This document shows positions 1 through 63,099 of a stretch of DNA of 63,099 nt, one piece after another; position 1 is the stretch's first letter; each line of letters opens with the position of its first letter. The notes under the pieces were generated by a model that did not search any database, was not told the origin of the DNA, and worked only from the letters and a program-made list of their open reading frames with translations. Source of the DNA: Nitrospirales bacterium (GTDB lineage: Bacteria; Nitrospirota; Nitrospiria; Nitrospirales; UBA8639). Where the stretch lies: contig BQIV01000028.1 in the NCBI GenBank assembly GCA_021604005.1, forward strand, positions 1 to 63,099, read 5' to 3'. The translations under genes and the position numbers were made by a program.

Positions 1-162
1 CCAGAGCCATCGCCAGAGCCAGAGCCATCGCCAGAGCCATAGCCAGAGCCATCGCCAGAGCCATCGCCATAGCCAGAGCCATAGCCAGAGCCATCGCCAG
101 AGCCATCGCCAGAGCCAGAGCCATCGCCAGAGCCATCGCCAGAGCCATCGCCAGAGCCATCG
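1..162. repeat. Phase-perfect hexanucleotide tandem array (CCAGAG/CCATCG/CCATAG)
   Basis: Twenty-seven consecutive hexamers, all CCAGAG, CCATCG or CCATAG, run without a phase slip to position 162 and continue beyond the left window edge. On the minus strand one frame reads alternating Gly-Ser-Gly-Asp (with occasional Gly-Tyr), a low-complexity acidic Gly-rich tail. The plus-strand Pro-Glu-Pro-Ser frame is broken by TAG, while the other frames stay open. Because a coding repeat would be maintained in multiples of three, this is probably part of a minus-strand gene that starts near 200-260 and is cut by the window edge. No convincing ATG start is visible for the Gly-rich frame, so it is annotated only as a repeat. 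Confidence 0.85.
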
Positions 163-352
163 CCACGGGAAGAAGAACACCATAAGATGTCAGGCGATGA
201 CGGCCCAATCACCGAACGAACAAAACATTTTTCATCTTTGGAAATGACCCATGAAATATCTTCGCAATCGACATCATGAATATTCGTGCCAACATCGTAA
301 TGCAATGAGCATGGCCCTAAATCACAGACAATTTCCAAGATCTCGTGTGTTA

Positions 353-646
353 TTATTTTCTCCACGGGCATGCCCTCCATCTCTTCTCAGCCTGAGATGT
401 GCAGACCGTGATCGATGTCACGTAATTGATGGATGTTTTGGGCACAGGCCTTGTGATGCGGCACTTGTCTGATGGCCCATGACTGGCGAGACCAAACACG
501 CCTCGCTCATCCGTTGACCACATGACACACATGTGCGCCTGCTTCAGCACGACCCGTTCAGACTCTATTGATCCAGAGTCCAGAATGCCTGCAAACACCC
601 CTCGGTTTTTGCTGTCCGTTGTCACCAAGACAAATGGTTTTTTCAT
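353..646 (-). CDS. DUF6948-like small phage protein
   Basis: This 97-residue protein has the layout I associate with DUF6948, a short family common in phages and phage-derived islands. An N-terminal MKKPFVLVTT strand is followed by a RVVLKQAHMCVMWST segment, a GVFGLASHGP segment, and a C-terminal IPVT-like strand ending in a Cys-Thr turn (TVCTSQAEKRW). The function of the family is unknown. The start at 646 is supported by a strong ribosome binding site (AGGGGAGGTG) about 6 bases upstream. It is read leftward, like the other small genes at this end of the prophage. The recognition is from memory of the family pattern; a profile search would settle it. Confidence 0.7.
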   Translation of the reverse strand: MKKPFVLVTTDSKNRGVFAGILDSGSIESERVVLKQAHMCVMWSTDERGVFGLASHGPSDKCRITRPVPKTSINYVTSITVCTSQAEKRWRACPWRK

Positions 647-682
647 CGCTGCACCTCCCCTTTATTCGTAATAAAATTGAGA

Positions 683-1027
683 TCACCCTATGGCATACCG
701 AATGAGACTCATTTCTGATGGCGTGGCATGCGATGCGGCATAGGCCAGATACAACTCACGCTCGCTATTGGATATGCGTGACTGCTCATGCAGCACACGT
801 CTGGCAATCTCGATAATGCTGGTCATGATCGCTCGATTGAGCCGGATGTCTGGATGCCAGCGGTCTGGCACCGATCCCCCTGGGTCATGCGGGTATTCGA
901 TCGGCAATGCCTCCCGTTGCGTGGCATCCGCTCGTGGCTCCACAGACTCTCCTCGATCCAATAGCCCAGGCACACAGATCCGAGCACTAACAGCGCCCAT
1001 CCGACGAGATAAATGGTCATGCGTCAT
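683..1027 (-). CDS. Unrecognised small phage protein (114 aa)
   Basis: The frame starts at ATG 1027, four bases after a GGAGG ribosome binding site, and ends at 683. The C-terminal half (helical, with ARRVLHEQSRISNSERELYL) looks protein-like, but the N-terminal half is Arg/Pro-rich. A second ATG at 1020 in another frame opens a 65-residue ORF (823-1020) whose first 25 residues (MTIYLVGWALLVLGSVCLG and on) look like a membrane helix. Either the two overlap, or a frameshift joins the membrane start to the helical C-terminus of this frame. It lies directly downstream of a structured RNA element (1045-1121) on the same strand. No function can be assigned. Confidence 0.45.
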   Translation of the reverse strand: MTHDHLSRRMGAVSARICVPGLLDRGESVEPRADATQREALPIEYPHDPGGSVPDRWHPDIRLNRAIMTSIIEIARRVLHEQSRISNSERELYLAYAASHATPSEMSLIRYAIG

Positions 1028-1044
1028 AGGTCCTCCGGAAAAAG

Positions 1045-1121
1045 GGAGCCTGGGGTTGCCTGCGGATGCAGACGCAGACGTGGGGAAGGTTTGCCACGTA
1101 GGAGGCCCCGCCCCAGGCTCC
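1045..1121 (-). ncRNA. Branched structured RNA or attenuator upstream of the 1027 gene
   Basis: GGAGCCTGGGG (1045-1055) pairs perfectly with CCCCAGGCTCC (1111-1121). Inside this 11-bp closing helix are a second hairpin, ACGTGG (1078-1083) with CCACGT (1094-1099), and a third, CTGCG (1060-1064) with CGCAG (1073-1077), giving a plausible three-way junction. In minus-strand RNA the closing helix is followed by CTTTTT, as in an intrinsic terminator, and then by the GGAGG ribosome binding site of the 1027 gene. This could be a terminator for the 1365 gene with a long apical structure, or a leader attenuator. Confidence 0.5.
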
Positions 1122-1173
1122 GAATTGATGTGAATCGATTGACAGGTGCTGCATCATGCCCCCCTCAAATGCG

Positions 1174-1365
1174 TTATTGCTGCGTCATGCCGGTGTCTGA
1201 GCAGACTAATTCACGGTCGCGATAATGATTGAGAACGATCCGGCGCAAAATGTGAGACCGTGAGGTCGAGTCATACCGCGCATCACGGTCAAGCAGATTC
1301 ACTAAGTCCGGCGTGAACTTCGCGGCGACGATGGTGTCTTTCAGGTCTTTTGTGCTTCGTTTCAT
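1174..1365 (-). CDS. Small ribbon-helix-helix type DNA-binding protein
   Basis: The protein, read from the internal ATG at 1365 (MKRSTKDLKD), is 63 residues. It has a short beta-strand region (TIVAAKFTPDLVNLL) followed by two helices (DRDARYDSTSRSHILRRIVLNHY), which is the Arc/CopG/MetJ-style ribbon-helix-helix layout. The frame stays open to a TTG at 1401, but that TTG overlaps a TTGACA promoter-like hexamer, so 1365 is the more likely start even though no good ribosome binding site is visible. It is divergent from another RHH-like gene at 1470, with repeated A/T-rich boxes between them, suggesting autoregulation. It is probably a phage regulator or a plasmid-type antitoxin-like protein without a visible toxin partner. 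Confidence 0.6.
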   Translation of the reverse strand: MKRSTKDLKDTIVAAKFTPDLVNLLDRDARYDSTSRSHILRRIVLNHYRDRELVCSDTGMTQQ

Positions 1366-1469
1366 AGTTTTAAGATTAATACTTTTTAATACCATTGTCA
1401 ATACTATTTATTACTTTTTATAACTTTTTTCTTATTGCATGCTAAAACAAGAAAAGGTAAGGTTTTTCA
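1366..1469. promoter_or_regulatory. Divergent regulatory region with tandem TACTTTTTA boxes
   Basis: Between the two divergent RHH genes, TACTTTTTA occurs at 1380-1388 and again at 1412-1420, with a variant TACTATTTA at 1402-1410 and a further AACTTTTTT at 1422. The last three are about 10 bp apart, which puts them on the same face of the helix, as ribbon-helix-helix operators commonly are. TTGACA lies on the minus strand at 1396-1401. These are candidate operators; regulation is inference. Confidence 0.5.
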
Positions 1470-1787
1470 ATGGGTTACCCAAAGCTCGATAAGTTGTTGA
1501 ATTCAACAAAAATCTCGTCTGAGATGCATGAGCGCATAAAATCTTTATCAAAACAGCACAACAGGAAGATTTCTGACGAGATTAGAGAATTGCTGCGAAT
1601 TGGGATTAACTGTGTAGAGGGAAACGAGAAGTATGACGGGCTTTCTAATACAGATGCTCTCCAGCTTATCAGGCGTGAATGGAAAGAGATTCGAGAATTT
1701 GTCTCTAATCCTCGCGTAAAAGAACTATTAGAAAGTCAGGAGAATTCAAAGGACACTAAAGAACGCAAGGTAAACCGCGCCAGCTAG
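1470..1787 (+). CDS. Ribbon-helix-helix-like regulator (105 aa)
   Basis: Residues 12-45 (KISSEMHERIKSLSKQHNRK followed by a helix ending ELLRIGI) show a strand, turn and two amphipathic helices typical of CopG/Arc-family DNA-binding proteins. The C-terminal 55 residues are charged and helical and may serve oligomerisation or contact a partner. The start at 1470 follows an AAAGGTAAGG ribosome binding site. It is transcribed away from the other RHH-like gene at 1365, with shared A/T-rich repeat boxes between. No toxin gene follows, so a toxin-antitoxin role is not supported; a prophage regulator is the simpler reading. Confidence 0.6.
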   Translation: MGYPKLDKLLNSTKISSEMHERIKSLSKQHNRKISDEIRELLRIGINCVEGNEKYDGLSNTDALQLIRREWKEIREFVSNPRVKELLESQENSKDTKERKVNRAS

Positions 1788-1972
1788 TCGTCTTGGAGGC
1801 TACAGGTAGCCGCGCGCGCGAACAACCTCCCTTAGGCATGCTGTATTATATTTGTCGAGATATGGAGTGTGTGTGCCGGCAGTGGGCAGAGCCAGACGAT
1901 ATTGTGGTTATACCTCTACAGCCAGGTCAGACGCTCAAAGATTGGCGCCCGGACATCTCATAGCTACACGCC
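1788..1972. other. Short non-coding stretch
   Basis: No convincing gene is present. A small inverted repeat GGCTAC-AG-GTAGCC lies near 1797-1810, followed by a run of alternating CG (CGCGCGCG). A weak rightward ORF starting at 1852 has no protein-like features. Confidence 0.4.
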
Positions 1973-2335
1973 ATGCGGGCAAAACTTACCTTCATAAGTA
2001 TATATTTCATAATCCTCTCACCACCTTTCCCCTCCATGCTCCACGCCGCCGATCTGTCTTACCAAGTAGGCTATGGCGATACCGTGGAAATTATTATCGA
2101 GAGTCCCTATCTGTTAGGTAAATTCAGGAACCCTGACCGATCAATCCAGGTCGTGCGACCGGACGGAAAGCTCACGACGCCTCTGATCGGCGCTGATGTG
2201 CTGGCCGTGGGTCGAACCGTTGAGAAAATCCAAGAGGACATGGAGCGGGCCTTTGCTCCCAAGAATCCATGGAACATGCCCGTGGAGGTCGTTGTCTACG
2301 TATTAGAACAACACGATATCAATCACCAGCCATGA
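1973..2335 (+). CDS. Stand-alone secreted polysaccharide-export (Poly_export-like) domain
   Basis: A hydrophobic N-terminus (residues 1-25, ending SMLHA) looks like a Sec signal peptide. The mature part begins with LSYQVGYGDTVEIIIE, matching the start of the Poly_export domain of Wza/outer-membrane auxiliary proteins. A strand pair (SIQVVRPDGKLTTPLIG) and a helix with VGRTVEKIQEDMERAF follow, also typical of that fold. Full Wza-type proteins continue with SLBB domains and a membrane helix; here the protein stops after about 120 residues, so it cannot form a complete export channel. Its TGA overlaps the ATG of the downstream nuclease gene (ATGA at 2332-2335), so translation of the two is probably coupled. 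Confidence 0.65.
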   Translation: MRAKLTFISIYFIILSPPFPSMLHAADLSYQVGYGDTVEIIIESPYLLGKFRNPDRSIQVVRPDGKLTTPLIGADVLAVGRTVEKIQEDMERAFAPKNPWNMPVEVVVYVLEQHDINHQP

Positions 2336-2814
2336 TGAATCTTCACCTTTTCGTTATCGCGGTCGTGTTGACAGCTCCGAGCCTCTGCTTTGCCGACTTC
2401 ACGGGCAAAGTGATCAAAGTCTACGATGGCGATACCATCACGGTACTCAATGAGCAAAATGAGACAATCAAAATACGGCTGAATGGCATTGACGCGCCTG
2501 AAAAAGCGCAGGCGTTCGGGAAGAAATCCCAAAAGCTAGCGGCCAGTCTGGTTATGGGCAAAACCGTCACCATCATCGATCATGGTGAGGATCGCTACCA
2601 TCGAATCATTGGCGATGTGGTACTCGAAGATGGACGAGTGCTGAATCAGGAATTGGTACGTGCTGGCCTAGCCTGGTGGTTCCGGAGGTATTCCGATGAT
2701 CGCGAATTAGCCGAACTGGAACTCGACGCCAAACTCTCCAACTCAGGCCTCTGGCGCGATAAGAACGCCATCCCACCCTGGATTTATCGCAAACTCAAAC
2801 CCATATTCCGATAA
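2332..2814 (+). CDS. Secreted thermonuclease-family (SNase) nuclease
   Basis: The protein begins at ATG 2332 (overlapping the previous stop) or 2335, with a hydrophobic signal peptide ending near CFADF. The SNase-fold body contains the expected motifs: KVYDGDTITV (metal-binding Asp region), IKIRLNGIDAPEKAQAFG (catalytic Arg and RLxGIDAPE motif) and YHRIIGDV with LVRAGLAWWF in the second half. At about 160 residues it matches single-domain secreted nucleases, which cleave DNA and RNA with calcium. Its coupling to a Poly_export-like secreted protein is odd. It could degrade extracellular DNA or act as a superinfection or competition factor; that part is inference. Confidence 0.88.
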   Translation: MMNLHLFVIAVVLTAPSLCFADFTGKVIKVYDGDTITVLNEQNETIKIRLNGIDAPEKAQAFGKKSQKLAASLVMGKTVTIIDHGEDRYHRIIGDVVLEDGRVLNQELVRAGLAWWFRRYSDDRELAELELDAKLSNSGLWRDKNAIPPWIYRKLKPIFR

Positions 2815-2876
2815 AATATATTACTCAAAAAGTTTTTTCTTAATATAATCAATCATTTATATGTGCATTTTTTCGC

Positions 2877-2905
2877 TTGACAAACATACGTGGCGTATGT
2901 ATACT
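2877..2905 (+). promoter_or_regulatory. Consensus sigma70-type promoter with a palindromic operator in the spacer
   Basis: TTGACA (2877-2882) and TATACT (2900-2905) are separated by exactly 17 bases. The spacer contains a perfect inverted repeat, ACATACG (2884-2890), TGG, CGTATGT (2894-2900), so a dimeric repressor bound there would block RNA polymerase. The nearest downstream genes are the DUF5710 gene at 3004 and the HTH gene at the end of the same operon (4150-4452), which is a candidate for the binding protein. Confidence 0.8.
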
Positions 2906-3003
2906 GTAGTCATGATCAATCAACAAACAAAACGGGCGAGTCAGATGCAGCAACATCCAACCCGCCCTCACTCACAACCACAACCTAGTAGGAGGTTACA
3001 GTC

Positions 3004-3279
3004 ATGAGTTTAACTCTCTCATCTCAACGAATCTACCTCAATGTGCCGTATGCACAAAAAAATTTCGCCAAACAATTTGGCGCTCGATGGGACGCCAATA
3101 AACGGCAGTGGTATTGTATAGGGGAAACCATTCCCGATCAATTACAACAATTCTCAGTGCAACCACATACGTCAACTAGACGGTTTCTGCGTTGTCGGTC
3201 ATGTGGACAATCCGGCCATACGGGCGGCTACCCATTCTCGACGTTGCCGTCGTCAGGACGATGCGACGATTGCGTATAA
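3004..3279 (+). CDS. DUF5710 domain protein with a C-terminal zinc ribbon
   Basis: Residues 9-40 (RIYLNVPYAQKNFAKQFG then ARWDANKRQWYC) match the DUF5710 domain, a small fold found beside primases, nucleases and in mobile elements. A C-terminal segment contains CRSC and CDDC pairs, a likely structural zinc ribbon. The start is fixed by TAGGAGG 9 bases upstream. It is the first gene of the rightward operon controlled by the promoter at 2877. The molecular function of DUF5710 is not known to me; nucleic-acid binding is a reasonable guess from the ribbon. Confidence 0.75.
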   Translation: MSLTLSSQRIYLNVPYAQKNFAKQFGARWDANKRQWYCIGETIPDQLQQFSVQPHTSTRRFLRCRSCGQSGHTGGYPFSTLPSSGRCDDCV

Positions 3280-3309
3280 ATTCACATACACGGGACTAAG
3301 GAGCAAATC

Positions 3310-3915
3310 ATGAAAACATATATGAACATCGGCGAACATGGATTGAATGGAGATTTTTACGGAGACGACCAGGAGATTTTCCGAGCAGATAATCTCGAAA
3401 TTGCGACGAAAATCTCAATTAATCGGCGTATTCGAGAATTTGACGCATTGTATAAATCGTGCCAGGTATCGCATTGGGAACCTGGGCAATATACACTCAG
3501 CATATCCCATCACCAGAGTGGGAGTGGGCGAGTGATGCGGACTGTAGATGAAACGGTCACCGTTCGATATGCGGGACCTTCTGATATGTATACGATAGAA
3601 TATCAGTACGCGCATTGTGAGGACGATGAAATTCGAGAACTGATAGATCGTATGGAACGGATGTGCGTTGACGGTCACCCGTCAGTCAGGCGCTCAAAAA
3701 AAACTGATTTAGTCATGTTTGCGGAATCCGTTCGGTTCCCGCGATGGCACGCCGACGGGGAATGGTGGGAATCAGAGAATAACTATCTAGATCTATCGAA
3801 TATCCACTATGCGCGTGAGCAAATGGCCTACGCCCTGGCCTCCGACGATGAGCGGCAAACAATATGCAAACGTAATTGGGAGGCCATGAAAAAATTGACG
3901 GAGGTGACCGCATGA
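3310..3915 (+). CDS. Unrecognised prophage protein (201 aa)
   Basis: The 201-residue protein starts at ATG 3310 after AAGGAG. It is acidic and mixed alpha/beta, with a central strand-rich part (YTLSISHHQSGSGRVMRTVD) and a C-terminal Trp-rich stretch (FPRWHADGEWWESENNYLDL). No signal peptide, membrane segment or known catalytic motif is visible. It is the second gene of the accessory operon, and its stop overlaps the start of the next gene by the ATGA arrangement at 3912-3915. No function is proposed. Confidence 0.65.
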   Translation: MKTYMNIGEHGLNGDFYGDDQEIFRADNLEIATKISINRRIREFDALYKSCQVSHWEPGQYTLSISHHQSGSGRVMRTVDETVTVRYAGPSDMYTIEYQYAHCEDDEIRELIDRMERMCVDGHPSVRRSKKTDLVMFAESVRFPRWHADGEWWESENNYLDLSNIHYAREQMAYALASDDERQTICKRNWEAMKKLTEVTA

Positions 3916-4163
3916 AAAATTTTGAATCACTCATGAACCAGGCGAGAACGTTTCAACAACTCGAACCCGACCCACAAAAACAGGATTGGTATGTTGGTTA
4001 TATGCGTGGATTACGGCGAGCTTACCACGGGGAACGGTTTGGAACGGCTGAGGAACATCTTGTCTATATGGATATGGGCGGAGACCGTCAGGCACTCGGT
4101 GACGGCTATCGCGCAGGATACGCCGGAAAACCTATCCAACAGGACAATCATGAAAAAACCTAA
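3912..4163 (+). CDS. Small unrecognised prophage protein (83 aa)
   Basis: The start at 3912 overlaps the preceding stop (ATGA), implying translational coupling. The protein begins MKNFESLMNQARTFQQLEPD, contains GYMRGLRRAYHGERFG and DGYRAGYAGKP, and is probably a compact helical protein. A longer in-frame start at 3876 lies inside the previous gene and is less likely. Its end overlaps the next gene (4150-4452) by 14 bases, so the whole operon 3004-4452 is tightly packed. No homology is recognised. Confidence 0.6.
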   Translation: MKNFESLMNQARTFQQLEPDPQKQDWYVGYMRGLRRAYHGERFGTAEEHLVYMDMGGDRQALGDGYRAGYAGKPIQQDNHEKT

Positions 4164-4452
4164 ACCGCCACGCCTCAGTCAATCTGTCGTGGCCTTAGCC
4201 ACGACAGATTTCGAGACATTTACACAGATCATGCGACCGGATCTCACGGTACGGGAGTTTAAAATCATCCAGAAACGCCTACGCCTTACGAATAAAACCA
4301 TGGCTAGGGCCTTGCGAGTGGACGAAAACACGGTCAACCGTTGGCGCATGGGCCTGCATCCCGTGCCGCCATGGGTCGCGGATCGGTTGCACTGCCTCAT
4401 CCATCATGAGCATACTACGGCGCCTGCCGCAACACCTCCACACAATCCTTGA
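4150..4452 (+). CDS. HTH (XRE-like) DNA-binding protein
   Basis: Starting at ATG 4150, the 100-residue protein contains a helix-turn-helix: residues about 40-65 read KIIQKRLRLTNKTMARALRV then DENTVNRWRMG, the pattern of XRE/Cro-type or transposon-repressor domains, including the recognition-helix TVNRW. The Ala/Pro/His-rich tail is probably disordered. It is the last gene of the operon driven by the palindrome-bearing promoter at 2877-2905, so it may regulate itself. Codons 11-20 carry a perfect 13-bp inverted repeat (see 4181-4210). The 3' end overlaps the convergent lipoprotein gene by 38 bases. Confidence 0.75.
   Translation: MKKPKPPRLSQSVVALATTDFETFTQIMRPDLTVREFKIIQKRLRLTNKTMARALRVDENTVNRWRMGLHPVPPWVADRLHCLIHHEHTTAPAATPPHNP
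4181..4210. repeat. Perfect 13-bp inverted repeat inside the HTH gene
   Basis: AATCTGTCGTGGC (4181-4193), loop CTTA (4194-4197) and GCCACGACAGATT (4198-4210) form a perfect hairpin within the 5' part of the HTH coding sequence. It encodes the Ser-Val-Val-Ala-Leu-Ala region. It could be an intragenic operator for the encoded protein, an RNA hairpin that slows translation, or an attenuator. Confidence 0.85.
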
Positions 4453-4654
4453 ATGTCACCTCCTCGCCCCATGTCGAAATGACGGTCAGATCGACACGCG
4501 AGGCCGGTGGCGTCCCACTGCCAAGGAATTTCACGCACCCCGTTTTATTCGTTGTGCGCATTTCATCTAATGAGTCCGATAGACTCTGCCCCGTAATCAG
4601 CGCGCACCCGTTTAATAGGGTCAGACTCGATAACAGCATCAGATATTTCCACAT
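4415..4654 (-). CDS. Small lipoprotein, candidate outer-membrane spanin
   Basis: From ATG 4654 the protein begins MWKYLMLLSSLTLLNGCALI, a classical lipoprotein signal with lipobox LLNGC. The mature part is about 62 residues. Its place directly downstream of a membrane-anchored coiled-coil protein (4669-5061) and a small hydrophobic protein (5079-5300) is the layout of a phage lysis cassette, in which a small lipoprotein acts as outer-membrane spanin. The 3' end overlaps the convergent HTH gene (ends 4452). Unlike many Rz1 proteins it is not Pro-rich. The spanin role is inferred from context. Confidence 0.65.
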   Translation of the reverse strand: MWKYLMLLSSLTLLNGCALITGQSLSDSLDEMRTTNKTGCVKFLGSGTPPASRVDLTVISTWGEEVTFKDCVEVLRQAP

Positions 4655-4668
4655 CACACACCTCACGG

Positions 4669-5061
4669 TTAAGATTTGCTTTGCTGGGTCGCCAGGGTAA
4701 TTTTGATACTCTGAATTTCTGAGGACATGGCCTCAAACTTACCTTGCATGCGTTCCATGCCTTGCGTGATGCGATCCTGTGAGGCCGTCACCATGCTCAA
4801 TTGCGCTGGAATCGAGTGGAGCGAATTTTCTAACTCATCGATGCGCGCAGGAAATGTGTGCAATGCTGGCATCACCCGCATAATGGGAGGACTGGCGAGG
4901 AGGTCGGTCTTTTTGGCGTAATCCTCCATGGTCATCCAGGTCCACACACACACGGTGAGCAGGGCGTTCGCCAGGAATAAAATGGCGCGCGTTTGCCAGA
5001 CAATCACCTGTTGTTCCTGCCGTTTTTTCCCTGTCATTTCCTCGTTGACCGTTGTCCGCAT
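4669..5061 (-). CDS. Membrane-anchored coiled-coil protein, candidate inner-membrane spanin
   Basis: The start at 5061 follows GAGGAGG. A single hydrophobic helix (VWQTRAILFLANALLTVCVW, residues about 21-40) is followed by a periplasmic region rich in heptad-like helix (IDELENSLHSIPAQLS and MERMQGKFEAMSSEIQSI). One N-terminal transmembrane helix plus a periplasmic coiled coil is the shape of Rz-type spanins. It lies upstream of a small lipoprotein and downstream of a hydrophobic holin-like gene. Family identity is not recognised; the lysis role rests on architecture and order. Confidence 0.6.
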   Translation of the reverse strand: MRTTVNEEMTGKKRQEQQVIVWQTRAILFLANALLTVCVWTWMTMEDYAKKTDLLASPPIMRVMPALHTFPARIDELENSLHSIPAQLSMVTASQDRITQGMERMQGKFEAMSSEIQSIKITLATQQSKS

Positions 5062-5078
5062 AGTGTCCTCCTCGCTGT

Positions 5079-5300
5079 TTATACACTCTTGACCTGCCTG
5101 ACACCAAGCTCAAGGGCGGCGCTGATGGTGTTTTTATCAACAGAGGGGTGTCCCGCTTCGTATTGACGCAGGACCTGTTCCCGTTTTTGTGGGCCTGGTA
5201 GGTTGGTTTGCTCCGCCTCTTGGATTAACGGGATGAGTTCTTGCACGGCTTTAATAATGGCTGGCAACGCAGTCACAATTTGCAGAATAATCTGTAACAT
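5079..5300 (-). CDS. Small holin-like protein
   Basis: This 73-residue protein starts at ATG 5300 after GAGGAGG. Residues 1-28 (MLQIILQIVTALPAIIKAVQ then ELIPLIQE) are hydrophobic to amphipathic, and the rest is a charged helix (PGPQKREQVLRQYE) ending in ISAALELGVRQV. This resembles the C-terminal half of LLH-type phage holins, where a Pro-Gly turn and helices follow one membrane segment. It is the first gene of the presumptive lysis cassette just after the tail-tip genes. The assignment is tentative. Confidence 0.45.
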   Translation of the reverse strand: MLQIILQIVTALPAIIKAVQELIPLIQEAEQTNLPGPQKREQVLRQYEAGHPSVDKNTISAALELGVRQVKSV

Positions 5301-5338
5301 TCCACCCTCCTCGTGTGTGTATTCGTGTCTGACTCGAT

Positions 5339-6301
5339 TTAGAGTAAATCCGTAAACGCATCATACGGCTGACGATTCGCATCGAGAAAGCCCCAGTGGG
5401 CTTCCACCCCATCCACGGCAATCCGTTTCCACTCTAGGTCGAACGCCTCAAAATTTGAGCAATAACTACAAAAAATATCGGGGTTGCTGCTCTTGCGGAT
5501 CAGGAGACCTGGCGCACGGTATTTTTGCCAATAGTCCTGCTGCATAGCCTCGGTATAGGTCGTCATGGAGATCGTGCCGTTATTGGGAAACCCCGTCTCT
5601 TTGACATAGATGCTCCGCTCACCGGCGTTCATGTAGAGCGCGGCGGTATCGCGCGTGAAATTGACTGAGGGTTGCGCCGGTTGGTCACTAAATACAAAAA
5701 TCGGATGAATGTTGGGAGCCAGATAATCGCCAAAATGATGCATGCCCTTAAAATTCGGTTGCGATAAATCGGGATAGCCCAGGAACGTGTAGTAAAACAC
5801 CGGTTCCGTCGTCGTGATGGGGACGCGTTCGCTTGGGGACAACATCCGGTGAACGTTGGTGTATGCGGCTCCTAAATCTGCCCATGTATAAATGCCGCTG
5901 AACAGGCCCTCACTACCCAAACAAATTGAGAGCGCGATATCATTCCGATATTGTTTGACGAGATCCACGACCCCCTCTAATTCCCACTGTTGCCGAGGGT
6001 CGAACACGCCGAGTAATATCCCACGAAACCCTTTCGCAATCGCTGATTGAACGAGATACGGTGTAAACTCCTCGACATAGCTATAGGTATTGAAGCCATC
6101 GAACGCCGTTTTCATCGCATCCAGATCGGCATCAATTTGCATGGTGGTCGGCAAATTAAATGTCGCTGGACGTGGATCGTAATTGAGTGGGGAATACCCG
6201 ACACTGCGAGGGATCGTGACTTCATCGGTAATATAGTCGTACCAGTTCCGATTCATGCGACTAATCCCAATGCCTGGGAACTGTGAACCAGCAAACGGCA
6301 T
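5339..6301 (-). CDS. GH17-like glucan hydrolase carried by the prophage
   Basis: The 320-residue protein has a TIM-barrel glycosidase pattern like fungal and bacterial GH17 exo-beta-1,3-glucanases. An early strand and turn lead to GILLGVFDP; the probable acid/base Glu is in TTTEPVFYY (about residue 169); NFKGMHHFGDYLAPNIHPIF and the nucleophile motif VKETGFPNNG (about residue 234, compare the GH17 ETGWP motif) follow. The end matches too: CSNFEAFDLEWK and AHWGFLDANR. No signal peptide is present, consistent with delivery as a virion-associated enzyme. It sits between the tail tip and lysis genes. It probably cuts beta-glucan or a related exopolysaccharide; the substrate is unknown. Confidence 0.72.
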   Translation of the reverse strand: MPFAGSQFPGIGISRMNRNWYDYITDEVTIPRSVGYSPLNYDPRPATFNLPTTMQIDADLDAMKTAFDGFNTYSYVEEFTPYLVQSAIAKGFRGILLGVFDPRQQWELEGVVDLVKQYRNDIALSICLGSEGLFSGIYTWADLGAAYTNVHRMLSPSERVPITTTEPVFYYTFLGYPDLSQPNFKGMHHFGDYLAPNIHPIFVFSDQPAQPSVNFTRDTAALYMNAGERSIYVKETGFPNNGTISMTTYTEAMQQDYWQKYRAPGLLIRKSSNPDIFCSYCSNFEAFDLEWKRIAVDGVEAHWGFLDANRQPYDAFTDLL

Positions 6302-6302
6302 C

Positions 6303-6545
6303 TTATTCTCTCGACTCCTTGCGCTCGATCCGACCCTCGACGACGTGGTAATAAGCAGGCTGGTTGGACATCTCGATGAGATCTTGTTGGACTTCCTGAT
6401 GAACCTCTAAATCCTGTTCGACAATCAGTACGGACCCGGTATGGATTGGTAGGGCATCGGGTTGGATAGCTGTAGGACCAAACTTCTTCCAGACCTGTCG
6501 AATTTCTCCGCTGTCCTCGTCATACCACACGGCAATCGACATCAT
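6303..6545 (-). CDS. Small phage tail-region protein (80 aa)
   Basis: The start at ATG 6545 overlaps the stop of the giant tail-tip gene (ATGA), so it is probably coupled to it. The protein begins MMSIAVWYDEDSGEIRQVWK and continues with short strands and a Glu/Gln-rich helix. No family is recognised. It lies between the J-like protein and the GH17 gene, where lambda-like phages often place small host-range or fibre-assembly proteins. Confidence 0.6.
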   Translation of the reverse strand: MMSIAVWYDEDSGEIRQVWKKFGPTAIQPDALPIHTGSVLIVEQDLEVHQEVQQDLIEMSNQPAYYHVVEGRIERKESRE

Positions 6546-9500
6546 TTTAGACTCTCCTTGACATGGATATACATATTTTGTGCGCTGCACTGTTGTGGGC
6601 TCCCTGAGGGGTTTGACGGTCCAGGCTGATATTTCGCACGAATGGTGTACAGGTTATTGCCAGGAACAGGGGTGTCTGTCCCTTGGAGTACCATGGTGTC
6701 CGGAAAAGAAAATCCATACTCTTTCGAATGAGAATCGAGTACCACGGTGCCTGAACGTAACTCGACGGTGACCAATGTTGCGTGAAACCCCCCAAATTGA
6801 TTCACGTTAATCCTCGCAAATACCGTTGCGTACCCAATCCCCTGCGCACTATAGGTAAATTGGATCATGTCAAGGAACACAAAACTGGTGGACATATTGA
6901 TGGGGCCAGCGGCGCGAGATTCTCCTTGAACACTGACCGCATTCGGCGCAATCTTAATCGTCGTGACATTCAGGTTCGTGATATTGGCTTCCTCAATAAT
7001 GGCCAATTTCAGATGGCCATTATTGATAAACGCCGTTGACATTTGCGCAGCCTCGGTGAGCAACGCCTCGGTTTTCACTAAGTGTGACGCCACAATCACT
7101 TCAGCCCCGACATGTTTCGTCACAACCGATCCAGGGGCAATCACATCGGTTGTCACGACCACATCACGATAGACCCGGATGCCATCAAACCATGCGGTTC
7201 CGCTCACATTGCCGTCTGATCCCATGACAATAGTGAATCGACAATCAGCAGGGTCGCCATCATTGGACCCACCTGGCGCAAGTGGGATAAACTGGCGTTT
7301 CACAAAAAACCACTGGCCTCCGGTGCCAGGGCTATGCACCCCGATTTCTGGCTCAGGGAACGTGTTATCGAAATCGCCAGAGTGGTCCCCGAAGGCAAAG
7401 TCAAACGCAAAGGCGGTTTGTGGAGACACTTTTAGTTTCACCCCATTCGGGGCTGATCCGCTTAACCCATTCGTTCGAATCCATCCCTCTAATGTGTAGA
7501 CCTCGCCGTATTTGAGGACGATGTCCTGATTGAGAAAACTCTGCCCCGCACTGGCATGCACCACCTTAATCGAGCGTGCGCCGATCCGTTTCTGGTCATC
7601 CGCCACGACAAACGGAGTGCCGCCCCCAAACGTCCACCCCGTGGGGTTTTGCCCAACATCTCCTTCCTCGCCACTGCCATTCAACACAAACGATTCCTGA
7701 GGCGTACCGATGAGACCTCTGAGATCGTTCGATAACTGTTCGTTTTTGACCTCAATATTATTGAGCGCCTCGAAATCAATACCGACGGTTGTCGCCATCA
7801 CGGTTTGTGACCAGAGATTACTCTCTACGCCTGTGGAGGTCACCGCCTTCACCCTGAAATATTTGGTCGTGCCAGATTCCTCTTTGTAGGAGATATTATT
7901 TGCGGACGTAAACACCATTTCGACGTTGACCGAAAATGAGGCGTCATCGGCAGACTGGACGTTGTACCGTCGCACGAATGGTTCTGGGTTGATATCCCAT
8001 TTCACGGCAATGTCATAGATAGCGGCAAAAGCTACAACCCCAACCACCTGACTTGGCGCTTGTGGATGTAATGGAGTGGTCTCTTCAACCCATGTCGTAA
8101 ATGCTGATACGTTGCCGCTAGAATCTCTCGCACGAACGCGGACCTCATACTCAGTGTTCGGCGTTGCCGAGAACACGTAGCGGCTGTCATCATAGGCAAC
8201 CGCACCATGGATGGTTGCAGTATTTTTGATGCGTCGCTCCAACTCATAGGCGACAACATCTGGCTCGATGTTATCATCCCAATCAGCTACTAGTTCTGAC
8301 GTGACGACTCCATCGACCGTATACGAGACTGACGAAGTCAGGGTTAATCCTGTTGGTGTGTTTGGCGGCGTGCGATCTGTAGCAATTGAAGTGGTGGTTG
8401 CCGACATTCCGCTGGTATCACCGACATGGAAGGGCGATGGGTTCAGAGCAAAATCGACATCGCGCAACCAATAGTAATATGTCGTGTTATCGGCTAATTC
8501 ATCATCCACGAGCACGATATCGTTTTTTTCGTAGGCGAGCATCGTACTCGCATGTGTGCGGTCGTTGACGGTCCCTCGCCACACCTCCGTATAGCGGTAA
8601 TCCGTGGCATCGTTTTTGGTCCATCGTAAAATGGCAAATCCTGGCCCTGTCTGAGATACGACCACATCAGAGGGGGCCTCAGGCGGGATCGTATCTCCCT
8701 CAACCGTGTGAGTTTTTTCCGTAGAATATCGACTAACTCGGCTGGGGTTGGCGCGACTGATCGACCGTGCGCGAACGGCATACGTCTGCCCGACCTCAAC
8801 ATCAAAAATCTTCACCTCTTGCGCCGTGGCGCTCGTGAGCGGATGCGATGCCCATGGATTGTCTGTACTGGCAATTTTCGTCTGCACCTCGAACAGGTAT
8901 TCACCGTACGAAAATCGTGATGGCAAGAGAAGCTCAATAATCATGGCTAATTGAAACGTACCGCCAGAATCCAGATTGCTCACATACTGATTTGATGAAA
9001 TGTTGCCAATCGTGGGGATTGGAGGCGTAACCAGTCCAGGTGGATTGGGGATACTGATGATGGGGTTGTGCGGATCAATAGGACCCTGGCCTGCGGTGTA
9101 AACTGACGAGGCCTCAGGGACGAGTGTCACGCGTGCCGCATTGCCCTCCTCCGTGTCTCGATGCTCAATGGATTTGACCAGGCTCCGCTGCACAACCTGC
9201 CCAGACACCCCAAATGACAACAGGTCCCCGACCTGGATACCGCTCACGGATGATTGAAAATTCAATGTGCGCGTGGTTCCTGGTCCATTGCTGAGCCCGA
9301 CCGAGACATGCGTATTGTCCTGTCGTCGGATTTGGACCGAGTGCGGGGCAATCGTGATATCAAAATCACGATCGACCGTGACTCCACTTGACCCGTTGAC
9401 GCTGACCACTCGTGCAGCCCCCTTGCCAATTAAGATCGACTCATGCGACCACACCACCAGATCACCTCGTGTGCAGGCTAAATGCTCATAGTCGGCATCA

Positions 9501-11296
9501 AACGCCCATTCCTCGAAACGCAATTGCAACGCCGCCCAATCGCGTCGAACTAATTTCCAAATTTGATCTTTGTTTGTGACGCCCTGCAATTGCAAAAAAT
9601 TGTACGAGGTCGCGTTGGACTCATTAAAGCCATCGGCAAAGACCAGTCGCTCATCCTCCTGGTACTCAGACTCTTCGTTTAAAAACCCCACGCGATACCC
9701 GTTCGGGGTATTCGGGAATGCGCCCGTGCTCTCCACATTGGCAACTGTCCGCTGGGTAAAATGCTGTCGAATGATTGATTGTTGCACGTCCTGCACAATG
9801 CGATATTTCCCGTCGACATCATCCCAGGAAGCCCGACCGGCAGCGCACGCAATGTTTATAGCATCGACCCAGCCTGTGTCTTGATCAAAAATAAAATTAA
9901 ATGCAAATCCATCCGCATCATTATTATTCGCCCAATCCAGAAATGATGGCCCATCAAGCCTAGAATCCTGAATCGGGTCAACCCTGCCATTTCCACGGAA
10001 AATATCAGCAACCGCCCATGCGGGATTGTCCGTCAATTGCGGTGAGGTCCAGGACGATCCATTAAATGTCGAGAGTTCTGATTCGACCAAAACATTTAAA
10101 TTGTCGATAGGCCCATTCAATTGATCGTTCGCCCGTATCTTCAGGGCGATCATGGCACATTCTGGCTCTGTATAGATCACCTCGTTACGTATGGTGCGCA
10201 GGGCTGTCCATGTGGCGTCGCTGGTGCCCTCTTCTGGCCCACCGTCAAAAACTTTCCTGACGGCAACCTCGTACTGACCCTTCGCCACGCTCCATGTATG
10301 GTTGCGCCGCAAGATTGATCCTGTTCGACCAACAACCATAAATGTTCCGCGATCAATCCATGTCCCAGCTCCGACCGCACGATACTCGATTTGGATATCA
10401 ACTCGCCGATCATCTTTCTTGCCGTTGTTCCGAAAATTCTGTAATCCATTCAGAAATGACCAATCAACGGAAATTTGTTCACAATCAATACCTGTCGTCC
10501 GAATGACGCGAGGTCCACCTAACGGCAATGCGACGTTTGGCGATTGTTCCTCGATATCTCTCGTATACAGGGTCATTGGTGGGTCACTGGATTTCCCCTC
10601 CAATATCTCTATCTCCACATCGTGATAACTGGAAATGGACGTGTCCCCTAATCTGACATCTGACAGCCTGACAGGCCCTTTACAGACGACAAACCACGCT
10701 CGCAAATACTGATCGTCACCAGAGAGTTCCGTGTATTGCGTCGGATGTTTCCCAGGGAAAAACGGAAACACGCGCACCTTGCCGTACACTTTGGGAATCA
10801 CACCAAAAGGGTTGGGCTGATTTCTAAATCCAGTGATCGCATAGACCAGTGGATCAGATTCATTGGATAGCGGTTTCGGTTTTGGGGTCAGGGTATTCCC
10901 AAATGCGAGACCTAGTGGACCATATCCCGTATTGACACCTGCTTGCAGGGAGGCGTCAAAATCTCCGGTGGTCGCAAACGTATACGCAAACGCAACCGAG
11001 GACGCGGGATTGATCGCTGTCAACGTAATGGCCGCCGCTCTGGCTAATCCTCTGTTTTTCGGAGGGACATAAACAATGTAGTGATGACCGGTCTCGATGA
11101 GTATGTCGTGCCAACATGCAGCAGGTTGTGGCCTGCCATCAACATGCACGATCAAGGATTCCGCATACTCTCCAAACTCCGACAAACATTCGGCCATCGA
11201 CACCCCGATATCAATCTCAAATGCAGGTGGATGGGTGTCGAATGGATTGGATTTGAAAAATACTGGAACGGTTTCAGGAGTAGCTAGACTGCCCAT
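6542..11296 (-). CDS. Tail tip / host-specificity protein J-like, with FN3 and carbohydrate-binding-like domains
   Basis: At 1584 residues this is the central tail-fibre or tip-attachment protein of lambda J type. The N-terminal part contains VYVPPKNRGLARAAAITLTA and NPFGVIPKVYGKVRVFPFF, hallmark segments of J-like proteins, followed by the baseplate-hub-like core. Three fibronectin type III modules lie near residues 870-970, 975-1070 and 1075-1170 (PPEAPSDVVVSQTGPGF, PPNTPTGLTL, APSQVVGVV). Residues about 1200-1370 look like a CBM4_9-type jelly roll (VLNGSGEEGDVGQNPTGW, ARSIKVVHASAGQSF). The C-terminal 200 residues probably bind the host receptor. The start at 11296 overlaps the NlpC/P60 gene by 13 bases. 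Confidence 0.9.
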   Translation of the reverse strand: MGSLATPETVPVFFKSNPFDTHPPAFEIDIGVSMAECLSEFGEYAESLIVHVDGRPQPAACWHDILIETGHHYIVYVPPKNRGLARAAAITLTAINPASSVAFAYTFATTGDFDASLQAGVNTGYGPLGLAFGNTLTPKPKPLSNESDPLVYAITGFRNQPNPFGVIPKVYGKVRVFPFFPGKHPTQYTELSGDDQYLRAWFVVCKGPVRLSDVRLGDTSISSYHDVEIEILEGKSSDPPMTLYTRDIEEQSPNVALPLGGPRVIRTTGIDCEQISVDWSFLNGLQNFRNNGKKDDRRVDIQIEYRAVGAGTWIDRGTFMVVGRTGSILRRNHTWSVAKGQYEVAVRKVFDGGPEEGTSDATWTALRTIRNEVIYTEPECAMIALKIRANDQLNGPIDNLNVLVESELSTFNGSSWTSPQLTDNPAWAVADIFRGNGRVDPIQDSRLDGPSFLDWANNNDADGFAFNFIFDQDTGWVDAINIACAAGRASWDDVDGKYRIVQDVQQSIIRQHFTQRTVANVESTGAFPNTPNGYRVGFLNEESEYQEDERLVFADGFNESNATSYNFLQLQGVTNKDQIWKLVRRDWAALQLRFEEWAFDADYEHLACTRGDLVVWSHESILIGKGAARVVSVNGSSGVTVDRDFDITIAPHSVQIRRQDNTHVSVGLSNGPGTTRTLNFQSSVSGIQVGDLLSFGVSGQVVQRSLVKSIEHRDTEEGNAARVTLVPEASSVYTAGQGPIDPHNPIISIPNPPGLVTPPIPTIGNISSNQYVSNLDSGGTFQLAMIIELLLPSRFSYGEYLFEVQTKIASTDNPWASHPLTSATAQEVKIFDVEVGQTYAVRARSISRANPSRVSRYSTEKTHTVEGDTIPPEAPSDVVVSQTGPGFAILRWTKNDATDYRYTEVWRGTVNDRTHASTMLAYEKNDIVLVDDELADNTTYYYWLRDVDFALNPSPFHVGDTSGMSATTTSIATDRTPPNTPTGLTLTSSVSYTVDGVVTSELVADWDDNIEPDVVAYELERRIKNTATIHGAVAYDDSRYVFSATPNTEYEVRVRARDSSGNVSAFTTWVEETTPLHPQAPSQVVGVVAFAAIYDIAVKWDINPEPFVRRYNVQSADDASFSVNVEMVFTSANNISYKEESGTTKYFRVKAVTSTGVESNLWSQTVMATTVGIDFEALNNIEVKNEQLSNDLRGLIGTPQESFVLNGSGEEGDVGQNPTGWTFGGGTPFVVADDQKRIGARSIKVVHASAGQSFLNQDIVLKYGEVYTLEGWIRTNGLSGSAPNGVKLKVSPQTAFAFDFAFGDHSGDFDNTFPEPEIGVHSPGTGGQWFFVKRQFIPLAPGGSNDGDPADCRFTIVMGSDGNVSGTAWFDGIRVYRDVVVTTDVIAPGSVVTKHVGAEVIVASHLVKTEALLTEAAQMSTAFINNGHLKLAIIEEANITNLNVTTIKIAPNAVSVQGESRAAGPINMSTSFVFLDMIQFTYSAQGIGYATVFARINVNQFGGFHATLVTVELRSGTVVLDSHSKEYGFSFPDTMVLQGTDTPVPGNNLYTIRAKYQPGPSNPSGSPQQCSAQNMYIHVKESLK

Positions 11297-11673
11297 CGAT
11301 ACACCCCGACAATTAACCGCGAAAACAGCGAGGCGTGTACATTTTCAATAACCGATGAGGCGCAACTATGGAGATGCAGCATGTTGCCCTGCTCGTCAAT
11401 CACGACCCCGACATGGCCAATATGCGCATCATACAGCGTGCGCATGACGACGATATCGTAGGGCTGGGACTGATACGGTTTTGACATTGGCTCAAACCGA
11501 GACAGGATATGTTCCGTCATGCCCGCCTCGATGGTCTCGCACTCATCCAACGAAGGGAGCGTGATACCTCTACCTGTGCGGTATATCTCTCTCACGAGTC
11601 CCCAGCAATCGTAATTCGTTGGGCCTCTCCCTCGCTCCGCATACGGCACCCCCACATAGAGAGACCAGTCCAC
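11284..11673 (-). CDS. NlpC/P60-type tail assembly peptidase (lambda K-like)
   Basis: The 129-residue protein contains the NlpC/P60 catalytic Cys in NYDCWGLVREIY (about residue 23) and the catalytic His in DAHIGHVGVVID (about residue 87), with a further polar residue in MLHLHS. Lambda gpK combines an MPN/JAB domain with NlpC; here only the NlpC/P60 domain is present, as in many siphoviruses. It is expected to cleave peptidoglycan cross-peptides during tail-tip assembly or DNA entry. It is encoded between the DUF1833/L-like gene and the J-like gene, the usual position. Confidence 0.88.
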   Translation of the reverse strand: MDWSLYVGVPYAERGRGPTNYDCWGLVREIYRTGRGITLPSLDECETIEAGMTEHILSRFEPMSKPYQSQPYDIVVMRTLYDAHIGHVGVVIDEQGNMLHLHSCASSVIENVHASLFSRLIVGVYRWAV

Positions 11674-12186
11674 CTAAAATCCTCCTGGAAAATTACTGGG
11701 ATACACGCGGCGCTCAGGAAATGTGGAGTCATAGAGATTTTCTATTGGAGCAATAGTGCCAACAATCGTCCCGTCCGCGTGCGAATACGTTTTAATGCGC
11801 AGATGATCCCCCGATGAAATCAACACGGTATTAGGGTTGGCCTTCAGCACTTGTTTAATTTCAATGGCTGGCGGTTGACTAATGGCTCGGATTTCTCCCA
11901 GCAATTCCTGGTCAATATTATCGACGATAATGCGCAACCCCGAAAATTTCCCCTGCACATGATTTTGAAACGACACGTCAAACCATCCAGCTCTGTACGT
12001 GCTGCCTCCGCTGGATATGTCTGTGTTGCTCCTGGCGTAGCGCAACGTTTGCGACAGGCCGCCCCCACTGACATCCAATAAGAGCACCCACGGCTCGCCG
12101 CTATCTTGGGCCATCAATTCTTTGAGGCCTGACGCTGGAATGGTCCTCGCTATGGCAGCACCTCCAACACAAAACTCACCTGCCAA
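11674..12186 (-). CDS. DUF1833-like minor tail protein (lambda L position)
   Basis: The 170-residue protein has the features of DUF1833 phage proteins: an N-terminal LLLDVSGGGLSQTLRYARSN strand pair, a middle FSGLRIIVDNIDQELLGEIR segment and a C-terminal ENLYDSTFPERRVYPSNFP tail. It immediately precedes the NlpC/P60 gene, as lambda gpL precedes gpK. Lambda gpL binds an iron-sulphur cluster via conserved Cys; here only one Cys, near the N-terminus, is obvious, so that property is not supported. Its start overlaps the preceding M-like gene by 37 bases. Confidence 0.72.
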   Translation of the reverse strand: MAGEFCVGGAAIARTIPASGLKELMAQDSGEPWVLLLDVSGGGLSQTLRYARSNTDISSGGSTYRAGWFDVSFQNHVQGKFSGLRIIVDNIDQELLGEIRAISQPPAIEIKQVLKANPNTVLISSGDHLRIKTYSHADGTIVGTIAPIENLYDSTFPERRVYPSNFPGGF

Positions 12187-12491
12187 TAGTTGGCTCCGGC
12201 ATGTTGCAATGTGAGTCCGCTCGCAAACCGAAACGTTCTCGTGGTGTGGTAAATAGGGTGAGTTTCTGTGAATGTTTGTGTGCCATGCTCTAGGGTGTTG
12301 GTGTAATAATTGAGCAATGCGGCATATTGCGTTGCGTCATGGAGTTGCGTCAGCCCATACCGCTCATTTGGTGGGTCAGGTCGAGGGCGACTTTTCCCAG
12401 GACCGCTATCTGTTTGCGAGCGATGCGCCCTGTCTGGCACTTCGTAGGTTGGAAATCCCTGGTTGATCGGAATCGGTCCACCCCAGGCCAT
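12150..12491 (-). CDS. Minor tail protein (lambda M position)
   Basis: The 113-residue protein begins MAWGGPIPINQGFPTYEVPD and ends with a beta-rich domain (TFTETHPIYHTTRTFRFASG). Its TAA/ATG junction with the tape measure gene at 12491 and its overlap with the L-like gene place it where lambda M lies. The C-terminal beta-sandwich fits a tail-tip component. No closer family is recognised. Confidence 0.62.
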   Translation of the reverse strand: MAWGGPIPINQGFPTYEVPDRAHRSQTDSGPGKSRPRPDPPNERYGLTQLHDATQYAALLNYYTNTLEHGTQTFTETHPIYHTTRTFRFASGLTLQHAGANYWQVSFVLEVLP

Positions 12492-14941
12492 TAGCGTACT
12501 CTCCCAGGTCCACCACCAAATTGTTGCCGTAATCGGCCATATCGTGCGGATCGCAACACGACATCCTCAATCATGACCTCGATAGTTTTTTGTCCGCCTG
12601 GCCCCGTACGTTCTGATGCTGTGGCCTGCACCGATGGACTATAATTATTGATATTGATCGTCGTGGCACCAGTGGATGACCCTCGAATATTGACAGGGAT
12701 CGCCCCATCCTTCAACGGCACGAACGCTTCAGGGCTTGTCCCCTCCCCAAACATGGCCAATGATGGTCCTCTGGCAATACCTCCATCCTGTAATTTTCTG
12801 AGCTGCATTTTCCCATTTGGGCCTAAAATACCTCCATGCAAAAACCCTGGACCAAACAATGCTGGGTTCCCTGCTCCACGAAGTTGAGCGGCTGCGATAC
12901 TAGAGCCAAGACCTCCACCTAAAAATGCCGATGCGACACCGGCGGGCACCTTAATCGCTGCGATTTTTATGAGTTCTCGCGCAATATCAGACAAAACATT
13001 CTTCGCAATATCCCCTAACCTGTCGAATATATCGGAGAATGATTCAATCCGATGCTGAAACGGAGATAAAAATAGCTGCTCGAAGCCATTGGATAATGAT
13101 CGCGCGGCGGCATCGCCGAACAGTACCGCCTGCGCAAAGGAATCATTTGCCCGTTTCACAAATGATTCAAGGCTCGCATTCAGCCCGTCCGCAAACGTTT
13201 CTCCGGTTCGCTGTACGGCCCCGTTAAACCGCCCACTCGCTGAGCGAGTGGGGATGCTGCCTCGGATATCAAGCTCGCTGTCCAGCCTAGTCAGCACGTC
13301 TCTCGTCGCATCAACAGGTGCTCCCCCACCAGCTCGAATGCCCTCAGCAAACGTTTTCCCAAACGCTTCACCGGATTTATCCAGATCACTCAACGGCCCC
13401 TCTTTCGCAGGAGAGAAGGGAAGGAAATTTCGTATGCGTGACACCATGGATTTCACCGCATCAACGCCAGCATCGGCACGGCTAGCCAATCCCTCCGCAA
13501 AGGCATCCACAAACCCTATTCCAGACTCAAAGGCTTTTCGAGGCAACTCCGATAATGTTCGACCAATATCGTCGAGTCCGCTATCAATAAACTGTGCGAT
13601 TTTTGATGCAGCAGAGCTAATGTCATCTCCAAACGCCACAATAGCCCCTGTTAATGCAGCGAATCCTGCCACCGCCCCAACCACGACACTACCAGCGGCT
13701 CCAAATGCGCCGAGCGCGACGCCCAGAGCACCCACTCCAACGAGTAATGCCCCCCCAGTTGCCACAACTCCGGCCATGGCGACCAGGCCCTTCACGAGTT
13801 TTGGATTTTCTTTCGCCCATTCGGTTATTCCGCTAATGATCGGAGTCAGCGCCGCTGTAAAATCTTTAATAGCTGGCAAGAGAGCAGATCCGATGGTGCC
13901 CTGTAACACCTCATAGGTATTCGAGAGGGTCGTCAGTGCGCTTTCTGTCGTGGAAAACCGTTTTTGCGCTTCTTCTTGCAGCGCGGTATTCTCTCGGAAC
14001 GCGTCATTACCTGATTGAATAGCTTCTCTGAGTAAGCCCCCAGCGCCAGCAGAGCGGAGCAATGCATCGCGCAACCGAATTTCCTTTACGCCCAGCTCAT
14101 CGAGTGTCCCGAACAGGTCTCCCCCTGAATCCTTCACTCGACCGAGCGCCTCAACAAATGTCGTGATAGCCTCAGCTGGGTTCGTCCGCACTAAGTCGCG
14201 GAACCCATCGGCGGTGAGTCCGATAAATTCCTGTATCGCCCCACCTCCGTTTTCTGCGTCAGCGGCAATTTTTATGAGCACTTTGGAAAACGCGGTTCCC
14301 CCAGCTTCTGCATTAATGCCTAGCGAACTCAACGCCGTGCCAATCCCGATAATGTCCCCTGTTGACAGACCAATCGTGGCTCCGGCCCCAGCGAGTCGCT
14401 GCCCAAATTGAGAGATCTCAGATTCTGTTGTGGCGAAGTTGTTTCCTAAGGCAACGACGGTAGAGCCGAGTCTGTCAACCTGGTCGAGCGGCAATTGCAC
14501 GATATTCGCGAACCGAGCAAACTCCGTCGCCGCTTGCTCAGTGGTCAGATTCGTGCTCACCGCAATCTTGGCAATGGTGTCAGTGAATTTCGTCAGATTA
14601 TCAACGCCAGATACCCCTAATTGTCCGGCCACCTCTCCGATTTTTGCCAACTCGTTTCGACTCACGGGGATACGCTCAGATAGGCCTGTAAAATTTGACG
14701 CGAGCTTAGTGAACTCCTGCTCTGTCGCCTCAACGGTTTTGCGAACTCCTGCAAACGCGGTTTCAAATTTTATGGCCTCCTGCGAGACGGATTTTATCAC
14801 AGAGGTAATGCCAGCGGAGACAGCCGCCCCAAACACAGAATTTGCCAGGGACCAGATACGAGTCAGACGGTTTCCTGTTTGCTGCAAGGCGTTGTCAAAC
14901 TGTTTCGTGCTGAGCACTAGGCGTGTGAGAATCGTGGCCAT
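12491..14941 (-). CDS. Tail tape measure protein
   Basis: From ATG 14941 (TAATG overlap with the GT stop) the protein has 816 residues beginning MATILTRLVLSTKQFDNALQ. Residues about 40-330 carry the TP901-type tape-measure core: FETAFAGVRKTVEATEQEF, LAKIGEVAGQLGVSGVDNL, QFGQRLAGAGATIGLSTGDI and AEAGGTAFSKVLIKIA. Long Ala/Gly-rich hydrophobic helices follow (residues about 370-430: VAMAGVVATGGALLVGVGAL), then coiled coils and a C-terminal Gly-rich part. It sets tail length and forms part of the DNA-entry channel. An upstream in-frame ATG at 14974 is possible but lies inside the chaperone frame. Confidence 0.92.
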   Translation of the reverse strand: MATILTRLVLSTKQFDNALQQTGNRLTRIWSLANSVFGAAVSAGITSVIKSVSQEAIKFETAFAGVRKTVEATEQEFTKLASNFTGLSERIPVSRNELAKIGEVAGQLGVSGVDNLTKFTDTIAKIAVSTNLTTEQAATEFARFANIVQLPLDQVDRLGSTVVALGNNFATTESEISQFGQRLAGAGATIGLSTGDIIGIGTALSSLGINAEAGGTAFSKVLIKIAADAENGGGAIQEFIGLTADGFRDLVRTNPAEAITTFVEALGRVKDSGGDLFGTLDELGVKEIRLRDALLRSAGAGGLLREAIQSGNDAFRENTALQEEAQKRFSTTESALTTLSNTYEVLQGTIGSALLPAIKDFTAALTPIISGITEWAKENPKLVKGLVAMAGVVATGGALLVGVGALGVALGAFGAAGSVVVGAVAGFAALTGAIVAFGDDISSAASKIAQFIDSGLDDIGRTLSELPRKAFESGIGFVDAFAEGLASRADAGVDAVKSMVSRIRNFLPFSPAKEGPLSDLDKSGEAFGKTFAEGIRAGGGAPVDATRDVLTRLDSELDIRGSIPTRSASGRFNGAVQRTGETFADGLNASLESFVKRANDSFAQAVLFGDAAARSLSNGFEQLFLSPFQHRIESFSDIFDRLGDIAKNVLSDIARELIKIAAIKVPAGVASAFLGGGLGSSIAAAQLRGAGNPALFGPGFLHGGILGPNGKMQLRKLQDGGIARGPSLAMFGEGTSPEAFVPLKDGAIPVNIRGSSTGATTININNYSPSVQATASERTGPGGQKTIEVMIEDVVLRSARYGRLRQQFGGGPGRVR

Positions 14942-15713
14942 TACCGTCCATGCCTTTCTGGGCATGGGATGCAAAGGACTGTACGGACCTTTTCCTCGAT
15001 AGTCGCCATCTCATGCTCACGACTATATCGTGTCAGAAATTTCGTGCAGGCGTCGATTTTTTCCCCTCCGCACCAGTGCCCTAGTTCAATCTCTCGCAAA
15101 TCACTCACCTTCCTTTTCTGCATGCATGGATCATCGAATGTCGGGAGCGTCGTACATCCAACGGAGGCCGCCATCACGGATTGGTAGACATCGTGTCGAT
15201 TCCGAATAATGAGATACGGTTGAATCTGATCGAACGATAATGCCAGACAGGCATTGCGATATGCTGGATTCCCTCCAGTCAGAATTGCGCATATCCGTTC
15301 AACCTGCGACCCGACATTCAGGAATGATCTGTCGGATTTTCCGTCTCTTCTGTCGTGATCTTGAGTAACAGAGCCAGGAACCTGTCTTTCGCCGCTCTGT
15401 TGCATTCGAAAAAATCGTTGACGACCTCGATCACTTGCTCTAATTCGCATGACTGGTTGAAATGCTCAGCATGATCCAGCAATCCTGGCGTCCCCTTCTT
15501 TTGAACAAACTCCTCGCGACTCATCCCTTTAGGAATGAGGATAATGTCCAAGAACAATGGCATTTTTGAGCCTAATACTTTTATGAGTGAACTGGCGGTG
15601 AGATCTTCTTGATCTCGGTGCTCGATTAATTCAGAGAGCCTGACCCCCTGAAACAGTAAGAGCTTCGTCTGATAAAAATGCTTATCTCCTATTTCATACT
15701 CTGCGTATTCCAT
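14941..15713 (-). CDS. GT tail chaperone fusion made by -1 frameshift
   Basis: A -1 slip on TTTTTTC (15408-15414) would join about 102 residues of the G protein to the open frame that runs to a TAA at 14943-14941. The T part contains QVERICAILTGGNPAYRNAC, a Cys-rich region (CTTLPTFDDPCMQKRKVSD, HWCGGEKIDACTKFL) and ends CIPCPERHGR. Its TAA overlaps the tape measure ATG (TAATG). No independent start with a good ribosome binding site is evident for the T frame, which supports expression only as a fusion. In lambda the GT product is made at low frequency; the same is inferred here. Confidence 0.75.
15318..15713 (-). CDS. Tail assembly chaperone G-like protein
   Basis: The start at ATG 15713 is set by TAGGAGG three bases upstream; an in-frame TTG at 15728 is less likely. 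The 131-residue protein starts MEYAEYEIGDKHFYQTKLLL and has helices such as LDIILIPKGMSREEFVQKKG. It lies between the major tail protein and the tape measure, the position of lambda G. The overlapping -1 frame continues from codons for NDFF at 15408-15414 to 14941, giving the G-T arrangement used by siphophage tail chaperones. Both products would coat the tape measure protein during tail assembly. Confidence 0.82.
   Translation of the reverse strand: MEYAEYEIGDKHFYQTKLLLFQGVRLSELIEHRDQEDLTASSLIKVLGSKMPLFLDIILIPKGMSREEFVQKKGTPGLLDHAEHFNQSCELEQVIEVVNDFFECNRAAKDRFLALLLKITTEETENPTDHS
15408..15414 (-). promoter_or_regulatory. Programmed -1 ribosomal frameshift site TTTTTTC
   Basis: In the G frame the codons are GAT TTT TTC GAA, so T_TTT_TTC is a perfect X_XXY_YYZ slippery heptamer. 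Slipping back one base continues CGA ATG CAA in the open T frame to 14941. A second candidate near the end of G (G_GAA_AAT) fits the rule poorly. No strong downstream pseudoknot was traced by eye. Confidence 0.75.
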
Positions 15714-15720
15714 ACTCCTC

Positions 15721-16662
15721 CTAATCAATCGTGATCTTTAGTTCATTGGCCCCACCGTAATTAATTTCTGCCTGCATTTGCACCGTTGGCGCATTATTAG
15801 AATCCCCTAACGTGGGCGTGATGTAATTTAATTTTGAGGCATCAAACCGAATCGTATTATTGTTGGTATCCTCCGTCCGAATGACTAACGCGTTCTCGAT
15901 GTCTGACGCCACTAACCCATAAAAGTCGTGTACTGAGACCTTTTCCAATTCTGCTTCAAACGTGAGCGTCGGTGTTCGCTGACTGATTCTCGCCAGGGCA
16001 AATCCAGACGGCGAATCGACGAGAGGGTCCAGAATGATTTGATTCCCAATATCCAGGGAAAACGACCGAACTTTTAGGGCGAACCCGCCAACCGTGAACA
16101 GCCCACTCCGAAACACTGGAGGCGCTTTGGTTTCGATTGTGGTTGAAATTTCAGACACATCAGCCACAGGAACATACGCCCCTATGGCCGTACAGGCCAT
16201 TTGGATAAATTCGCCAATCGCTCCAACGCTAAACACAACATTCGCTAGCGCTCCTGCACTGGCAAATTGGATAGCCCCGCCAGACCCATCATGGAGATGC
16301 AGGGCCATCGAGTGATGGACATCGTTGTCGGCGAGGTCGTACTGCACGTCAACGCCAGGATCTAACGTTTCCTGGAATCCTGCCATTTTCAGGATGGCCC
16401 CAGCTTTTGGAGCCACGCCTAACGACGGACCCCCTTTTAATTCCGCGTTGAACGTCAACCCTCCTGAAAACGTTGTAGCCAATGACGCGAGCGTCCCCTT
16501 TTGGGGCAGCAAAATTTCTCGCTGCTGTCGTCCCACATCAATATTCGGCTGAGGATTACTAATTGCTAGCCCCCCATGTGAGCCAGCAAACGTCTCTAAT
16601 GTTCCGGGCGTTGACTCTTCCGCGAAAAATGCAACCCCATTTTTAAAAGAAAATACGCCCAT
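15721..16662 (-). CDS. Major tail tube protein
   Basis: The 313-residue protein lies immediately upstream of the chaperone genes, as lambda V and similar tail-tube proteins do. It is beta-rich throughout (FSFKNGVAFFAEESTPGTLE, ISTTIETKAPPVFRSGLFTV, FALKVRSFSLDIGNQIILDP), contains the repeated Gly/Ala-rich turns of tube proteins and has a C-terminal beta domain (APTVQMQAEINYGGANELKI). No signal peptide is present. Exact family assignment is not certain, but order, length and composition fit the tube subunit that polymerises into the flexible siphovirus tail. Confidence 0.8.
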   Translation of the reverse strand: MGVFSFKNGVAFFAEESTPGTLETFAGSHGGLAISNPQPNIDVGRQQREILLPQKGTLASLATTFSGGLTFNAELKGGPSLGVAPKAGAILKMAGFQETLDPGVDVQYDLADNDVHHSMALHLHDGSGGAIQFASAGALANVVFSVGAIGEFIQMACTAIGAYVPVADVSEISTTIETKAPPVFRSGLFTVGGFALKVRSFSLDIGNQIILDPLVDSPSGFALARISQRTPTLTFEAELEKVSVHDFYGLVASDIENALVIRTEDTNNNTIRFDASKLNYITPTLGDSNNAPTVQMQAEINYGGANELKITID

Positions 16663-16682
16663 GCCGCCCCCTCTCTGTGTAA

Positions 16683-17147
16683 TTAACTGGTCATATCACC
16701 GAGTCGGTGTCGATACACCACATCAAAGAGGATGGTTTTCTCTCCCTGCGTGCCATCCTCGTCAAGTTCAATCGATTCACTACTCTGAAACACCGTATCC
16801 TGCACGTAATCTGGTAACCCTCGACACACATCCAGCATGACGGCTCGGTAGAGATCCTGTTCGAGACGGTTAAACACGGTGTCCGTTGATAAACCGTCCT
16901 CACAATAATCGTGTCTGACCCTGATTGTCGTGTGAATGCTGAGTCGTCGCCCCTCGATGCCGATCGGGGCATCGATCGCCGTCTCAGTCCCTTGCTGGAC
17001 CTGGATGGTCACATTCCGATTTTGCGACATGGTGCCAAGGTGGAATCTCTCCACGAGGCCAATGTCCGTTCGATAGCCATTCTCGACGTAAATCGACTGG
17101 ATGGTCTCAGCCCAATTTTGCATAATCTGTTCGCGTATCGATTCCAT
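16683..17147 (-). CDS. Tail terminator-like protein
   Basis: The 154-residue protein is mixed alpha/beta: an N-terminal helix (SIREQIMQNWAETIQSIYVE), central strands (NVTIQVQQGTETAI), and a long helix with LEQDLYRAVMLDV before a beta hairpin (EKTILFDVVYRHRL). This is the topology and length of lambda U / HK97 tail terminators, which cap the tail tube and join the head. It is encoded between the gp10/Z-like gene and the tail tube gene, the expected place. It overlaps the upstream gene by one base at 17147. Confidence 0.7.
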   Translation of the reverse strand: MESIREQIMQNWAETIQSIYVENGYRTDIGLVERFHLGTMSQNRNVTIQVQQGTETAIDAPIGIEGRRLSIHTTIRVRHDYCEDGLSTDTVFNRLEQDLYRAVMLDVCRGLPDYVQDTVFQSSESIELDEDGTQGEKTILFDVVYRHRLGDMTS

Positions 17148-17629
17148 TAACGTCGATCCCGTAAGCCTCGGTCGAGCACCTGTTGCGTAATACGTGTCGC
17201 CTCTCGTTGCACGCGATGCGGCAACGCACGTGCAGCCAATCGGAAGAGGCCTTCAAATGTTTGACGAATCCGTCGTTCATGAAATTCCAAAAATCGTGAG
17301 GCATAGGCTACTAAAAATGAGGTGCTGCCACGGTCACGTTGATGCGACACTTTCGTCCGAATGTGTGCTCGCTGCACGACCTTGCGCTCTTTAGATTTGA
17401 GCTTGACGAACCGGCTTTTCCTCGTTTTCGTCGAAAACACTTCCTGCCTCGCTGGCAAGTGAATGCCTGGCGACCCGTCGAGCAATTGTCGCCTGGCCGT
17501 GTTCGCGAATTTATCCCCAACCCGCTTAAATTCCCGTCGAATGGACGTGCGCACCAATATCGGGGCCAGCTTCATCGCACGCTGGAATTCACGCTGATTC
17601 ACAATTTCAAATTTGACTTCGTTCGCCAT
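17147..17629 (-). CDS. HK97 gp10 / lambda Z-like tail completion protein
   Basis: The 160-residue, very basic protein starts MANEVKFEIVNQREFQRAM and continues with RREFKRVGDKFANTARRQL, the helix pair typical of HK97-gp10-like and lambda Z-like minor tail proteins. The middle is a flexible basic loop, and SFLVAYASRFLEFHERRI and a C-terminal helix follow. It adjoins the tail terminator. These proteins complete the tail end that joins the head connector. Confidence 0.75.
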   Translation of the reverse strand: MANEVKFEIVNQREFQRAMKLAPILVRTSIRREFKRVGDKFANTARRQLLDGSPGIHLPARQEVFSTKTRKSRFVKLKSKERKVVQRAHIRTKVSHQRDRGSTSFLVAYASRFLEFHERRIRQTFEGLFRLAARALPHRVQREATRITQQVLDRGLRDRR

Positions 17630-17967
17630 TATCGCACCACATCCACGACAATCAGCCCTGGGTCATCTTGATGCACTTCGTTTTGCACGCGGAACACCGT
17701 GTCTTGGTGATCCCAGCGATTATCTTTGAGGTGCACCTGGTCCTTGCCGTACTGTGGGACCTCGACGCCATGGACCGCGTGTCGGACGATATGGACACGC
17801 CTGACACTTTTCGCGCTATTGGCGTCAAACCCAAAATCCAGCTCTGGCGGATTCCGCTCGATGAGTACATGAATTTTTCGAGGAGGTAATTTGTCTGGAC
17901 AGTACCAAATCTCTTCATAGTCGAGCGCTTCAATCATCGATTTCGCATCTGCCGTATAGTCAATCAT
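17629..17967 (-). CDS. Head-tail connector region protein (112 aa)
   Basis: This acidic-to-neutral 112-residue protein begins MIDYTADAKSMIEALDYEEI and has a beta-rich body (RKIHVLIERNPPELDFGF, QDTVFRVQNEVHQDDPGLI). It shares one base with the downstream gp10-like gene and overlaps the upstream gene by four bases (ATGA at 17964-17967). In similar phages this slot holds a head-tail joining protein. No family was recognised with confidence. Confidence 0.6.
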   Translation of the reverse strand: MIDYTADAKSMIEALDYEEIWYCPDKLPPRKIHVLIERNPPELDFGFDANSAKSVRRVHIVRHAVHGVEVPQYGKDQVHLKDNRWDHQDTVFRVQNEVHQDDPGLIVVDVVR

Positions 17968-18347
17968 GTCCCCTCTTTCACGAGATTCCGAATGACAAAA
18001 TCCACATCAAACACCAGGCGGCCACCACCAGAGTTATACAGCACGACAAATTCAGCCCGATGCGTTTCGTAAGACGATTGCTGGTCTAGAATGGTGGTAT
18101 CTTCAGGCTGCAAGGTCCATCGGAACAAGGCGAATTCATCCAACGTCGCATGATTGGCGTTGAGCATATTTTGTGAATTTCGGTTATTCACAATAGCCCC
18201 GGACGCCGTATCAAAGAAAGTCGCTTCGATGGAATCCACGTCACTCAATGTGATGAGATTACCAAGCGGATCTTTCAGCACGGCGAAGAAATCAGCCGTG
18301 CTTCTCTCGTTGATCACTTTATTAAATCTTTTAGGAAATCGGCTCAT
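17964..18347 (-). CDS. Phage structural protein, unrecognised (127 aa)
   Basis: The start is placed at ATG 18347 (MSRFPKRFNKVINERSTADF), five bases after the preceding stop; the frame is open further upstream but only inside the previous gene. The body is beta-rich (FFAVLKDPLGNLITLSDVDS, RAEFVVLYNSGGGRLVFDVD). It lies in the head-tail joining segment, overlapping the next gene by four bases. It could be a connector adaptor; this is inferred from position. Confidence 0.6.
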   Translation of the reverse strand: MSRFPKRFNKVINERSTADFFAVLKDPLGNLITLSDVDSIEATFFDTASGAIVNNRNSQNMLNANHATLDEFALFRWTLQPEDTTILDQQSSYETHRAEFVVLYNSGGGRLVFDVDFVIRNLVKEGT

Positions 18348-18352
18348 ACAGG

Positions 18353-18754
18353 TTAATCCATGGTGACGGTATACGCCCCAATAGCAAACGAAATGGTCTC
18401 TGATGCGCCAACCGCTTTTGAGGCCGTCAACGCCCCATAGTCCAACATATTCCCATCGCTTGAGGCATCCATGATCGCGTAATGTGTGATCGTGCCCCAA
18501 CTTCCAGTTGATTGCGGGAAGGTCACGACCGACCCATTCGATTTTGACCCACCTGACGCGGCTGGAAAATTCGTGGCGTTATTCGTGACGGCCACACGCG
18601 CATAGGCATTGCCAGAAGGCTCGGTCAAACCAGACGCATCCTCTGTCGGGTTAGCTATCGATAGCGCAAAATAGACTGTGGCTGGTCGGGTAAAATCTCC
18701 ACCGCCAAACACATGATCCAGTAATTTATTCTCAAGGTAATTTGATGCTCCCAT
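18353..18754 (-). CDS. Gp80-like tail fibre/decoration protein
   Basis: The 133-residue protein closely follows the pattern of a common phage family often annotated as tail fibre or gp80-like: SNYLENKLLDHVFGGG at the N-terminus, a PATVYFALSIANPTEDASG strand pair, YARVAVTNNATNFPAASGG, then SWGTITHYAIMDAS and a closing ISFAIGAYTVTMD strand. The fold is expected to be a small beta-sandwich. It is placed between the giant spike gene and the head-tail genes; a role as a decoration or fibre-base protein is inferred. Confidence 0.78.
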   Translation of the reverse strand: MGASNYLENKLLDHVFGGGDFTRPATVYFALSIANPTEDASGLTEPSGNAYARVAVTNNATNFPAASGGSKSNGSVVTFPQSTGSWGTITHYAIMDASSDGNMLDYGALTASKAVGASETISFAIGAYTVTMD

Positions 18755-18768
18755 TCCAAAACCTCCGC

Positions 18769-21700
18769 TTATTGAGTGTGAGTAAACAACTTCATCGGTA
18801 TTTCCACGCCGACCAATTCCTCAGGTCTAAACGGCGTCAGGCGAACCGATGCGCCAGCCGATGACGAGACAGCCCATGTGCCCATCGCAACCAGTGGAAT
18901 ATTTCCATCAACCACCAATTGGCCCTGCATCATCCAAGACGAAAAAGCCTGAGCCATGCGCTCAACCGAGACAGTGGCTGAACCGTTCCACGACAAATCA
19001 GACCCCCCAGCCACATCTGTCAATTTCATCGCCTCAGCCATTGACAGCCACGACCAAGAGGCATCAGCCGAAATCGGCGAACCGCCTAACAGCGTAGCCT
19101 GGGAGCCAAGAGACCAAGACGAAGCAGACGACACTTGAACCTGAACCGACCCGTCTAAATTCCCAGATCTTGACAAGAACCAGTTCGAGTTGGATGTCAG
19201 CAATACACCCACTTGGTAGGACAAAGAGGAATCAGCCGACCACGTAGAAGACGACGAGACATTGAGGAACTTGTCAGCATCAGCCGTTGAGGCAAGAGTC
19301 CATGATCCGTTTGCAGCGATGTCGTTGCCAGCGAGTAATTGAGCCGAGCTATCCCAAGCCCAGTCAGAAGACACCTCAACTGGGACAGCAACACGAGCAA
19401 TTAATGAGCCATCCATCAGCCAAGCAGAAGAAGATTCTAGCGAGACTTCTTTTGCAAGAGAGCCAGACGAATCCAACGACCAGACAGAAGACCCAGCCAC
19501 CTGATTGCCAGCCAATAAACTTCCATCGCTCTCCAAGGACCATGCCGAAGCAGCCGACACTTGCGTTTCTTGACTTGATGAAACAGTTCCCGATCCAGCA
19601 AGTACCCATGAAGACGAAGAAGCCGCATCTTTCTCGATTTCAATCTCTGCTGTTGACGTGACCTCCCATGAGGAAGACGCGGAAACCGGAGAATCCCCAT
19701 TGACGGCAAGTTGAGAATCGATGGACCATATTGAGCCAGCTTCTATGGAAACGGCCTTGTGTATTTCCGCCGCAGAAGACAGCACCCAATCAGAAGAGGC
19801 CTCTAAATCATTCGCAAGGCCTGCCGAGGCCGTACCATTCAAAGCCCACGAAGATGCCGCATCAAGAGAGGCCAATATAGAAATGCTTGCCGTCGATTCA
19901 AATGACCATGACGCATCAGCCGAAGATGAAACGGGAACGCTGATAGATGCCGATGATTGCAGGACCCAGGACGATTGTTCGACAGCGAGAGAGACATCGA
20001 GATGCTCAGCGTCCACGGCATCGAATCGCAGCACCGTCCCCTGCTCTTGCAAGAGCATTCCCGTTGAGCCTGCCGTGATCTCAGAATCCGTGATTTCACC
20101 AGCGTACACGCCAGCATCAAATTCATACTCGATCAGATCCCCACGGACACGGAGCTTCATGGCGTAGTGCTGAGACTCATCAAATCGCTCGATCGTATGC
20201 TGTTGGAGAATAGTTGGCGTATCATTCACGCGTTTCTCGATACTCAATACCCCGTCACCACGGGCCAAAATCGAATAATAATTGCTGCCCGAACCCGTCG
20301 CAGGCCCACTCGCCCTCACGCAAATTCCGAACCGATCACTGCTCGTTGTTCCGTTTGTTCGGCCGAGAGCAGAGACCGCCTGATCATTCGATGGGTGCGT
20401 CTCACCGACGACAGCCATTCTCATTGGACCAGCGGGAACGCCAACAGAGCTATTCGTCGCATCAACAGTGAAATGTGCAACCTCGTCTCCACTCCATGCA
20501 TGCCCAGAATCAGATGTATGTGCAGCCAGCGACACATTGGACGACGAATAAAAATTGTCAACCGTGATAACATCGTCTGTCCAGGGGAACACCAAATTGA
20601 GTGGACGACGTGGAGAGAAATTCTCCTCAGTCAACTCAATCGGGTCAATCACCGCGTTATTGAATGTCAATTGATTCGGTTTGGCTGGGTTCCAGTACGA
20701 GCAATCCAACAGTTGATGGCCCGACCCTTGGAGGCTAAACGAAAACGCGACACCACCAGATAACGTGCTCTGGCCACTCGGCGTCGTCCTGCCCTGGAAA
20801 AAATCAAGTGATCCGTCAATACACCGGACACGTCGGAACGTGCAATTTGTCGCAATCCATCCCTGCGCAGCCCCATTCCCCCAGTCGGCGATATCAACAT
20901 CCTCTAACAACGCGTCAGATTCTCCCATTAAATGCTCATGTTGGACCCCGACCCCGCTTGGGGAATTCATCCCTCTCACCAGGCCTCGACGAGCGATACT
21001 GTTATTGCACCTAAAAAAATTTACACCATCTTCCGTCCAGGCAACATGACGATTATTGACAAGGGAAAAATCATGCAGGACGGGATTATCGCCCTGACTG
21101 AATTGAATGAGTTGCCCACGCGGAAACGGTCCTCGAACGTTATACCCCTCAATAAATGAAACCGTTGGGTTTGAGGTATTCAGGATATAGCATCCTGTCG
21201 AAGAATCATATGACCGAACTCTTCGAATCTGCACACCAGGACAATTTAAAATATCGATCCCGTTGGTATTTGAGTCAGGATTTTGTCCGGTTACAGGAGA
21301 ATTCGTGTGAATGGTTTCGATATCCTCGATCACTAGACCTGTCGATCCTGAACATTGTATCGCATCGCCTCCGCTATAATGGATTCGACACATACGCACG
21401 GTCACATTATCATGCGTTACGACAATGCCGTCCTGCCCTGATACCGTCACATCCAATCGCTCGATGATTTCCCCGTCCATGGTGGAGGCCACAGGGCCTG
21501 ACGGGGTGAGGAACGGAGTTGCATTATTACTCAACTGCGTGTTGACAAACCATTGCGTTTGAAGTTCTTCGTCCTTCTTAAATGGGGCATAGGGATCATG
21601 CTCAATGTCTATGACATTATCATCGGTTAACTCCATCGACCACAACCGAAAATCATGAATGCGCCCACGCCAATTTTGCGAACCGCTCCCTTCCCAGCCA

Positions 21701-22308
21701 CCGAGCCATAACCCCGAAAACGGCCCAGCGCCACCCGCGCTATGACTGAAGCCAAACGAGAATTTCCCATCAATATACACTCGATGCCGATTGACCCCGT
21801 TTGAGGTCAAGGCGAGGGTATGCTGTATGAAATTTTGGTTGCTGCCGCCCTCTCGGTGCGATCCGCCGACATCTCGCCAAAAAAGCCTGACCCCGCCGGA
21901 TTGCCCGTTGCTGCTGTTGGGGTATATCATCAAATCATCTGATCCGTTAAACCCCACCATGCAATACGATGATCCAATATCATAGGACATGTACGACACC
22001 GACAGGCTGAATGGTCCGGATGAGGGGAGGGTGTATAGCTCTGGATAGTCAAGATCAATATAATGCCCAACCGACACATGCCCCTCGAAAAACCTCGCAT
22101 GTCCCGTATCCACAATCGGCCATGATGCACGAGACCCACTCTCAAACGGGTCAACGATGACACCATGCCGACCATGTCCGGACACGTCATGTGCAGTAAG
22201 ACCATACCCCTCGTTCAATACCAGCCAGCATTCCAAATCACGCATCATCGGATGATTGTAATCAGGAATGCTGAGAACCCCTGGCTCAATAGTTTGGTGC
22301 ACGATCAT
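18769..22308 (-). CDS. Giant spike/adhesin: LamG-like, beta-helix and 20-residue Trp-repeat protein
   Basis: The 1179-residue protein has four regions. Residues 20-240 look like a LamG/concanavalin-type domain (LECWLVLNEGYGLTAHDVSG, RHRVYIDGKFSFGF). Residues about 260-560 form a right-handed beta-helix like phage tailspikes and polysaccharide lyases (GIDILNCPGVQIRRVRSYDS). Residues about 600-780 are a second jelly roll (YAMKLRVRGDLIEYEFDAG). The C-terminal 370 residues carry 19 Trp residues in a nearly invariant 20-residue repeat. No signal peptide is present. The start at 22308 overlaps the PL1-like gene by four bases. It is probably a virion spike that binds or degrades surface polysaccharide. 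Confidence 0.8.
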   Translation of the reverse strand: MIVHQTIEPGVLSIPDYNHPMMRDLECWLVLNEGYGLTAHDVSGHGRHGVIVDPFESGSRASWPIVDTGHARFFEGHVSVGHYIDLDYPELYTLPSSGPFSLSVSYMSYDIGSSYCMVGFNGSDDLMIYPNSSNGQSGGVRLFWRDVGGSHREGGSNQNFIQHTLALTSNGVNRHRVYIDGKFSFGFSHSAGGAGPFSGLWLGGWEGSGSQNWRGRIHDFRLWSMELTDDNVIDIEHDPYAPFKKDEELQTQWFVNTQLSNNATPFLTPSGPVASTMDGEIIERLDVTVSGQDGIVVTHDNVTVRMCRIHYSGGDAIQCSGSTGLVIEDIETIHTNSPVTGQNPDSNTNGIDILNCPGVQIRRVRSYDSSTGCYILNTSNPTVSFIEGYNVRGPFPRGQLIQFSQGDNPVLHDFSLVNNRHVAWTEDGVNFFRCNNSIARRGLVRGMNSPSGVGVQHEHLMGESDALLEDVDIADWGNGAAQGWIATNCTFRRVRCIDGSLDFFQGRTTPSGQSTLSGGVAFSFSLQGSGHQLLDCSYWNPAKPNQLTFNNAVIDPIELTEENFSPRRPLNLVFPWTDDVITVDNFYSSSNVSLAAHTSDSGHAWSGDEVAHFTVDATNSSVGVPAGPMRMAVVGETHPSNDQAVSALGRTNGTTSSDRFGICVRASGPATGSGSNYYSILARGDGVLSIEKRVNDTPTILQQHTIERFDESQHYAMKLRVRGDLIEYEFDAGVYAGEITDSEITAGSTGMLLQEQGTVLRFDAVDAEHLDVSLAVEQSSWVLQSSASISVPVSSSADASWSFESTASISILASLDAASSWALNGTASAGLANDLEASSDWVLSSAAEIHKAVSIEAGSIWSIDSQLAVNGDSPVSASSSWEVTSTAEIEIEKDAASSSSWVLAGSGTVSSSQETQVSAASAWSLESDGSLLAGNQVAGSSVWSLDSSGSLAKEVSLESSSAWLMDGSLIARVAVPVEVSSDWAWDSSAQLLAGNDIAANGSWTLASTADADKFLNVSSSSTWSADSSLSYQVGVLLTSNSNWFLSRSGNLDGSVQVQVSSASSWSLGSQATLLGGSPISADASWSWLSMAEAMKLTDVAGGSDLSWNGSATVSVERMAQAFSSWMMQGQLVVDGNIPLVAMGTWAVSSSAGASVRLTPFRPEELVGVEIPMKLFTHTQ
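18860..19990 (-). repeat. Coding tandem repeat: 19 Trp units at 20-residue spacing
   Basis: In the C-terminal part of the spike protein, Trp recurs with intervals of 20 residues in 14 of 18 cases (the others are 22, 22, 22 and 18). The unit reads roughly S-S-x-W-x-L-x-S-x-A-x-L followed by a polar turn and a Val-x-Ala segment. At DNA level the unit is 60 bp but diverged, so it is a protein repeat rather than a recent DNA expansion. A beta-solenoid or a string of small beta modules is likely. Confidence 0.85.
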
Positions 22309-23990
22309 GCTGAGGCATCCACTCCATTTTTCCGCACGGTCATATCGGCGCTCGTTAAGGCTGCCGATGAGCCATCCATAATGACGCCAACCCGAAACTC
22401 ATACTCATTAAACATTTTAAATGAGATGGTCTGTGGGCCTGGGAGTGAGGCTGGTGGAGCCACCCTGAATTGCCTCGGCAGCGTCTCCCATCGCTGCGTA
22501 TCTCGCGCATTCGTATAGATGGACACAATGGCATCATCCGTTGCGCCTGTCGGGAATTGCAGATGCACCGTACACACGCAGGACTCCATGGGATTGAGTG
22601 ATTGGGTTGCAAAAAACTGCTCAGTTGAATCGTTGATTGCTGTGAGTTGCGTTAAATCGCTAGCGTTTGGCCAAGGCATGGTTCCCCCTCCAGACTGATA
22701 ATCACCAGATGGAATCGTATCTCCGGCTAATTCATTTTGATAATTTTCCAGGTGTGTATATCCAGAGGCTGCCAACACCTGGGCATGGTTCACGCCAACA
22801 GGCAGCCCATGGGATAATTTCCAGGAGTCTGCTATCCCATCTCCTGACGTATCGAGCGGGAGGTTACCTCCGGTCAACGTCTGAAATCCCCCAACATCAC
22901 TCTCAGTGTCAATCCACCTCCCTGTTCCATTACTCACATCGGCAATAATTCTGGCGTCAATGACATCTCTAACAGGCTGAATGGCACCACAACTGCCGAG
23001 CACATCAACTTTGGCTTGGTCGGCATCACTCTCTGTCAATGATGGAGCCGCAATGCGTGTGGTGGTCACAGGAAAGTGTGGCGAGGATCCGCTCCTGTAG
23101 ATAATATCTTCCTCTGGGAATGTATCATTGGGCCTATGCGTCGCATGTCGATTGCCAAGCAAGAACACATTTGAGCTCAACGTGTCTGCGTCACCCCCTC
23201 GTAATCGAACAGCTCCACCTTTCCCATTATCGTCAAGGCCTGAAATGTAGTGATTTTTCACCACGTTTGTGTGAAGCACTCCACTACTAGCCCGAACATT
23301 ATGGGGCGACCCATAGTTGTAGACCACGTTATTGACGAAATCGATGCATGTGCCTGAGGTGGTGCTTGGATTTCTATCCGTGTGATGCGCGAGTAAACTA
23401 TGATGTATGGTCAAGTTTACACTGCTAGACCCAACCAGCATCCCCTTCCCATGCTGCCCTTCAGAGTGCGGCGGTGTGGGGTTCCTGAGAGATTCAGAGA
23501 CAATTGTCCATTGCACTGTGGCATTCAAATTATCGACATTAAAGAATGAGAGGGTCTCATCATTCCCCCAACTGAGCGAGCAGTGGTCAATGACTAGGTT
23601 ATTAATTGTGTTCCCTACCACCTGAATGGCATCCCGTGAATCAGGATTCACATTAGGGATGGTCCCTCCCTCTCCTGGCCGAATCCGTAGATGCCGTAAA
23701 ATGACATTACTACATTCAATGTTGATTTCCCCATGAATCACCACTCCATCCCCTGGCGCAGACGATCCATAAATCGTAATATCGTCAGTGTTGATTGTCA
23801 GCTTGGACAGTAAAAGGATTTCCCCACTGACACTGAACAAGACGGTTCTCGGTCCTGCCGCCGTGCAGGCCTCTCGGAAACTGCCCGCACCTGCATCGTT
23901 CAGATTCGTGACAAACAGGACAGAGCCTGCTCGTCCACCGGTGGTCGTGGTGCTGGCGAACCCCTGCGCTGAAGGAAAAGCTAGTGGCAT
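22305..23990 (-). CDS. PL1-like pectate-lyase-fold protein in the structural operon
   Basis: The N-terminus (AFPSAQGFASTTTTGGRAG and VLFVTNLNDAGAGSFREACT) matches the signature start of PL1-type secreted polysaccharide lyases, and the body is a right-handed beta-helix (ITIYGSSAPGDGVVIHGE, VIDHCSLSWGNDETLSFF, NLTIHHSLLAHHTDRNP). DTSGDGIADSWK near residue 385 resembles a calcium-binding dockerin or thrombospondin-like element. The C-terminal 120 residues form another beta domain. Unlike bacterial pectate lyases it lacks a signal peptide, consistent with a virion depolymerase. Which residues are catalytic cannot be decided by eye. It overlaps the next gene by four bases. Confidence 0.78.
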   Translation of the reverse strand: MPLAFPSAQGFASTTTTGGRAGSVLFVTNLNDAGAGSFREACTAAGPRTVLFSVSGEILLLSKLTINTDDITIYGSSAPGDGVVIHGEINIECSNVILRHLRIRPGEGGTIPNVNPDSRDAIQVVGNTINNLVIDHCSLSWGNDETLSFFNVDNLNATVQWTIVSESLRNPTPPHSEGQHGKGMLVGSSSVNLTIHHSLLAHHTDRNPSTTSGTCIDFVNNVVYNYGSPHNVRASSGVLHTNVVKNHYISGLDDNGKGGAVRLRGGDADTLSSNVFLLGNRHATHRPNDTFPEEDIIYRSGSSPHFPVTTTRIAAPSLTESDADQAKVDVLGSCGAIQPVRDVIDARIIADVSNGTGRWIDTESDVGGFQTLTGGNLPLDTSGDGIADSWKLSHGLPVGVNHAQVLAASGYTHLENYQNELAGDTIPSGDYQSGGGTMPWPNASDLTQLTAINDSTEQFFATQSLNPMESCVCTVHLQFPTGATDDAIVSIYTNARDTQRWETLPRQFRVAPPASLPGPQTISFKMFNEYEFRVGVIMDGSSAALTSADMTVRKNGVDASA

Positions 23991-23995
23991 TGTTG

Positions 23996-24388
23996 TTAAT
24001 TCACCGGCGTAACCACTTCAAACCGTAACCCGCTTGGTCTTTCAAGAGGCGCAGACTGCATTTGAAAGTGCAGCTCGTTAGAAACCTCACTCTCATTGCC
24101 AGCGTCATCAGCCGACGTAATGACGGTATACCCCACCTCGTCCGGCATCGCATTTAAAATACTAATGGACTGACGGTTGACACCGTTCACGACATTCAAC
24201 GGAGCGCAATTGACGTACTGGCCGATAGAGTACTGACCAGGCACCGAGGATTTGTAGTAACAATGCTTCGTTACCCTAGAATCATTCACCTCGTCGTTGC
24301 TCAACGACACATTCGGACCGACAACAGTTTGTGCGAAGACAGGCGCTGCAACGAGACACATGACAAAAAACGCAAGAAACGATTTCAT
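23996..24388 (-). CDS. Secreted small protein with Sec signal (130 aa)
   Basis: MKSFLAFFVMCLVAAPVFAQ is a textbook Sec signal peptide with cleavage after VFA. The mature part has about 110 residues, two Cys (a possible disulphide: KHCYYKS and VNCAPLN) and a C-terminal FN3-like strand pattern (VGYTVITSADDAGNESEVSN). A secreted protein inside a phage morphogenesis operon is unexpected. It lies between the PL1-like gene and another signal-peptide gene with a very similar mature N-terminus (QTV versus QTL). Function is unknown; it may coat the host envelope or assist the glycan-active proteins. Confidence 0.7.
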   Translation of the reverse strand: MKSFLAFFVMCLVAAPVFAQTVVGPNVSLSNDEVNDSRVTKHCYYKSSVPGQYSIGQYVNCAPLNVVNGVNRQSISILNAMPDEVGYTVITSADDAGNESEVSNELHFQMQSAPLERPSGLRFEVVTPVN

Positions 24389-24391
24389 GTT

Positions 24392-25219
24392 TCACTCCTC
24401 AATGGTGTAATTGTTTGGGATTGGTAACATCACTGGACCATCCACCGATTCAACATGCACATAATTCACAATGACATGGCGACCATCTTCAGGTATTAAC
24501 TGGATCTCTAACGATCCATCGTCAATCATGACCACACGTCCACGCAGTTCATGCCTGGTATTCGCCGACAATGATGGGAGGTCAATCACTGTCACCCCCT
24601 CCATGGCGATGCGCTGCCTACCCTGGTTAAATTGTGGATCAATCAGCCCAATCGTCACGGCATATGCGCCATTCGGAAGATCCAGCCGCCATGTCGCCAT
24701 GCTGGTGCCCTTATAGCCGATCAATGTTCGATCCACGTCATCATTGGACCCTGTACGTAAACGCTCATCAACCGAGCGATCCCACCCATGCCCAATAGAC
24801 GGAACATATGGACCGCCATTGGCCTTGATGTATCCATCCGGAACCGGATACATGTTTGGTTGAAAATTGTATTTACTGACATTTCCTGGATGTCCAACCT
24901 CAGATTGGATGGTGTACGACACTGCGTTACTGTCCACACTCGACAGCAATTCCCCATTCAGCATGGATCTCGCGCGAACCGTAGCGATGTATTCGCCGTC
25001 TGCTTGCGCAGGAACCTCGAACACATCTTCATCATGTGGGACCGTGCCCATGCTCACCCCATCGACAAACACCTCATAACTATGCGGGGAGCCATCCCCC
25101 CACTCGGTGACGGCATCCCATTGCAATAGCGGAGGGTCTATCAACGTCTGCGCAATTAATGGTGCTGCCAAAACCAGAGAGGACAGGAACGTCAACACGT
25201 ATGAGAAAACGCGACTCAT
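24392..25219 (-). CDS. Secreted FN3 plus carbohydrate-binding-like protein (275 aa)
   Basis: A Sec signal (residues 1-24, ending PLIAQ) precedes an FN3-like domain (LLQWDAVTEWGDGSPHSYEV, YIATVRARSMLNGELLSSVD). A jelly-roll domain from about residue 120 then resembles malectin-like or lyase-associated carbohydrate-binding modules (KANGGPYVPSIGHGWDRSVD, TWRLDLPNGAYAVTIGLIDP, RVVMIDDGSLEIQLIPEDG). It is exported to the periplasm or beyond, so it is not a simple virion protein. Four-base overlap with the 83-residue gene upstream shows it belongs to the late operon. The role is unknown; binding the same glycan as the spike proteins is a reasonable inference. Confidence 0.75.
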   Translation of the reverse strand: MSRVFSYVLTFLSSLVLAAPLIAQTLIDPPLLQWDAVTEWGDGSPHSYEVFVDGVSMGTVPHDEDVFEVPAQADGEYIATVRARSMLNGELLSSVDSNAVSYTIQSEVGHPGNVSKYNFQPNMYPVPDGYIKANGGPYVPSIGHGWDRSVDERLRTGSNDDVDRTLIGYKGTSMATWRLDLPNGAYAVTIGLIDPQFNQGRQRIAMEGVTVIDLPSLSANTRHELRGRVVMIDDGSLEIQLIPEDGRHVIVNYVHVESVDGPVMLPIPNNYTIEE

Positions 25220-25467
25220 CGCTTCCTGCCTTTCGGTTTGTGCATGTCTGGAGGACGTTCAATTTCCTCAATGGAGTCTGAATCTATTTGGCTTTTGCTC
25301 TGAACCTCTTGTGAGTGTACCGATGGCCTAATACGCGCAGGATGCATCGCCTGCAATTCTCTGCAGTCCCATTCGTTTATGTCCTTGGGACACTCCACGC
25401 TCTCCCCAACTACAAAAATCTTGCCTTTGTACATAAAATTGGATATGCACTCATATTGACCGTCCAT
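25216..25467 (-). CDS. Small charged phage protein (83 aa)
   Basis: The 83-residue protein begins MDGQYECISNFMYKGKIFVV with a short beta domain (VVGESVECPKDINEWDC) holding three Cys, followed by a disordered, charged tail rich in Glu, Ser and Pro ending in KPKGRKR. It lies between the capsid gene and the first secreted protein and overlaps the latter by four bases. The tail resembles those of small head-decoration or scaffolding accessory proteins, but no family was recognised. Confidence 0.55.
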   Translation of the reverse strand: MDGQYECISNFMYKGKIFVVGESVECPKDINEWDCRELQAMHPARIRPSVHSQEVQSKSQIDSDSIEEIERPPDMHKPKGRKR

Positions 25468-25497
25468 AGAGACTCCCTTATCTATTCACACCTCATC

Positions 25498-25527
25498 ACC
25501 GCGAGAAGGAATCAACCTTCTCACGGT
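25498..25527 (-). terminator. Hairpin downstream of the capsid gene
   Basis: ACCGCGAGAAGG (25498-25509), loop AATCAA and CCTTCTCACGGT (25516-25527) form a 12-bp stem with one G-U pair in minus-strand RNA. It follows the capsid stop codon by about 35 bases. There is no U-tract, so a transcript-stabilising or partial terminator hairpin that lets capsid mRNA exceed downstream mRNA is more likely than full termination. Confidence 0.5.
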
Positions 25528-25561
25528 GAATCCTGTATCATTAAATCGAGTCTGACCCCTT

Positions 25562-27529
25562 TTATGTCGTGACCATATCAATGATCGCGCTAAAGGACTC
25601 CACTCGACGGACCGCGACATCAACATCTTGATGAACGGTGATTTGCAAATTTCCCCTCTTGCCAGCCGTGTACGGGTCAACAAGGATATCGAGAAATCCC
25701 CATTGCCCAATCACTAAATCAGCCCAATTGCCATAGATTAACGCTGACAGGTCCGTCCCTGTCCCCTTTGTTAAGCCTGCGGCCACCTGATTTGACACTG
25801 CGGCACGGTATCCATTCATCATGCCGAAGCCTGCCTCATTACCATCTTGCCATATATATTTTCCAGCAGGACCAGACGGATTTTGCTCGACCTGCTTTAA
25901 TTTGCCTCTCCCTTTGGCGTTCGTCAGGTATCCCAAAGAACCAAAATCGGCATTCGATACCGCAACGCTTGTTTCGAGGTTGACGATATTGCTCCATGCT
26001 GGTACATCGCCATTCGTTCCAAGCGGTTCAATTGTCAACCCAGTTTTATTAAGCAGACCCTCTGGCTGATCGGCGGAGCCTGATCCGCTAATAGCTGCCA
26101 GGTCAATCCCAAGTGCCACGGCCTCCGCCAAATCCATACGAACTAGATTTTCAATGTCTAACGAACTCTGTAACAGTAATCTCCTTGAGATTTCCGTAAA
26201 AAAGCCAAGAGTTTTTGGAGATAAGCTGACCTGCCCTGTCGTCATTTGCGAACTCGGAACATCAACATTCTCAGCGACCCAAACGGCTGTTGATCGGCCT
26301 GTCTTTTTCGGGATCGGGACATTCCCTTCTAATCCCGTCAAGACGGTTGCCCCAAGGCGCTTAACCATCATAATGTTATTCAGATACTCGATGAATGATC
26401 CGGCCAATAGGTTGTTGGAGACAAAATCCGCCCCTGCATTACTCCCGCCAACCGTCAGTGTCCGCTTCGATGTCCCTCGCATCACGTCAATAGGCACATA
26501 GAACCCTTTCGGCGAAGATTTCATCATCTTCGACATTTGCTCTGAAATCTCCATCTCCATCGGGGCAATCTCAGAGCGTTTTTCGCCTGCTGCTAAAATC
26601 GCTTTACAAAAAGAATATTCCCTCACTTCTTTCTCGCTGAGACCGATCTCCAATGAGGCTGAAGGCATGGGCGTAGGCGTTTGTAGCCGATGGAGCAATT
26701 GCTCATTAAATTGAGCCACGGACCAGCCATCGTTTAACGCGCGCTCTTTCAGAACTTTCGCCTTCTCACCAGATCGTTTCGCGATAGACTCAATGGTCTT
26801 AATGCGATCTAACTCTTTTTCTCTCGCCTCAAGCCGAGCCGATGCTAATTCTTCGTCAATATCATACTCTGGCTGAGAGACGCGCAAGCGCGTAGCCTGA
26901 TCGACCGTCCGCGACTCTTTCACCATGTCGTCCTGCTCTTCAACATCGACTGATCGGTCATGGGCTTCAGATTCTGTTCTTCCTGTTTTCGGGTCCATGC
27001 TGGGTTCCTCCTCTTGTGTGTTAACGCTCCTCCCGACGCCGACGGTAATGTCAGCAGGGACTGAGACCATGGATATCTCTAGGGGTTCCCAATCCGTCAC
27101 TCGGAAGGTCGGAACCTCATCACCTGACTCTTCAGCTTGCGCACGATGCACAACGTACGACACGGACACGTTACGTAAAATACCGTCCATGACATCGTTG
27201 AACTTCTCTTGCCCCCTGGCACTACGGCTAAATCTGACGCGCGCGCGCGCGACGCGATCTTTTCCGATTTCCACTTCATCCACCACGCCGATATGGTCAT
27301 CATGATCATGATTGAAGAGGAGTGCCCCACCGCTGTGAAGTCTACTCAACCGGATAGAAGACCTTGAATGGTCGAGGATTTCTCGGCCCATAAACCGAAC
27401 AACGGTGTCCGTCTCGGAACTAAAAGCCAATCGTACCGTTCGCGCCTCAACATCAATATCAGAACGGTGAAATTGAACCATTCGAGAAAATTGCTTGCCC
27501 TGGATATCGCTCTTTATACGTTCATTCAT
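25562..27529 (-). CDS. Fused prohead protease and HK97-fold major capsid protein
   Basis: The start is placed at ATG 27529 (MNERIKSDIQGKQFSRM), preceded by TAGGGG. Residues about 20-170 form an HK97 U35-type prohead protease, with the His region ALLFNHDHDDHIGVVDE and Ser region LRNVSVSYVVHRAQAEE, and end with LEISMVSVPADITVGVGR. A charged, helical linker of about 150 residues resembles the delta/scaffold segment (AREKELDRIKTIESIAKRSG). From about residue 335 the HK97 capsid fold follows (LTVGGSNAGADFVSNNLLAG, EGLLNKTGLTIEPLG, NLQITVHQDVDVAVRRVESF). Protease, scaffold and capsid in one chain is a known but less common arrangement. Confidence 0.93.
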   Translation of the reverse strand: MNERIKSDIQGKQFSRMVQFHRSDIDVEARTVRLAFSSETDTVVRFMGREILDHSRSSIRLSRLHSGGALLFNHDHDDHIGVVDEVEIGKDRVARARVRFSRSARGQEKFNDVMDGILRNVSVSYVVHRAQAEESGDEVPTFRVTDWEPLEISMVSVPADITVGVGRSVNTQEEEPSMDPKTGRTESEAHDRSVDVEEQDDMVKESRTVDQATRLRVSQPEYDIDEELASARLEAREKELDRIKTIESIAKRSGEKAKVLKERALNDGWSVAQFNEQLLHRLQTPTPMPSASLEIGLSEKEVREYSFCKAILAAGEKRSEIAPMEMEISEQMSKMMKSSPKGFYVPIDVMRGTSKRTLTVGGSNAGADFVSNNLLAGSFIEYLNNIMMVKRLGATVLTGLEGNVPIPKKTGRSTAVWVAENVDVPSSQMTTGQVSLSPKTLGFFTEISRRLLLQSSLDIENLVRMDLAEAVALGIDLAAISGSGSADQPEGLLNKTGLTIEPLGTNGDVPAWSNIVNLETSVAVSNADFGSLGYLTNAKGRGKLKQVEQNPSGPAGKYIWQDGNEAGFGMMNGYRAAVSNQVAAGLTKGTGTDLSALIYGNWADLVIGQWGFLDILVDPYTAGKRGNLQITVHQDVDVAVRRVESFSAIIDMVTT

Positions 27530-29003
27530 TTTCAACCCCTACAGAACTCTGATTTAGGATGTTCTGGTCGCTGAGGAGTCCAGCCTGTTTCAGCATGGCC
27601 TCTTCTTCTTTCAACTGCTCAAGAACTTCTTCGAAATCAATCCCCTGCTCAGCTAAAATCATTCGTCTTGACCTGAATCTCTCGCGCACCATCCCCTCAT
27701 TTGTCTTGAAATCTTTCAAGGGATCAACCCACGGCCAACCCCTGGATTGGAATTTCAGGTGAGACACAACTTCTTCAATATGTTCTGCCCCAATCGGGAT
27801 AGAACCATTAATAACACCCATTGTGAACCACGACTCCACGGATCGAAGACACACTTGAGAAATGAAGTCTGCCTGCATCATCCTAAACATGTCACGCTCA
27901 TCAAGGACACCTTGACGAATCGATGAGAAATTTACCCCTTCCAGGTCTGTCGAGATATTGTTGTAGGCCACGAGTAACCCAGACGACATGCCTCGTAGCG
28001 CACGCTTCATAAATTGATCGTAATTAGAGTTTGGATGGTTCGGGTCCCACGACATGAGCTTGACGCCAGGCGGCAACCCTCTAAACTGTCCAGGCTCCGC
28101 ATCAAGCAAAAGCTCTCCACCTTCTGACGAGTCAACGGGAACCATCCCTCCATTCTCTGTCGTAAAAAACCCCATCTTTGAGGCTCCGATTCGAGCCGCG
28201 ACAACCTCAGCCTCTTCATAGCTATGGATCATATTCATTTCCCATAGGGCGGAGGCCATCCATGGAATTCCCCGAACTTGTTCAGGAAATTCCTGAAGAA
28301 ACACATGGATGATTTCACTAGCAGGAATCCGAGTTGTCTTTCCAGACAGACTGTGTAGATACGAGGCGTTGGAGCGCGATGGATCGGTAATATGGTAGGC
28401 CACAGGACGTTCCCACACATCTAACTCCACGCCCATGACAATTTTCCCACCGCCTGGCAACGACTCATTTCTATCAACATCCAGTCGAGTCGAATCAATA
28501 ATCTGAAAGGCGATCCCATACGTATTGGGGAATCCATGCACGATACGAATCACGCACTCTCCGTCAATCGCGATTGTTTTTGACGCCAACGAACAAAAAC
28601 GGTTCCACGATAAATTTTGAGCCGTATTGACGTTTTTCGAGAAATCCTCCCAACGATCTTCAATAATTTTATTCGCTTTTTTGCGAAGGTTGCCAGACGC
28701 AAACTTCAACTGGCTTTGCAGCCTCAGTCCATTAGGACCAACCACATTACCTGCGACCATATTCACAAATTTTCTTCCATAGGGGTTGTTCTGAGCGGCA
28801 TCACGAGATCGTGCCACCATTGGCCTAAGCGCTCGCTGCAATAACGCATTAATCGGTTGCGGATCGGCCCTCCACGAAGAGGTCAAGTTGTCGATTTTCC
28901 CTGCTTGAAACTCACGAATCTTCGGTAATTTCGAGGCAGGAATACCACTAACCTTTTTGTTGTTCACCCCAAATATCAGCGATTTCAAGTCTGCTAAGTT
29001 CAT
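27522..29003 (-). CDS. Portal protein (lambda B family)
   Basis: The 493-residue protein matches lambda-type portals. Examples are INALLQRALRPMVARSRDAA, NPYGRKFVNMVAGNVVGPNG, RIVHGFPNTYGIAFQIID, PASEIIHVFLQEFPEQVRG and FSSIRQGVLDERDMFRMMQ. It forms the dodecameric vertex ring through which DNA is packaged and to which the tail attaches. It abuts the connector gene at 29003 and overlaps the protease-capsid gene by a few bases. Unlike lambda B it is not followed by a separate ClpP-type protease because the protease is fused to the capsid. Confidence 0.93.
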   Translation of the reverse strand: MNLADLKSLIFGVNNKKVSGIPASKLPKIREFQAGKIDNLTSSWRADPQPINALLQRALRPMVARSRDAAQNNPYGRKFVNMVAGNVVGPNGLRLQSQLKFASGNLRKKANKIIEDRWEDFSKNVNTAQNLSWNRFCSLASKTIAIDGECVIRIVHGFPNTYGIAFQIIDSTRLDVDRNESLPGGGKIVMGVELDVWERPVAYHITDPSRSNASYLHSLSGKTTRIPASEIIHVFLQEFPEQVRGIPWMASALWEMNMIHSYEEAEVVAARIGASKMGFFTTENGGMVPVDSSEGGELLLDAEPGQFRGLPPGVKLMSWDPNHPNSNYDQFMKRALRGMSSGLLVAYNNISTDLEGVNFSSIRQGVLDERDMFRMMQADFISQVCLRSVESWFTMGVINGSIPIGAEHIEEVVSHLKFQSRGWPWVDPLKDFKTNEGMVRERFRSRRMILAEQGIDFEEVLEQLKEEEAMLKQAGLLSDQNILNQSSVGVENE

Positions 29004-29587
29004 CAGAACCTCGTCAAAATCTTCCTAAATCTGATTTGGCTGGCGTCAATGCCCATCGTGTCCGCCTGATGCTCTAGCGAAATTTCAGCCTCAACCTTTG
29101 ATAGCTCCTCGCGCAATTCCCCAATCTCTCTATACTGATATGTTCGGCCAGCGATTGTGTAAGACTGCGCATTATTCAATTTCGACAGAATCACCCGCAA
29201 CTCATCACGCCGTCGTTCGTTGGCCGACCTTGGGTCATAGCCTGCAGCTTGAAGTGATAAGTCTGGCTTCAGGTCGATGACCCCATTTCCGACCAAACGG
29301 TTCTCGGATGTCGTTTGATGTGTCGCGACAGCCTGCCAGTAATATCCGGAATGTCCTTGCCGTCGATTAGATGGGGTATAATTGGCCGTGGTAGCGGATG
29401 GGACAGAAATTCGATAGCCAAAACCGTTAGGCTGCGCAGATAGACTGAATTTTGACTGAGGCAGTATGCTGGTAAATGTGTATGTTAAATCCCAGTCAGA
29501 GCTAGGATAGTCCGAGAGGTCAGACCTGTCCCAGGTCCATTCTGTGTTCTGATAGAGGAATGTAGGTTCTGGTGAGTGTGAAGGCAA
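29003..29587 (-). CDS. gpW-like head completion protein with an N-terminal beta extension
   Basis: The 194-residue frame starts at TTG 29587, preceded by AGGATGG; no better ATG exists in frame. The N-terminal half is beta-rich (SDWDLTYTFTSILPQSKF) and the C-terminal half is helical with RRRDELRVILSKLNNAQSYT and GRTYQYREIGELREELSKVE. The last part resembles lambda gpW, in which an AGRxxxxRDxxEL turn connects two helices. It lies directly upstream of the portal, where lambda W lies. It would fill the connector after packaging. Confidence 0.65.
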   Translation of the reverse strand: MPSHSPEPTFLYQNTEWTWDRSDLSDYPSSDWDLTYTFTSILPQSKFSLSAQPNGFGYRISVPSATTANYTPSNRRQGHSGYYWQAVATHQTTSENRLVGNGVIDLKPDLSLQAAGYDPRSANERRRDELRVILSKLNNAQSYTIAGRTYQYREIGELREELSKVEAEISLEHQADTMGIDASQIRFRKILTRF

Positions 29588-29862
29588 ATGTCCATCCTAC
29601 TCGAAAGATTACTATCCCTGATAGTAATAGTATGGAATGATATATCCACAATATCTACGCTCTCTTGTACATGCATGTACGCGCTTGTCCTATTTTTTTA
29701 ATTAGGTGCCGCAAAAATTAATCTTCCTCAAGATATCAAGCCTTACTTTCCCAGGATTTGAAGTACATTTTCTGTACTTCAAAAAATAGCCCCATTCCAT
29801 CAACCTGCTATTCTAGCGTTTAAGACAAATCATTCACATCGTCTTTAACGAAAGGAGTATTT
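29588..29862. other. Non-coding stretch with several palindromes
   Basis: No gene is supported here. Three inverted repeats stand out: ACTATC-CCT-GATAGT near 29612, a perfect 14-bp palindrome GTACATGCATGTAC at 29667-29680, and TTGAAGTACA-TTTTC-TGTACTTCAA at 29758-29782. They lie between the leftward gpW-like gene and a rightward gene remnant, so they may be operators for divergent promoters. The last one could also form an RNA hairpin. Confidence 0.6.
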
Positions 29863-29996
29863 ATGTCAGTCCACAACGAACCTAATCTGGTTTCCGTTCC
29901 TCAAGCCTTGAAAGTATTGCCTCCTGCTACAAGTTTGGGCGAAAAGTCTTGGTTGATGTCAAAGAAATTCAGGATGCCATGCGAGTGAAGAAATAA
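29863..29996 (+). pseudogene. Broken excisionase/MerR-like HTH remnant
   Basis: After AAGGAG, ATG 29863 begins MSVHNEPNLVSVPQALKVLP, the start typical of small excisionase-like HTH proteins. The matching end is in another frame: YKFGRKVLVDVKEIQDAMRV ending at TAA 29994-29996. The HTH core between the two parts (about 20 residues) is missing, and the join near 29919 is out of frame, so the gene is inactivated by a deletion plus frameshift. In the first frame translation would stop at 29988. It is transcribed opposite to the late operon. Confidence 0.65.
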
Positions 29997-30016
29997 CCAG
30001 GCAAGAACTTGAGAGC

Positions 30017-30046
30017 ATGATCCCCGCCGAAAGCGGCGGGGATCAT
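30017..30046 (+). terminator. Strong GC-rich hairpin between the remnant and the HTH gene
   Basis: ATGATCCCCGCCG (30017-30029), loop AAAG and CGGCGGGGATCAT (30034-30046) form a perfect 13-bp stem. On the plus strand it is followed by TTATTAAA, a weak U-rich tail, so it may terminate the rightward remnant transcript. It overlaps the stop codon of the leftward HTH gene at 30043. Confidence 0.7.
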
Positions 30047-30273
30047 TTATTAAACATTCGATGCAGATTTCGTTCGATATCCTCACGATGAATTTTATAG
30101 CTACCTCCCCTCGGAGAGGTCAGTATGGAGTTGGGAAATCTGCCCTCACTTATCCAACGCAAAATCGTCCTACGACTACGTACACCAAAAAACATGGTCA
30201 CCTCTGATACATTGAAAAGTTTTTTTGTCGGCTGATCTTTGCGAAACGATTCGATGAGCATATTTTCTTTCAT
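30043..30273 (-). CDS. MerR/excisionase-like HTH protein (76 aa)
   Basis: The start at 30273 follows AGGAGGTGAC; the ribosome binding site overlaps the terminase stop codon, so expression is probably coupled. The protein has a winged-helix signature: KKLFNVSEVTMFFGVRSRRT then ILRWISEGRFPNSI and a wing with GGSYKIHREDIERNLHRMF. This is the HTH_17/AlpA pattern used by excisionases and small activators. Its position inside the packaging operon, between large terminase and connector, is unusual. It may control late transcription or excision; which one cannot be decided. Confidence 0.75.
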   Translation of the reverse strand: MKENMLIESFRKDQPTKKLFNVSEVTMFFGVRSRRTILRWISEGRFPNSILTSPRGGSYKIHREDIERNLHRMFNK

Positions 30274-30274
30274 G

Positions 30275-32155
30275 TCACCTCCTGTACCGATTGACCCAAT
30301 TGCTCTTGAGTGTATATGTCCGTTGCATCACACTCCTTCGCTCCACTTGTACGGCATCGGATTCTGTGGTTTCTGGCTTGTTAATCAGCATATACCGTGG
30401 ATCGGCTAATTCTAACGACACATAATTCAAGGAACGCAGGTCGAGTTTTTCATTCCTCCTTCTTCTCTGCTCATAGACACGGACACGTTTTCCTGACCGG
30501 ACACGCGTTTTCGGCTCTTCTGAGAAGAGCTGCTTGAAATATTCGTCATCATATTGTGCAGATTTTGGGAAATGGCAATACCCTGGGCCAGGTTGTGTCA
30601 CGTTGAGATGCGCAAAAATCGTGTCTTTTGAGGTCTCTGTGCCAATTAAATAGAGTCTGACCCCTTTTTTCGTGCTTCCCATGCTAATCAGCGGTTTCCC
30701 AGGTGTATTGTATCCGGCGGTCGCCACCACGCCGAGTCGTGCATACTGCTGGCAAAATTTATAGGACTCATTGGTATAATGCCCTCTCGTGTCGACGCAG
30801 GTCACGACTGGCCGCAAGGTTCTCCCATCTTCTGTGATCCATGTTTCCTGGATATACAACGCCAATTGCTGCCATACCCCATCTTGAGGCCCCACACCTG
30901 GCGACCCCTGGAATGCCTGCCAATCGAGAGACCAATTCTCACGACCTGCCCCCCATCCCATGATTTCCGCCTCCACCCATGAGTCTTGAATGTCAATGCC
31001 GCACGTCAACAGCTTGATAGCCTTTGGCAAACGCTCTGGGTAATCCTCGCATCGTGCCTGTATCTCCTCAACATCTGGCTCATCGTCTTCTAAATCATCT
31101 GGTTTTACCGCCTCGGCCAGTCGGCTCTGCTTAAATGTGACCAATCCGAGCTTGCTGCGTTTTTTCTTCAGATCCTCCACGGCCTCTAGCCACTCACGGA
31201 CCATATTCCCCCAATCATTTTTGAATCCAATAGGGCTGTACAAGCCATTGAGGTAAAATCCTCGCCTCACCCACTGGTCAGGGAATTCATGCACCCATTT
31301 CCCAGACAGTAACATCTCCATTTTCTCAGACTCATCAATGAGCCGATTACAGCTATCACATTCATAGGCTGGATATTCTCTATTCTTGTAGACTAAATGA
31401 TTCCAGTCGAGGAATTGGTAGTGCCCACACTTGAGGCATGGCACATGATATTTCCCCTTACTACTCTTCTCATATTGATCAGAAATTAAACTTTTTCCCT
31501 GCACTGTCGGGGTTGATGATAGCCAGATTTTCCGCTCGCTATAGCGGTCCGTTCGTTTCATGACGAGGCCAAGCGGTGAGCCTTGCCCGTCACAATCCAT
31601 GGGCCACTCATCGACTTCATCACCCACAAAATATGGAACGGGTATGGATTTTAAGGATGTCGCTGAATTCGCCCCGCTCATTCGCAAAAATCCACCAGGA
31701 AACGTTTTGAATAGCTTCCGGTTGGTCTCATCTCGGCTATTCTCAGACACCAGTTCGGCTAACACAGGGGAATCACGAATCATCGTTTTAATTCGAGTGT
31801 CTGAATACAACTCCATGGCATCAATGATGGGCTGTGTCATCATGCAGGATTTTCGCTCTTGATGGATAATCCAGCCGATCAATGAGTTCATGGCCTCTGA
31901 GGCCCCTACCTGCGTTGGCTTCAAGACAATCGTCATGTCTGATGGGCATGACGGATGAAACGTATCCATCGGCTCGACGAGGTAGGGCGCAAAATCATTG
32001 CTCCATGCCATTTTGGCTCCTGTGGCCTCAGCCGATACTATGCGGTATTTCTCCGCCCACTGACTGGGCAATAGGTCTTCATCAGGGGAAATGGTAGAGA
32101 GAAACGCGTGTCTGAGGCGTTCAATCTGTGGAGTTAATACGCTCATCGCTGGCAT
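30275..32155 (-). CDS. Terminase large subunit (gpA family)
   Basis: The 626-residue protein belongs to the lambda gpA family. The ATPase has a Walker-A-like VLKPTQVGASEAMNSLIG (about residue 80) and Walker-B-like VPYFVGDEVDEWPMDCDG (about residue 173). A zinc-ribbon pair CLKCGH and CDSC lies near residues 230-265, and the nuclease region includes LLTCGIDIQDSWVEAEIMGW (metal-binding Asp) and VVTCVDTRGHYTNESY. It cuts concatemers and drives packaging, probably at cos sites. Start 32155 or the nearby ATG 32146 are both possible. It contains, in frame, one copy of a 24-base motif also found after the capsid gene. Confidence 0.95.
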   Translation of the reverse strand: MPAMSVLTPQIERLRHAFLSTISPDEDLLPSQWAEKYRIVSAEATGAKMAWSNDFAPYLVEPMDTFHPSCPSDMTIVLKPTQVGASEAMNSLIGWIIHQERKSCMMTQPIIDAMELYSDTRIKTMIRDSPVLAELVSENSRDETNRKLFKTFPGGFLRMSGANSATSLKSIPVPYFVGDEVDEWPMDCDGQGSPLGLVMKRTDRYSERKIWLSSTPTVQGKSLISDQYEKSSKGKYHVPCLKCGHYQFLDWNHLVYKNREYPAYECDSCNRLIDESEKMEMLLSGKWVHEFPDQWVRRGFYLNGLYSPIGFKNDWGNMVREWLEAVEDLKKKRSKLGLVTFKQSRLAEAVKPDDLEDDEPDVEEIQARCEDYPERLPKAIKLLTCGIDIQDSWVEAEIMGWGAGRENWSLDWQAFQGSPGVGPQDGVWQQLALYIQETWITEDGRTLRPVVTCVDTRGHYTNESYKFCQQYARLGVVATAGYNTPGKPLISMGSTKKGVRLYLIGTETSKDTIFAHLNVTQPGPGYCHFPKSAQYDDEYFKQLFSEEPKTRVRSGKRVRVYEQRRRRNEKLDLRSLNYVSLELADPRYMLINKPETTESDAVQVERRSVMQRTYTLKSNWVNRYRR

Positions 32156-32166
32156 GATGTTACAGT

Positions 32167-32292
32167 TTAGAGAGGGGCCATTGCATCTGTCGATCTGACC
32201 TTTTTAAGCCTTTCTATCGTCAAACTTAAATCTATTCCGTCAAAGTCGTGCTCAACATCTATTGGAATATAGTGAATTTCTCGTTTAGGCAT
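32167..32292 (-). CDS. Microprotein between the terminase subunits (41 aa)
   Basis: An ATG at 32292 opens a 41-codon frame to TAA at 32167, reading MPKREIHYIPIDVEHDFDGI and ending STDAMAPL. It fills the 148-base gap between the small and large terminase genes without overlapping either. The composition (acidic middle, basic KRLKK-like helix) is protein-like, and a GGACGG ribosome-binding-like site precedes it. It is too short for homology recognition by eye. A packaging accessory role is a guess from position. Confidence 0.5.
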   Translation of the reverse strand: MPKREIHYIPIDVEHDFDGIDLSLTIERLKKVRSTDAMAPL

Positions 32293-32304
32293 ACCGTCCA
32301 CTGC

Positions 32305-32799
32305 TTACTTGAACGTTATATCTTCCAGTGATTTTAACGATTTCGCATGCTCTTCTTTGAGGAGCTGTTTGATTTTTCGCTTATCGTTCAGCGTGGCCAG
32401 TTTAGACGGTAATCGTTCATCCATGGAGACCAGTGCCTCTTTGACTGCTGTCGCCAGTTGCGAGACAATTTTAATACCCGCTTGCAGGTCAAATAATTTT
32501 TCGGCCTTCTCGTCTGCCTCCATTTCTTTAATCCGTGCAATCGCGGCCTCTTTTTTGGCCTGCGATTCCAGGTAGGACGGCGTTTTGTTGAGCATTCGAG
32601 GATCGAGTTGTTCATCAGCTTTTCTCTTTCTTCTGGACTGCTGCGACCGCTCCTCATACCATTTCGCCGCCTCATCTAAATTCAGTTCGCGTTTTTTATT
32701 TCTCTTCCCTTTATACTCACGCAAGACAAGGCAGAGGCGTTGAGGTGAGACATTCAGTTCCCTGGCTAACTTCGCCTGTGAACCCCATCGTACACTCAT
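32305..32799 (-). CDS. Terminase small subunit (Nu1-like)
   Basis: The 164-residue protein begins with a helix-turn-helix (SQAKLARELNVSPQRLCLVL) as lambda Nu1 and related small terminases do. A basic linker (SRRKRKADEQLDPRMLNKTP) and a long helical region (ESQAKKEAAIARIKEMEADE, IVSQLATAVKEALVSMDER) follow, probably forming the oligomer interface and the contact with the large subunit. It recognises the packaging site, which should lie nearby, probably in the non-coding segment 32800-33520. It is the first gene of the late operon. Confidence 0.88.
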   Translation of the reverse strand: MSVRWGSQAKLARELNVSPQRLCLVLREYKGKRNKKRELNLDEAAKWYEERSQQSRRKRKADEQLDPRMLNKTPSYLESQAKKEAAIARIKEMEADEKAEKLFDLQAGIKIVSQLATAVKEALVSMDERLPSKLATLNDKRKIKQLLKEEHAKSLKSLEDITFK

Positions 32800-33527
32800 G
32801 CATCCATGACAAAAAACGTTAAGTGCTATGTTAACTGAAAAGTTAACATATAAATGATAGTTTCGACTCGAAACCTAGCGAAATAATGCGCTGCACGCTG
32901 CGCCGCACTAGAGGTCCGTTCCAAGGACCCATAAGCTATTGAATGTATGGAAATATTTATTTGCATGTGCCATGCCTTTCCTGTGGACAACTTTTACAAT
33001 TATCACTCTTAACTGTAAACTTCGTGTACACATACGTATAACTGCCAATTAACGTTTTATGTTAACATGACGTTTAACATTCGCTGGCTTGAACATGAAC
33101 GTGACATTCTTTTGTCGATCACCGCTCTGCTGACGCAACTCGTCACGTTGGTCTCTCATGCGGTTCATCCCCTGTTCATCCCCACGCATGTGTGGAACAC
33201 TTTTTCAAGATTCCCCAGCATTCCCATGAGATCTTGAACCAAATTCTCTTTCACCATTGTCGCGTCTATGAAACAGGATTCGATTATGACATGGGCCTTA
33301 GGATGAAAATCATTCTCCTTTGTGCATGTATCCTGACGCTACCACCTTTGCATAGAAATACTTTCAATACATTCATGGGCATAATATCTGAAGATGTTCA
33401 TCTCTTTGCCACCCTAGACAATCTTACATATGGATGCTGGCATCCACCTAGATGATAACCTATTGATATTCTTAGATATCCAGTATCAAAACTCAATTCA
33501 TAAGTCATTGATTTTCCTCAAGATCGA
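32800..33527. promoter_or_regulatory. Non-coding phage end with GTTAAC palindromes (candidate late promoter/cos region)
   Basis: About 730 bases with no supported gene lie between the small terminase and the tRNA fragment. A perfect inverted repeat TATGTTAACT-GAAA-AGTTAACATA lies at 32827-32850, about 30 bases upstream of the small terminase start. A second palindrome ATGTTAACAT lies at 33059-33068, followed by CGTTTAACAT. GTTTCGA-C-TCGAAAC lies near 32870. Such repeats upstream of a small terminase gene fit operator sites, small-terminase binding sites or a cos region. Confidence 0.55.
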
Positions 33528-33577
33528 CAGCCCTGAAAAGGCTGGTGTCGACAGTTCGATTCTGTCCCTCGGCACCA
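33528..33577 (+). other. 3' fragment of tRNA-Phe(GAA): prophage attachment site
   Basis: The segment has an anticodon arm CAGCC (33528-33532), loop CTGAAAA with anticodon GAA, and GGCTG (33540-33544). A five-base variable loop, a T arm GACAG-TTCGATT-CTGTC (33550-33566), and the acceptor 3' strand CCTCGGC followed by A and CCA complete it. The acceptor 5' strand (expected GCCGAGG) and D arm are absent upstream. This is the partial tRNA copy left when a phage integrates into the 3' half of a tRNA gene. The complete tRNA-Phe should lie at the other prophage end. Confidence 0.85.
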
Positions 33578-33940
33578 TATTCTTCAACAGGTTGCGAAGA
33601 TTCTGTGATTACCTCAGGATTGCTGGCATGCACCCTGGCATCCACTTCGTACGTGTTGGCCAGGATATCCACTATCACCTTGGTTAAAATTTACCATAGG
33701 TGGTTTTGACGTTTTCGTACACCTCTAACCGCACTACCGCATCCCGTAATTTCCTATCCCTCTGTTGCTTCAGAGATAGGTGGAAACCCAAGAGGTAACG
33801 GCCCTCACACCGTAATTATAGTATTTTAACTTTCAACTGATAGCTCCCAATTTTCCCTCACCCTTTCAGATAGAGGGCTGGGGTAAGGGTTGGGACTCAT
33901 TGAACATTTAAACCACTATACCTCTTTCACTTTTGCTTTT
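33578..33940. other. Host-side intergenic stretch beyond the attachment site
   Basis: No gene is supported. Short open stretches on the minus strand (33689-33817, and one reading through the tRNA fragment) have protein-like segments but no starts, and may be decayed gene ends. A small inverted repeat CTATCTCTGAAGC-like element near 33755-33780 is visible. Confidence 0.4.
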
Positions 33941-34606
33941 ATGTGCGGACGATATACGCAAACGGGAAAGTTTGATAACCTTCTGAAACTGCTTTGCGTT
34001 ACCCGCAAGCCTCCCCTCACACCTCGTTACAATATCGCCCCAAGCCAGATGGTCGCTTGCGTTCGGCATGCCCCAGACGACAATCAGCGTGAATGCGTTA
34101 TGTTGAAATGGGGCTTGATTCCGTCGTGGGCTGAGAATCCAAGCATTGGAAATACATTAATCAATGCACGAGGCGAAACGGTGACTGAAAAACCGTCTTT
34201 CAGAAACAGCGTTCGAACGCAACGCTGCTTGGTTTTGGCGGATGGCTTTTATGAATGGAAGCAAGAAGGCACGGCCAAGCAACCCTACTACATCCGCTTT
34301 AAAGACCATCGCCCGTTTGTCTTTGCTGGACTCTGGGAGCGGTGGGAGAAGGCAGAGCCGGCAATTCAATCCTGCACAATTATCACGACGACTCCCAATG
34401 CCCTCATGCAGCCTCTGTATCGACGTATGCCGGTGATGCTCCATTCTGAGGCCTCTCATGTCTGGCTTGATCCATCGCTTCGGGATCACGCATTGTTGCA
34501 ACGGTTCTTCCAACCAATGGAATCTGACGAGATGGAAGCGCATCCGGTGAGTCCACTGGTCAACAACCCTCGAAACGATACACCCACTTGTATCATCCCT
34601 GTTTAA
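33941..34606 (+). CDS. yedK: SRAP-domain protein (YedK/HMCES family)
   Basis: The start is fixed at ATG 33941 because the catalytic Cys must be residue 2 (MCGRYTQ); a longer frame from 33890 would bury it. The 221-residue protein has the SRAP core: PRYNIAPSQMVACVRHAPD, LKWGLIPSWAENPSIG, NARGETVTEKPSFRNSV, CLVLADGFYEWKQEG (active-site Glu) and YRRMPVMLHSE (His). The family forms a stable thiazolidine crosslink with abasic sites in single-stranded DNA, protecting them during replication. It is the first host gene right of the prophage and is transcribed alone. Confidence 0.93.
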   Translation: MCGRYTQTGKFDNLLKLLCVTRKPPLTPRYNIAPSQMVACVRHAPDDNQRECVMLKWGLIPSWAENPSIGNTLINARGETVTEKPSFRNSVRTQRCLVLADGFYEWKQEGTAKQPYYIRFKDHRPFVFAGLWERWEKAEPAIQSCTIITTTPNALMQPLYRRMPVMLHSEASHVWLDPSLRDHALLQRFFQPMESDEMEAHPVSPLVNNPRNDTPTCIIPV

Positions 34607-34779
34607 TATTTCAAGGCATGATCTATGCTTCAATTATCGAAGCAGATGATCTTTCGTAGGGTTTGGCCTACATATTTACCTCATTTTCAGAGCAAGGTAA
34701 CATAGCCGCTGGATGGGGTTGTCGTAGCAGAACGAGACTCACATTTCTTGCTTCATTTCATTTATAACGGAGTAGGCTC

Positions 34780-35757
34780 ATGAAGAAACGTCTTGGATAC
34801 CTCTTTTTTATCATGCTGTTCGTAATGAGTGCATCAGTCTTGTCGTTCGCGCAAGGGCCTGAGTTCCCGCCTCCGGCCAAACGGACAGTGGTTGCAGAAG
34901 TATTGATGACTGAAGGCGATTTTCTCATTGTTCGAGGAGAATTGGGAGAAATTCGAATTGTGGTCAAGCCTGATACCACCATGTCGGAATCGTTTGACTT
35001 TGGAGATCGCATCAAGGCCGTGATTCGACCGGATGATTCGGCTATTTCCATTGTTCGAGCCGGGCCGGACGAGCCGATCGGGATTACGGCTGAGGCTCCC
35101 GCCTCACCTGCCGCACCCGCTCAATCGACTACGCCTTCAGGCATGCCTGAATCCGCAGCTCACCCGGCACCCGCTCAATCTGATGAGCCTCCCGTTCTGA
35201 TTGAACCTGCCGACCGAATTATTGTGGCGGATATTCTGATGGTCGATGGGGACTTCTATGTTGTGCGAAGTGAGTATGGTGAAGTCCGGATTGAAGTTAC
35301 GCCGGACACCAAGATGACCGAGACGTTTAAATTTGGCGATCGCATTAAAGCCAAGATTCTTCCTAATGATAAAGCCGTTTATGTTAAGCGCGCACAACCG
35401 GACGACCCACTTGGGTTTCAAGCGCCGGCCCCTTCTCCGGCTTCTCCATCTTCATCGGCCCAGGCGGCTCCCCCTGCCGCCATGCCACAATCTGCAGACA
35501 CTCCAGTAGAAAGTAGCGGCTCGTATCCCACAGGGACCCGGAAAGTTGTCGCAGAAGTGTTAATGCTCGATGGAGACTTTATTATCGTCAGAGGTGAACG
35601 GGGAGAAATTCGGATTGAAGTCACGGATACGACGAATCCCAATGAGTCCGTTCAGTTTGGTGATAAAGTTCGCGCGATTCTCCTTCCCAATGACCGCGCA
35701 GTATCGGTTGAAAAGGCACGTCCCGATGAGCCTATCGGTATGACGGAGCATAAGTGA
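34780..35757 (+). CDS. Secreted protein with three repeated beta domains and Pro/Ala linkers
   Basis: A Sec signal (residues 1-25, ending VLSFAQG) precedes three copies of a domain of about 65 residues near residues 31-95, 145-212 and 250-315. Each copy reads VVAEVLMxxGDFxIVRGExG, then EIRIxV, then FGDRIKAxILPNDxAxxVxxAxPDEPIG. Linkers are Pro/Ala/Ser-rich. The repeats look like small OB-like or stress-induced (BOF-like) beta barrels. The start follows GGAGTAGG. It is probably periplasmic. No function is known to me; three tandem copies suggest binding to a repetitive ligand. Confidence 0.75.
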   Translation: MKKRLGYLFFIMLFVMSASVLSFAQGPEFPPPAKRTVVAEVLMTEGDFLIVRGELGEIRIVVKPDTTMSESFDFGDRIKAVIRPDDSAISIVRAGPDEPIGITAEAPASPAAPAQSTTPSGMPESAAHPAPAQSDEPPVLIEPADRIIVADILMVDGDFYVVRSEYGEVRIEVTPDTKMTETFKFGDRIKAKILPNDKAVYVKRAQPDDPLGFQAPAPSPASPSSSAQAAPPAAMPQSADTPVESSGSYPTGTRKVVAEVLMLDGDFIIVRGERGEIRIEVTDTTNPNESVQFGDKVRAILLPNDRAVSVEKARPDEPIGMTEHK

Positions 35758-35786
35758 CTGGAGGCACAGGGTAGGAGGCGACGATG

Positions 35787-36545
35787 TTAGAGTTCTTCCG
35801 TCGGGAATGAGGATTGTTGTTGTTCGAGATACTGGAGGATTTCATGATAGGCCCGAATGCGTTTGACGTAATGGACGGGTTCCCATCCCCGGGCATAGCG
35901 ATTCGGTAAGGTTTTATAGTATTTCTTTTTGGCCAGGAGCGGAAGGACCGTCTGGATGTGGTCCCAGCGGGTCTCATCTTTCTTCAGCCGTTGCGCGAGC
36001 AATTGTGCGTCTTTAATATGCCCCATTCCGACATTATAGGCCGCGAGGGCAAAATACATGCGGTCTGGATCCTGTATGTCGTTAGGCAGGTTGCCGTAGA
36101 GACGTGCAAGATATCGGGCTCCCCCACTAATGCTTTTCCGGGGATCCAATCTATTAGTGATTCCGAGGTCGGAGGCCGTATCGAGTGTTAACATCATGAT
36201 CCCGCGGACTCCCGTCGGACTTACGGCATTACGATTCCAGTGCGACTCTTGATAGGCTTGGGCCGCAAGTAGCACCCAGGGGACCTTGTGCTTCTTCCCG
36301 GCCAGATAAAATTCCTCCCGGTATTGCGGCAATCGTGTCTTGACATGCCGTAAGAACTTCCGCTCTTCAAATTTTGACAAGCTTGTTGTGAGTCGTGTGG
36401 GAACTTCTTCCCGTAACGTGGCTTGCTGTTCCCAAGATGGTGTTTTCCAGAGGAGAAGGATGCCAATCGTGATGATGGCAATGGAACATGCCACCTTCAC
36501 TAATTGGTTGATGGCAACCATTACGGCATGACGTTCGTAGTTCAC
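35787..36545 (-). CDS. Membrane-anchored lytic transglycosylase (MltF/SLT-like domain)
   Basis: The 252-residue protein has an N-terminal membrane anchor (IAIITIGILLLW, about residues 18-33) and a lytic transglycosylase domain. Motifs include LLAAQAYQESHWNRNAVSP with the catalytic Glu, TGVRGIMMLTLDTASDLGI (the MltF-type GvRGlMmLT variant), SGGARYLARLYGNLP and FALAAYNVGMGHIKDAQ. It cleaves the glycan backbone of peptidoglycan. The ABC-transporter-like N-terminal domain of full MltF is missing, so this is a single-domain relative. It converges on the triple-repeat protein gene. Confidence 0.9.
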   Translation of the reverse strand: MNYERHAVMVAINQLVKVACSIAIITIGILLLWKTPSWEQQATLREEVPTRLTTSLSKFEERKFLRHVKTRLPQYREEFYLAGKKHKVPWVLLAAQAYQESHWNRNAVSPTGVRGIMMLTLDTASDLGITNRLDPRKSISGGARYLARLYGNLPNDIQDPDRMYFALAAYNVGMGHIKDAQLLAQRLKKDETRWDHIQTVLPLLAKKKYYKTLPNRYARGWEPVHYVKRIRAYHEILQYLEQQQSSFPTEEL

Positions 36546-37512
36546 TGATCAGCCACCCCTTCGAGTGTCATCCCAAATAGACGGAAGCTTGTCGTATCTT
36601 ACTCAATTCATCATGCGTGTTTCCACTCTATCATGGTCCCATAGAATGGTGACCTATGCAAGATATATTGCGCAGGCAACTGAGGAATATTCTGGATAAA
36701 GACGAAGAACCGCATGTATTGATCAAGCAGTGACTCAAAAATTCCATGAAGAACATTCTTACACTTTCAAAAAACCTCAGAATTTTCTATACGGATATTT
36801 TTTCATATTTTTGTATGTATGGTAGTGATGCTCTTTCTCACGTTTCTTTCACATTGAATACATGCAGGTTCTTGAACGTATGACGAATGTCGACGCTCTT
36901 CTAAGGATTCGAGAGTATGTTGCATTATATTTGTTCCACATATAGTTTTTAAACTTTTCATTAAGACGTATAGCTGTGCCATGCCCTTCCGTCTGTACGA
37001 CGTGTGTCCTCGCGTTGTGTGAGTGGGGGTGAAGCTATGTGGTTCCGCGAGAGTCTTTGGGAATACGATTGCGTCAGAGGACATGTTGCTCGAGTCCACG
37101 GCTCACTCTACCCTTCATTGCCTATTTTCTTTATCGTCTCAGTTTTGACTCCCTGCCGGGTTTCGTCCCGGCGGCCGAATGTATTGCTTGTCGCATCCCG
37201 AAGGGTGCATCCTTTGTTGTGAAGGCAAAAGGACCCAAAACCATGAACGCCCAGGCCAGGCTCATCGGATGAGCTGAACCCCGGTTTGTGGGGCGGGCTA
37301 ACTCGCTGCGCTCAAACAAGCCCGCCCAGTATGAGAGGCGTTCACGCAGCGGACTGGCCTGCAGGCGTCAGAGCATAGGTACTGAAAAAAGTTTAAAAAA
37401 AACTATAGTTTCCGCTGATTCACCCATTGCCCCTCGCTGGGCTATCGCGAATTCTCAAAACCTGCATTTGTCGTCGCCGGCCTAGGGATATAGGGTGAAG
37501 GAATGTTCAAAC
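36546..37512. other. About 1 kb without a convincing gene; contains a GC-rich inverted repeat
   Basis: No ORF here shows protein-like composition with a start and ribosome binding site. A distinctive block at 37130-37360 contains GGGCGGGCT (37291-37299) paired with AGCCCGCCC (37319-37327), plus smaller repeats such as CCGGGTTTCGTCCCGG and CTCATCGGATGAG. This resembles a dispersed intergenic repeat rather than a gene. A 62-codon ORF on the minus strand through it is judged spurious. Confidence 0.5.
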
Positions 37513-38883
37513 TTATTGCAGCATAAACGTCTCATATTCCAACTTTTGCAGTTTTTTGTCCAAAAGATGCATTCCTAGAATGACCACGACAAGCAACGAG
37601 ACGGCAAAGCCATATCCATAATATGGAAGCCCCATGGAGAGGGACCAGGTTGTCAGAATAATATTGGCGGCGAGAAATAGGCTTGACAGTCCAAGCGCAA
37701 TCAGCCGTTTATCTAAATAAAACATGACGTTCAAGATGCCTAAGAAGAGAACCTGGAGGCCGGCCGCAACGATATCGACATACAGCAAGGATTCATATAA
37801 TTCTGAAATTTCCAGCCAACGTAAGATTGGCGGACCGATAGCCCAAATGAGCAAGGACACGACAAACTGAATCTTCATGATCTCAAAGAGACCAAGCCGA
37901 ATCGTCCGTACCATCTCGTTTTTGGCATGTTGAATATGATCGAGCGAGGCTCCCCCTCGAATGGCATCGTAAAATTCCTGATACCGTTCAACAAAGTCTG
38001 TCTCCATTCGAACGAGAAAGCTGGCCATGCCTGGCAGAATAGAGAGGTAGGCTAAGAAAATAGGCAGGTCATAGATTGGGGAGTTTCGAATCGGCCCGAT
38101 CACAAGCTGACTCGTCTCAGGATAATACCAGAATAAAAATTTGTCGATCCAGATCGCGAGATTATAGATCAACCCCAACACGATCAAACTGACGTACATT
38201 CTCCCTTTTTTCAAAAAATCCCATGCCAGTAAGGTCTCAGAAGAATAATTTCGAACGGTGAGGCCCAACATGCCGACAAAAATACTAAACTGTCCAATAA
38301 AAAACCCGAACAGCAATCCTTCTAATCCAAATGAACGCATGGCGAGAGCGGCCCCAATCGTTAGTCCATAGCCAAATCCATAGAGCAACAGAACGGCCTT
38401 ATACTCTTTCATACTGGAAAGAAAAATCGTCGCGATCCAGATGTTTCCTAAGACAACGAAACTGCCGATCATGAGTACCTTGTATACGACTGATTGTTCA
38501 GGAAAGAACCAGGCAATGACTCCTGTTGCAGAAATTCCACAGGCAACCGTGACCAGACACAACACGCCATGAAAATTACTCAGCACTAATTCGTCTTTTT
38601 GCTCATAGAGACGATCCGCGACATATCGTGTAAACGAGGTTTGTAAACATCCGGTCAATATCAGACTGAAGGCAATGAGGTAGGTGACCGATAGTTGGAA
38701 TTGAATAATCAGCGTCTCTGGAGCCACGACGGAGAGACTCATGACGCCGATCACTAAAATACCGATAATGGATAAAATCCACGGTCCGGAACTAATCACG
38801 CCGGCATAGGCATAGGCTTTCAGCAATGACCAGTAGCTGTCTTTTTTTAGGATTTTACGAAGCTCGAATCCAATGCCTGCCAT
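37513..38883 (-). CDS. pelG: PelG, inner-membrane Pel polysaccharide transporter
   Basis: The 456-residue polytopic protein has about 12 hydrophobic segments and begins MAGIGFELRKILKKDSYWSL, the characteristic PelG start. GPWILSIIGILVIGVMSLS and LPIFLAYLSILPGMASFLVR also fit. It has the same length as the well-studied PelG proteins. PelG is a MOP/Wzx-like transporter that works with PelD, PelE and PelF to synthesise and move Pel across the inner membrane. It is the last gene of the operon and overlaps pelF by 37 bases. Confidence 0.95.
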   Translation of the reverse strand: MAGIGFELRKILKKDSYWSLLKAYAYAGVISSGPWILSIIGILVIGVMSLSVVAPETLIIQFQLSVTYLIAFSLILTGCLQTSFTRYVADRLYEQKDELVLSNFHGVLCLVTVACGISATGVIAWFFPEQSVVYKVLMIGSFVVLGNIWIATIFLSSMKEYKAVLLLYGFGYGLTIGAALAMRSFGLEGLLFGFFIGQFSIFVGMLGLTVRNYSSETLLAWDFLKKGRMYVSLIVLGLIYNLAIWIDKFLFWYYPETSQLVIGPIRNSPIYDLPIFLAYLSILPGMASFLVRMETDFVERYQEFYDAIRGGASLDHIQHAKNEMVRTIRLGLFEIMKIQFVVSLLIWAIGPPILRWLEISELYESLLYVDIVAAGLQVLFLGILNVMFYLDKRLIALGLSSLFLAANIILTTWSLSMGLPYYGYGFAVSLLVVVILGMHLLDKKLQKLEYETFMLQ

Positions 38884-40397
38884 GAGTCAAATGCTTTCGT
38901 GTAGATTGATTGGTAGTGATCAATCATGTGTTGTTGCGTATAGAATGTTTCAACCCGTTCAATGCCGGCTTGTTGTGCGGCATACCAACGCTGCTCATTT
39001 GCCAATAAATTCAGGGCCGCTTCCGCTAAGGCTGTCGGGTTTGCCATATTGACGACTGCCCCGGCAGATCCTGCCAGGTCTTCGGTTATCCCCTCCCCTT
39101 CAATCAATTGACGACACGCGCCAACGTCGGTCGTCACTGCGGGAACGCCCGCGGCAAAACCTTCAAGTACCACGAGCGGAAGTGCTTCGCTAATTGAGCT
39201 GAGAATCAGAAGCCCGATTTTTGGGAGAATGTCATCGACTCTTTGAAACCCAAGAAACTTGACATGCTTGGAGAGCCCCAAGCTTTCGGTTAAATTCCGG
39301 CAATCCTGAACATATTCTTTGTCTTCATCTTCAGGCCCGGCTATCCAACCTTCTGCCGATGGCAAGCGGTTGACCACCGTTCGCATGGCTCGAATAAACG
39401 TTTTGACATCTTTAATGGGGACAACCCGTCCAATGAGACATAAGATCGGAGGCGGATGAATGGGCCGATGCGCACGCAATGTTCGAAAACGTTCGATCTG
39501 GATGCCGTTTGGTATGGTGAGCGTACGAGTGTCATCGGCGCCATCGGCTATTTGACGTTGCCGATTGACTTCATAGAGTGAAATGATGGGATTGGCCGCA
39601 TCATAGCAAAACGTCCCTAACGCTTCGAAAAATCTGATCCAGAGTTGCTGGAAATAGCCTAAAGGTTCTGACCGTTTTTCCAATGACGTTCGATTATCGG
39701 CAAACGATGACATTTGAAACAAATCAATGCGACGTTCTTTTGTATAAATGCCATGTTCCGAAAGAATGAGCGGATGCCCAGTACGTTGTTGCAACAAGGC
39801 ACCTAAAAATCCTGCATAGCCGGTTGACACCGTATGGTAAATTTTGGCTGGAATAAGACTGGCCGCAATTTTTCCTAACATCCAAATCGGTTCATGCATT
39901 TTCCGTACGGTCCAAAAATAATCGACGAATGACGGATCGGCGCAATGCGTGCGGTAGGCGTCGCAGAGATACGTCCACGCTGTTTCACTGTACAAAAATT
40001 GCTCTTGAAGCCGTTGCGGGTTTTCCGTCAACATCGTCATCATCTTCTGCGTCAACGCCATTCCTTCCGGACATGTTTCGGGAGCTCGCATGCCGTCGTG
40101 TACGTCTTCGATAAATTGAAACAGTTTTCGGTCGCCTTCTATGGATTCAATGGCTGGGTGTCCATGGTTGGCATGGACAAAATGGCATTCGAGGTGAACC
40201 ACTTGAGGAGGCAGTTCATAGCGCATCCCATCGTACTCCTCCGGCTGTCCTCCAATGAACACAAGACCAAATTGATATTCAGGAAAGGCATGAATAATTT
40301 GGTGGACCCAGCTTGACACGCCACCACTCACGTAGGGATAGGTCCCTTCTAACAGCAGGGCAATATCAACCTCTTCGGCCTGTGGGAGCGTCACCAT
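38847..40397 (-). CDS. pelF: PelF, cytosolic Pel glycosyltransferase (GT4)
   Basis: From ATG 40397 (GAGG six bases upstream) the protein has 516 residues; a start at 40427 lacks a ribosome binding site. N-terminal DIALLLEGTYPYVSGGVSSW is the PelF signature. The nucleotide-sugar domain has CLIGRVVPIKDVKTFIRAM and the EX7E motif ISEALPLVVLEGFAAG, typical of retaining GT4 enzymes. PelF polymerises the sugar chain from UDP-activated HexNAc and associates with the PelDEG membrane complex. Confidence 0.96.
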   Translation of the reverse strand: MVTLPQAEEVDIALLLEGTYPYVSGGVSSWVHQIIHAFPEYQFGLVFIGGQPEEYDGMRYELPPQVVHLECHFVHANHGHPAIESIEGDRKLFQFIEDVHDGMRAPETCPEGMALTQKMMTMLTENPQRLQEQFLYSETAWTYLCDAYRTHCADPSFVDYFWTVRKMHEPIWMLGKIAASLIPAKIYHTVSTGYAGFLGALLQQRTGHPLILSEHGIYTKERRIDLFQMSSFADNRTSLEKRSEPLGYFQQLWIRFFEALGTFCYDAANPIISLYEVNRQRQIADGADDTRTLTIPNGIQIERFRTLRAHRPIHPPPILCLIGRVVPIKDVKTFIRAMRTVVNRLPSAEGWIAGPEDEDKEYVQDCRNLTESLGLSKHVKFLGFQRVDDILPKIGLLILSSISEALPLVVLEGFAAGVPAVTTDVGACRQLIEGEGITEDLAGSAGAVVNMANPTALAEAALNLLANEQRWYAAQQAGIERVETFYTQQHMIDHYQSIYTKAFDSWQALDSSFVKS

Positions 40398-40512
40398 GTT
40401 GAGCCTCGCTGCTGCTCGATGTCGCATCGGAAAACAGAACAGACGGATGTTGAGTGTCGAGCTTCCCTTGCCTGTGTATCGTTAGAATAATGCAGAATGA
40501 TTTCCTTAATAT

Positions 40513-41538
40513 TTATGATGATGCATAGTCCCGCACGAGACGTTTTTCAACATTCCAATATTTCAAAATTGGATGTAACAGTGAAATTTGTGATAGTTCG
40601 TGGCTATGCGCAAAGAGGTTCGAAAGTTTTGAATAGTCCTTTTGAAAAAAAGCCAATTCGGCGAGATAGGGAATGACTCGTGTTTCAGGAATTCCATGTT
40701 CGAGCGCTTTGGTGAATGCGTCCCGGGCGCGTTCGCGTTCTTGAGCGCGAAGGGCCAATTGTCCTTTCAGGGCCCACATGCCTGCATCATCCGAACAGGC
40801 TGCCAGTACGATCTCGTTGTATAGAGAGGCTTGGGACAAGGCATAGGTCAAAATATCACCTTCGACAATATCCTTATACGCCAGTTCCCAATAGGCATAG
40901 GCTAATTGACGAGCATGTGTCAGTTTCTCGGATGTTTCTCCGGCTTGTTGATACCTCTCGAGCTCCTGATTGATTGTTCCATTAATCGATTTTTCTTTTG
41001 TATCTAAAATGCCAAAGGCTACAAGTCGAATGTCATCGGTTTGATCCTGTAAGGCTTGCCGGACAGTCGTGTGTATGTGCTGAGATTCGAAGCTTTGCAG
41101 TTTTCCCAGTGCATCTAATCGTGTTTCCGTGAGTAGCCCAGAAGCTTGAAAGCGTGACTGTAAATCTCCTCTTCCATACTGCAGCATGTCTACGAGTCCT
41201 GTCTCAGCAAACTTGGAGTCTTGGACTTCTTGAATGTTCCCCTTCGTTTCCTGGACAACTCCATAATTCGTCATGACGACGAGTGCCATAACTCCGAATG
41301 CGCCCAGTATAGGAATAAATAATGTCAGGGCCGTCAAAAATAACACGACAGTAGAAGGCGGATGGCGATAGTGAGCGGGAAGACTATCTGTACCCAGTAA
41401 CCCTACCGCTACACTGACCAGGACATGCAGAAGGAAGAGTCCCATCGAATCGTCTTGGTAGCGATTCGTAAACAGGAGATAGGGCAGCGCACCACCTTCA
41501 AGCAACGCCGCTAAGCAGAGGAATATTTTGGCGATCAT
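40513..41538 (-). CDS. pelE: PelE, membrane and TPR component of the Pel synthase complex
   Basis: The 341-residue protein has two N-terminal membrane hairpin segments (residues 1-60: IFLCLAALLEGGALPYLLF and VSVAVGLLGTD) and a third at about 65-90. A helical TPR-like domain follows (YAYWELAYKDIVEGDILTYA, WALKGQLALRAQERERARDA). This layout and length match PelE, which bridges PelD and PelF in the inner-membrane synthase complex. Its start overlaps the end of pelD by 41 bases, and an 85-base gap separates it from pelF. Confidence 0.9.
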   Translation of the reverse strand: MIAKIFLCLAALLEGGALPYLLFTNRYQDDSMGLFLLHVLVSVAVGLLGTDSLPAHYRHPPSTVVLFLTALTLFIPILGAFGVMALVVMTNYGVVQETKGNIQEVQDSKFAETGLVDMLQYGRGDLQSRFQASGLLTETRLDALGKLQSFESQHIHTTVRQALQDQTDDIRLVAFGILDTKEKSINGTINQELERYQQAGETSEKLTHARQLAYAYWELAYKDIVEGDILTYALSQASLYNEIVLAACSDDAGMWALKGQLALRAQERERARDAFTKALEHGIPETRVIPYLAELAFFQKDYSKLSNLFAHSHELSQISLLHPILKYWNVEKRLVRDYASS

Positions 41539-42847
41539 AGTTCCCTACGACAAGATCTTGGACAATTGTGGAAGGATCATGTTCATAAAGTCCTCGAACA
41601 CTCACGTGAATGTCGGCTTCTTGAAACCCCTTTCCAAACCGTTCCCTGAGTAATTGTTGAATTCGTAGAAGGTAGCCTTCGATGGCCCCATCATCGGTGA
41701 ATGGGAGCAGGATGCAGAGTCGACGGCTGTCATCATGACGGATATCCCACGTCACATCTAATCCACGAGTGTGATGAAGAATATGAAACACGATTTCTTC
41801 ACGCATCGATGGTGCGTTCACGTCAAAGACCACCACTCGGCTATCAAGTCCCAATTCATATTGCAATCGAACTAAGCGAGGTAATTCTCGAGCAAATGGT
41901 ACTGGACATTCGGGAAATTGTTCGATAATCGGACGTGCAAGCACGGCGGCCTGCACACCATCGGCAAAATAATGTAAAAAGATCTTCAACATATGCAGAC
42001 TGTCTTGATGAAGATTGAGAAAGCGCATGCGTTCCACGACAAACCATCCAACAATCTGGCCGTTGCTTGCCATGGCCGGTGCGACAATTAAATAGTGGGA
42101 GTTTACGGCAGATACCGATTGAGGCATCATGACATGGGAAAACTCTTTCGTGGTACGCGCATGGTGGATCAAGGGATCACTGTTTTGCAGGGAATCCATT
42201 GAACCCACTGCGGCCAATGGCGTTTCAACACGGTGCGGCGGAATGTCACGGTAGAATGCGGCGACTTCTAATTGAAAGAATTGCGTGAGTAATTCAAGGA
42301 ATCGTTCGGCGGCAGCTGTGGGAATTTCATCGTGTTCATCGATGAGCATTCCCCGCAGTCGTTTTAACGCATCACGAAGGGTAAGCGGTTGACTGATTAA
42401 ATGTTCCTCTAAGCTGTGATGGGACATGCCGAGTAAATGATATGCACGTGCCGTTTCTTGTAAGCGTTGATCAAGATAATCGTTTCGCTCTTCAATTTGT
42501 TTGAAATACATGTTCCATCGACTTCCAAACTCACCACAGATTGCGATACACAACACTCCGCCGATCACGTAGGCTTTCGGAACAGCCACCCCACTCAACA
42601 GGCCGAATTGTACCTCAAGAAACAGACTGCTCAGGATGATTCCGACAGAGAGCAGCCCCGCCCAGGTTCCATACCGTAACCCCAATAGGAGGGATACAAT
42701 CCATAACCAGGGGAATGCCATATTCGTCAAAAATGGATCCTCAGGCACCATCCAATGGCTGAGTCCCATAATCACACCCGTCAGGACGCAGGTTTCCACC
42801 CACTGCCAGCGTTGTGGAACGCCTCGTAAGTGGATGGGCAATCGCAT
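41498..42847 (-). CDS. pelD: PelD, c-di-GMP receptor of the Pel synthase
   Basis: The 449-residue protein has about four N-terminal membrane helices (residues 15-105), a short coiled coil (EERNDYLDQRLQETARAY), a GAF domain (residues about 170-310) and a degenerate GGDEF domain. In the latter the catalytic GGDEF is lost (DSRRL in its place), but HTRGLDVTWDIRHDD keeps an RxxD motif (RGLD), and an Arg lies 34 residues later, as in the known c-di-GMP site of PelD. Binding of c-di-GMP is thought to switch on Pel synthesis. Its ATG overlaps the pelC stop (TAATG). Confidence 0.94.
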   Translation of the reverse strand: MRLPIHLRGVPQRWQWVETCVLTGVIMGLSHWMVPEDPFLTNMAFPWLWIVSLLLGLRYGTWAGLLSVGIILSSLFLEVQFGLLSGVAVPKAYVIGGVLCIAICGEFGSRWNMYFKQIEERNDYLDQRLQETARAYHLLGMSHHSLEEHLISQPLTLRDALKRLRGMLIDEHDEIPTAAAERFLELLTQFFQLEVAAFYRDIPPHRVETPLAAVGSMDSLQNSDPLIHHARTTKEFSHVMMPQSVSAVNSHYLIVAPAMASNGQIVGWFVVERMRFLNLHQDSLHMLKIFLHYFADGVQAAVLARPIIEQFPECPVPFARELPRLVRLQYELGLDSRVVVFDVNAPSMREEIVFHILHHTRGLDVTWDIRHDDSRRLCILLPFTDDGAIEGYLLRIQQLLRERFGKGFQEADIHVSVRGLYEHDPSTIVQDLVVGNYDRQNIPLLSGVA

Positions 42848-43377
42848 TAGGATACACTCACTTCTTCGAGCAGACGTTTAATCAGTTTTTGTGCGACGGC
42901 GCTTACGGCTTCACGGCTCCATCCCGTTTGTCCTCCAACGGCACTCCACACCACGTGATTCGTCTGTAAGTCAAGAATTCGTAAACTGACTCCAACGGCT
43001 GGTTCCCCGTCGATTCCGACTTTATACCGCCACTCGTCTACAGTCCCGGTTATGGCATAGCGGGCTTTTTCCTCCTTCGCCCAGTGTAACGCCGACTCGT
43101 ATAATGTATTGTCGGATCCGAGTATGAATGAGCCGTCTTGCAGGGCCGATGGATAGCGTCGTATTTGAGTCATGCCCTGGCTGTAGAGCAAGGATTCGGT
43201 AATAGCCTCAGCGCGACGACCGGCTTGCGGCGTTTCGGTGTGATTGACGATTGGAAGCAAGACCCAGGGGGCATGCGCGTCAAGCATCGGATCTCGTGAA
43301 TAATCAATGACCGTACACCCATGAGTCATCACGGTGAGTAGGCCTATGGCGAACACCATCCAGGAAAGTTTTTTCAT
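42847..43377 (-). CDS. pelC: PelC, outer-membrane lipoprotein of the Pel export channel
   Basis: MKKLSWMVFAIGLLTVMTHG then Cys forms a lipoprotein signal with lipobox MTHGC. The mature 156-residue part contains WVLLPIVNHTETPQAGRRAE, ARYAITGTVDEWRYKVGID and VSLRILDLQTNHVVWSAVGG, which match the PelC fold. PelC forms a 12-subunit ring under the PelB porin with a negatively charged funnel that guides the cationic polymer. Length agrees with known PelC. It lies between pelB and pelD. Confidence 0.93.
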   Translation of the reverse strand: MKKLSWMVFAIGLLTVMTHGCTVIDYSRDPMLDAHAPWVLLPIVNHTETPQAGRRAEAITESLLYSQGMTQIRRYPSALQDGSFILGSDNTLYESALHWAKEEKARYAITGTVDEWRYKVGIDGEPAVGVSLRILDLQTNHVVWSAVGGQTGWSREAVSAVAQKLIKRLLEEVSVS

Positions 43378-43393
43378 TGTGTCACCTATTCAT

Positions 43394-46300
43394 TTAAAAC
43401 CATCGTTGATAGTGGAGATTGACTTGCGTGATCGTGGCATTTTGTCCAAACCCTCCTTGTATGTAACTGCCAGAGAGCTGGATGTGATCTTGCCCAATTA
43501 ACCGACTGATAAGACCGGCTTCAACACTTTGTCCCAAACCCGTGGCACTGTTGTAATTCACCCCCAGTAACCCAAATGGCCGAATACCTTTGGTGTAGAG
43601 ATCACGGATGGAATCACCAAGGCTGATTTGTATGCCACCTTGTGAGAAATTTTGCGGCACAACTTGAAGAGGAGTCGGCACCTCGTCCGTATGGGGAATG
43701 AGTCTTGTGATACTGCCTGGCAGTGCATTCACGCGCCAATATCGTTGCACGGTTCCGACCACACGAATCGTTACGTCTGGGTAGTCTCGTCGAAGATGAT
43801 GGCCGATGACACCTTCAACTCCAAGCCCGCGACCAAGATTGTCACGCGATTGGCTGTAAAACCGCTGCACATCCATTTGAAGAGAGACAAATTGACGTTT
43901 GGAAACATAGTAGAGGCCTTGTCCTCTGATGAAGTCCTTCATGCCCCCGATCTGGAGCACGACGGAGTCATTGGCCTTTTGATTTCGTCCAATCGTGAGC
44001 GTTGAAGAGAGATGTTCATTCCAGATCTGCTCATAGTCCATTTGTTCACCAAAAACATGTGCGAGTGCATTTCGATGAAATCCGGTTAACCGAATCGTTC
44101 CTGCGGGCCATTGATAGGCCAATGATACGCCTAATTGACGATCAATTCGTGGGACTCCGGTTAATTCCTGGGAAGCGACGCTTTCTTGCCAGGCGACGGA
44201 GGCTTCAGGCCGAACTTCGATTCGTCCCAATTGAATGGCCATTGCCGTCTTAGATACATAGCTCGAAAGTGGATGCCGTTCTTCAAACATGACGTGCGAC
44301 GTTATGCGATCGGCGGCTGTCATGATGGCTTCTTGAAATTGAATATGCGTCGCGTCGCGGTCAGGGTGACGTGTCAATGAATTAAAGGCTAGTTCTTGAG
44401 CGATTGTCTTTCGGTCAAGCCTGTTTGCGGCTTCGATGTGATCAGAGATGGACAAATTATCTGTGTAGTCATGAGTAATGGCTTCTATCTCAACCCAATC
44501 ATTGTCTGCGAGCGCGATCGCAAGTTTTGCCCATCTCGGTTCACGAAGTTGTTGGGCATAGGCATTCCACAGCCACTGTTTAGCTGCATCGAAGGCTTCT
44601 TGAGACAGAAACCATGCTAATATGAGTTCTTTCATGACCGATGATGTCATGTGCGCTCTTGTATTTCGCAACAGGGTCAGAAGCGGGTCGCCGGGATCGT
44701 TCAGTTGTGTCAATGTTGCGAGGGCTTCAATGGTTTCGGCAGAGCGGATTTGAGTAGGGTGAGTGAGGAGAGATTGACGAATTTCAAGCCATGCATGTTG
44801 GCGAACAAGCCACGCTTGCCGGGTTTGAGATGATGCCTCAAGTGCTGCGGCATAGTTCAAGAGCCAAAGATAATCGTGTCGCCGAGTCTGGAGTTGTCGA
44901 ACAAAGTACGGTAGGGCTTGTGCGTGTCGATCGAGGACCACATAGGCCGCCGCGACGGGACCCCAGAGTCGTGCATCTGCTTCAATGCTGTCTTGCCACG
45001 TGTCGAGATAGAATGCTAACGCGGTTCGATGTTGTTGATCGACTAAAAACCATAACATGGCTTCTTTCGTCTCATTCGATTCCGGATTAATGTTCAGGGC
45101 ACGTTTATACGCTTGAAGGGCTTCAGCGTGTTTGCCGATCTTCCACATCACCTCAGCACGAATAATCCAATACCGTTCCAGATGCACAACGAGTTCTTCT
45201 TCCCAAGGTACAAGTCCTTCTAATGTTGATTGGACCTGATCGATCTGCCGCTCGTGTAATTGGAGATCTAAGGCCTGCATTAAAAACTTAGGGCTGTGAA
45301 ACGTCTTCCATCCCGCAAGACTCACGTCAATCGCTTCCAAAGGATTTGTGTAACGTAACAGCAGAATCAAGCGTTCCTGCGCTTCGATTGACAATTGTTG
45401 TCGTGCGCGTAATCGTTGGTAGGCTTCTTCAGCTTGTGGATCATCCTCGAGCATCCATGCGAGATGTCCAATGAATTTCCAATATTCGTCGTCATCATCT
45501 TTTGCATGTTGTTTCACATGCCTCAACATGTCATAGGCTTCCCGTACATGTCCTCGAGATGACAGGAGGCCCGCTTGCTGTGTTGCCCAGGTCACTCGTG
45601 AGCCGTACTGTGTTTCGAGCTCTCGATAATACCGATAGGCTTTTGTGTTTTGGCCCATTCGTTGATACAAATGGGCTATATGTTCGAGAAAGGCTTGATT
45701 GGGATTTCGTTGGTGAAGATGCGTCAAATAGGCCACGGCTTCATCGGGCTTGCCAAGCCGTTCGAATGCGTCTGCCAATGTTCGCCATTCCGACTCTGAT
45801 AAGGTACGAATTTTCCCCAAACCCAAAAGGGCAAATACGAGATTTTCATCATCATAGGCTCCTGGGGCCAATCGCAGAATCTGTTCAAATGGCTCTTGAT
45901 TGGGTTTCATTTCCGCAATCTTTCTCCATTGCGCGAGTGCGATCTGTTGGCGGCCTGTCCACTCAGCGACTTGCGCATATTTTTTTCGCCACGTTACGAG
46001 ATGCGGAGCCTGTTGAACCGCAGCCTGTGCTAATTGAAAGGCATCCTCTAAATTCTGGTTTTCCAAAAATACCGCATACCCAAGTTGATACATCTGATCA
46101 TGAAACGTTCGGAATTTCGATTGATGTTTCGACTGAGCGATTGGGGTGGCACGACGTTGAGCCGCGACAGTCAGGGAGTGAAAGGTTTCATGGCGTGAGG
46201 ACAGTGTTCTGAAATATTCATCATCGACAATTTCGGTGAGTGTTGGGGCCAAAAAAAATGTCCGCGTATGCGTTGGTGCTTCACGCACTGCATTCACTGG

Positions 46301-47227
46301 AAGATATCGGAACGCGTTCTTCGTCCACGTCACTTGCAGTAAATCCTTTACGTATTTTTGTGCGAAATGTCCATCGCCAGCCGCACGTCCAAGTGACACG
46401 AGAAATATGAGTGTGGTTTCATCGTACTGTATATCACTCACATGTCGTTTCGCTTGTTCAATTGCCTGTTTGAGGAGGTTGCCGGATTGTAATGCCTTGA
46501 GTGCTGCTACATAATAGCCACGTTTCTCCTGTTGATTGTTGACTCCATGCTGTGCGGAAAAGTACAAGGTTGCGGCCTTTTGGTAGGCTCCTTGCCCGAG
46601 TGCTAATTTTGCGGCCTTGGCATACCACTGTACGGTTTGCGGTACCGGTCGTTTTGCGAGTTGTTCATAAATCGATTGCGCTAAGCCTTGCTCTCCAATC
46701 ATCAAGGCCAACTGAGCGAATTGGTCGAGGCGTTCAACATCAAAGTCCTGGGCTGTATGTACAAGCAGTTGAATACGCTGTTCGATTTGTTGTATTCCGT
46801 CCCGACGTGCTGACGAGTCTGCCGGGAAGGCAAATGTACGGGTTGTGAGCATATGTAAATCTATTTCATGTGCGTTCAGCCGAACATGTACATTCTCACT
46901 CGTGAGTAGTGGTGCTATGGTTTTTTGAGCATGTTCCATGTGGCCAATGGCAAATTGGTGTTGAGCCAGCAAGAGACGAAGGTCGGTATCCTCAGGTTTA
47001 GATTTCAGTAGATTTTCAAGGAAAAATGTACTGACCGACGACGCGTGGCTGGCCTGTGCGACTTGATTGATGATCCGTTGCTTCGGAAACAACACCATCA
47101 GCACTAACACGATGCCAATCGCAAACAAAGAGATGGACCAGAGTGAGAACAAGCGTTCTCTGGTTTGACGATCCGAGCGTCTAAGAACATGTGAAGCTGA
47201 TGGGTTTTTCACGTTGTTGTGTGACAA
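43394..47227 (-). CDS. pelB: PelB, TPR scaffold and outer-membrane porin for Pel export
   Basis: The 1277-residue protein has an N-terminal membrane anchor (SLWSISLFAIGIVLVLMVLF, about residues 29-48), then many TPR units (for example LAQHQFAIGHMEHAQKTIA, EALQAYKRALNINPESNET), and a C-terminal 16-stranded-type beta-barrel from about residue 960 ending in QVNLHYQRWF with terminal Phe. PelB periplasmic TPRs bind PelA, and the barrel exports the polymer. The frame start is a TTG at 47227 overlapping pelA by 47 bases; GTG 47212 is an alternative. It is somewhat longer than pseudomonad PelB. Confidence 0.94.
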   Translation of the reverse strand: MSHNNVKNPSASHVLRRSDRQTRERLFSLWSISLFAIGIVLVLMVLFPKQRIINQVAQASHASSVSTFFLENLLKSKPEDTDLRLLLAQHQFAIGHMEHAQKTIAPLLTSENVHVRLNAHEIDLHMLTTRTFAFPADSSARRDGIQQIEQRIQLLVHTAQDFDVERLDQFAQLALMIGEQGLAQSIYEQLAKRPVPQTVQWYAKAAKLALGQGAYQKAATLYFSAQHGVNNQQEKRGYYVAALKALQSGNLLKQAIEQAKRHVSDIQYDETTLIFLVSLGRAAGDGHFAQKYVKDLLQVTWTKNAFRYLPVNAVREAPTHTRTFFLAPTLTEIVDDEYFRTLSSRHETFHSLTVAAQRRATPIAQSKHQSKFRTFHDQMYQLGYAVFLENQNLEDAFQLAQAAVQQAPHLVTWRKKYAQVAEWTGRQQIALAQWRKIAEMKPNQEPFEQILRLAPGAYDDENLVFALLGLGKIRTLSESEWRTLADAFERLGKPDEAVAYLTHLHQRNPNQAFLEHIAHLYQRMGQNTKAYRYYRELETQYGSRVTWATQQAGLLSSRGHVREAYDMLRHVKQHAKDDDDEYWKFIGHLAWMLEDDPQAEEAYQRLRARQQLSIEAQERLILLLRYTNPLEAIDVSLAGWKTFHSPKFLMQALDLQLHERQIDQVQSTLEGLVPWEEELVVHLERYWIIRAEVMWKIGKHAEALQAYKRALNINPESNETKEAMLWFLVDQQHRTALAFYLDTWQDSIEADARLWGPVAAAYVVLDRHAQALPYFVRQLQTRRHDYLWLLNYAAALEASSQTRQAWLVRQHAWLEIRQSLLTHPTQIRSAETIEALATLTQLNDPGDPLLTLLRNTRAHMTSSVMKELILAWFLSQEAFDAAKQWLWNAYAQQLREPRWAKLAIALADNDWVEIEAITHDYTDNLSISDHIEAANRLDRKTIAQELAFNSLTRHPDRDATHIQFQEAIMTAADRITSHVMFEERHPLSSYVSKTAMAIQLGRIEVRPEASVAWQESVASQELTGVPRIDRQLGVSLAYQWPAGTIRLTGFHRNALAHVFGEQMDYEQIWNEHLSSTLTIGRNQKANDSVVLQIGGMKDFIRGQGLYYVSKRQFVSLQMDVQRFYSQSRDNLGRGLGVEGVIGHHLRRDYPDVTIRVVGTVQRYWRVNALPGSITRLIPHTDEVPTPLQVVPQNFSQGGIQISLGDSIRDLYTKGIRPFGLLGVNYNSATGLGQSVEAGLISRLIGQDHIQLSGSYIQGGFGQNATITQVNLHYQRWF

Positions 47228-49973
47228 AAAGGTTTAATAGCTTTCCTTCTTGTCGGTTCTCAACGTGTTCAACCTTAGCCGTTACCGTACATTTCGTCGT
47301 ATTACCCATGGACACTTCAAGCGGCTGATAGCTTTTCATGGTGAATTGCAGGGTCTTTCCTTTGTGTGTCCATTTCAGTATCTGCCCGTTTGTATCATGT
47401 AAATATGGAAGGGTCGGTGTTGTCGGCGTCAACTTTAGCGTCACTTCAGGTGTATCAGTCACATGCAGATATCGATCTGATTCATGATCAGAAAATCCAG
47501 CAATCCCCTGACTGTTCTGCGAAGCTGGGTATCCCAATGTCTGTGGAATTCGAAGTTCTTTTAAGTGGGTCGTTCCACGAATTTTCCAAGAAGCACCAAC
47601 TTTCGCAATGACAATTTTATTGAAATCATGAACTTTTTGAGTGTATTCCGAGACGTAGATCGGATTGTTTGCTTGCGTCATTGCCCATGAGTAGACTCGG
47701 TGGAGGGCTGCCAGTGACGCTTTTTTACTTGCGGAGTATGTGTGGTAATAAATATTGATGGGTTTGAGGCGCCTGGGACGATCGGTGAGTTGAAAGGTTT
47801 CGATGACTCGATCAAATCCGTAGTACGGCCCCGTCCATTCATTTGTATAGATGTTTTCGTTTTGATTCGGAGCATAGATTTGATAGTGTTTGCCCTTTTG
47901 AATCCCAAACGCCGCCACCGTTGTTAACGAATTATGTTGTTCTGTCATGGTCGTGTCGCCTCCATTCATGTTCCCAACATGAATCTCATACGTTAACCCC
48001 ACAGCTTCCGACGCGGGGTCACAATCGCCTGTCCATAAAAAGACCTGAACGCGTTTATGAGGCGGAGCTAACTTGGAATTGATGTACTCAATCGATCCCT
48101 TGATTTCACGCGTAAGACTCTCTGGGCCATACACATAATTGGGGATGTTTAAATTGTAATCGCCGGGTCTATTGGGGCCTGCGATGACAAACTCGCGCCA
48201 CACTAGTGGATGGGAATATGAATGGCTGGCGAGTTCAACATGGTTTAAGGCAAACATGGCTCGGGCCGTTTTTTCAAATCGTGAGGTCAATTTCGGATAG
48301 AGTCCTTGATCGCCAATTTCCCCTTCAATCACTGAGAGGGTTGTGGGGATCTGATATTTCCTCAGCACGTCGCGGTACAAGACTTCGCCCGCATACAGCT
48401 TGCCCGGGAATTCTGCAGCGCTTGGAAATCCGTCGCCATCAATATGCGTAAGGAGTAATCGCCGGCCATTTTGAGTCGTGGTGTCGGGAACCGGCATCGG
48501 CTCTAATCGAAGGGTATCTCGGAGAAAATGAATTGGATCAAAGACCCAACGCGAATGTTCAAGGTCCGGAAGTTGTATCACGGCATAGGGAAAGAGCGCA
48601 TAGCCGCCCCAGGGGGTGATGGTGATGACATCTTGACGTTGTCCTTCAGTCGCTTCCACCTGTAAGAGCGATTTTCCCTGCGTAAGCCGTAGGGGGAAAA
48701 AGCCTCGCCGTTTGGGAATCGGTTCGATCTCATAGCCGATTCGCGAGTCTTTGACCGAAAAATGCACGTTCGTCACTGGCTGCTCAACTGGATCGACGGA
48801 GAGTGCGAGCGGGGTGAGATATTGATGATGTAATGGAAACCCAAAGGAATCAAAGAAGACAACCCGGATTCCCTGCTGTATGTGTTTCAGCAACCATTGA
48901 TGCAAGCGATGACTCCATGGATGTTGATTTCCTGATACCCAGACGACAATTCCGGCATATCGTCCGATCAACAGGTATTCTGGTAATGGGGACCTGACGT
49001 CCCAATGCTCCGACACGTAACCCAAATGATTGAGTGGGAAATCGAGAAAACGATGGAGATCGCTATGGCCGGATTCCGGGTCGCGAAAGCCGTCGTAGAT
49101 CGAGAAGATTTTTCGCGGCATGACTTCAACCGCTCCGACGCCTAGCATATGTAATTCAGGAGTGCTGACCCAAGGAATCATGCCGAGGTCTTGGATTTTT
49201 TGCGCAACGGCTCGTGCTTCCTTCCGGTGTTGAGGCGCAACATAGTCGATGATAATGGCAGGTATTCCATACGCATGTTGTAGTGACTGTAACTGCTGCA
49301 TGAGCCATTCCCGGTCGTTTCGAGGAACTGCAACATACCGTTTCGTCGTTTGATCCCATCCACGGAATAACGACTCCGCAGCAACGGCAAAAACATGCTC
49401 AGGGACACTGGGAATAATTTCAAAACCTCGATTGAAAATGAGCTGTGCGTCAGGATAGGTCTTTTTTATGGCATGTATGACCCGGCTCAATCCCCGCTCT
49501 TGTTGTTGTTTGTGTTCTGCCGTGGTGGCTACGAGGTGGTAGGAGTCGAGCGTATCAAGGAAAAATCCTCGGTACCCCTGATCCCAGAGTGGTCCGATAA
49601 TGTGTTCGATCACGAAGTTTGGCCATGCCTCCTGGCTGTGGTCGATAATGTGCGAATCCCATACAGTGTTTTGCCCTAACACCCAATGGTTCGGAATCGC
49701 CTTTGTTGCATAGGCACGAGAGGAGGAAAATTCACCGAGACTGACATATGCAAACAGTTCACTCTGAGATGTACGGTAGGCATTAGGGTCATATTGATGA
49801 TCGGGTTCAACGACGACAACATCAAAGGCCTTCAATTCATCAAGGGGAGCTTCATCGCCATAGAACAATGCTACGCTCAAGTCAGCGCTCCATCCATGTT
49901 CCGTCTGGAGCAATAGCATGCCGACAATGCCGATCGCTATGCAGACTGTCTTGAAGCTTACACGGTAGCGCAT
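47181..49973 (-). CDS. pelA: PelA, bifunctional Pel hydrolase and deacetylase
   Basis: After a Sec-type N-terminus (residues 1-29) the 930-residue protein has a GH166-like hydrolase domain (VSLGEFSSSRAYATKAIPN, YRGFFLDTLDSYHLV, probable catalytic Glu in FAVAAESLFRGWD). A reductase-like middle region and a CE4-like deacetylase follow (LLTHIDGDGFPSAAEFPG with the catalytic Asp, VELASHSYSHPLVWRE with the metal His pair), then a C-terminal beta domain. Deacetylation makes the polymer cationic; the hydrolase trims it and can release low-molecular-weight Pel. Length is near that of known PelA. Confidence 0.95.
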   Translation of the reverse strand: MRYRVSFKTVCIAIGIVGMLLLQTEHGWSADLSVALFYGDEAPLDELKAFDVVVVEPDHQYDPNAYRTSQSELFAYVSLGEFSSSRAYATKAIPNHWVLGQNTVWDSHIIDHSQEAWPNFVIEHIIGPLWDQGYRGFFLDTLDSYHLVATTAEHKQQQERGLSRVIHAIKKTYPDAQLIFNRGFEIIPSVPEHVFAVAAESLFRGWDQTTKRYVAVPRNDREWLMQQLQSLQHAYGIPAIIIDYVAPQHRKEARAVAQKIQDLGMIPWVSTPELHMLGVGAVEVMPRKIFSIYDGFRDPESGHSDLHRFLDFPLNHLGYVSEHWDVRSPLPEYLLIGRYAGIVVWVSGNQHPWSHRLHQWLLKHIQQGIRVVFFDSFGFPLHHQYLTPLALSVDPVEQPVTNVHFSVKDSRIGYEIEPIPKRRGFFPLRLTQGKSLLQVEATEGQRQDVITITPWGGYALFPYAVIQLPDLEHSRWVFDPIHFLRDTLRLEPMPVPDTTTQNGRRLLLTHIDGDGFPSAAEFPGKLYAGEVLYRDVLRKYQIPTTLSVIEGEIGDQGLYPKLTSRFEKTARAMFALNHVELASHSYSHPLVWREFVIAGPNRPGDYNLNIPNYVYGPESLTREIKGSIEYINSKLAPPHKRVQVFLWTGDCDPASEAVGLTYEIHVGNMNGGDTTMTEQHNSLTTVAAFGIQKGKHYQIYAPNQNENIYTNEWTGPYYGFDRVIETFQLTDRPRRLKPINIYYHTYSASKKASLAALHRVYSWAMTQANNPIYVSEYTQKVHDFNKIVIAKVGASWKIRGTTHLKELRIPQTLGYPASQNSQGIAGFSDHESDRYLHVTDTPEVTLKLTPTTPTLPYLHDTNGQILKWTHKGKTLQFTMKSYQPLEVSMGNTTKCTVTAKVEHVENRQEGKLLNLFVTQQREKPISFTCS

Positions 49974-49976
49974 GCC

Positions 49977-50909
49977 CTACCCCTTTGAATCCATAACGTC
50001 TTTCAAGAGAAGTCGCAATCCATCTTCAAACCGAGTGGAGCACTGCACGCCTAAAACCTGAGCCAGTTTTTCAACATGAGCGGAGGAGTGCGGGATATCT
50101 CCTGTTTGTGCCTCGTGGTGTACAACCTGAAGCTCATAGCCCACGCAGATCGAAAGCGCGTGAATCATGTCTAACAGACTCCGGCTTGTGCCCGTGGCCA
50201 CATGACAAACCCCGGTGGCAGTGGAGAGGAGTGCTTGGACATTGACATGTGCCACATCTTTCACAAACACAAAGTCTCGTGTTTGCCTTCCATCGCCAAA
50301 CACCGTGAGCGGTTGTTGGTGTTGGATGAAATTGAGAAACTTACTGATGACGCCGGCATAGGGGGACGTGGGATCTTGTCGCGGGCCATACACGTTAAAG
50401 TAGCGTAGGCCAAGCAGTGAGCAGCCAAACACCGAATGAAATAAATCCGCATATTGGTCGTTGACGCTTTTCTCCAGTCCATATGGTGAAAGCGGGGCAA
50501 CTGGATCATTCTCGGAAATAGGTAGCTGTTGTGGTTGCCCATAGACTGCTGCACTCGAGGCATAGACCATTCGGTCCACCTGGCGGGTTTTTGCGGCGCT
50601 CAACACATTGACAAACCCCTGAATATTGATGCCACAGGATTTGGACGGATGCATCATGGAATCTTGAACAGAAACCTGCGCAGCTAAATGTAAAATATGC
50701 GTGACATCTACGGTTGCCTGTTCGATGTCCTTGAGGCTCTGAATATCTCCGGTACAGACTTCCAAATCTGCATGACTCGGCAAATTTTGCCGGTTTCCAG
50801 TTGAGAAATTATCAAGCACGCGAACGCGCGCGCCAATGTTCAAGAGGGCTTCGACTGAATGGGAGCCAATAAAACCTGCTCCACCTGTGACGAGTACGTG
50901 CATACGCAA
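49977..50909 (-). CDS. pelX: PelX-like NAD-dependent UDP-sugar C4-epimerase
   Basis: The 310-residue extended SDR protein has the Rossmann motif VTGGAGFIGSHSVEAL, YASSAAVYG with the catalytic Ser/Thr region, and the YxxxK pair in PYGLEKSVNDQ. LRYFNVYGPRQDPTSPYAGV and FGDGRQTRDFVFVKDVA are typical of UDP-Gal/GalNAc 4-epimerases. In several Pel loci a UDP-GlcNAc epimerase (PelX) supplies UDP-GalNAc. Here it is the first gene of the operon, three bases before pelA, so the same role is very likely. The start follows AAGGAG. Confidence 0.88.
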   Translation of the reverse strand: MRMHVLVTGGAGFIGSHSVEALLNIGARVRVLDNFSTGNRQNLPSHADLEVCTGDIQSLKDIEQATVDVTHILHLAAQVSVQDSMMHPSKSCGINIQGFVNVLSAAKTRQVDRMVYASSAAVYGQPQQLPISENDPVAPLSPYGLEKSVNDQYADLFHSVFGCSLLGLRYFNVYGPRQDPTSPYAGVISKFLNFIQHQQPLTVFGDGRQTRDFVFVKDVAHVNVQALLSTATGVCHVATGTSRSLLDMIHALSICVGYELQVVHHEAQTGDIPHSSAHVEKLAQVLGVQCSTRFEDGLRLLLKDVMDSKG

Positions 50910-51131
50910 AATCTCCTTTTAGAGAGTAAGGCAAGTGGAATGCCACAATGCATACAGATCATTTTCCGATCTGAAGGTTTAAGGCCTCCGATGGGAAGAT
51001 TTGTTTAGATTTACGTGAATTCACGTGTGTGGTTGTTCAGCAGAAACGTGATTCTCTATAATGATGTTGCGCGTTAGGCAGAGAAATCTGGTTTATTGTT
51101 CATTTATTACACTATGAGGAGATGAGTCGGT
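50910..51131. promoter_or_regulatory. Divergent promoter region between pel and DUF3386, with a 14-bp palindrome
   Basis: A perfect palindrome ACGTGAATTCACGT lies at 51012-51025, about 100 bases upstream of the pel operon start and about 30 bases upstream of a rightward TATAAT at 51056-51061 (weak -35 TTGTTC 18 bases earlier). It is placed to control pel, the DUF3386 gene, or both. No binding protein can be named. Confidence 0.5.
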
Positions 51132-51806
51132 ATGGAAATGTATACTCGAGAGGAAAACGAAACTACCGTTCAGGACGATCCCAAAGCCAAAGATTTATTG
51201 CGAGGAGCATTTGAACGGACCGCTCGCTGGCAGCCAGACTTTAAAGGGTTTCAAGCTGATCTTCGAATCAATATTGATGGAAGGGAAACAAAAGGCACAG
51301 TTACAGTCAAAAATTCAAAAGACATAACCGTCGACATTGCCGATGAAGAACTGAAAAAGTGGGCGCAAAATCAAATTGGGATGATCGCCACGCATCGTGG
51401 GCCTCGAAGTTTTGAAGAGTCCGATGGGAAATACGCCTTAACGTTGGAAGGTGATGATAGTCATCCGATGGGGCAACGTGTCACAATTAACGGAGATGGC
51501 ATGGGGTCCTGGTACCGCGTGAAAGACAATCGTATTACGCAAATTAACCGAAAGATGCCCTATGTCGCGTTCACGATCAATGTCGAGGACAGTGCGCTCA
51601 CGCAAGATCAAAAAAATCTGACGACTCGATACACGGTCTATTACTTTTCTCCAAAAGATGGATCGTTAACCAATGTTGAAAGTTTTTCAGATACCCATAT
51701 TCGCGTCGGAGCATCGGACTTACCTGCGACCCGACGAATTATTTCGTATGAAAACAACGCGATTGTGACGAAAACGTTGACATTCGAGAATCACACGATG
51801 CTGTAG
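51132..51806 (+). CDS. DUF3386 family protein
   Basis: The 224-residue protein begins with a short acidic segment and then LLRGAFERTARWQPDFKGFQ, a DUF3386 signature. Beta-rich repeats follow (ADLRINIDGRETKGTVTVKN, VTINGDGMGSWYRVKDNRIT, TRYTVYYFSPKDGSLTNVES) and RRIISYENNAIVTKTLTFEN at the end. DUF3386 proteins occur in cyanobacteria and some Nitrospirota; the function is unknown. No signal peptide is visible. The start follows GGAG 10 bases upstream, and a strong terminator hairpin follows the stop, so it is a single-gene unit divergent from pel. Confidence 0.82.
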   Translation: MEMYTREENETTVQDDPKAKDLLRGAFERTARWQPDFKGFQADLRINIDGRETKGTVTVKNSKDITVDIADEELKKWAQNQIGMIATHRGPRSFEESDGKYALTLEGDDSHPMGQRVTINGDGMGSWYRVKDNRITQINRKMPYVAFTINVEDSALTQDQKNLTTRYTVYYFSPKDGSLTNVESFSDTHIRVGASDLPATRRIISYENNAIVTKTLTFENHTML

Positions 51807-51818
51807 GGTCTTGCTGTG

Positions 51819-51854
51819 ACACGAGAAGAGTCTCTGCCAAGACTCTTCTCGTGT
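51819..51854 (+). terminator. Intrinsic terminator-like hairpin after DUF3386
   Basis: ACACGAGAAGAGTCT (51819-51833), loop CTGCCA and AGACTCTTCTCGTGT (51840-51854) form a perfect 15-bp stem, followed by TTGATG. The U-tract is short, but stem length and position 13 bases after the stop support termination. Confidence 0.8.
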
Positions 51855-51882
51855 TTGATGTCAGCTCCATGGTCTGTATTGG

Positions 51883-52329
51883 ATGGATCTTCGTACCACG
51901 TTTCCCCGTAGTCTGAAAGAACGGTTAGGACCGTATCTTCACTTACCGCGCATGATTGATAAGTGTCGCGCCAAACGTGCCGGAACCCTTGGTGAGTATA
52001 TCTACCCCTGCCCATTAGATGCCCGCTTTCTTGAATTCACCTCCATCCAGGCAGACGATCTTTTTATGGCTGTTGAATCGCGAACAGATGAAGAAGTCCT
52101 AGAATGGGTCTCACATCATGCAACCAATCGGACTGACCAAGAAATTCAGGACTGGAATGCCATGATGTTGACGAGAGGTCCTGATACTGAAGAAAAGCGA
52201 CTATTCTTTCGAGAAGTTCGGGCCTCGATTGATCCCAGCCGTCACGATATCACTGCATGGGCAGATTTACTGGACTTAGAAGAAGGGAGAGATGTACCCA
52301 TACGAAACCCTGTAGAACCTGCACCGTGA
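51883..52329 (+). CDS. DUF5069 family protein
   Basis: The 148-residue protein opens MDLRTTFPRSLKERLGPYLH then LPRMIDKCRAKRAGTLGEYI and YPCPLDARFLEFTSI, the conserved start of DUF5069 proteins. The rest is helical (DEEVLEWVSHHATNRTDQEI) with a TEEKRLFFREVRA segment. The family is widespread in Verrucomicrobia, Nitrospirota and related groups, with unknown function; one Cys and the conserved Arg/Asp residues could form a small-molecule site. No signal peptide. It lies alone between the DUF3386 terminator and a lipase gene. Confidence 0.85.
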   Translation: MDLRTTFPRSLKERLGPYLHLPRMIDKCRAKRAGTLGEYIYPCPLDARFLEFTSIQADDLFMAVESRTDEEVLEWVSHHATNRTDQEIQDWNAMMLTRGPDTEEKRLFFREVRASIDPSRHDITAWADLLDLEEGRDVPIRNPVEPAP

Positions 52330-52798
52330 AAACCCATACGGTGAGTGAGTTCTCAAAATTCTGCACACCTAGCCACCTGCAATCCAAAGAGTGGGCCGCA
52401 ATGAGACGTTCAACTAAGGCTGCCCTCTTGCATGGCATGGAACTCAAAACGATCGTGGCTAGGCTTTCCATTGCAGATCTTTATGCATCGACAAATGTAC
52501 AAATCCCTCATCACCCACAAGGTAACCGCGAGATTTGTACATTACCTCTGCACACAAATAGTTTGTACAGCTTTTCGCGCTCAACTGCCGTTTCTAAGGT
52601 TAATGTCTTTACTCCCTGTCCACGGTTTCAATTTTGTGATGACACCCTGCGCCTCAACGATCCGACTTCGTCCTTCGGTCTCGATGTATTGAAGTGTTAG
52701 CCATGAATCATTTTAGCCTATTCTTCACACAGCGGATTGCCCGAGTGATCGGCACGTCTTGGCTCATACATACGCGCGTGGTTTCTCCAAAAATATCC
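52330..52798. other. Intergenic stretch with no supported gene
   Basis: Several frames are open here for short distances, but none has protein-like composition or a ribosome binding site. The sequence contains scattered TTTGTACA-like words (near 52495, 52540 and 52562) but no clear inverted repeat. A longer in-frame start for the lipase gene exists at 52694; it would put 35 untypical residues before the lipoprotein signal. Confidence 0.4.
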
Positions 52799-54064
52799 AT
52801 GTTAAGTAAAAAGATTTTTCTTTTGATTTTCGTTCTCGGGTCGTTAGCCGGTTGCGGGGCAGGCCATGTTGGTTCACATGATAGCATCGGCAAACACCAA
52901 TCTGCGATTATCGTCGTTCCCGGTTACTATGGGACGCGATTGGTCAGAAATTCAGACGAACACCTTGTCTGGATATCGGCGAGCGAAGCACTATTTGGCG
53001 ATCAACCGTTGACACTTCCGGTTCAAGGGCTGGGGTTGACCCAGGCGATTGACCTTCGTCCCGACGGCATTCTCGATCATGTTCCAGTTATTCCCTACCT
53101 CTATGAGGTAGATGTCTATGGGGCGTTGATCGACGAACTTCGTTCGAAGACTCATGGCGATGCCACAGTCATACCATTCACATATGATTGGCGGCGGGAC
53201 TTACTGGACTCCGTGAAACAGCTTGACGCGAGGGTTCAACAGATCAGAAAGGACGGTATACGCGACATTACATTGGTTGCTCATAGCCTGGGAGGTCTGA
53301 TTGTCAGTTACTATTTGCGGTACGGGACACAAGAGATTGCCTCGGCTGTGGAAACGTGGGAAGGTGTAGCGCAGGTCTCTACCGTCGTCATGGCCGGAGT
53401 CCCGTTTCTCGGTGTTATGAATTCGTTGCGTAATATGAACTATGGCGTCACGGTGAAGCTCAATACATCGTTGCTCACGGCTGAGGCCTATTCTTCATTT
53501 CCTTCCAGCTATTATACGTTGCCGCTTTTCGAGACCGATCGGCTTATGACGCCGAACCTGGATGTGCGAAACAACGTGATTCGAAATCCGGAAAGCTGGA
53601 AGCAGTCCGGATGGGGGCTATTGAATAACACACAGAATGTGTCTCCGCACATCATAGCGCGTCGCACTGAGTATACGACGTTGTGGCTCCATCGTTCGAA
53701 ACGGTTCCTCGCATTACTTCGTGCTCCTCTGGAAAGAGCGGCTCCGCGTCAAGTGCAACTCTTCTATATCTCTGCGAAAGGTTCTCCGACCCTTGCGAAA
53801 GGGATATGGCTGGATCACTACGGGCAAGGTCCGGACTCTCTGTATTTTGACAATGTCGATCCGGAACGCTTTCAGGTGACGATTGATCCGGCTATTCTGT
53901 ATGACGATGGTGATGAAACCGTCACCGTTCGCTCCGCATGGTTGCCCGCAGCCTATCGGGATGCGTTTCAGACGACAGTGCAAGAATATGAGGTGAGTCA
54001 TACGGAACTGGTGACACACCCGCAAGTTCTGGATGACATCGTTTTATTTCTCAATGCGCCGTAG
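52799..54064 (+). CDS. LCAT-like alpha/beta-hydrolase lipoprotein
   Basis: The start is placed at ATG 52799, which gives a clean lipoprotein signal MLSKKIFLLIFVLGSLAGC with lipobox SLAGC. The mature part is an LCAT-family acyltransferase/lipase: IIVVPGYYGTRLVRNSDEHL (oxyanion region), FTYDWRRDLLDSVKQL, and the nucleophile elbow ITLVAHSLGGLIVSYYLR. A likely catalytic Asp in LYDDGDETVTVRSAWLP and His in VSHTELVTHP complete the triad. It probably acts on phospholipids or lipid esters at the periplasmic or outer-membrane face. It is a single gene upstream of ychF. Confidence 0.88.
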   Translation: MLSKKIFLLIFVLGSLAGCGAGHVGSHDSIGKHQSAIIVVPGYYGTRLVRNSDEHLVWISASEALFGDQPLTLPVQGLGLTQAIDLRPDGILDHVPVIPYLYEVDVYGALIDELRSKTHGDATVIPFTYDWRRDLLDSVKQLDARVQQIRKDGIRDITLVAHSLGGLIVSYYLRYGTQEIASAVETWEGVAQVSTVVMAGVPFLGVMNSLRNMNYGVTVKLNTSLLTAEAYSSFPSSYYTLPLFETDRLMTPNLDVRNNVIRNPESWKQSGWGLLNNTQNVSPHIIARRTEYTTLWLHRSKRFLALLRAPLERAAPRQVQLFYISAKGSPTLAKGIWLDHYGQGPDSLYFDNVDPERFQVTIDPAILYDDGDETVTVRSAWLPAAYRDAFQTTVQEYEVSHTELVTHPQVLDDIVLFLNAP

Positions 54065-54148
54065 TACCCAGAGTCCTAGACCATTATTTTCGATAGGGCT
54101 TTTGCCTTACGGATCTACTGGTTATCTTTCTGCTAGAGTGCGTGTCGT

Positions 54149-55219
54149 ATGGAAATTGGTATTGTTGGTCTTCCAAACGTGGGTAAATCCACCATATTCA
54201 ATGCCTTGACCTCCGGCACTGCGGCTGCGTCGAATTACCCCTTCACCACCATCGAACCCAATGTCGGCGTGGTGGGTGTTCCCGATGCACGCCTGTCTCG
54301 CCTTACCCAAATTTTTCAACCCAAGAAGACCATTCCCGCCTCATGTCGTTTTGTCGACATTGCTGGGCTGGTGAAAGGCGCAGCGCAAGGCGAAGGCCTC
54401 GGAAATAAATTTCTTGCGAACATTCGTGAGGTGGATGCTATTCTTCATATGGTTCGTCTTTTTGAAGATACTGAAGTGGTCCATACCATGGGCAGTGTCG
54501 ATCCGAAGCGTGACGTCGAAGTTATCGAAACGGAGTTAATGCTGGCGGACTTAGACAGCATTTCACGACAATACGATAAAGTATCTGGGAAAGCCCGGGC
54601 TGGCGATAAACAATCAAAATACACACTCGATATTCTCGATACAATCAAAAACGGGCTTGAAGCTGGAAAGCCCGCGCGTACGTTGGGCCTCGACCCTCAT
54701 GTACTCAAGCCATACTTTTTGTTGACAGCGCAGCCTATTTTGTATGTCGGTAATACTGATGAACAGCCAGATACGACCGTCATTGCGGACTTTCAAGCTT
54801 TTGCGAGAAGTCGAGGTTCAGAATCCGTTGTGTTGTGCGGAAAGTTGGAAAGCGAAATTGCTGAATTGACCGGTGACGATCGAGAGATGTTTATGAAGGA
54901 CCTCGGGATGGAGCGCAGTGGGCTTGAGCAAGTCATTGTAGCCGCCTACGCAACGTTAGGCCTCTGTTCGTATTTTACGGGAGGCCCACAAGAGGTACGG
55001 GCATGGACGATTCCACTCGACACGAAGGCGCCACAAGCCGCCGGTGTCATCCATTCAGACTTTGAGAAGGGTTTTATCAAGGCCGATATTTATCATTATA
55101 CCGATATCGATCAATATGGTGCGGAGGCCACGCTCCGTGAAAAAGGGTTGATTCGTTCCGAAGGGAAAGAGTACGTCATGCAGGACGGAGATGTGTGCCA
55201 TTTTAAATTCAATGTCTGA
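54149..55219 (+). CDS. ychF: YchF, Obg-family ribosome-associated ATPase/GTPase
   Basis: The 356-residue protein starts [20 protein letters not shown] (G1/P-loop). [17 protein letters not shown] (G2), [20 protein letters not shown] (G3), and the YchF-type nucleotide motif in [11 protein letters not shown] in place of NKxD, which favours ATP over GTP, follow. A coiled-coil insertion and a C-terminal TGS domain ([39 protein letters not shown]) complete the standard architecture. YchF binds ribosomes and modulates stress responses. Length is normal. It is a single gene followed by an inverted repeat. Confidence 0.97.
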
Positions 55220-55232
55220 ATCCTCATTCGTT

Positions 55233-55296
55233 GTTCGTATCTCGTCACTGGTATGAAAAGTCGTTCTGGTTTTACGAGACATGGGCGACGAGATAC
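55233..55296. repeat. Inverted repeat GTATCTCGTC/GACGAGATAC after ychF
   Basis: GTTCGTATCTCGTC (55233-55246) is mirrored by GACGAGATAC (55287-55296), followed by TGTTTTTC. This may act as a rho-independent terminator with a long loop. The same word family recurs at 57904-57973 and 58939-58965, so it is a short dispersed intergenic repeat. Confidence 0.65.
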
Positions 55297-55348
55297 TGTT
55301 TTTCTCTCCACGAGTCAGGCGTTGCGCCTGGTTCAGCCGACTGTTGAA

Positions 55349-56092
55349 TCATTCCCCCAACTCGTCCTGCTCAGGAGAGCGTAGTTCACGTCGCGCCTTG
55401 TTCTGCAGATCATCGGCTTCTTCGGATCGGTTCAGATGCCGTAGCAACGACGCGTATTGCATTCGGATCGATTGTGTTTGGTGATGCGCAACCGGTAATT
55501 CGGTCTCGCCAATCTTCAGTGCGCGCTTATAATAGTCTTCTGAACGGCCAAATGCTCCTTGTTCCTGACTGACATGCGCCAGATCCAAGAGAGGGGGAAT
55601 CAGGTGTGGGTGTGCTTCACCTAAGACCGTTTCCATAATGCGTAAGCTCCGTTGATACAGGCGTTCAGCTTGAGCAGGTCGTCCGCGCTTTCGATGCAGA
55701 ATGCCGAGATTTGTCAGCCCCAAGACTAAATCAGGGTGATTGGGCCCTTGAATCTGTTCAACAATAGTCAATGACTTGAGGTAGTGAAGTTCAGCTTCAT
55801 CATACCGGCCGAGTCCTTCATAGGCAGCCGCCAGATTATTTAGCGTCATCGCTTCTTGTGCGTGAGGCTGGGAGTCTGGTGTAAGACTTGAAATGGCGTC
55901 ATGGAACAGTTGAATGGCTTGTTCGTAGTGTTGTTGTCGATAGGCTTTGAGCCCTTCGGTATTGTAATCCGCCCACCTATCAGGTTCGGCTCCAACCGTA
56001 TCCGGATTTCCGCCGGCAGGGCTACCAATCCATAGGAGTATGACGAACAGTGCCGTACCTGTTCTTTGTCCTCTCATCATGTTCCCTTGCAT
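55349..56092 (-). CDS. Secreted tetratricopeptide-repeat protein
   Basis: The 247-residue protein has a hydrophobic N-terminal segment (TALFVILLWIGSPAGG) suggesting export, then about four or five TPR units of the 42-residue kinesin-light-chain type: EGLKAYRQQHYEQAIQLFHD, TLNNLAAAYEGLGRYDEAEL, GLTNLGILHRKRGRPAQAER and LLDLAHVSQEQGAFGRSEDY. It is a protein-binding scaffold with an unknown partner. Alternative starts at 56080 and 56077 are close to the annotated one. It converges on ychF. Confidence 0.85.
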   Translation of the reverse strand: MQGNMMRGQRTGTALFVILLWIGSPAGGNPDTVGAEPDRWADYNTEGLKAYRQQHYEQAIQLFHDAISSLTPDSQPHAQEAMTLNNLAAAYEGLGRYDEAELHYLKSLTIVEQIQGPNHPDLVLGLTNLGILHRKRGRPAQAERLYQRSLRIMETVLGEAHPHLIPPLLDLAHVSQEQGAFGRSEDYYKRALKIGETELPVAHHQTQSIRMQYASLLRHLNRSEEADDLQNKARRELRSPEQDELGE

Positions 56093-56179
56093 TCAGATGC
56101 ATCATGACCCTGTGTGGCGTGGAAAACCCATCTTCTGAATTGTAACAGATAAGACGTTCTGTGATCTCAAACGCCGGGT

Positions 56180-56569
56180 TCAGGAGTACACCTTCCATTT
56201 CCAGAACCCGACTCCCACTGTGGCACCAATACCATCGGCTAGTACATCCCATACATCGGGTTGGCGCAACGGAACGAATGCCTGATGGATTTCGTCGGTA
56301 ATACCGAATACGATGGCTGCGATAACCGACAGCAGCGGTGAATAATAGTTCCACTGTGTTGTTGTCGTATGTCGAAGGGCCCGATAACAGAGAATTGCAA
56401 GAACAGCATATTCAACGGCATGGATGATTTTATCGTCAAATCCTGGAACAATAGTGATGAAGTCTACGCCTGGGGATGAAAGTGATGACAGAAACACAAT
56501 CAATCCTGCATAGAGGATCACTGGCACCCAATAGGTTATGAATCGTGTCATCGTGAGTTTTTCAAACAA
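56180..56569 (-). CDS. VanZ-like membrane protein
   Basis: The 129-residue protein has four hydrophobic helices. The VanZ-family signature includes FLSSLSSPG near the start, PGFDDKIIHAVEYAVLAILC (D-K-x-x-H motif), VIAAIVFGITDEIHQAFVPL (DE-x-HQ motif) and PDVWDVLADGIGATVGVGF. Members are small inner-membrane proteins sometimes tied to glycopeptide resistance, but most have no assigned role. It lies 87 bases upstream of the TPR gene on the same strand and may be cotranscribed with it. Confidence 0.88.
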   Translation of the reverse strand: MFEKLTMTRFITYWVPVILYAGLIVFLSSLSSPGVDFITIVPGFDDKIIHAVEYAVLAILCYRALRHTTTTQWNYYSPLLSVIAAIVFGITDEIHQAFVPLRQPDVWDVLADGIGATVGVGFWKWKVYS

Positions 56570-56836
56570 AGTACGGAAAAAGATGAGTGTGTACTCTTTC
56601 TTGCCATACCGAGAGACATGTTGTGCGGCAACGTGTCACAAGAATCTTCGTGTGGTTGCTTTAATTACCAGTCAATATGTGTGGGTCATGGACAGGAATA
56701 ATGTTAAGGTGCATAAATTGTCACTTGACTGGAAGCAGAGTTTTAGCTAGTTTGAAATACGTAACACGAGACATATGCATCATTCAAGGGAGCACAGTCA
56801 GAATGGTCTTTCCACCTTTTTCATTAAAACGCTGCG
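56570..56836. other. Divergent intergenic region upstream of lpxD
   Basis: No gene is supported in this 267-base stretch; a short rightward ORF starting at 56538 overlaps the VanZ start and has no protein-like features. It presumably holds the promoters for VanZ (leftward) and lpxD (rightward). Confidence 0.4.
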
Positions 56837-57904
56837 GTGCAATTCATGCGACCTAAACTGAGTTCAGGTGTGCGTCTTGATGAACTCGCCCAGGCTATAC
56901 AGGGCCGCGTTCATGGTGATGGACGCGTACTCTTGACAGGTGTGGCCAGTCTTGATGAGGCTGAACCAGGGGACCTTGCCTTTATCACAGACTCCAGACT
57001 TTCTTCTATAGCTCGCGAATCACGCGCGTCCGCTTTTGTTATCAAGGAGGCGCTCCCAGACGATCTTCGCCCGCAGTTGGTGGTGCGCAATCCTCTCTAT
57101 ACCTTTGCGAGTTTGACGCAACGGTATTTTCTCCCTCCTCCTGTACGACAAGGCGTAGCCGATAATGTGATGAAAGGTAGCGACGTTCGGATTGGCCCTG
57201 ACACATCCATTGGTTCGTTTGTGTCGCTTGGAGACCGTGTCCAGCTTGGGGCTCGCGTGACGCTCTATCCTGGCGTTGTCCTCGGACACGATGTGGTCAT
57301 CGGCGATGACTCGATTCTTTATCCGAACGTCACGGTCTTAGACGGCTGTCAGCTTGGCGTTCGAGTCATTGTGCATAGCGGCACAGTCATCGGTAGCGAC
57401 GGGTTTGGTTATGTGGAACATGAAGGACGGCATCAAAAAATTCCGCAACTGGGTCGTGTCGTGATTGAAGATGATGTGGAGTTGGGCGCCAATGTCACGG
57501 TTGATCGTGCTACGTTTGGCACCACACGCATTCAGCGGGGTACGAAAATCGACAACCACGTGCAAATTGCGCATAACGTACAGATTGGGGAAGATTGCAT
57601 CCTTGTTGCGCAGGTCGGCATTGCGGGAAGTACGACTGTTGGGCACCATGTCCTCATCGGTGGACAAACGGGAATCGTCGACCATATCACGATCGGACCT
57701 CATGCCAAAATTGCCGCTGGAACAGGTGTGACAAAAAATATTGCCCCTGGGCAGGCCGTTGGCGGTCACATGGCGTTTGACTACAAAGCCTGGCTGAAGT
57801 CTCAAGCGCTCTATCAACGGCTGCCAGAGTTGAGAGCAGAACTTCAAACATTAAAAGCAAAACTGTCAGCACTCGAAGACGTGCAAGCAAAGCGTAGCGT
57901 ATAG
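56837..57904 (+). CDS. lpxD: LpxD, UDP-3-O-acylglucosamine N-acyltransferase
   Basis: The 355-residue protein has the LpxD N-terminal uridine-binding domain ([37 protein letters not shown]) and a left-handed beta-helix of hexapeptide repeats (residues about 110-310: [39 protein letters not shown]). The catalytic His is in [17 protein letters not shown], and [20 protein letters not shown] is typical. It adds the second acyl chain in lipid A synthesis. The start is GTG 56837 or ATG 56846. No other lipid A genes adjoin it, which is unusual because lpxD often sits with fabZ and lpxA. Confidence 0.96.
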
Positions 57905-57973
57905 TTCGTATCATCGTTCGATGAGCTTAAAAATTCATGATCTTTTTCGAAATACGAGCGACGAGATACGAAC
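57904..57973. repeat. Intergenic repeat GTTCGTATC ... CGACGAGATACGAAC
   Basis: GTTCGTATC (57904-57912) pairs with GATACGAAC at the end of CGACGAGATACGAAC (57959-57973). It separates the convergent lpxD gene and the four-helix membrane protein gene and could act as a bidirectional terminator. It belongs to the same repeat family as 55233-55296. Confidence 0.6.
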
Positions 57974-57976
57974 GAT

Positions 57977-58531
57977 TTACGATGATTTACTTTTCTTTCC
58001 TCTTTTCCCAGGTGGGAGAATAATGCCTTTCCAGAAAAACATTTTGGCCCAAAAGTAGCCGGCCCACGGTAAGGCAAATGCTGGAACCGAGTCGACATAT
58101 CCAGCCAGTACGGTCAGAATCGAGATGCCAATAAACCCGATAATCCCGATGACGTACCAAAGTGGAATGAGTGCACGCCCCCGGTGCTCCACCGGCGTTT
58201 CCACTGCGGCTCTTCTGGCTTTTTGCACGGACCGTTGGGTGGCGGTTTTCATGCGACTGGCAAAGAACGCCGGGAATTCCCGTAACAAAAACTGATGGTA
58301 CTTCGTCTGCGCAAGTCCCACCAATACCCCAATCACCAACAGTCCTGAGCTTGAGGTAAAGGTTTCCCAGGAGTAGGTCCCGTTCCAGAGTTGAATAAGA
58401 AGTCCGATGACCCCCACAACCATGGTAATCAAGCCCGTCATTCCCGCTGGGAACAGAATATGGGTTCGCACGTAATCGTGCGCTCGTTCGACTTCGCCTT
58501 GGACTTTCCGTGTGGTAATGACTTTGGCCAT
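57977..58531 (-). CDS. Membrane protein with four helices (184 aa), unrecognised
   Basis: The protein has two hydrophobic hairpins: FPAGMTGLITMVVGVIGLLI and GLLVIGVLVGLAQTKY near residues 28-80, and IPLWYVIGIIGFIGISILTV plus FALPWAGYFWAKMFFW near residues 122-165. The loop between hairpins is basic (RMKTATQRSVQKARRAAVE), and the C-terminus ends in PGKRGKKSKSS. A cytosolic central loop with two helical hairpins is likely. No family is recognised. It lies between lpxD (convergent) and yacG. Confidence 0.7.
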   Translation of the reverse strand: MAKVITTRKVQGEVERAHDYVRTHILFPAGMTGLITMVVGVIGLLIQLWNGTYSWETFTSSSGLLVIGVLVGLAQTKYHQFLLREFPAFFASRMKTATQRSVQKARRAAVETPVEHRGRALIPLWYVIGIIGFIGISILTVLAGYVDSVPAFALPWAGYFWAKMFFWKGIILPPGKRGKKSKSS

Positions 58532-58654
58532 TGATGCTAGATCTGTGAATGAGAGTCTATGGTCCTGGGCAACCGGCAGGCATGAGCATTATCAGCAAGA
58601 GGGTGTGGATTCATGAGAAAGTCTTTTGCCGGTGGTGTTGCCAGAATGTTCGTC

Positions 58655-58837
58655 TTATTCATCATTGTCATCGGGGTTTTGTTGTTTCGTTTCATGCAAT
58701 GTCAATGGTTCGCCGGGGAGCCGATATTGCTCACTCAACCATCCGTTCAAGTCAAGCAGACGACAGCGATCTGAACAAAATGGGCGAAAGGGGTTGTCTT
58801 CCCATCGAATTTGGCGTCTGCACGTTGGACAGTTCAT
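58655..58837 (-). CDS. yacG: YacG-like zinc-finger DNA gyrase inhibitor
   Basis: The 60-residue protein has the YacG four-Cys zinc finger: MNCPTCRRQIRWEDN and FRPFCSDRCRLLDLNGWLSE (CPxC and FCSxRC motifs), followed by YRLPGEPL and an acidic tail. YacG binds GyrB and inhibits gyrase. The length is typical. No other gene occupies this interval; a rightward ORF at 58549-58908 through the same bases is its shadow. Confidence 0.92.
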   Translation of the reverse strand: MNCPTCRRQIRWEDNPFRPFCSDRCRLLDLNGWLSEQYRLPGEPLTLHETKQQNPDDNDE

Positions 58838-58973
58838 GGCGTTTCACTCGTTGTTCGTGCCTGCGCGCTGTTGCGCTCCGGCGCGCAAGCGTGAATCGTC
58901 GTTCGTGAAAGAACCCGATGAATTACTAACTCCTTCCCAGATACGAACAACTAGCGACGAGCGACATGTCACG
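58838..58973. repeat. Intergenic stretch with a third copy of the ATACGAAC repeat
   Basis: AGATACGAAC (58939-58948) and GCGACGAGCGAC (58954-58965) belong to the intergenic repeat family at 55233 and 57904. GCGCGC-TGTTGCGCTCCG-GCGCGC near 58863 could form a small hairpin. No gene is present. Confidence 0.5.
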
Positions 58974-60698
58974 TTACACATAAAACTGTGCTTCATATAA
59001 ATCTGTATACAATCCACCTTGTTCGAGAAGCTGCGCATGACTCCCCTCCTCCACAATGTGACCCTGTTGTAATACCACAATCCGGTCAACATTATGCAAG
59101 GTCGACAATCGGTGGGCAATCACAAATGTTGTGCGTCCTTGAATGAGTGCATCCAAGGCTTCGCGAATTTTCACCTCAGTCGCCGTATCGATATTTGATG
59201 TCGCCTCATCGAATATGACAATGGGTGGATCTTTCAACAGCACTCGGGCAATCGAGACCCGCTGTTTTTGCCCGACCGAAAGCTTGACGCCACGTTCACC
59301 AATCCAGGTGTCATAGCCGTCTGGAAGATCAACGATAAATTCATGCGCCCGTGCGGCTTTTGCGACTGATTCAATACGTTCCGGTGACGCATCCAGATCG
59401 CCATAGGCAATATTTTCTCGAATAGTGCCGTTAAATAAAAACGGCTCTTGTTGGACCAAGCCAATTTGAGTTCGGAGATATGCAAGCGGGAGCTCTCGAA
59501 TATCATAGCCATCCATCAGAATGGCCCCAGCTTTGACATCATACAATCGCATCAGTAACTTGATGATGGTACTTTTCCCGGCCCCGCTGTGACCGACCAG
59601 GGCAATTTGTTCACCGGCCTTCACATTCAAGGAAATCTCTTGCAGGACAGGGACATCGTCACGATAGAAAAACGAGACGCGTTGCAAGGCTACAGACCCT
59701 CGTAGCCGTGTAGCTGGTGGGTGTACGGATGGTTGGTCAAGCACGTCCGGCTGAAAATCTAAGACTTCAAAGACACGCTCACTAGCTGCCAAGGCATGTT
59801 GTAATAAATGATTGACCGAATGAATTTGATTGACGGGTGTATAAAATAACACCAGGTACGACAAAAACATGACTAATTCACCCAAGGTCAGGTGTCCTGC
59901 CATCACTTGATGCGAACCGTACCACAGGATGAGGACCGTTCCGAGACTTCCGACGAAGATCATGCTTGGTGAATAGACAGACCAGAGATACATGGCTTTC
60001 AGGTTGGCCTGACTGTAGTGCCGGCTACGCTTGGTAAATCGTTCCTCTTCATAGCTATGACGATTAAACCCTATGGTTTCGCGAATTCCAGATAACGCGT
60101 CTTGCAAATACGCATTCAGGTCGGCGGCTTCCCGACGAATGTCGTGATAATGCCGATGGACTCGCCGTGTAAACCCAATTCCCGTCACGATGAGAATCGG
60201 GATAGGAATGAGCACGAAACACGCTAATTTCCAATTGAGTGTGAAGAGAATGATGGTGATGCCGATTAACGTTAAAGATGCCGTCAGCATGCCTTCAAGA
60301 CCGTCAATGAAAATGCGTTCAATATGTTCGGTGTCATTCGTGACCCGCGACATGATTTCGCCTGTCGACCGATTTTCAAAGTAGTTCAGTGAGAGACGTT
60401 GTAAGGCGGAAAAGACTTGCCCGCGTAATTCAAAGACTACTTGTTGTTCTAACGTATTGTTAAACCGAATCCGTAACGAGTTGAAGAGGTTCTTAAAGGC
60501 GTAGGCCAAGAATAATCCGATGAGAACGAGCGGCAGTAATTGGGTATCGTGATTGGGAATGACATCGTCAATCACAACCTTGATGAGCCAGGGCGGCAGA
60601 AGGTCTAGTGCGGTTGCGAGGGCGGCACAGAGAAAAGTGAGCGTGACCAGTGATCGATGCGGAGCGAGATAGGAAAGAACACGGCCTAAAGGTTTCAC
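58974..60698 (-). CDS. MsbA-like ABC exporter (half-transporter)
   Basis: The 574-residue protein has six membrane helices (residues about 15-300) with the MsbA/exporter coupling motif LNYFENRSTGEIMSRVTNDT. The ATPase has Walker A ALVGHSGAGKSTIIKLLMR, Q-loop GLVQQEPFLFNG, signature KLSVGQKQRVSIARVLLKDP, Walker B PPIVIFDEATSNID and His-loop VIAHRLSTL. It acts as a homodimer exporting lipids or lipid-linked molecules. MsbA (lipid A flippase) is plausible, but related multidrug exporters share the fold. No accessory genes adjoin it. Confidence 0.92.
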   Translation of the reverse strand: MKPLGRVLSYLAPHRSLVTLTFLCAALATALDLLPPWLIKVVIDDVIPNHDTQLLPLVLIGLFLAYAFKNLFNSLRIRFNNTLEQQVVFELRGQVFSALQRLSLNYFENRSTGEIMSRVTNDTEHIERIFIDGLEGMLTASLTLIGITIILFTLNWKLACFVLIPIPILIVTGIGFTRRVHRHYHDIRREAADLNAYLQDALSGIRETIGFNRHSYEEERFTKRSRHYSQANLKAMYLWSVYSPSMIFVGSLGTVLILWYGSHQVMAGHLTLGELVMFLSYLVLFYTPVNQIHSVNHLLQHALAASERVFEVLDFQPDVLDQPSVHPPATRLRGSVALQRVSFFYRDDVPVLQEISLNVKAGEQIALVGHSGAGKSTIIKLLMRLYDVKAGAILMDGYDIRELPLAYLRTQIGLVQQEPFLFNGTIRENIAYGDLDASPERIESVAKAARAHEFIVDLPDGYDTWIGERGVKLSVGQKQRVSIARVLLKDPPIVIFDEATSNIDTATEVKIREALDALIQGRTTFVIAHRLSTLHNVDRIVVLQQGHIVEEGSHAQLLEQGGLYTDLYEAQFYV

Positions 60699-60798
60699 AA
60701 ATACTCTACGGTTCTTTCCATCATACGTTGTTGACGTCGATTAGATATACGAGAGGGCACAAGGCTCTTGAAGGTTCGTACGTATGAAACGCGGGGTG

Positions 60799-61329
60799 CT
60801 AAATAATCGTAGCCGGTTCCGTTTGCCAATACGTTTCAAATTCCTGAAGTTGCGTTAAGGTTGACATGTCGGTCATTCGATCAATGAACAATTTCCCAAG
60901 CAAGTGATCAATTTCATGCTGGATGCAGACCGCATAGAGGCCTTGCGCTTCCCAATCCTGTACGATTCCCTCCTGGTCAAAGGCTTGTACGCGGACCATT
61001 GAGGGACGTGTGACTTGCCCCTGCAGCCCATCAATGCTGAGACAGCCTTCCCACATCTCCGTTTGTTGGGGACCATAAAAGATAATTTTGGGATTGATTA
61101 AGACTGTTCGAGGAAACCCATTGTCTCCTTGGCACTCCATCACAACGACTTGTTCGGATCGTGAGACTTGTGGGGCGGCTAACCCAATGCCGTTATGCTC
61201 AACCATCGTGTCAAACATGTCAGAGATAAATTCTTGAAATGCCGGAGTCTGAATGCGATTGACCTCTACAGGTTCAGCAATTTTTCTCAAGATTGGATTG
61301 CCAACTTTGGCTATTGGTAGTAAGCCCAT
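60799..61329 (-). CDS. def: Peptide deformylase
   Basis: The 176-residue enzyme has the three deformylase motifs: NGIGLAAPQVSRSEQ (motif 1), MWEGCLSIDGLQGQV with the metal-binding Cys (motif 2), and AVCIQHEIDHLLGKLFIDRM with HExxH (motif 3). It removes the formyl group from nascent proteins, using ferrous iron or another metal. It lies between msbA-like and HEAT genes, without the fmt gene that often accompanies def. The start at 61329 gives the usual N-terminus (LLPIAKVGNPILRKIAEPV). Confidence 0.96.
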   Translation of the reverse strand: MGLLPIAKVGNPILRKIAEPVEVNRIQTPAFQEFISDMFDTMVEHNGIGLAAPQVSRSEQVVVMECQGDNGFPRTVLINPKIIFYGPQQTEMWEGCLSIDGLQGQVTRPSMVRVQAFDQEGIVQDWEAQGLYAVCIQHEIDHLLGKLFIDRMTDMSTLTQLQEFETYWQTEPATII

Positions 61330-61404
61330 TATCGTCTCCCTATGGTGTGATTCCGTAATGTGTGTGTCTGGTCAATGCGTCAACCGTTTGTCGTATTTCA
61401 GTCG

Positions 61405-62217
61405 TCAACTTGAGGGCGATGCGAATGGATGTTTTTGAGATTTTGATGGCTCAAGTCGGTTTTCATTTTCTTTCAACCAGGCAGCCCATTCCTTGCTCCA
61501 TTCCTTCCGTTCTTCTTCCGTCGACATTTCCCAATGATGTTGGGATCCGGAAAACCCGGTCAGTCTCCAGAAGGATTCAAGTGCCGTAATCGAGACGAAT
61601 TTCTCAGGATCCCCAATGGTGTCAATCAAGATTGGGAGAACTTCTTTTTTTCTCACATTCCTGGCTTCGAATACAGCTGTTCTTCGAATCGTCGAATTTT
61701 CATCTTTTGCCATGACCTTGATTGCCGGATGAACCTTGTCCGAATCTAAACGAGTCGCCACGCGAATTGCATGAGTTCGTACGCGAGAAATATCCTCTGG
61801 ATTCGTCGCTACGGCCAAGAGCTCGGGAACGGCTGCAGGATCTTTGATCATGGAAAGTGTCTCAATGGCATTATAGCGTATACGGGGGCCGGGCATCTTT
61901 AGGGCCTTGACAACAAAGGGAACTGAATGTTTCGCATAATGGACAAATTCGCCCATGACCCAGAGTTCTTGCTTGCCGGCCAAGAGGGGGACTAGGGAGT
62001 CCAGTCGATCGCGATCTTTCTGCGTTAATACGTCTGGAGCCGGCGTCGCTTTCGGAATGTCCGGAAATTCAATCTTGGGTGGTGGAGCATACTCTTGGAC
62101 AAGAATGCTGCTTGCCGACTGCCCTATTGCTGTGTTTGTCAGGCCGTATGAGGTCGCAACGAGTGCGAGAAAAAATATGGGCATCTGCCAGGGGGTCCAC
62201 CTAATTCTTGTTAGCAT
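61405..62217 (-). CDS. Secreted HEAT-repeat protein
   Basis: The 270-residue protein has a signal-like N-terminus (WQMPIFFLALVATSYGLTNT) and then HEAT-type helical repeats: VPFVVKALKMPGPRIRYNAI, VPELLAVATNPEDISRVRTH, VHPAIKVMAKDENSTIRRTA and VLPILIDTIGDPEKFVSITA. The Lys/Trp-rich end (EWSKEWAAWLKENENRLEPS) is charged. PBS-lyase-type HEAT proteins are scaffolds; the partner is unknown. It lies 75 bases upstream of def on the same strand. Confidence 0.82.
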   Translation of the reverse strand: MLTRIRWTPWQMPIFFLALVATSYGLTNTAIGQSASSILVQEYAPPPKIEFPDIPKATPAPDVLTQKDRDRLDSLVPLLAGKQELWVMGEFVHYAKHSVPFVVKALKMPGPRIRYNAIETLSMIKDPAAVPELLAVATNPEDISRVRTHAIRVATRLDSDKVHPAIKVMAKDENSTIRRTAVFEARNVRKKEVLPILIDTIGDPEKFVSITALESFWRLTGFSGSQHHWEMSTEEERKEWSKEWAAWLKENENRLEPSKSQKHPFASPSS

Positions 62218-62975
62218 CGTTTGTCTCCACTCTACTCGTCATAAAATATGAGCACTACCTATCGCCGTTTGAGTTATGCCGAACCTAAAGGTCGCCGCAC
62301 TGAATGCGGATTAATCCTTCGTGATTGAACCGTCAATCGCCTGTAGGTCATCCAGGCGGGCATAACCTTCCTTTATGTTCACGTTGTATCGCGCGGGGTT
62401 AGTCGATCGACCTCAGTTGGAACGTATTTGGATTCGCTATATTCCACAGAATCATTCAGCCAGTCTAGTCGGTTAGACCTAAAGTGGTCAAGATTGTGGC
62501 ATCCTGCCCATCTTGAGCAATGCGATCTGGAATGGTTCTGGAGTCCTGGGTGATATCGTGAGACGCCGATGTGGTGCAGTGTGCTGGAGCGTCTAAGATT
62601 CACGATTGTTTGGCAACGGACTTTGAACTGTGAACGAATAAATAGACTACAGAACCGGGGGGCACTGAAGTTCCAGTAGATGCTCTTTCAGGTTCTGTAG
62701 TGGATTTAACGGTGAATATTTATTATAAAGTCTTAAACTGGACACGCGTGATGCTATCGCGTTGTCTCCTTACGGTATGCACATTGCATTGATTTTTCTA
62801 CTGTCATCGTAAGAGATCCCCGTCTTATACTCTTGAGGTTTTTAATGATCGATGACTCTGTTTTCCGAGTCTTCTAGCCTTTCGAACGCTGTGAATCAAG
62901 AAACATGTATGTGTTGCTGCATTCGAGCAGGCATTGCTTCTAACATATAATGAGTAAAGAAAGGACCGTATACGA
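62218..62975. other. Intergenic region with a long-range inverted repeat
   Basis: About 760 bases without a supported gene. ACTACAGAACC (62646-62656) pairs with GGTTCTGTAGT (62691-62701) around a 34-base loop. TATAAT at 62946-62951 could be part of the promoter of the lipoprotein gene at 62976. Confidence 0.45.
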
Positions 62976-63099
62976 ATGATTGCGGGACGTATTTTTCTTT
63001 TAATGTTTTTTTTAACGGCCTGTTCGCCAAGTGTGGTCGTCAAAAGTCCAACCTCGGTTGGCTCCCCAGGGACGACGGTTGGCCAAGTCGGTCCCACAT
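62976..63099 (+). CDS. Lipoprotein, cut by the right window edge
   Basis: ATG 62976 opens MIAGRIFLLMFFLTACSPSV, a lipoprotein signal with lipobox FLTAC, followed by a Val/Ser/Gly/Pro-rich segment (SPTSVGSPGTTVGQVGPT) that runs off the end. AAAGGA lies 9 bases upstream. The 90-codon ORF on the opposite strand is its shadow. At least 41 residues are visible, and the low-complexity mature start suggests a surface linker. Function is unknown. Confidence 0.7.
   Translation, partial: MIAGRIFLLMFFLTACSPSVVVKSPTSVGSPGTTVGQVGPT

Follow-up and report, generated by a model that had tools for sequence, protein, structure and literature searches.

Gene content of the prophage region

The window (the whole stretch of DNA that was analysed, 63 099 nucleotides) belongs to a host genome of 4.7 Mb in 92 contigs and contains a tailed-phage structural region at about 4.7–32.8 kb on the minus strand. 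This region encodes the small and large terminase subunits, head–tail joining, portal and tape measure proteins and a lambda J-type tail protein, together with a major head protein that has protease-type matches. The gene for the repeat protein P0001 (1179 aa; ORF 18769–22308, minus strand) sits between the head genes and the tail genes. Directly upstream is the gene for a pectate-lyase-like protein of 561 aa (22305–23990, minus strand; PF00544, E 6e-6; phrog_27797, E 3e-51), whilst the gene adjoining the other end of P0001, here considered its partner gene, encodes a Gp80-family protein of 133 aa (18353–18754, minus strand; PF23140, E 1.9e-43; phrog_240; PDB 8jou chain a, E 2e-11). A third gene (17964–18500, minus strand) completes an order that was also found elsewhere.

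Pel exopolysaccharide genes of the host (PelG, a PelF-type glycosyltransferase, PelD, PelB and a PelA-type gene) occupy positions 37513–49973 and adjoin the prophage, which itself encodes LamG, β-helix and pectate-lyase-like structural proteins. At positions 1–165 of the window a 12-bp tandem array codes for (DGSG)n in a minus-strand ORF that is cut by the contig end, and the assembly break at this end probably falls within that repeat.

Three regions had been proposed to precede the repeats of P0001 in a sequence-only reading of the DNA, and two of these were recovered as family matches. The N-terminal LamG/concanavalin-like region (21574–22308, minus strand) matched PF13385 at residues 151–232 (E 2.6e-6), with 28.1 bits against a cut-off of 27.6, and it passed this cut-off only when residues 1–245 were scanned separately. 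The predicted right-handed β-helix (residues 294–435; 21004–21429, minus strand) was a solid match to PF13229, above cut-off with an E value of 7.2e-9. No family match was obtained for residues 560–780 (19969–20631, minus strand), which had been read as a jelly-roll. The chain ends, after the repeats, in a C-terminal tail of 25 residues (18769–18846, minus strand).

A 20-residue repeat in P0001

The repeats comprise 19 Trp-centred units of 20 residues at 18847–19998 on the minus strand (residues about 771–1155), an extent slightly wider than the 18860–19990 originally given. There are 21 Trp residues within residues 781–1145 (window 19968–18876), of which 19 form a series with one Trp per unit; two, Trp 985 and Trp 1087, lie outside this series as additional W-x-W partners. 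The steps along the series are, in order, six of 20, one of 22, six of 20, then 22, 20, 22, 18 and 20, so that 14 of the 18 steps are exactly 20 residues, as had been noticed for most of them, and the other four are 22, 22, 22 and 18. Residue autocorrelation of the repeat region gave z scores above 3 only at lag 20 (z 7.4) and lag 40 (z 6.3). The periodicity was not confined to Trp: with Trp omitted, the information in the alignment columns amounted to 23.0 bits, compared with 12.4 ± 0.6 bits in shuffled sequences (maximum 14.6, n=1000). The Trp is in strict register in 18 of the 19 units, being displaced by two positions in unit 17. The unit had been described as S-S-x-W-x-L-x-S-x-A-x-L; a repeat of this kind is indeed present, although its consensus is closer to V-x-A-x-S-x-W-x-L-x-S-x-A-x-[LAIV].

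Between positions −6 and +8 relative to the Trp, hydrophobic residues were found at 103 of 152 even positions, compared with 32 of 133 odd positions (p 9e-14), and charged residues showed the opposite distribution (2 of 152 even and 23 of 133 odd positions; p 9e-7). This alternation is the pattern predicted for a β-strand with one buried face, and it counts against disorder. Ser and Ala together make up 38% of the region. The units have diverged considerably, with mean identities of 23% for amino acids (outside Trp) and 39% for DNA. The DNA copies are thus too diverged for a tandem-repeat call, and Tandem Repeats Finder, run over the window, reported no DNA array at the P0001 repeats. The sequence-only reading had not recognised the repeat from any named family, and Pfam, PHROGs and NCBIfam gave no match to this region.

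Relatives of the repeat

When P0001 was used as query against 147 related genomes, a single weak match (E 1e-3) was obtained outside its own genome. This protein, P0004 of genome G027, has 361 residues and contains Tyr-centred 20-residue units, 14 of them with the motif YSL; the gene of this type is found in the record of Nitrospirae bacterium SZUA-215, which suggests that the window host, being of the same family as G027, falls within that phylum. A second Tyr-centred protein, P0006, was found on IMG/VR contig L005 (407 residues, 16 YSL units), and a search with an artificial consensus built from the units of P0001 led to L012 in genome G015, a protein of 661 residues with Leu/Ile-centred 20-residue units. 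Two of these relatives, P0004 and L012, come from prophages of the same bacterial family as the window host. Neither P0004 nor P0006 was found to possess the LamG or β-helix part seen in P0001.

The Trp-, Tyr- and Leu/Ile-types were aligned in phase by MAFFT, with gaps consisting only of whole 20-residue units, and Trp-type and Tyr-type units compared in phase scored above all 300 of 300 column-permuted nulls. An alignment of overlapping three-unit blocks slipped out of phase and was excluded, and a messy full-length alignment of five proteins was not relied on. Comparison of repeat number between related phages, which the sequence-only reading had proposed, showed that P0004 lacks exactly 40 residues of P0006 near the N terminus, the further length difference being one residue within the array; the 40-residue gap indicates that length changes by whole units.

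Phage records gave no match to P0001 by tblastn at 1e-5, and scans of viral contigs with P0001, L012 and the Trp consensus found no relatives. Matches of P0004 to phage genes annotated as ‘pentapeptide repeat’ (H2–H6) were discarded as a periodicity artefact, as they were antisense to the gene in H2–H5, the regions that were read. For the Tyr-type proteins, DUF5873 and the other weak hits in Pfam fell below cut-off. Another candidate with repeats of 20–21 residues (L019) was left out owing to its ambiguous gene frame. Two further proteins with repeats of approximately 21 residues, L020:883–2643 and L022:3938–5032, have a C-terminal domain in common, and that of L020 begins with a LamG-like region.

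Pairing with Gp80-family genes

The Gp80 family (PF23140) is named in its Pfam description after ‘fiber I’ of podophage GP4, and the clear homologue of this gp80 protein in the window is the product of the gene adjoining P0001, i.e. the partner rather than the repeat protein. The order repeat protein, Gp80, third gene is common to the window and L005, where the third gene encodes 125 aa and is 39% identical to that of the window. In the Mu-like prophage of G015 a phrog_240 gene directly follows the repeat gene L012.

Thirteen further Gp80 loci, five from related genomes and eight from phage records, were picked blind to repeats. An ORF with a best period of 20 (z>5) was found near Gp80 in eight of these (L048, L049, L050, L051, L054, L055, L057 and L059) and an ORF with a period of 21 in one (L058); neither period was detected near Gp80 in the remaining four (L052, L056, L060 and L061). 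Two separate loci combining Gp80 and a 20-residue repeat, L050 and L051, are present in one genome (G084). In four positive phage genomes, scanned whole or over their first 50 kb, and in the window, there was a single coding ORF with a best period of 20 (z>5), located either beside Gp80 or one gene removed from it; these four genomes had been selected as locally positive, and the unbiased figure is 8/13. An extra period-20 match in C72C1 proved to be an antisense frame of the same repeat gene. Annotated records, from phages of different hosts, refer to the Gp80-adjacent period-20 proteins as hypothetical, ‘serine-rich adhesin’ or ‘putative portal protein’. For Sinorhizobium phage phiM5, the annotation of the Gp80 homologue gp17 records its detection in the proteome of phage particles.

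When a profile was searched at every possible shift, the phase of the window units emerged again in the Gp80-linked proteins P0006, L012, L048, L049 and L055 (p 0.002–0.03) and in phage Pan4_26 (p 0.017). No significant in-phase residue pattern was obtained for L050, L051, L054 and L057, which retain the period with a residue pattern that could not be aligned with the window units, and L059 reached only p 0.06. As five of the eight period-20 Gp80 loci therefore lacked a significant match to the window pattern, common descent is supported for part of the set only. The window itself combines a period of 20, an adjacent PF23140 gene and a pattern in phase with other members of the Gp80-linked group. 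P0004, P0006, L012, L048, L049 and the ‘serine-rich adhesin’ of phage MW202462 resemble P0001 in period, phase, buried-face pattern and a nearby Gp80/phrog_240 gene, but have Tyr, Leu/Ile or another residue in place of Trp.

Comparison with choline-binding repeats

Choline-binding and other cell-wall-binding repeats (PF01473, PF19127; PDB 6jyx) also have a unit of 20 residues. In the PDB, P0006 matched choline-binding protein J (6jyx, E 2e-4) and, in their repeat parts, entries for large clostridial toxin B; in NCBIfam it matched choline-binding PspC (E 7e-7) and PspA (E 2e-4). The frame Y-x-L-x3-G-x-[IM] is common to this Tyr-type protein and the choline-binding units of CbpJ. In a phase test against choline-binding units, the score was equalled or exceeded by 4 of 300 nulls for the Tyr-type, compared with 116 of 300 for the Trp-type of the window, which is no better than chance. 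At the curated cut-offs, PF01473 and PF19127 gave no match in the repeat regions of the window, G027, G015 and L005. The aromatic residues W−8, W−1 and Y+1 of the choline-binding unit, numbered from the aligned Tyr, bind choline; at the positions corresponding to these residues of the CbpJ units the window has Val/Ser/Asn, Ser/Asp and Ser, respectively. The likeness thus appears to be a weak resemblance of the Tyr-type relative rather than membership of the family.

Structure prediction

AlphaFold2 (AF2) was run on seven units from the window, supplied together with four rows in phase, and on P0006. The first model was a low-confidence solenoid with two strands per unit (pLDDT 64, pTM 0.56), and P0006 was likewise predicted to have two strands in each unit (pLDDT 63, pTM 0.64). 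Foldseek searches of the PDB with both models returned nothing below E 1e-3, the best E value being about 0.3. The various β-solenoids with which VIA-align paired the models included the β-helical ice-binding protein 3p4g (Z scores of 11.3 and 18.3) as well as curli CsgA (8c50; Z 19.2, rmsd 9.5). The model of the window units has stacking comparable to that of these β-solenoids, at approximately 20 residues per coil, although it is of low confidence and no sequence relation to them was detected. These solenoid matches were taken as shape resemblance only, and the fact that choline-binding proteins were missing among them was not counted as evidence. AF2 is known to yield false β-solenoids on repeat sequences (PMC11795689).

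Interpretation of the repeat

What was observed is the period, the amphipathic residue pattern, relatives that share the phase, variation in length by whole units among relatives, and the pairing with Gp80; the fold, virion location and function of the P0001 repeats are inferred as follows. The repeat is rather probably a β-structured, length-variable shaft of a virion fibre that works with the Gp80-type protein. Residues 771–1155 would form a β-structured rod in which each unit contributes a polar turn and a β-strand whose single buried face is V..A..S..W..L..S..A..L. The 19 units would stack as the shaft, their number setting its length. The virion fibre or appendage containing this shaft would bind or process a surface polysaccharide through its N-terminal LamG and β-helix regions, and the neighbouring Gp80-family protein would be its partner, probably the base on the virion. 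This explanation has to accommodate the modest pLDDT values of both models, given that AF2 over-predicts solenoids on repeats, as well as the four of 13 Gp80 loci with neither period and the four loci (L050, L051, L054 and L057) in which the residue pattern was not alignable.

A different role had been suggested as one option for the array, namely a row of identical binding modules, possibly for a glycan. Each unit would then expose its Trp and act as a small module that binds a carbohydrate or ligand, and the array as a whole would bind a repetitive glycan multivalently, much as the 20-residue choline- and glucan-binding repeats do. The Trp found in 18 of the 19 units, the LamG and β-helix regions on the same chain and the matches of P0006 to 6jyx, PspC and PspA in a common frame are all consistent with this, but the Trp-type units compared with choline-binding units at chance level, were missed by PF01473 and PF19127 and have the other choline-unit aromatics replaced. 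Moreover, the key residue may be Trp, Tyr or Leu/Ile at one in-phase position, an exchange more in keeping with a hydrophobic core position than with a platform for glycan binding. This exchangeability, together with the diversity of the units (about 23% identical), speaks against a glycan-binding row, which appears unlikely. Less probable still, to the point of being improbable, is a flexible, disordered low-complexity linker with a periodicity left over from recent tandem duplication; the high Ser and Ala content would suit such a linker, but the copies are old, judged by their DNA identity, and yet have kept the Trp and the buried-face pattern, which indicates that the period is under selection.

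Two structural versions of the shaft were considered, and their likelihoods are contained in that of the shaft rather than added to it. A single-chain β-solenoid with parallel 20-residue coils, one of the two options named in the sequence-only reading, is a distinct possibility that falls short of being probable: both AF2 models have two strands per unit and VIA-align paired them with 3p4g and CsgA, but the models are of low confidence, Foldseek found no PDB match below E 0.001, the known bias of AF2 applies (PMC11795689) and one Trp would have to be buried in every coil. Somewhat doubtful, by comparison, is an intertwined or prism-like trimeric β-structure with the Trp near the three-fold axis, which would suit the period-2 buried face, unbroken over approximately 15 residues, as part of a long strand. 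Phage fibres are usually trimers, which also speaks for this arrangement.

The reading as a fibre shaft paired with Gp80 could tentatively be extended to a two-gene fibre cassette found across tailed phages of unrelated hosts. Such a cassette may consist of a Gp80-type base and a shaft in which a physical rule preserves the period of 20 residues, whilst the residues drift beyond recognition and the length is tuned by gain and loss of whole units. Phage fibres are difficult to annotate because their sequences diverge fast, and a conserved period together with a conserved neighbour provides a handle on fibre shafts where sequence searches fail. Whole-unit gain and loss as a mode of fibre-length evolution thereby becomes testable. 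The exchangeable key aromatic also suggests that an array resembling a ligand-binding repeat can instead represent core packing.
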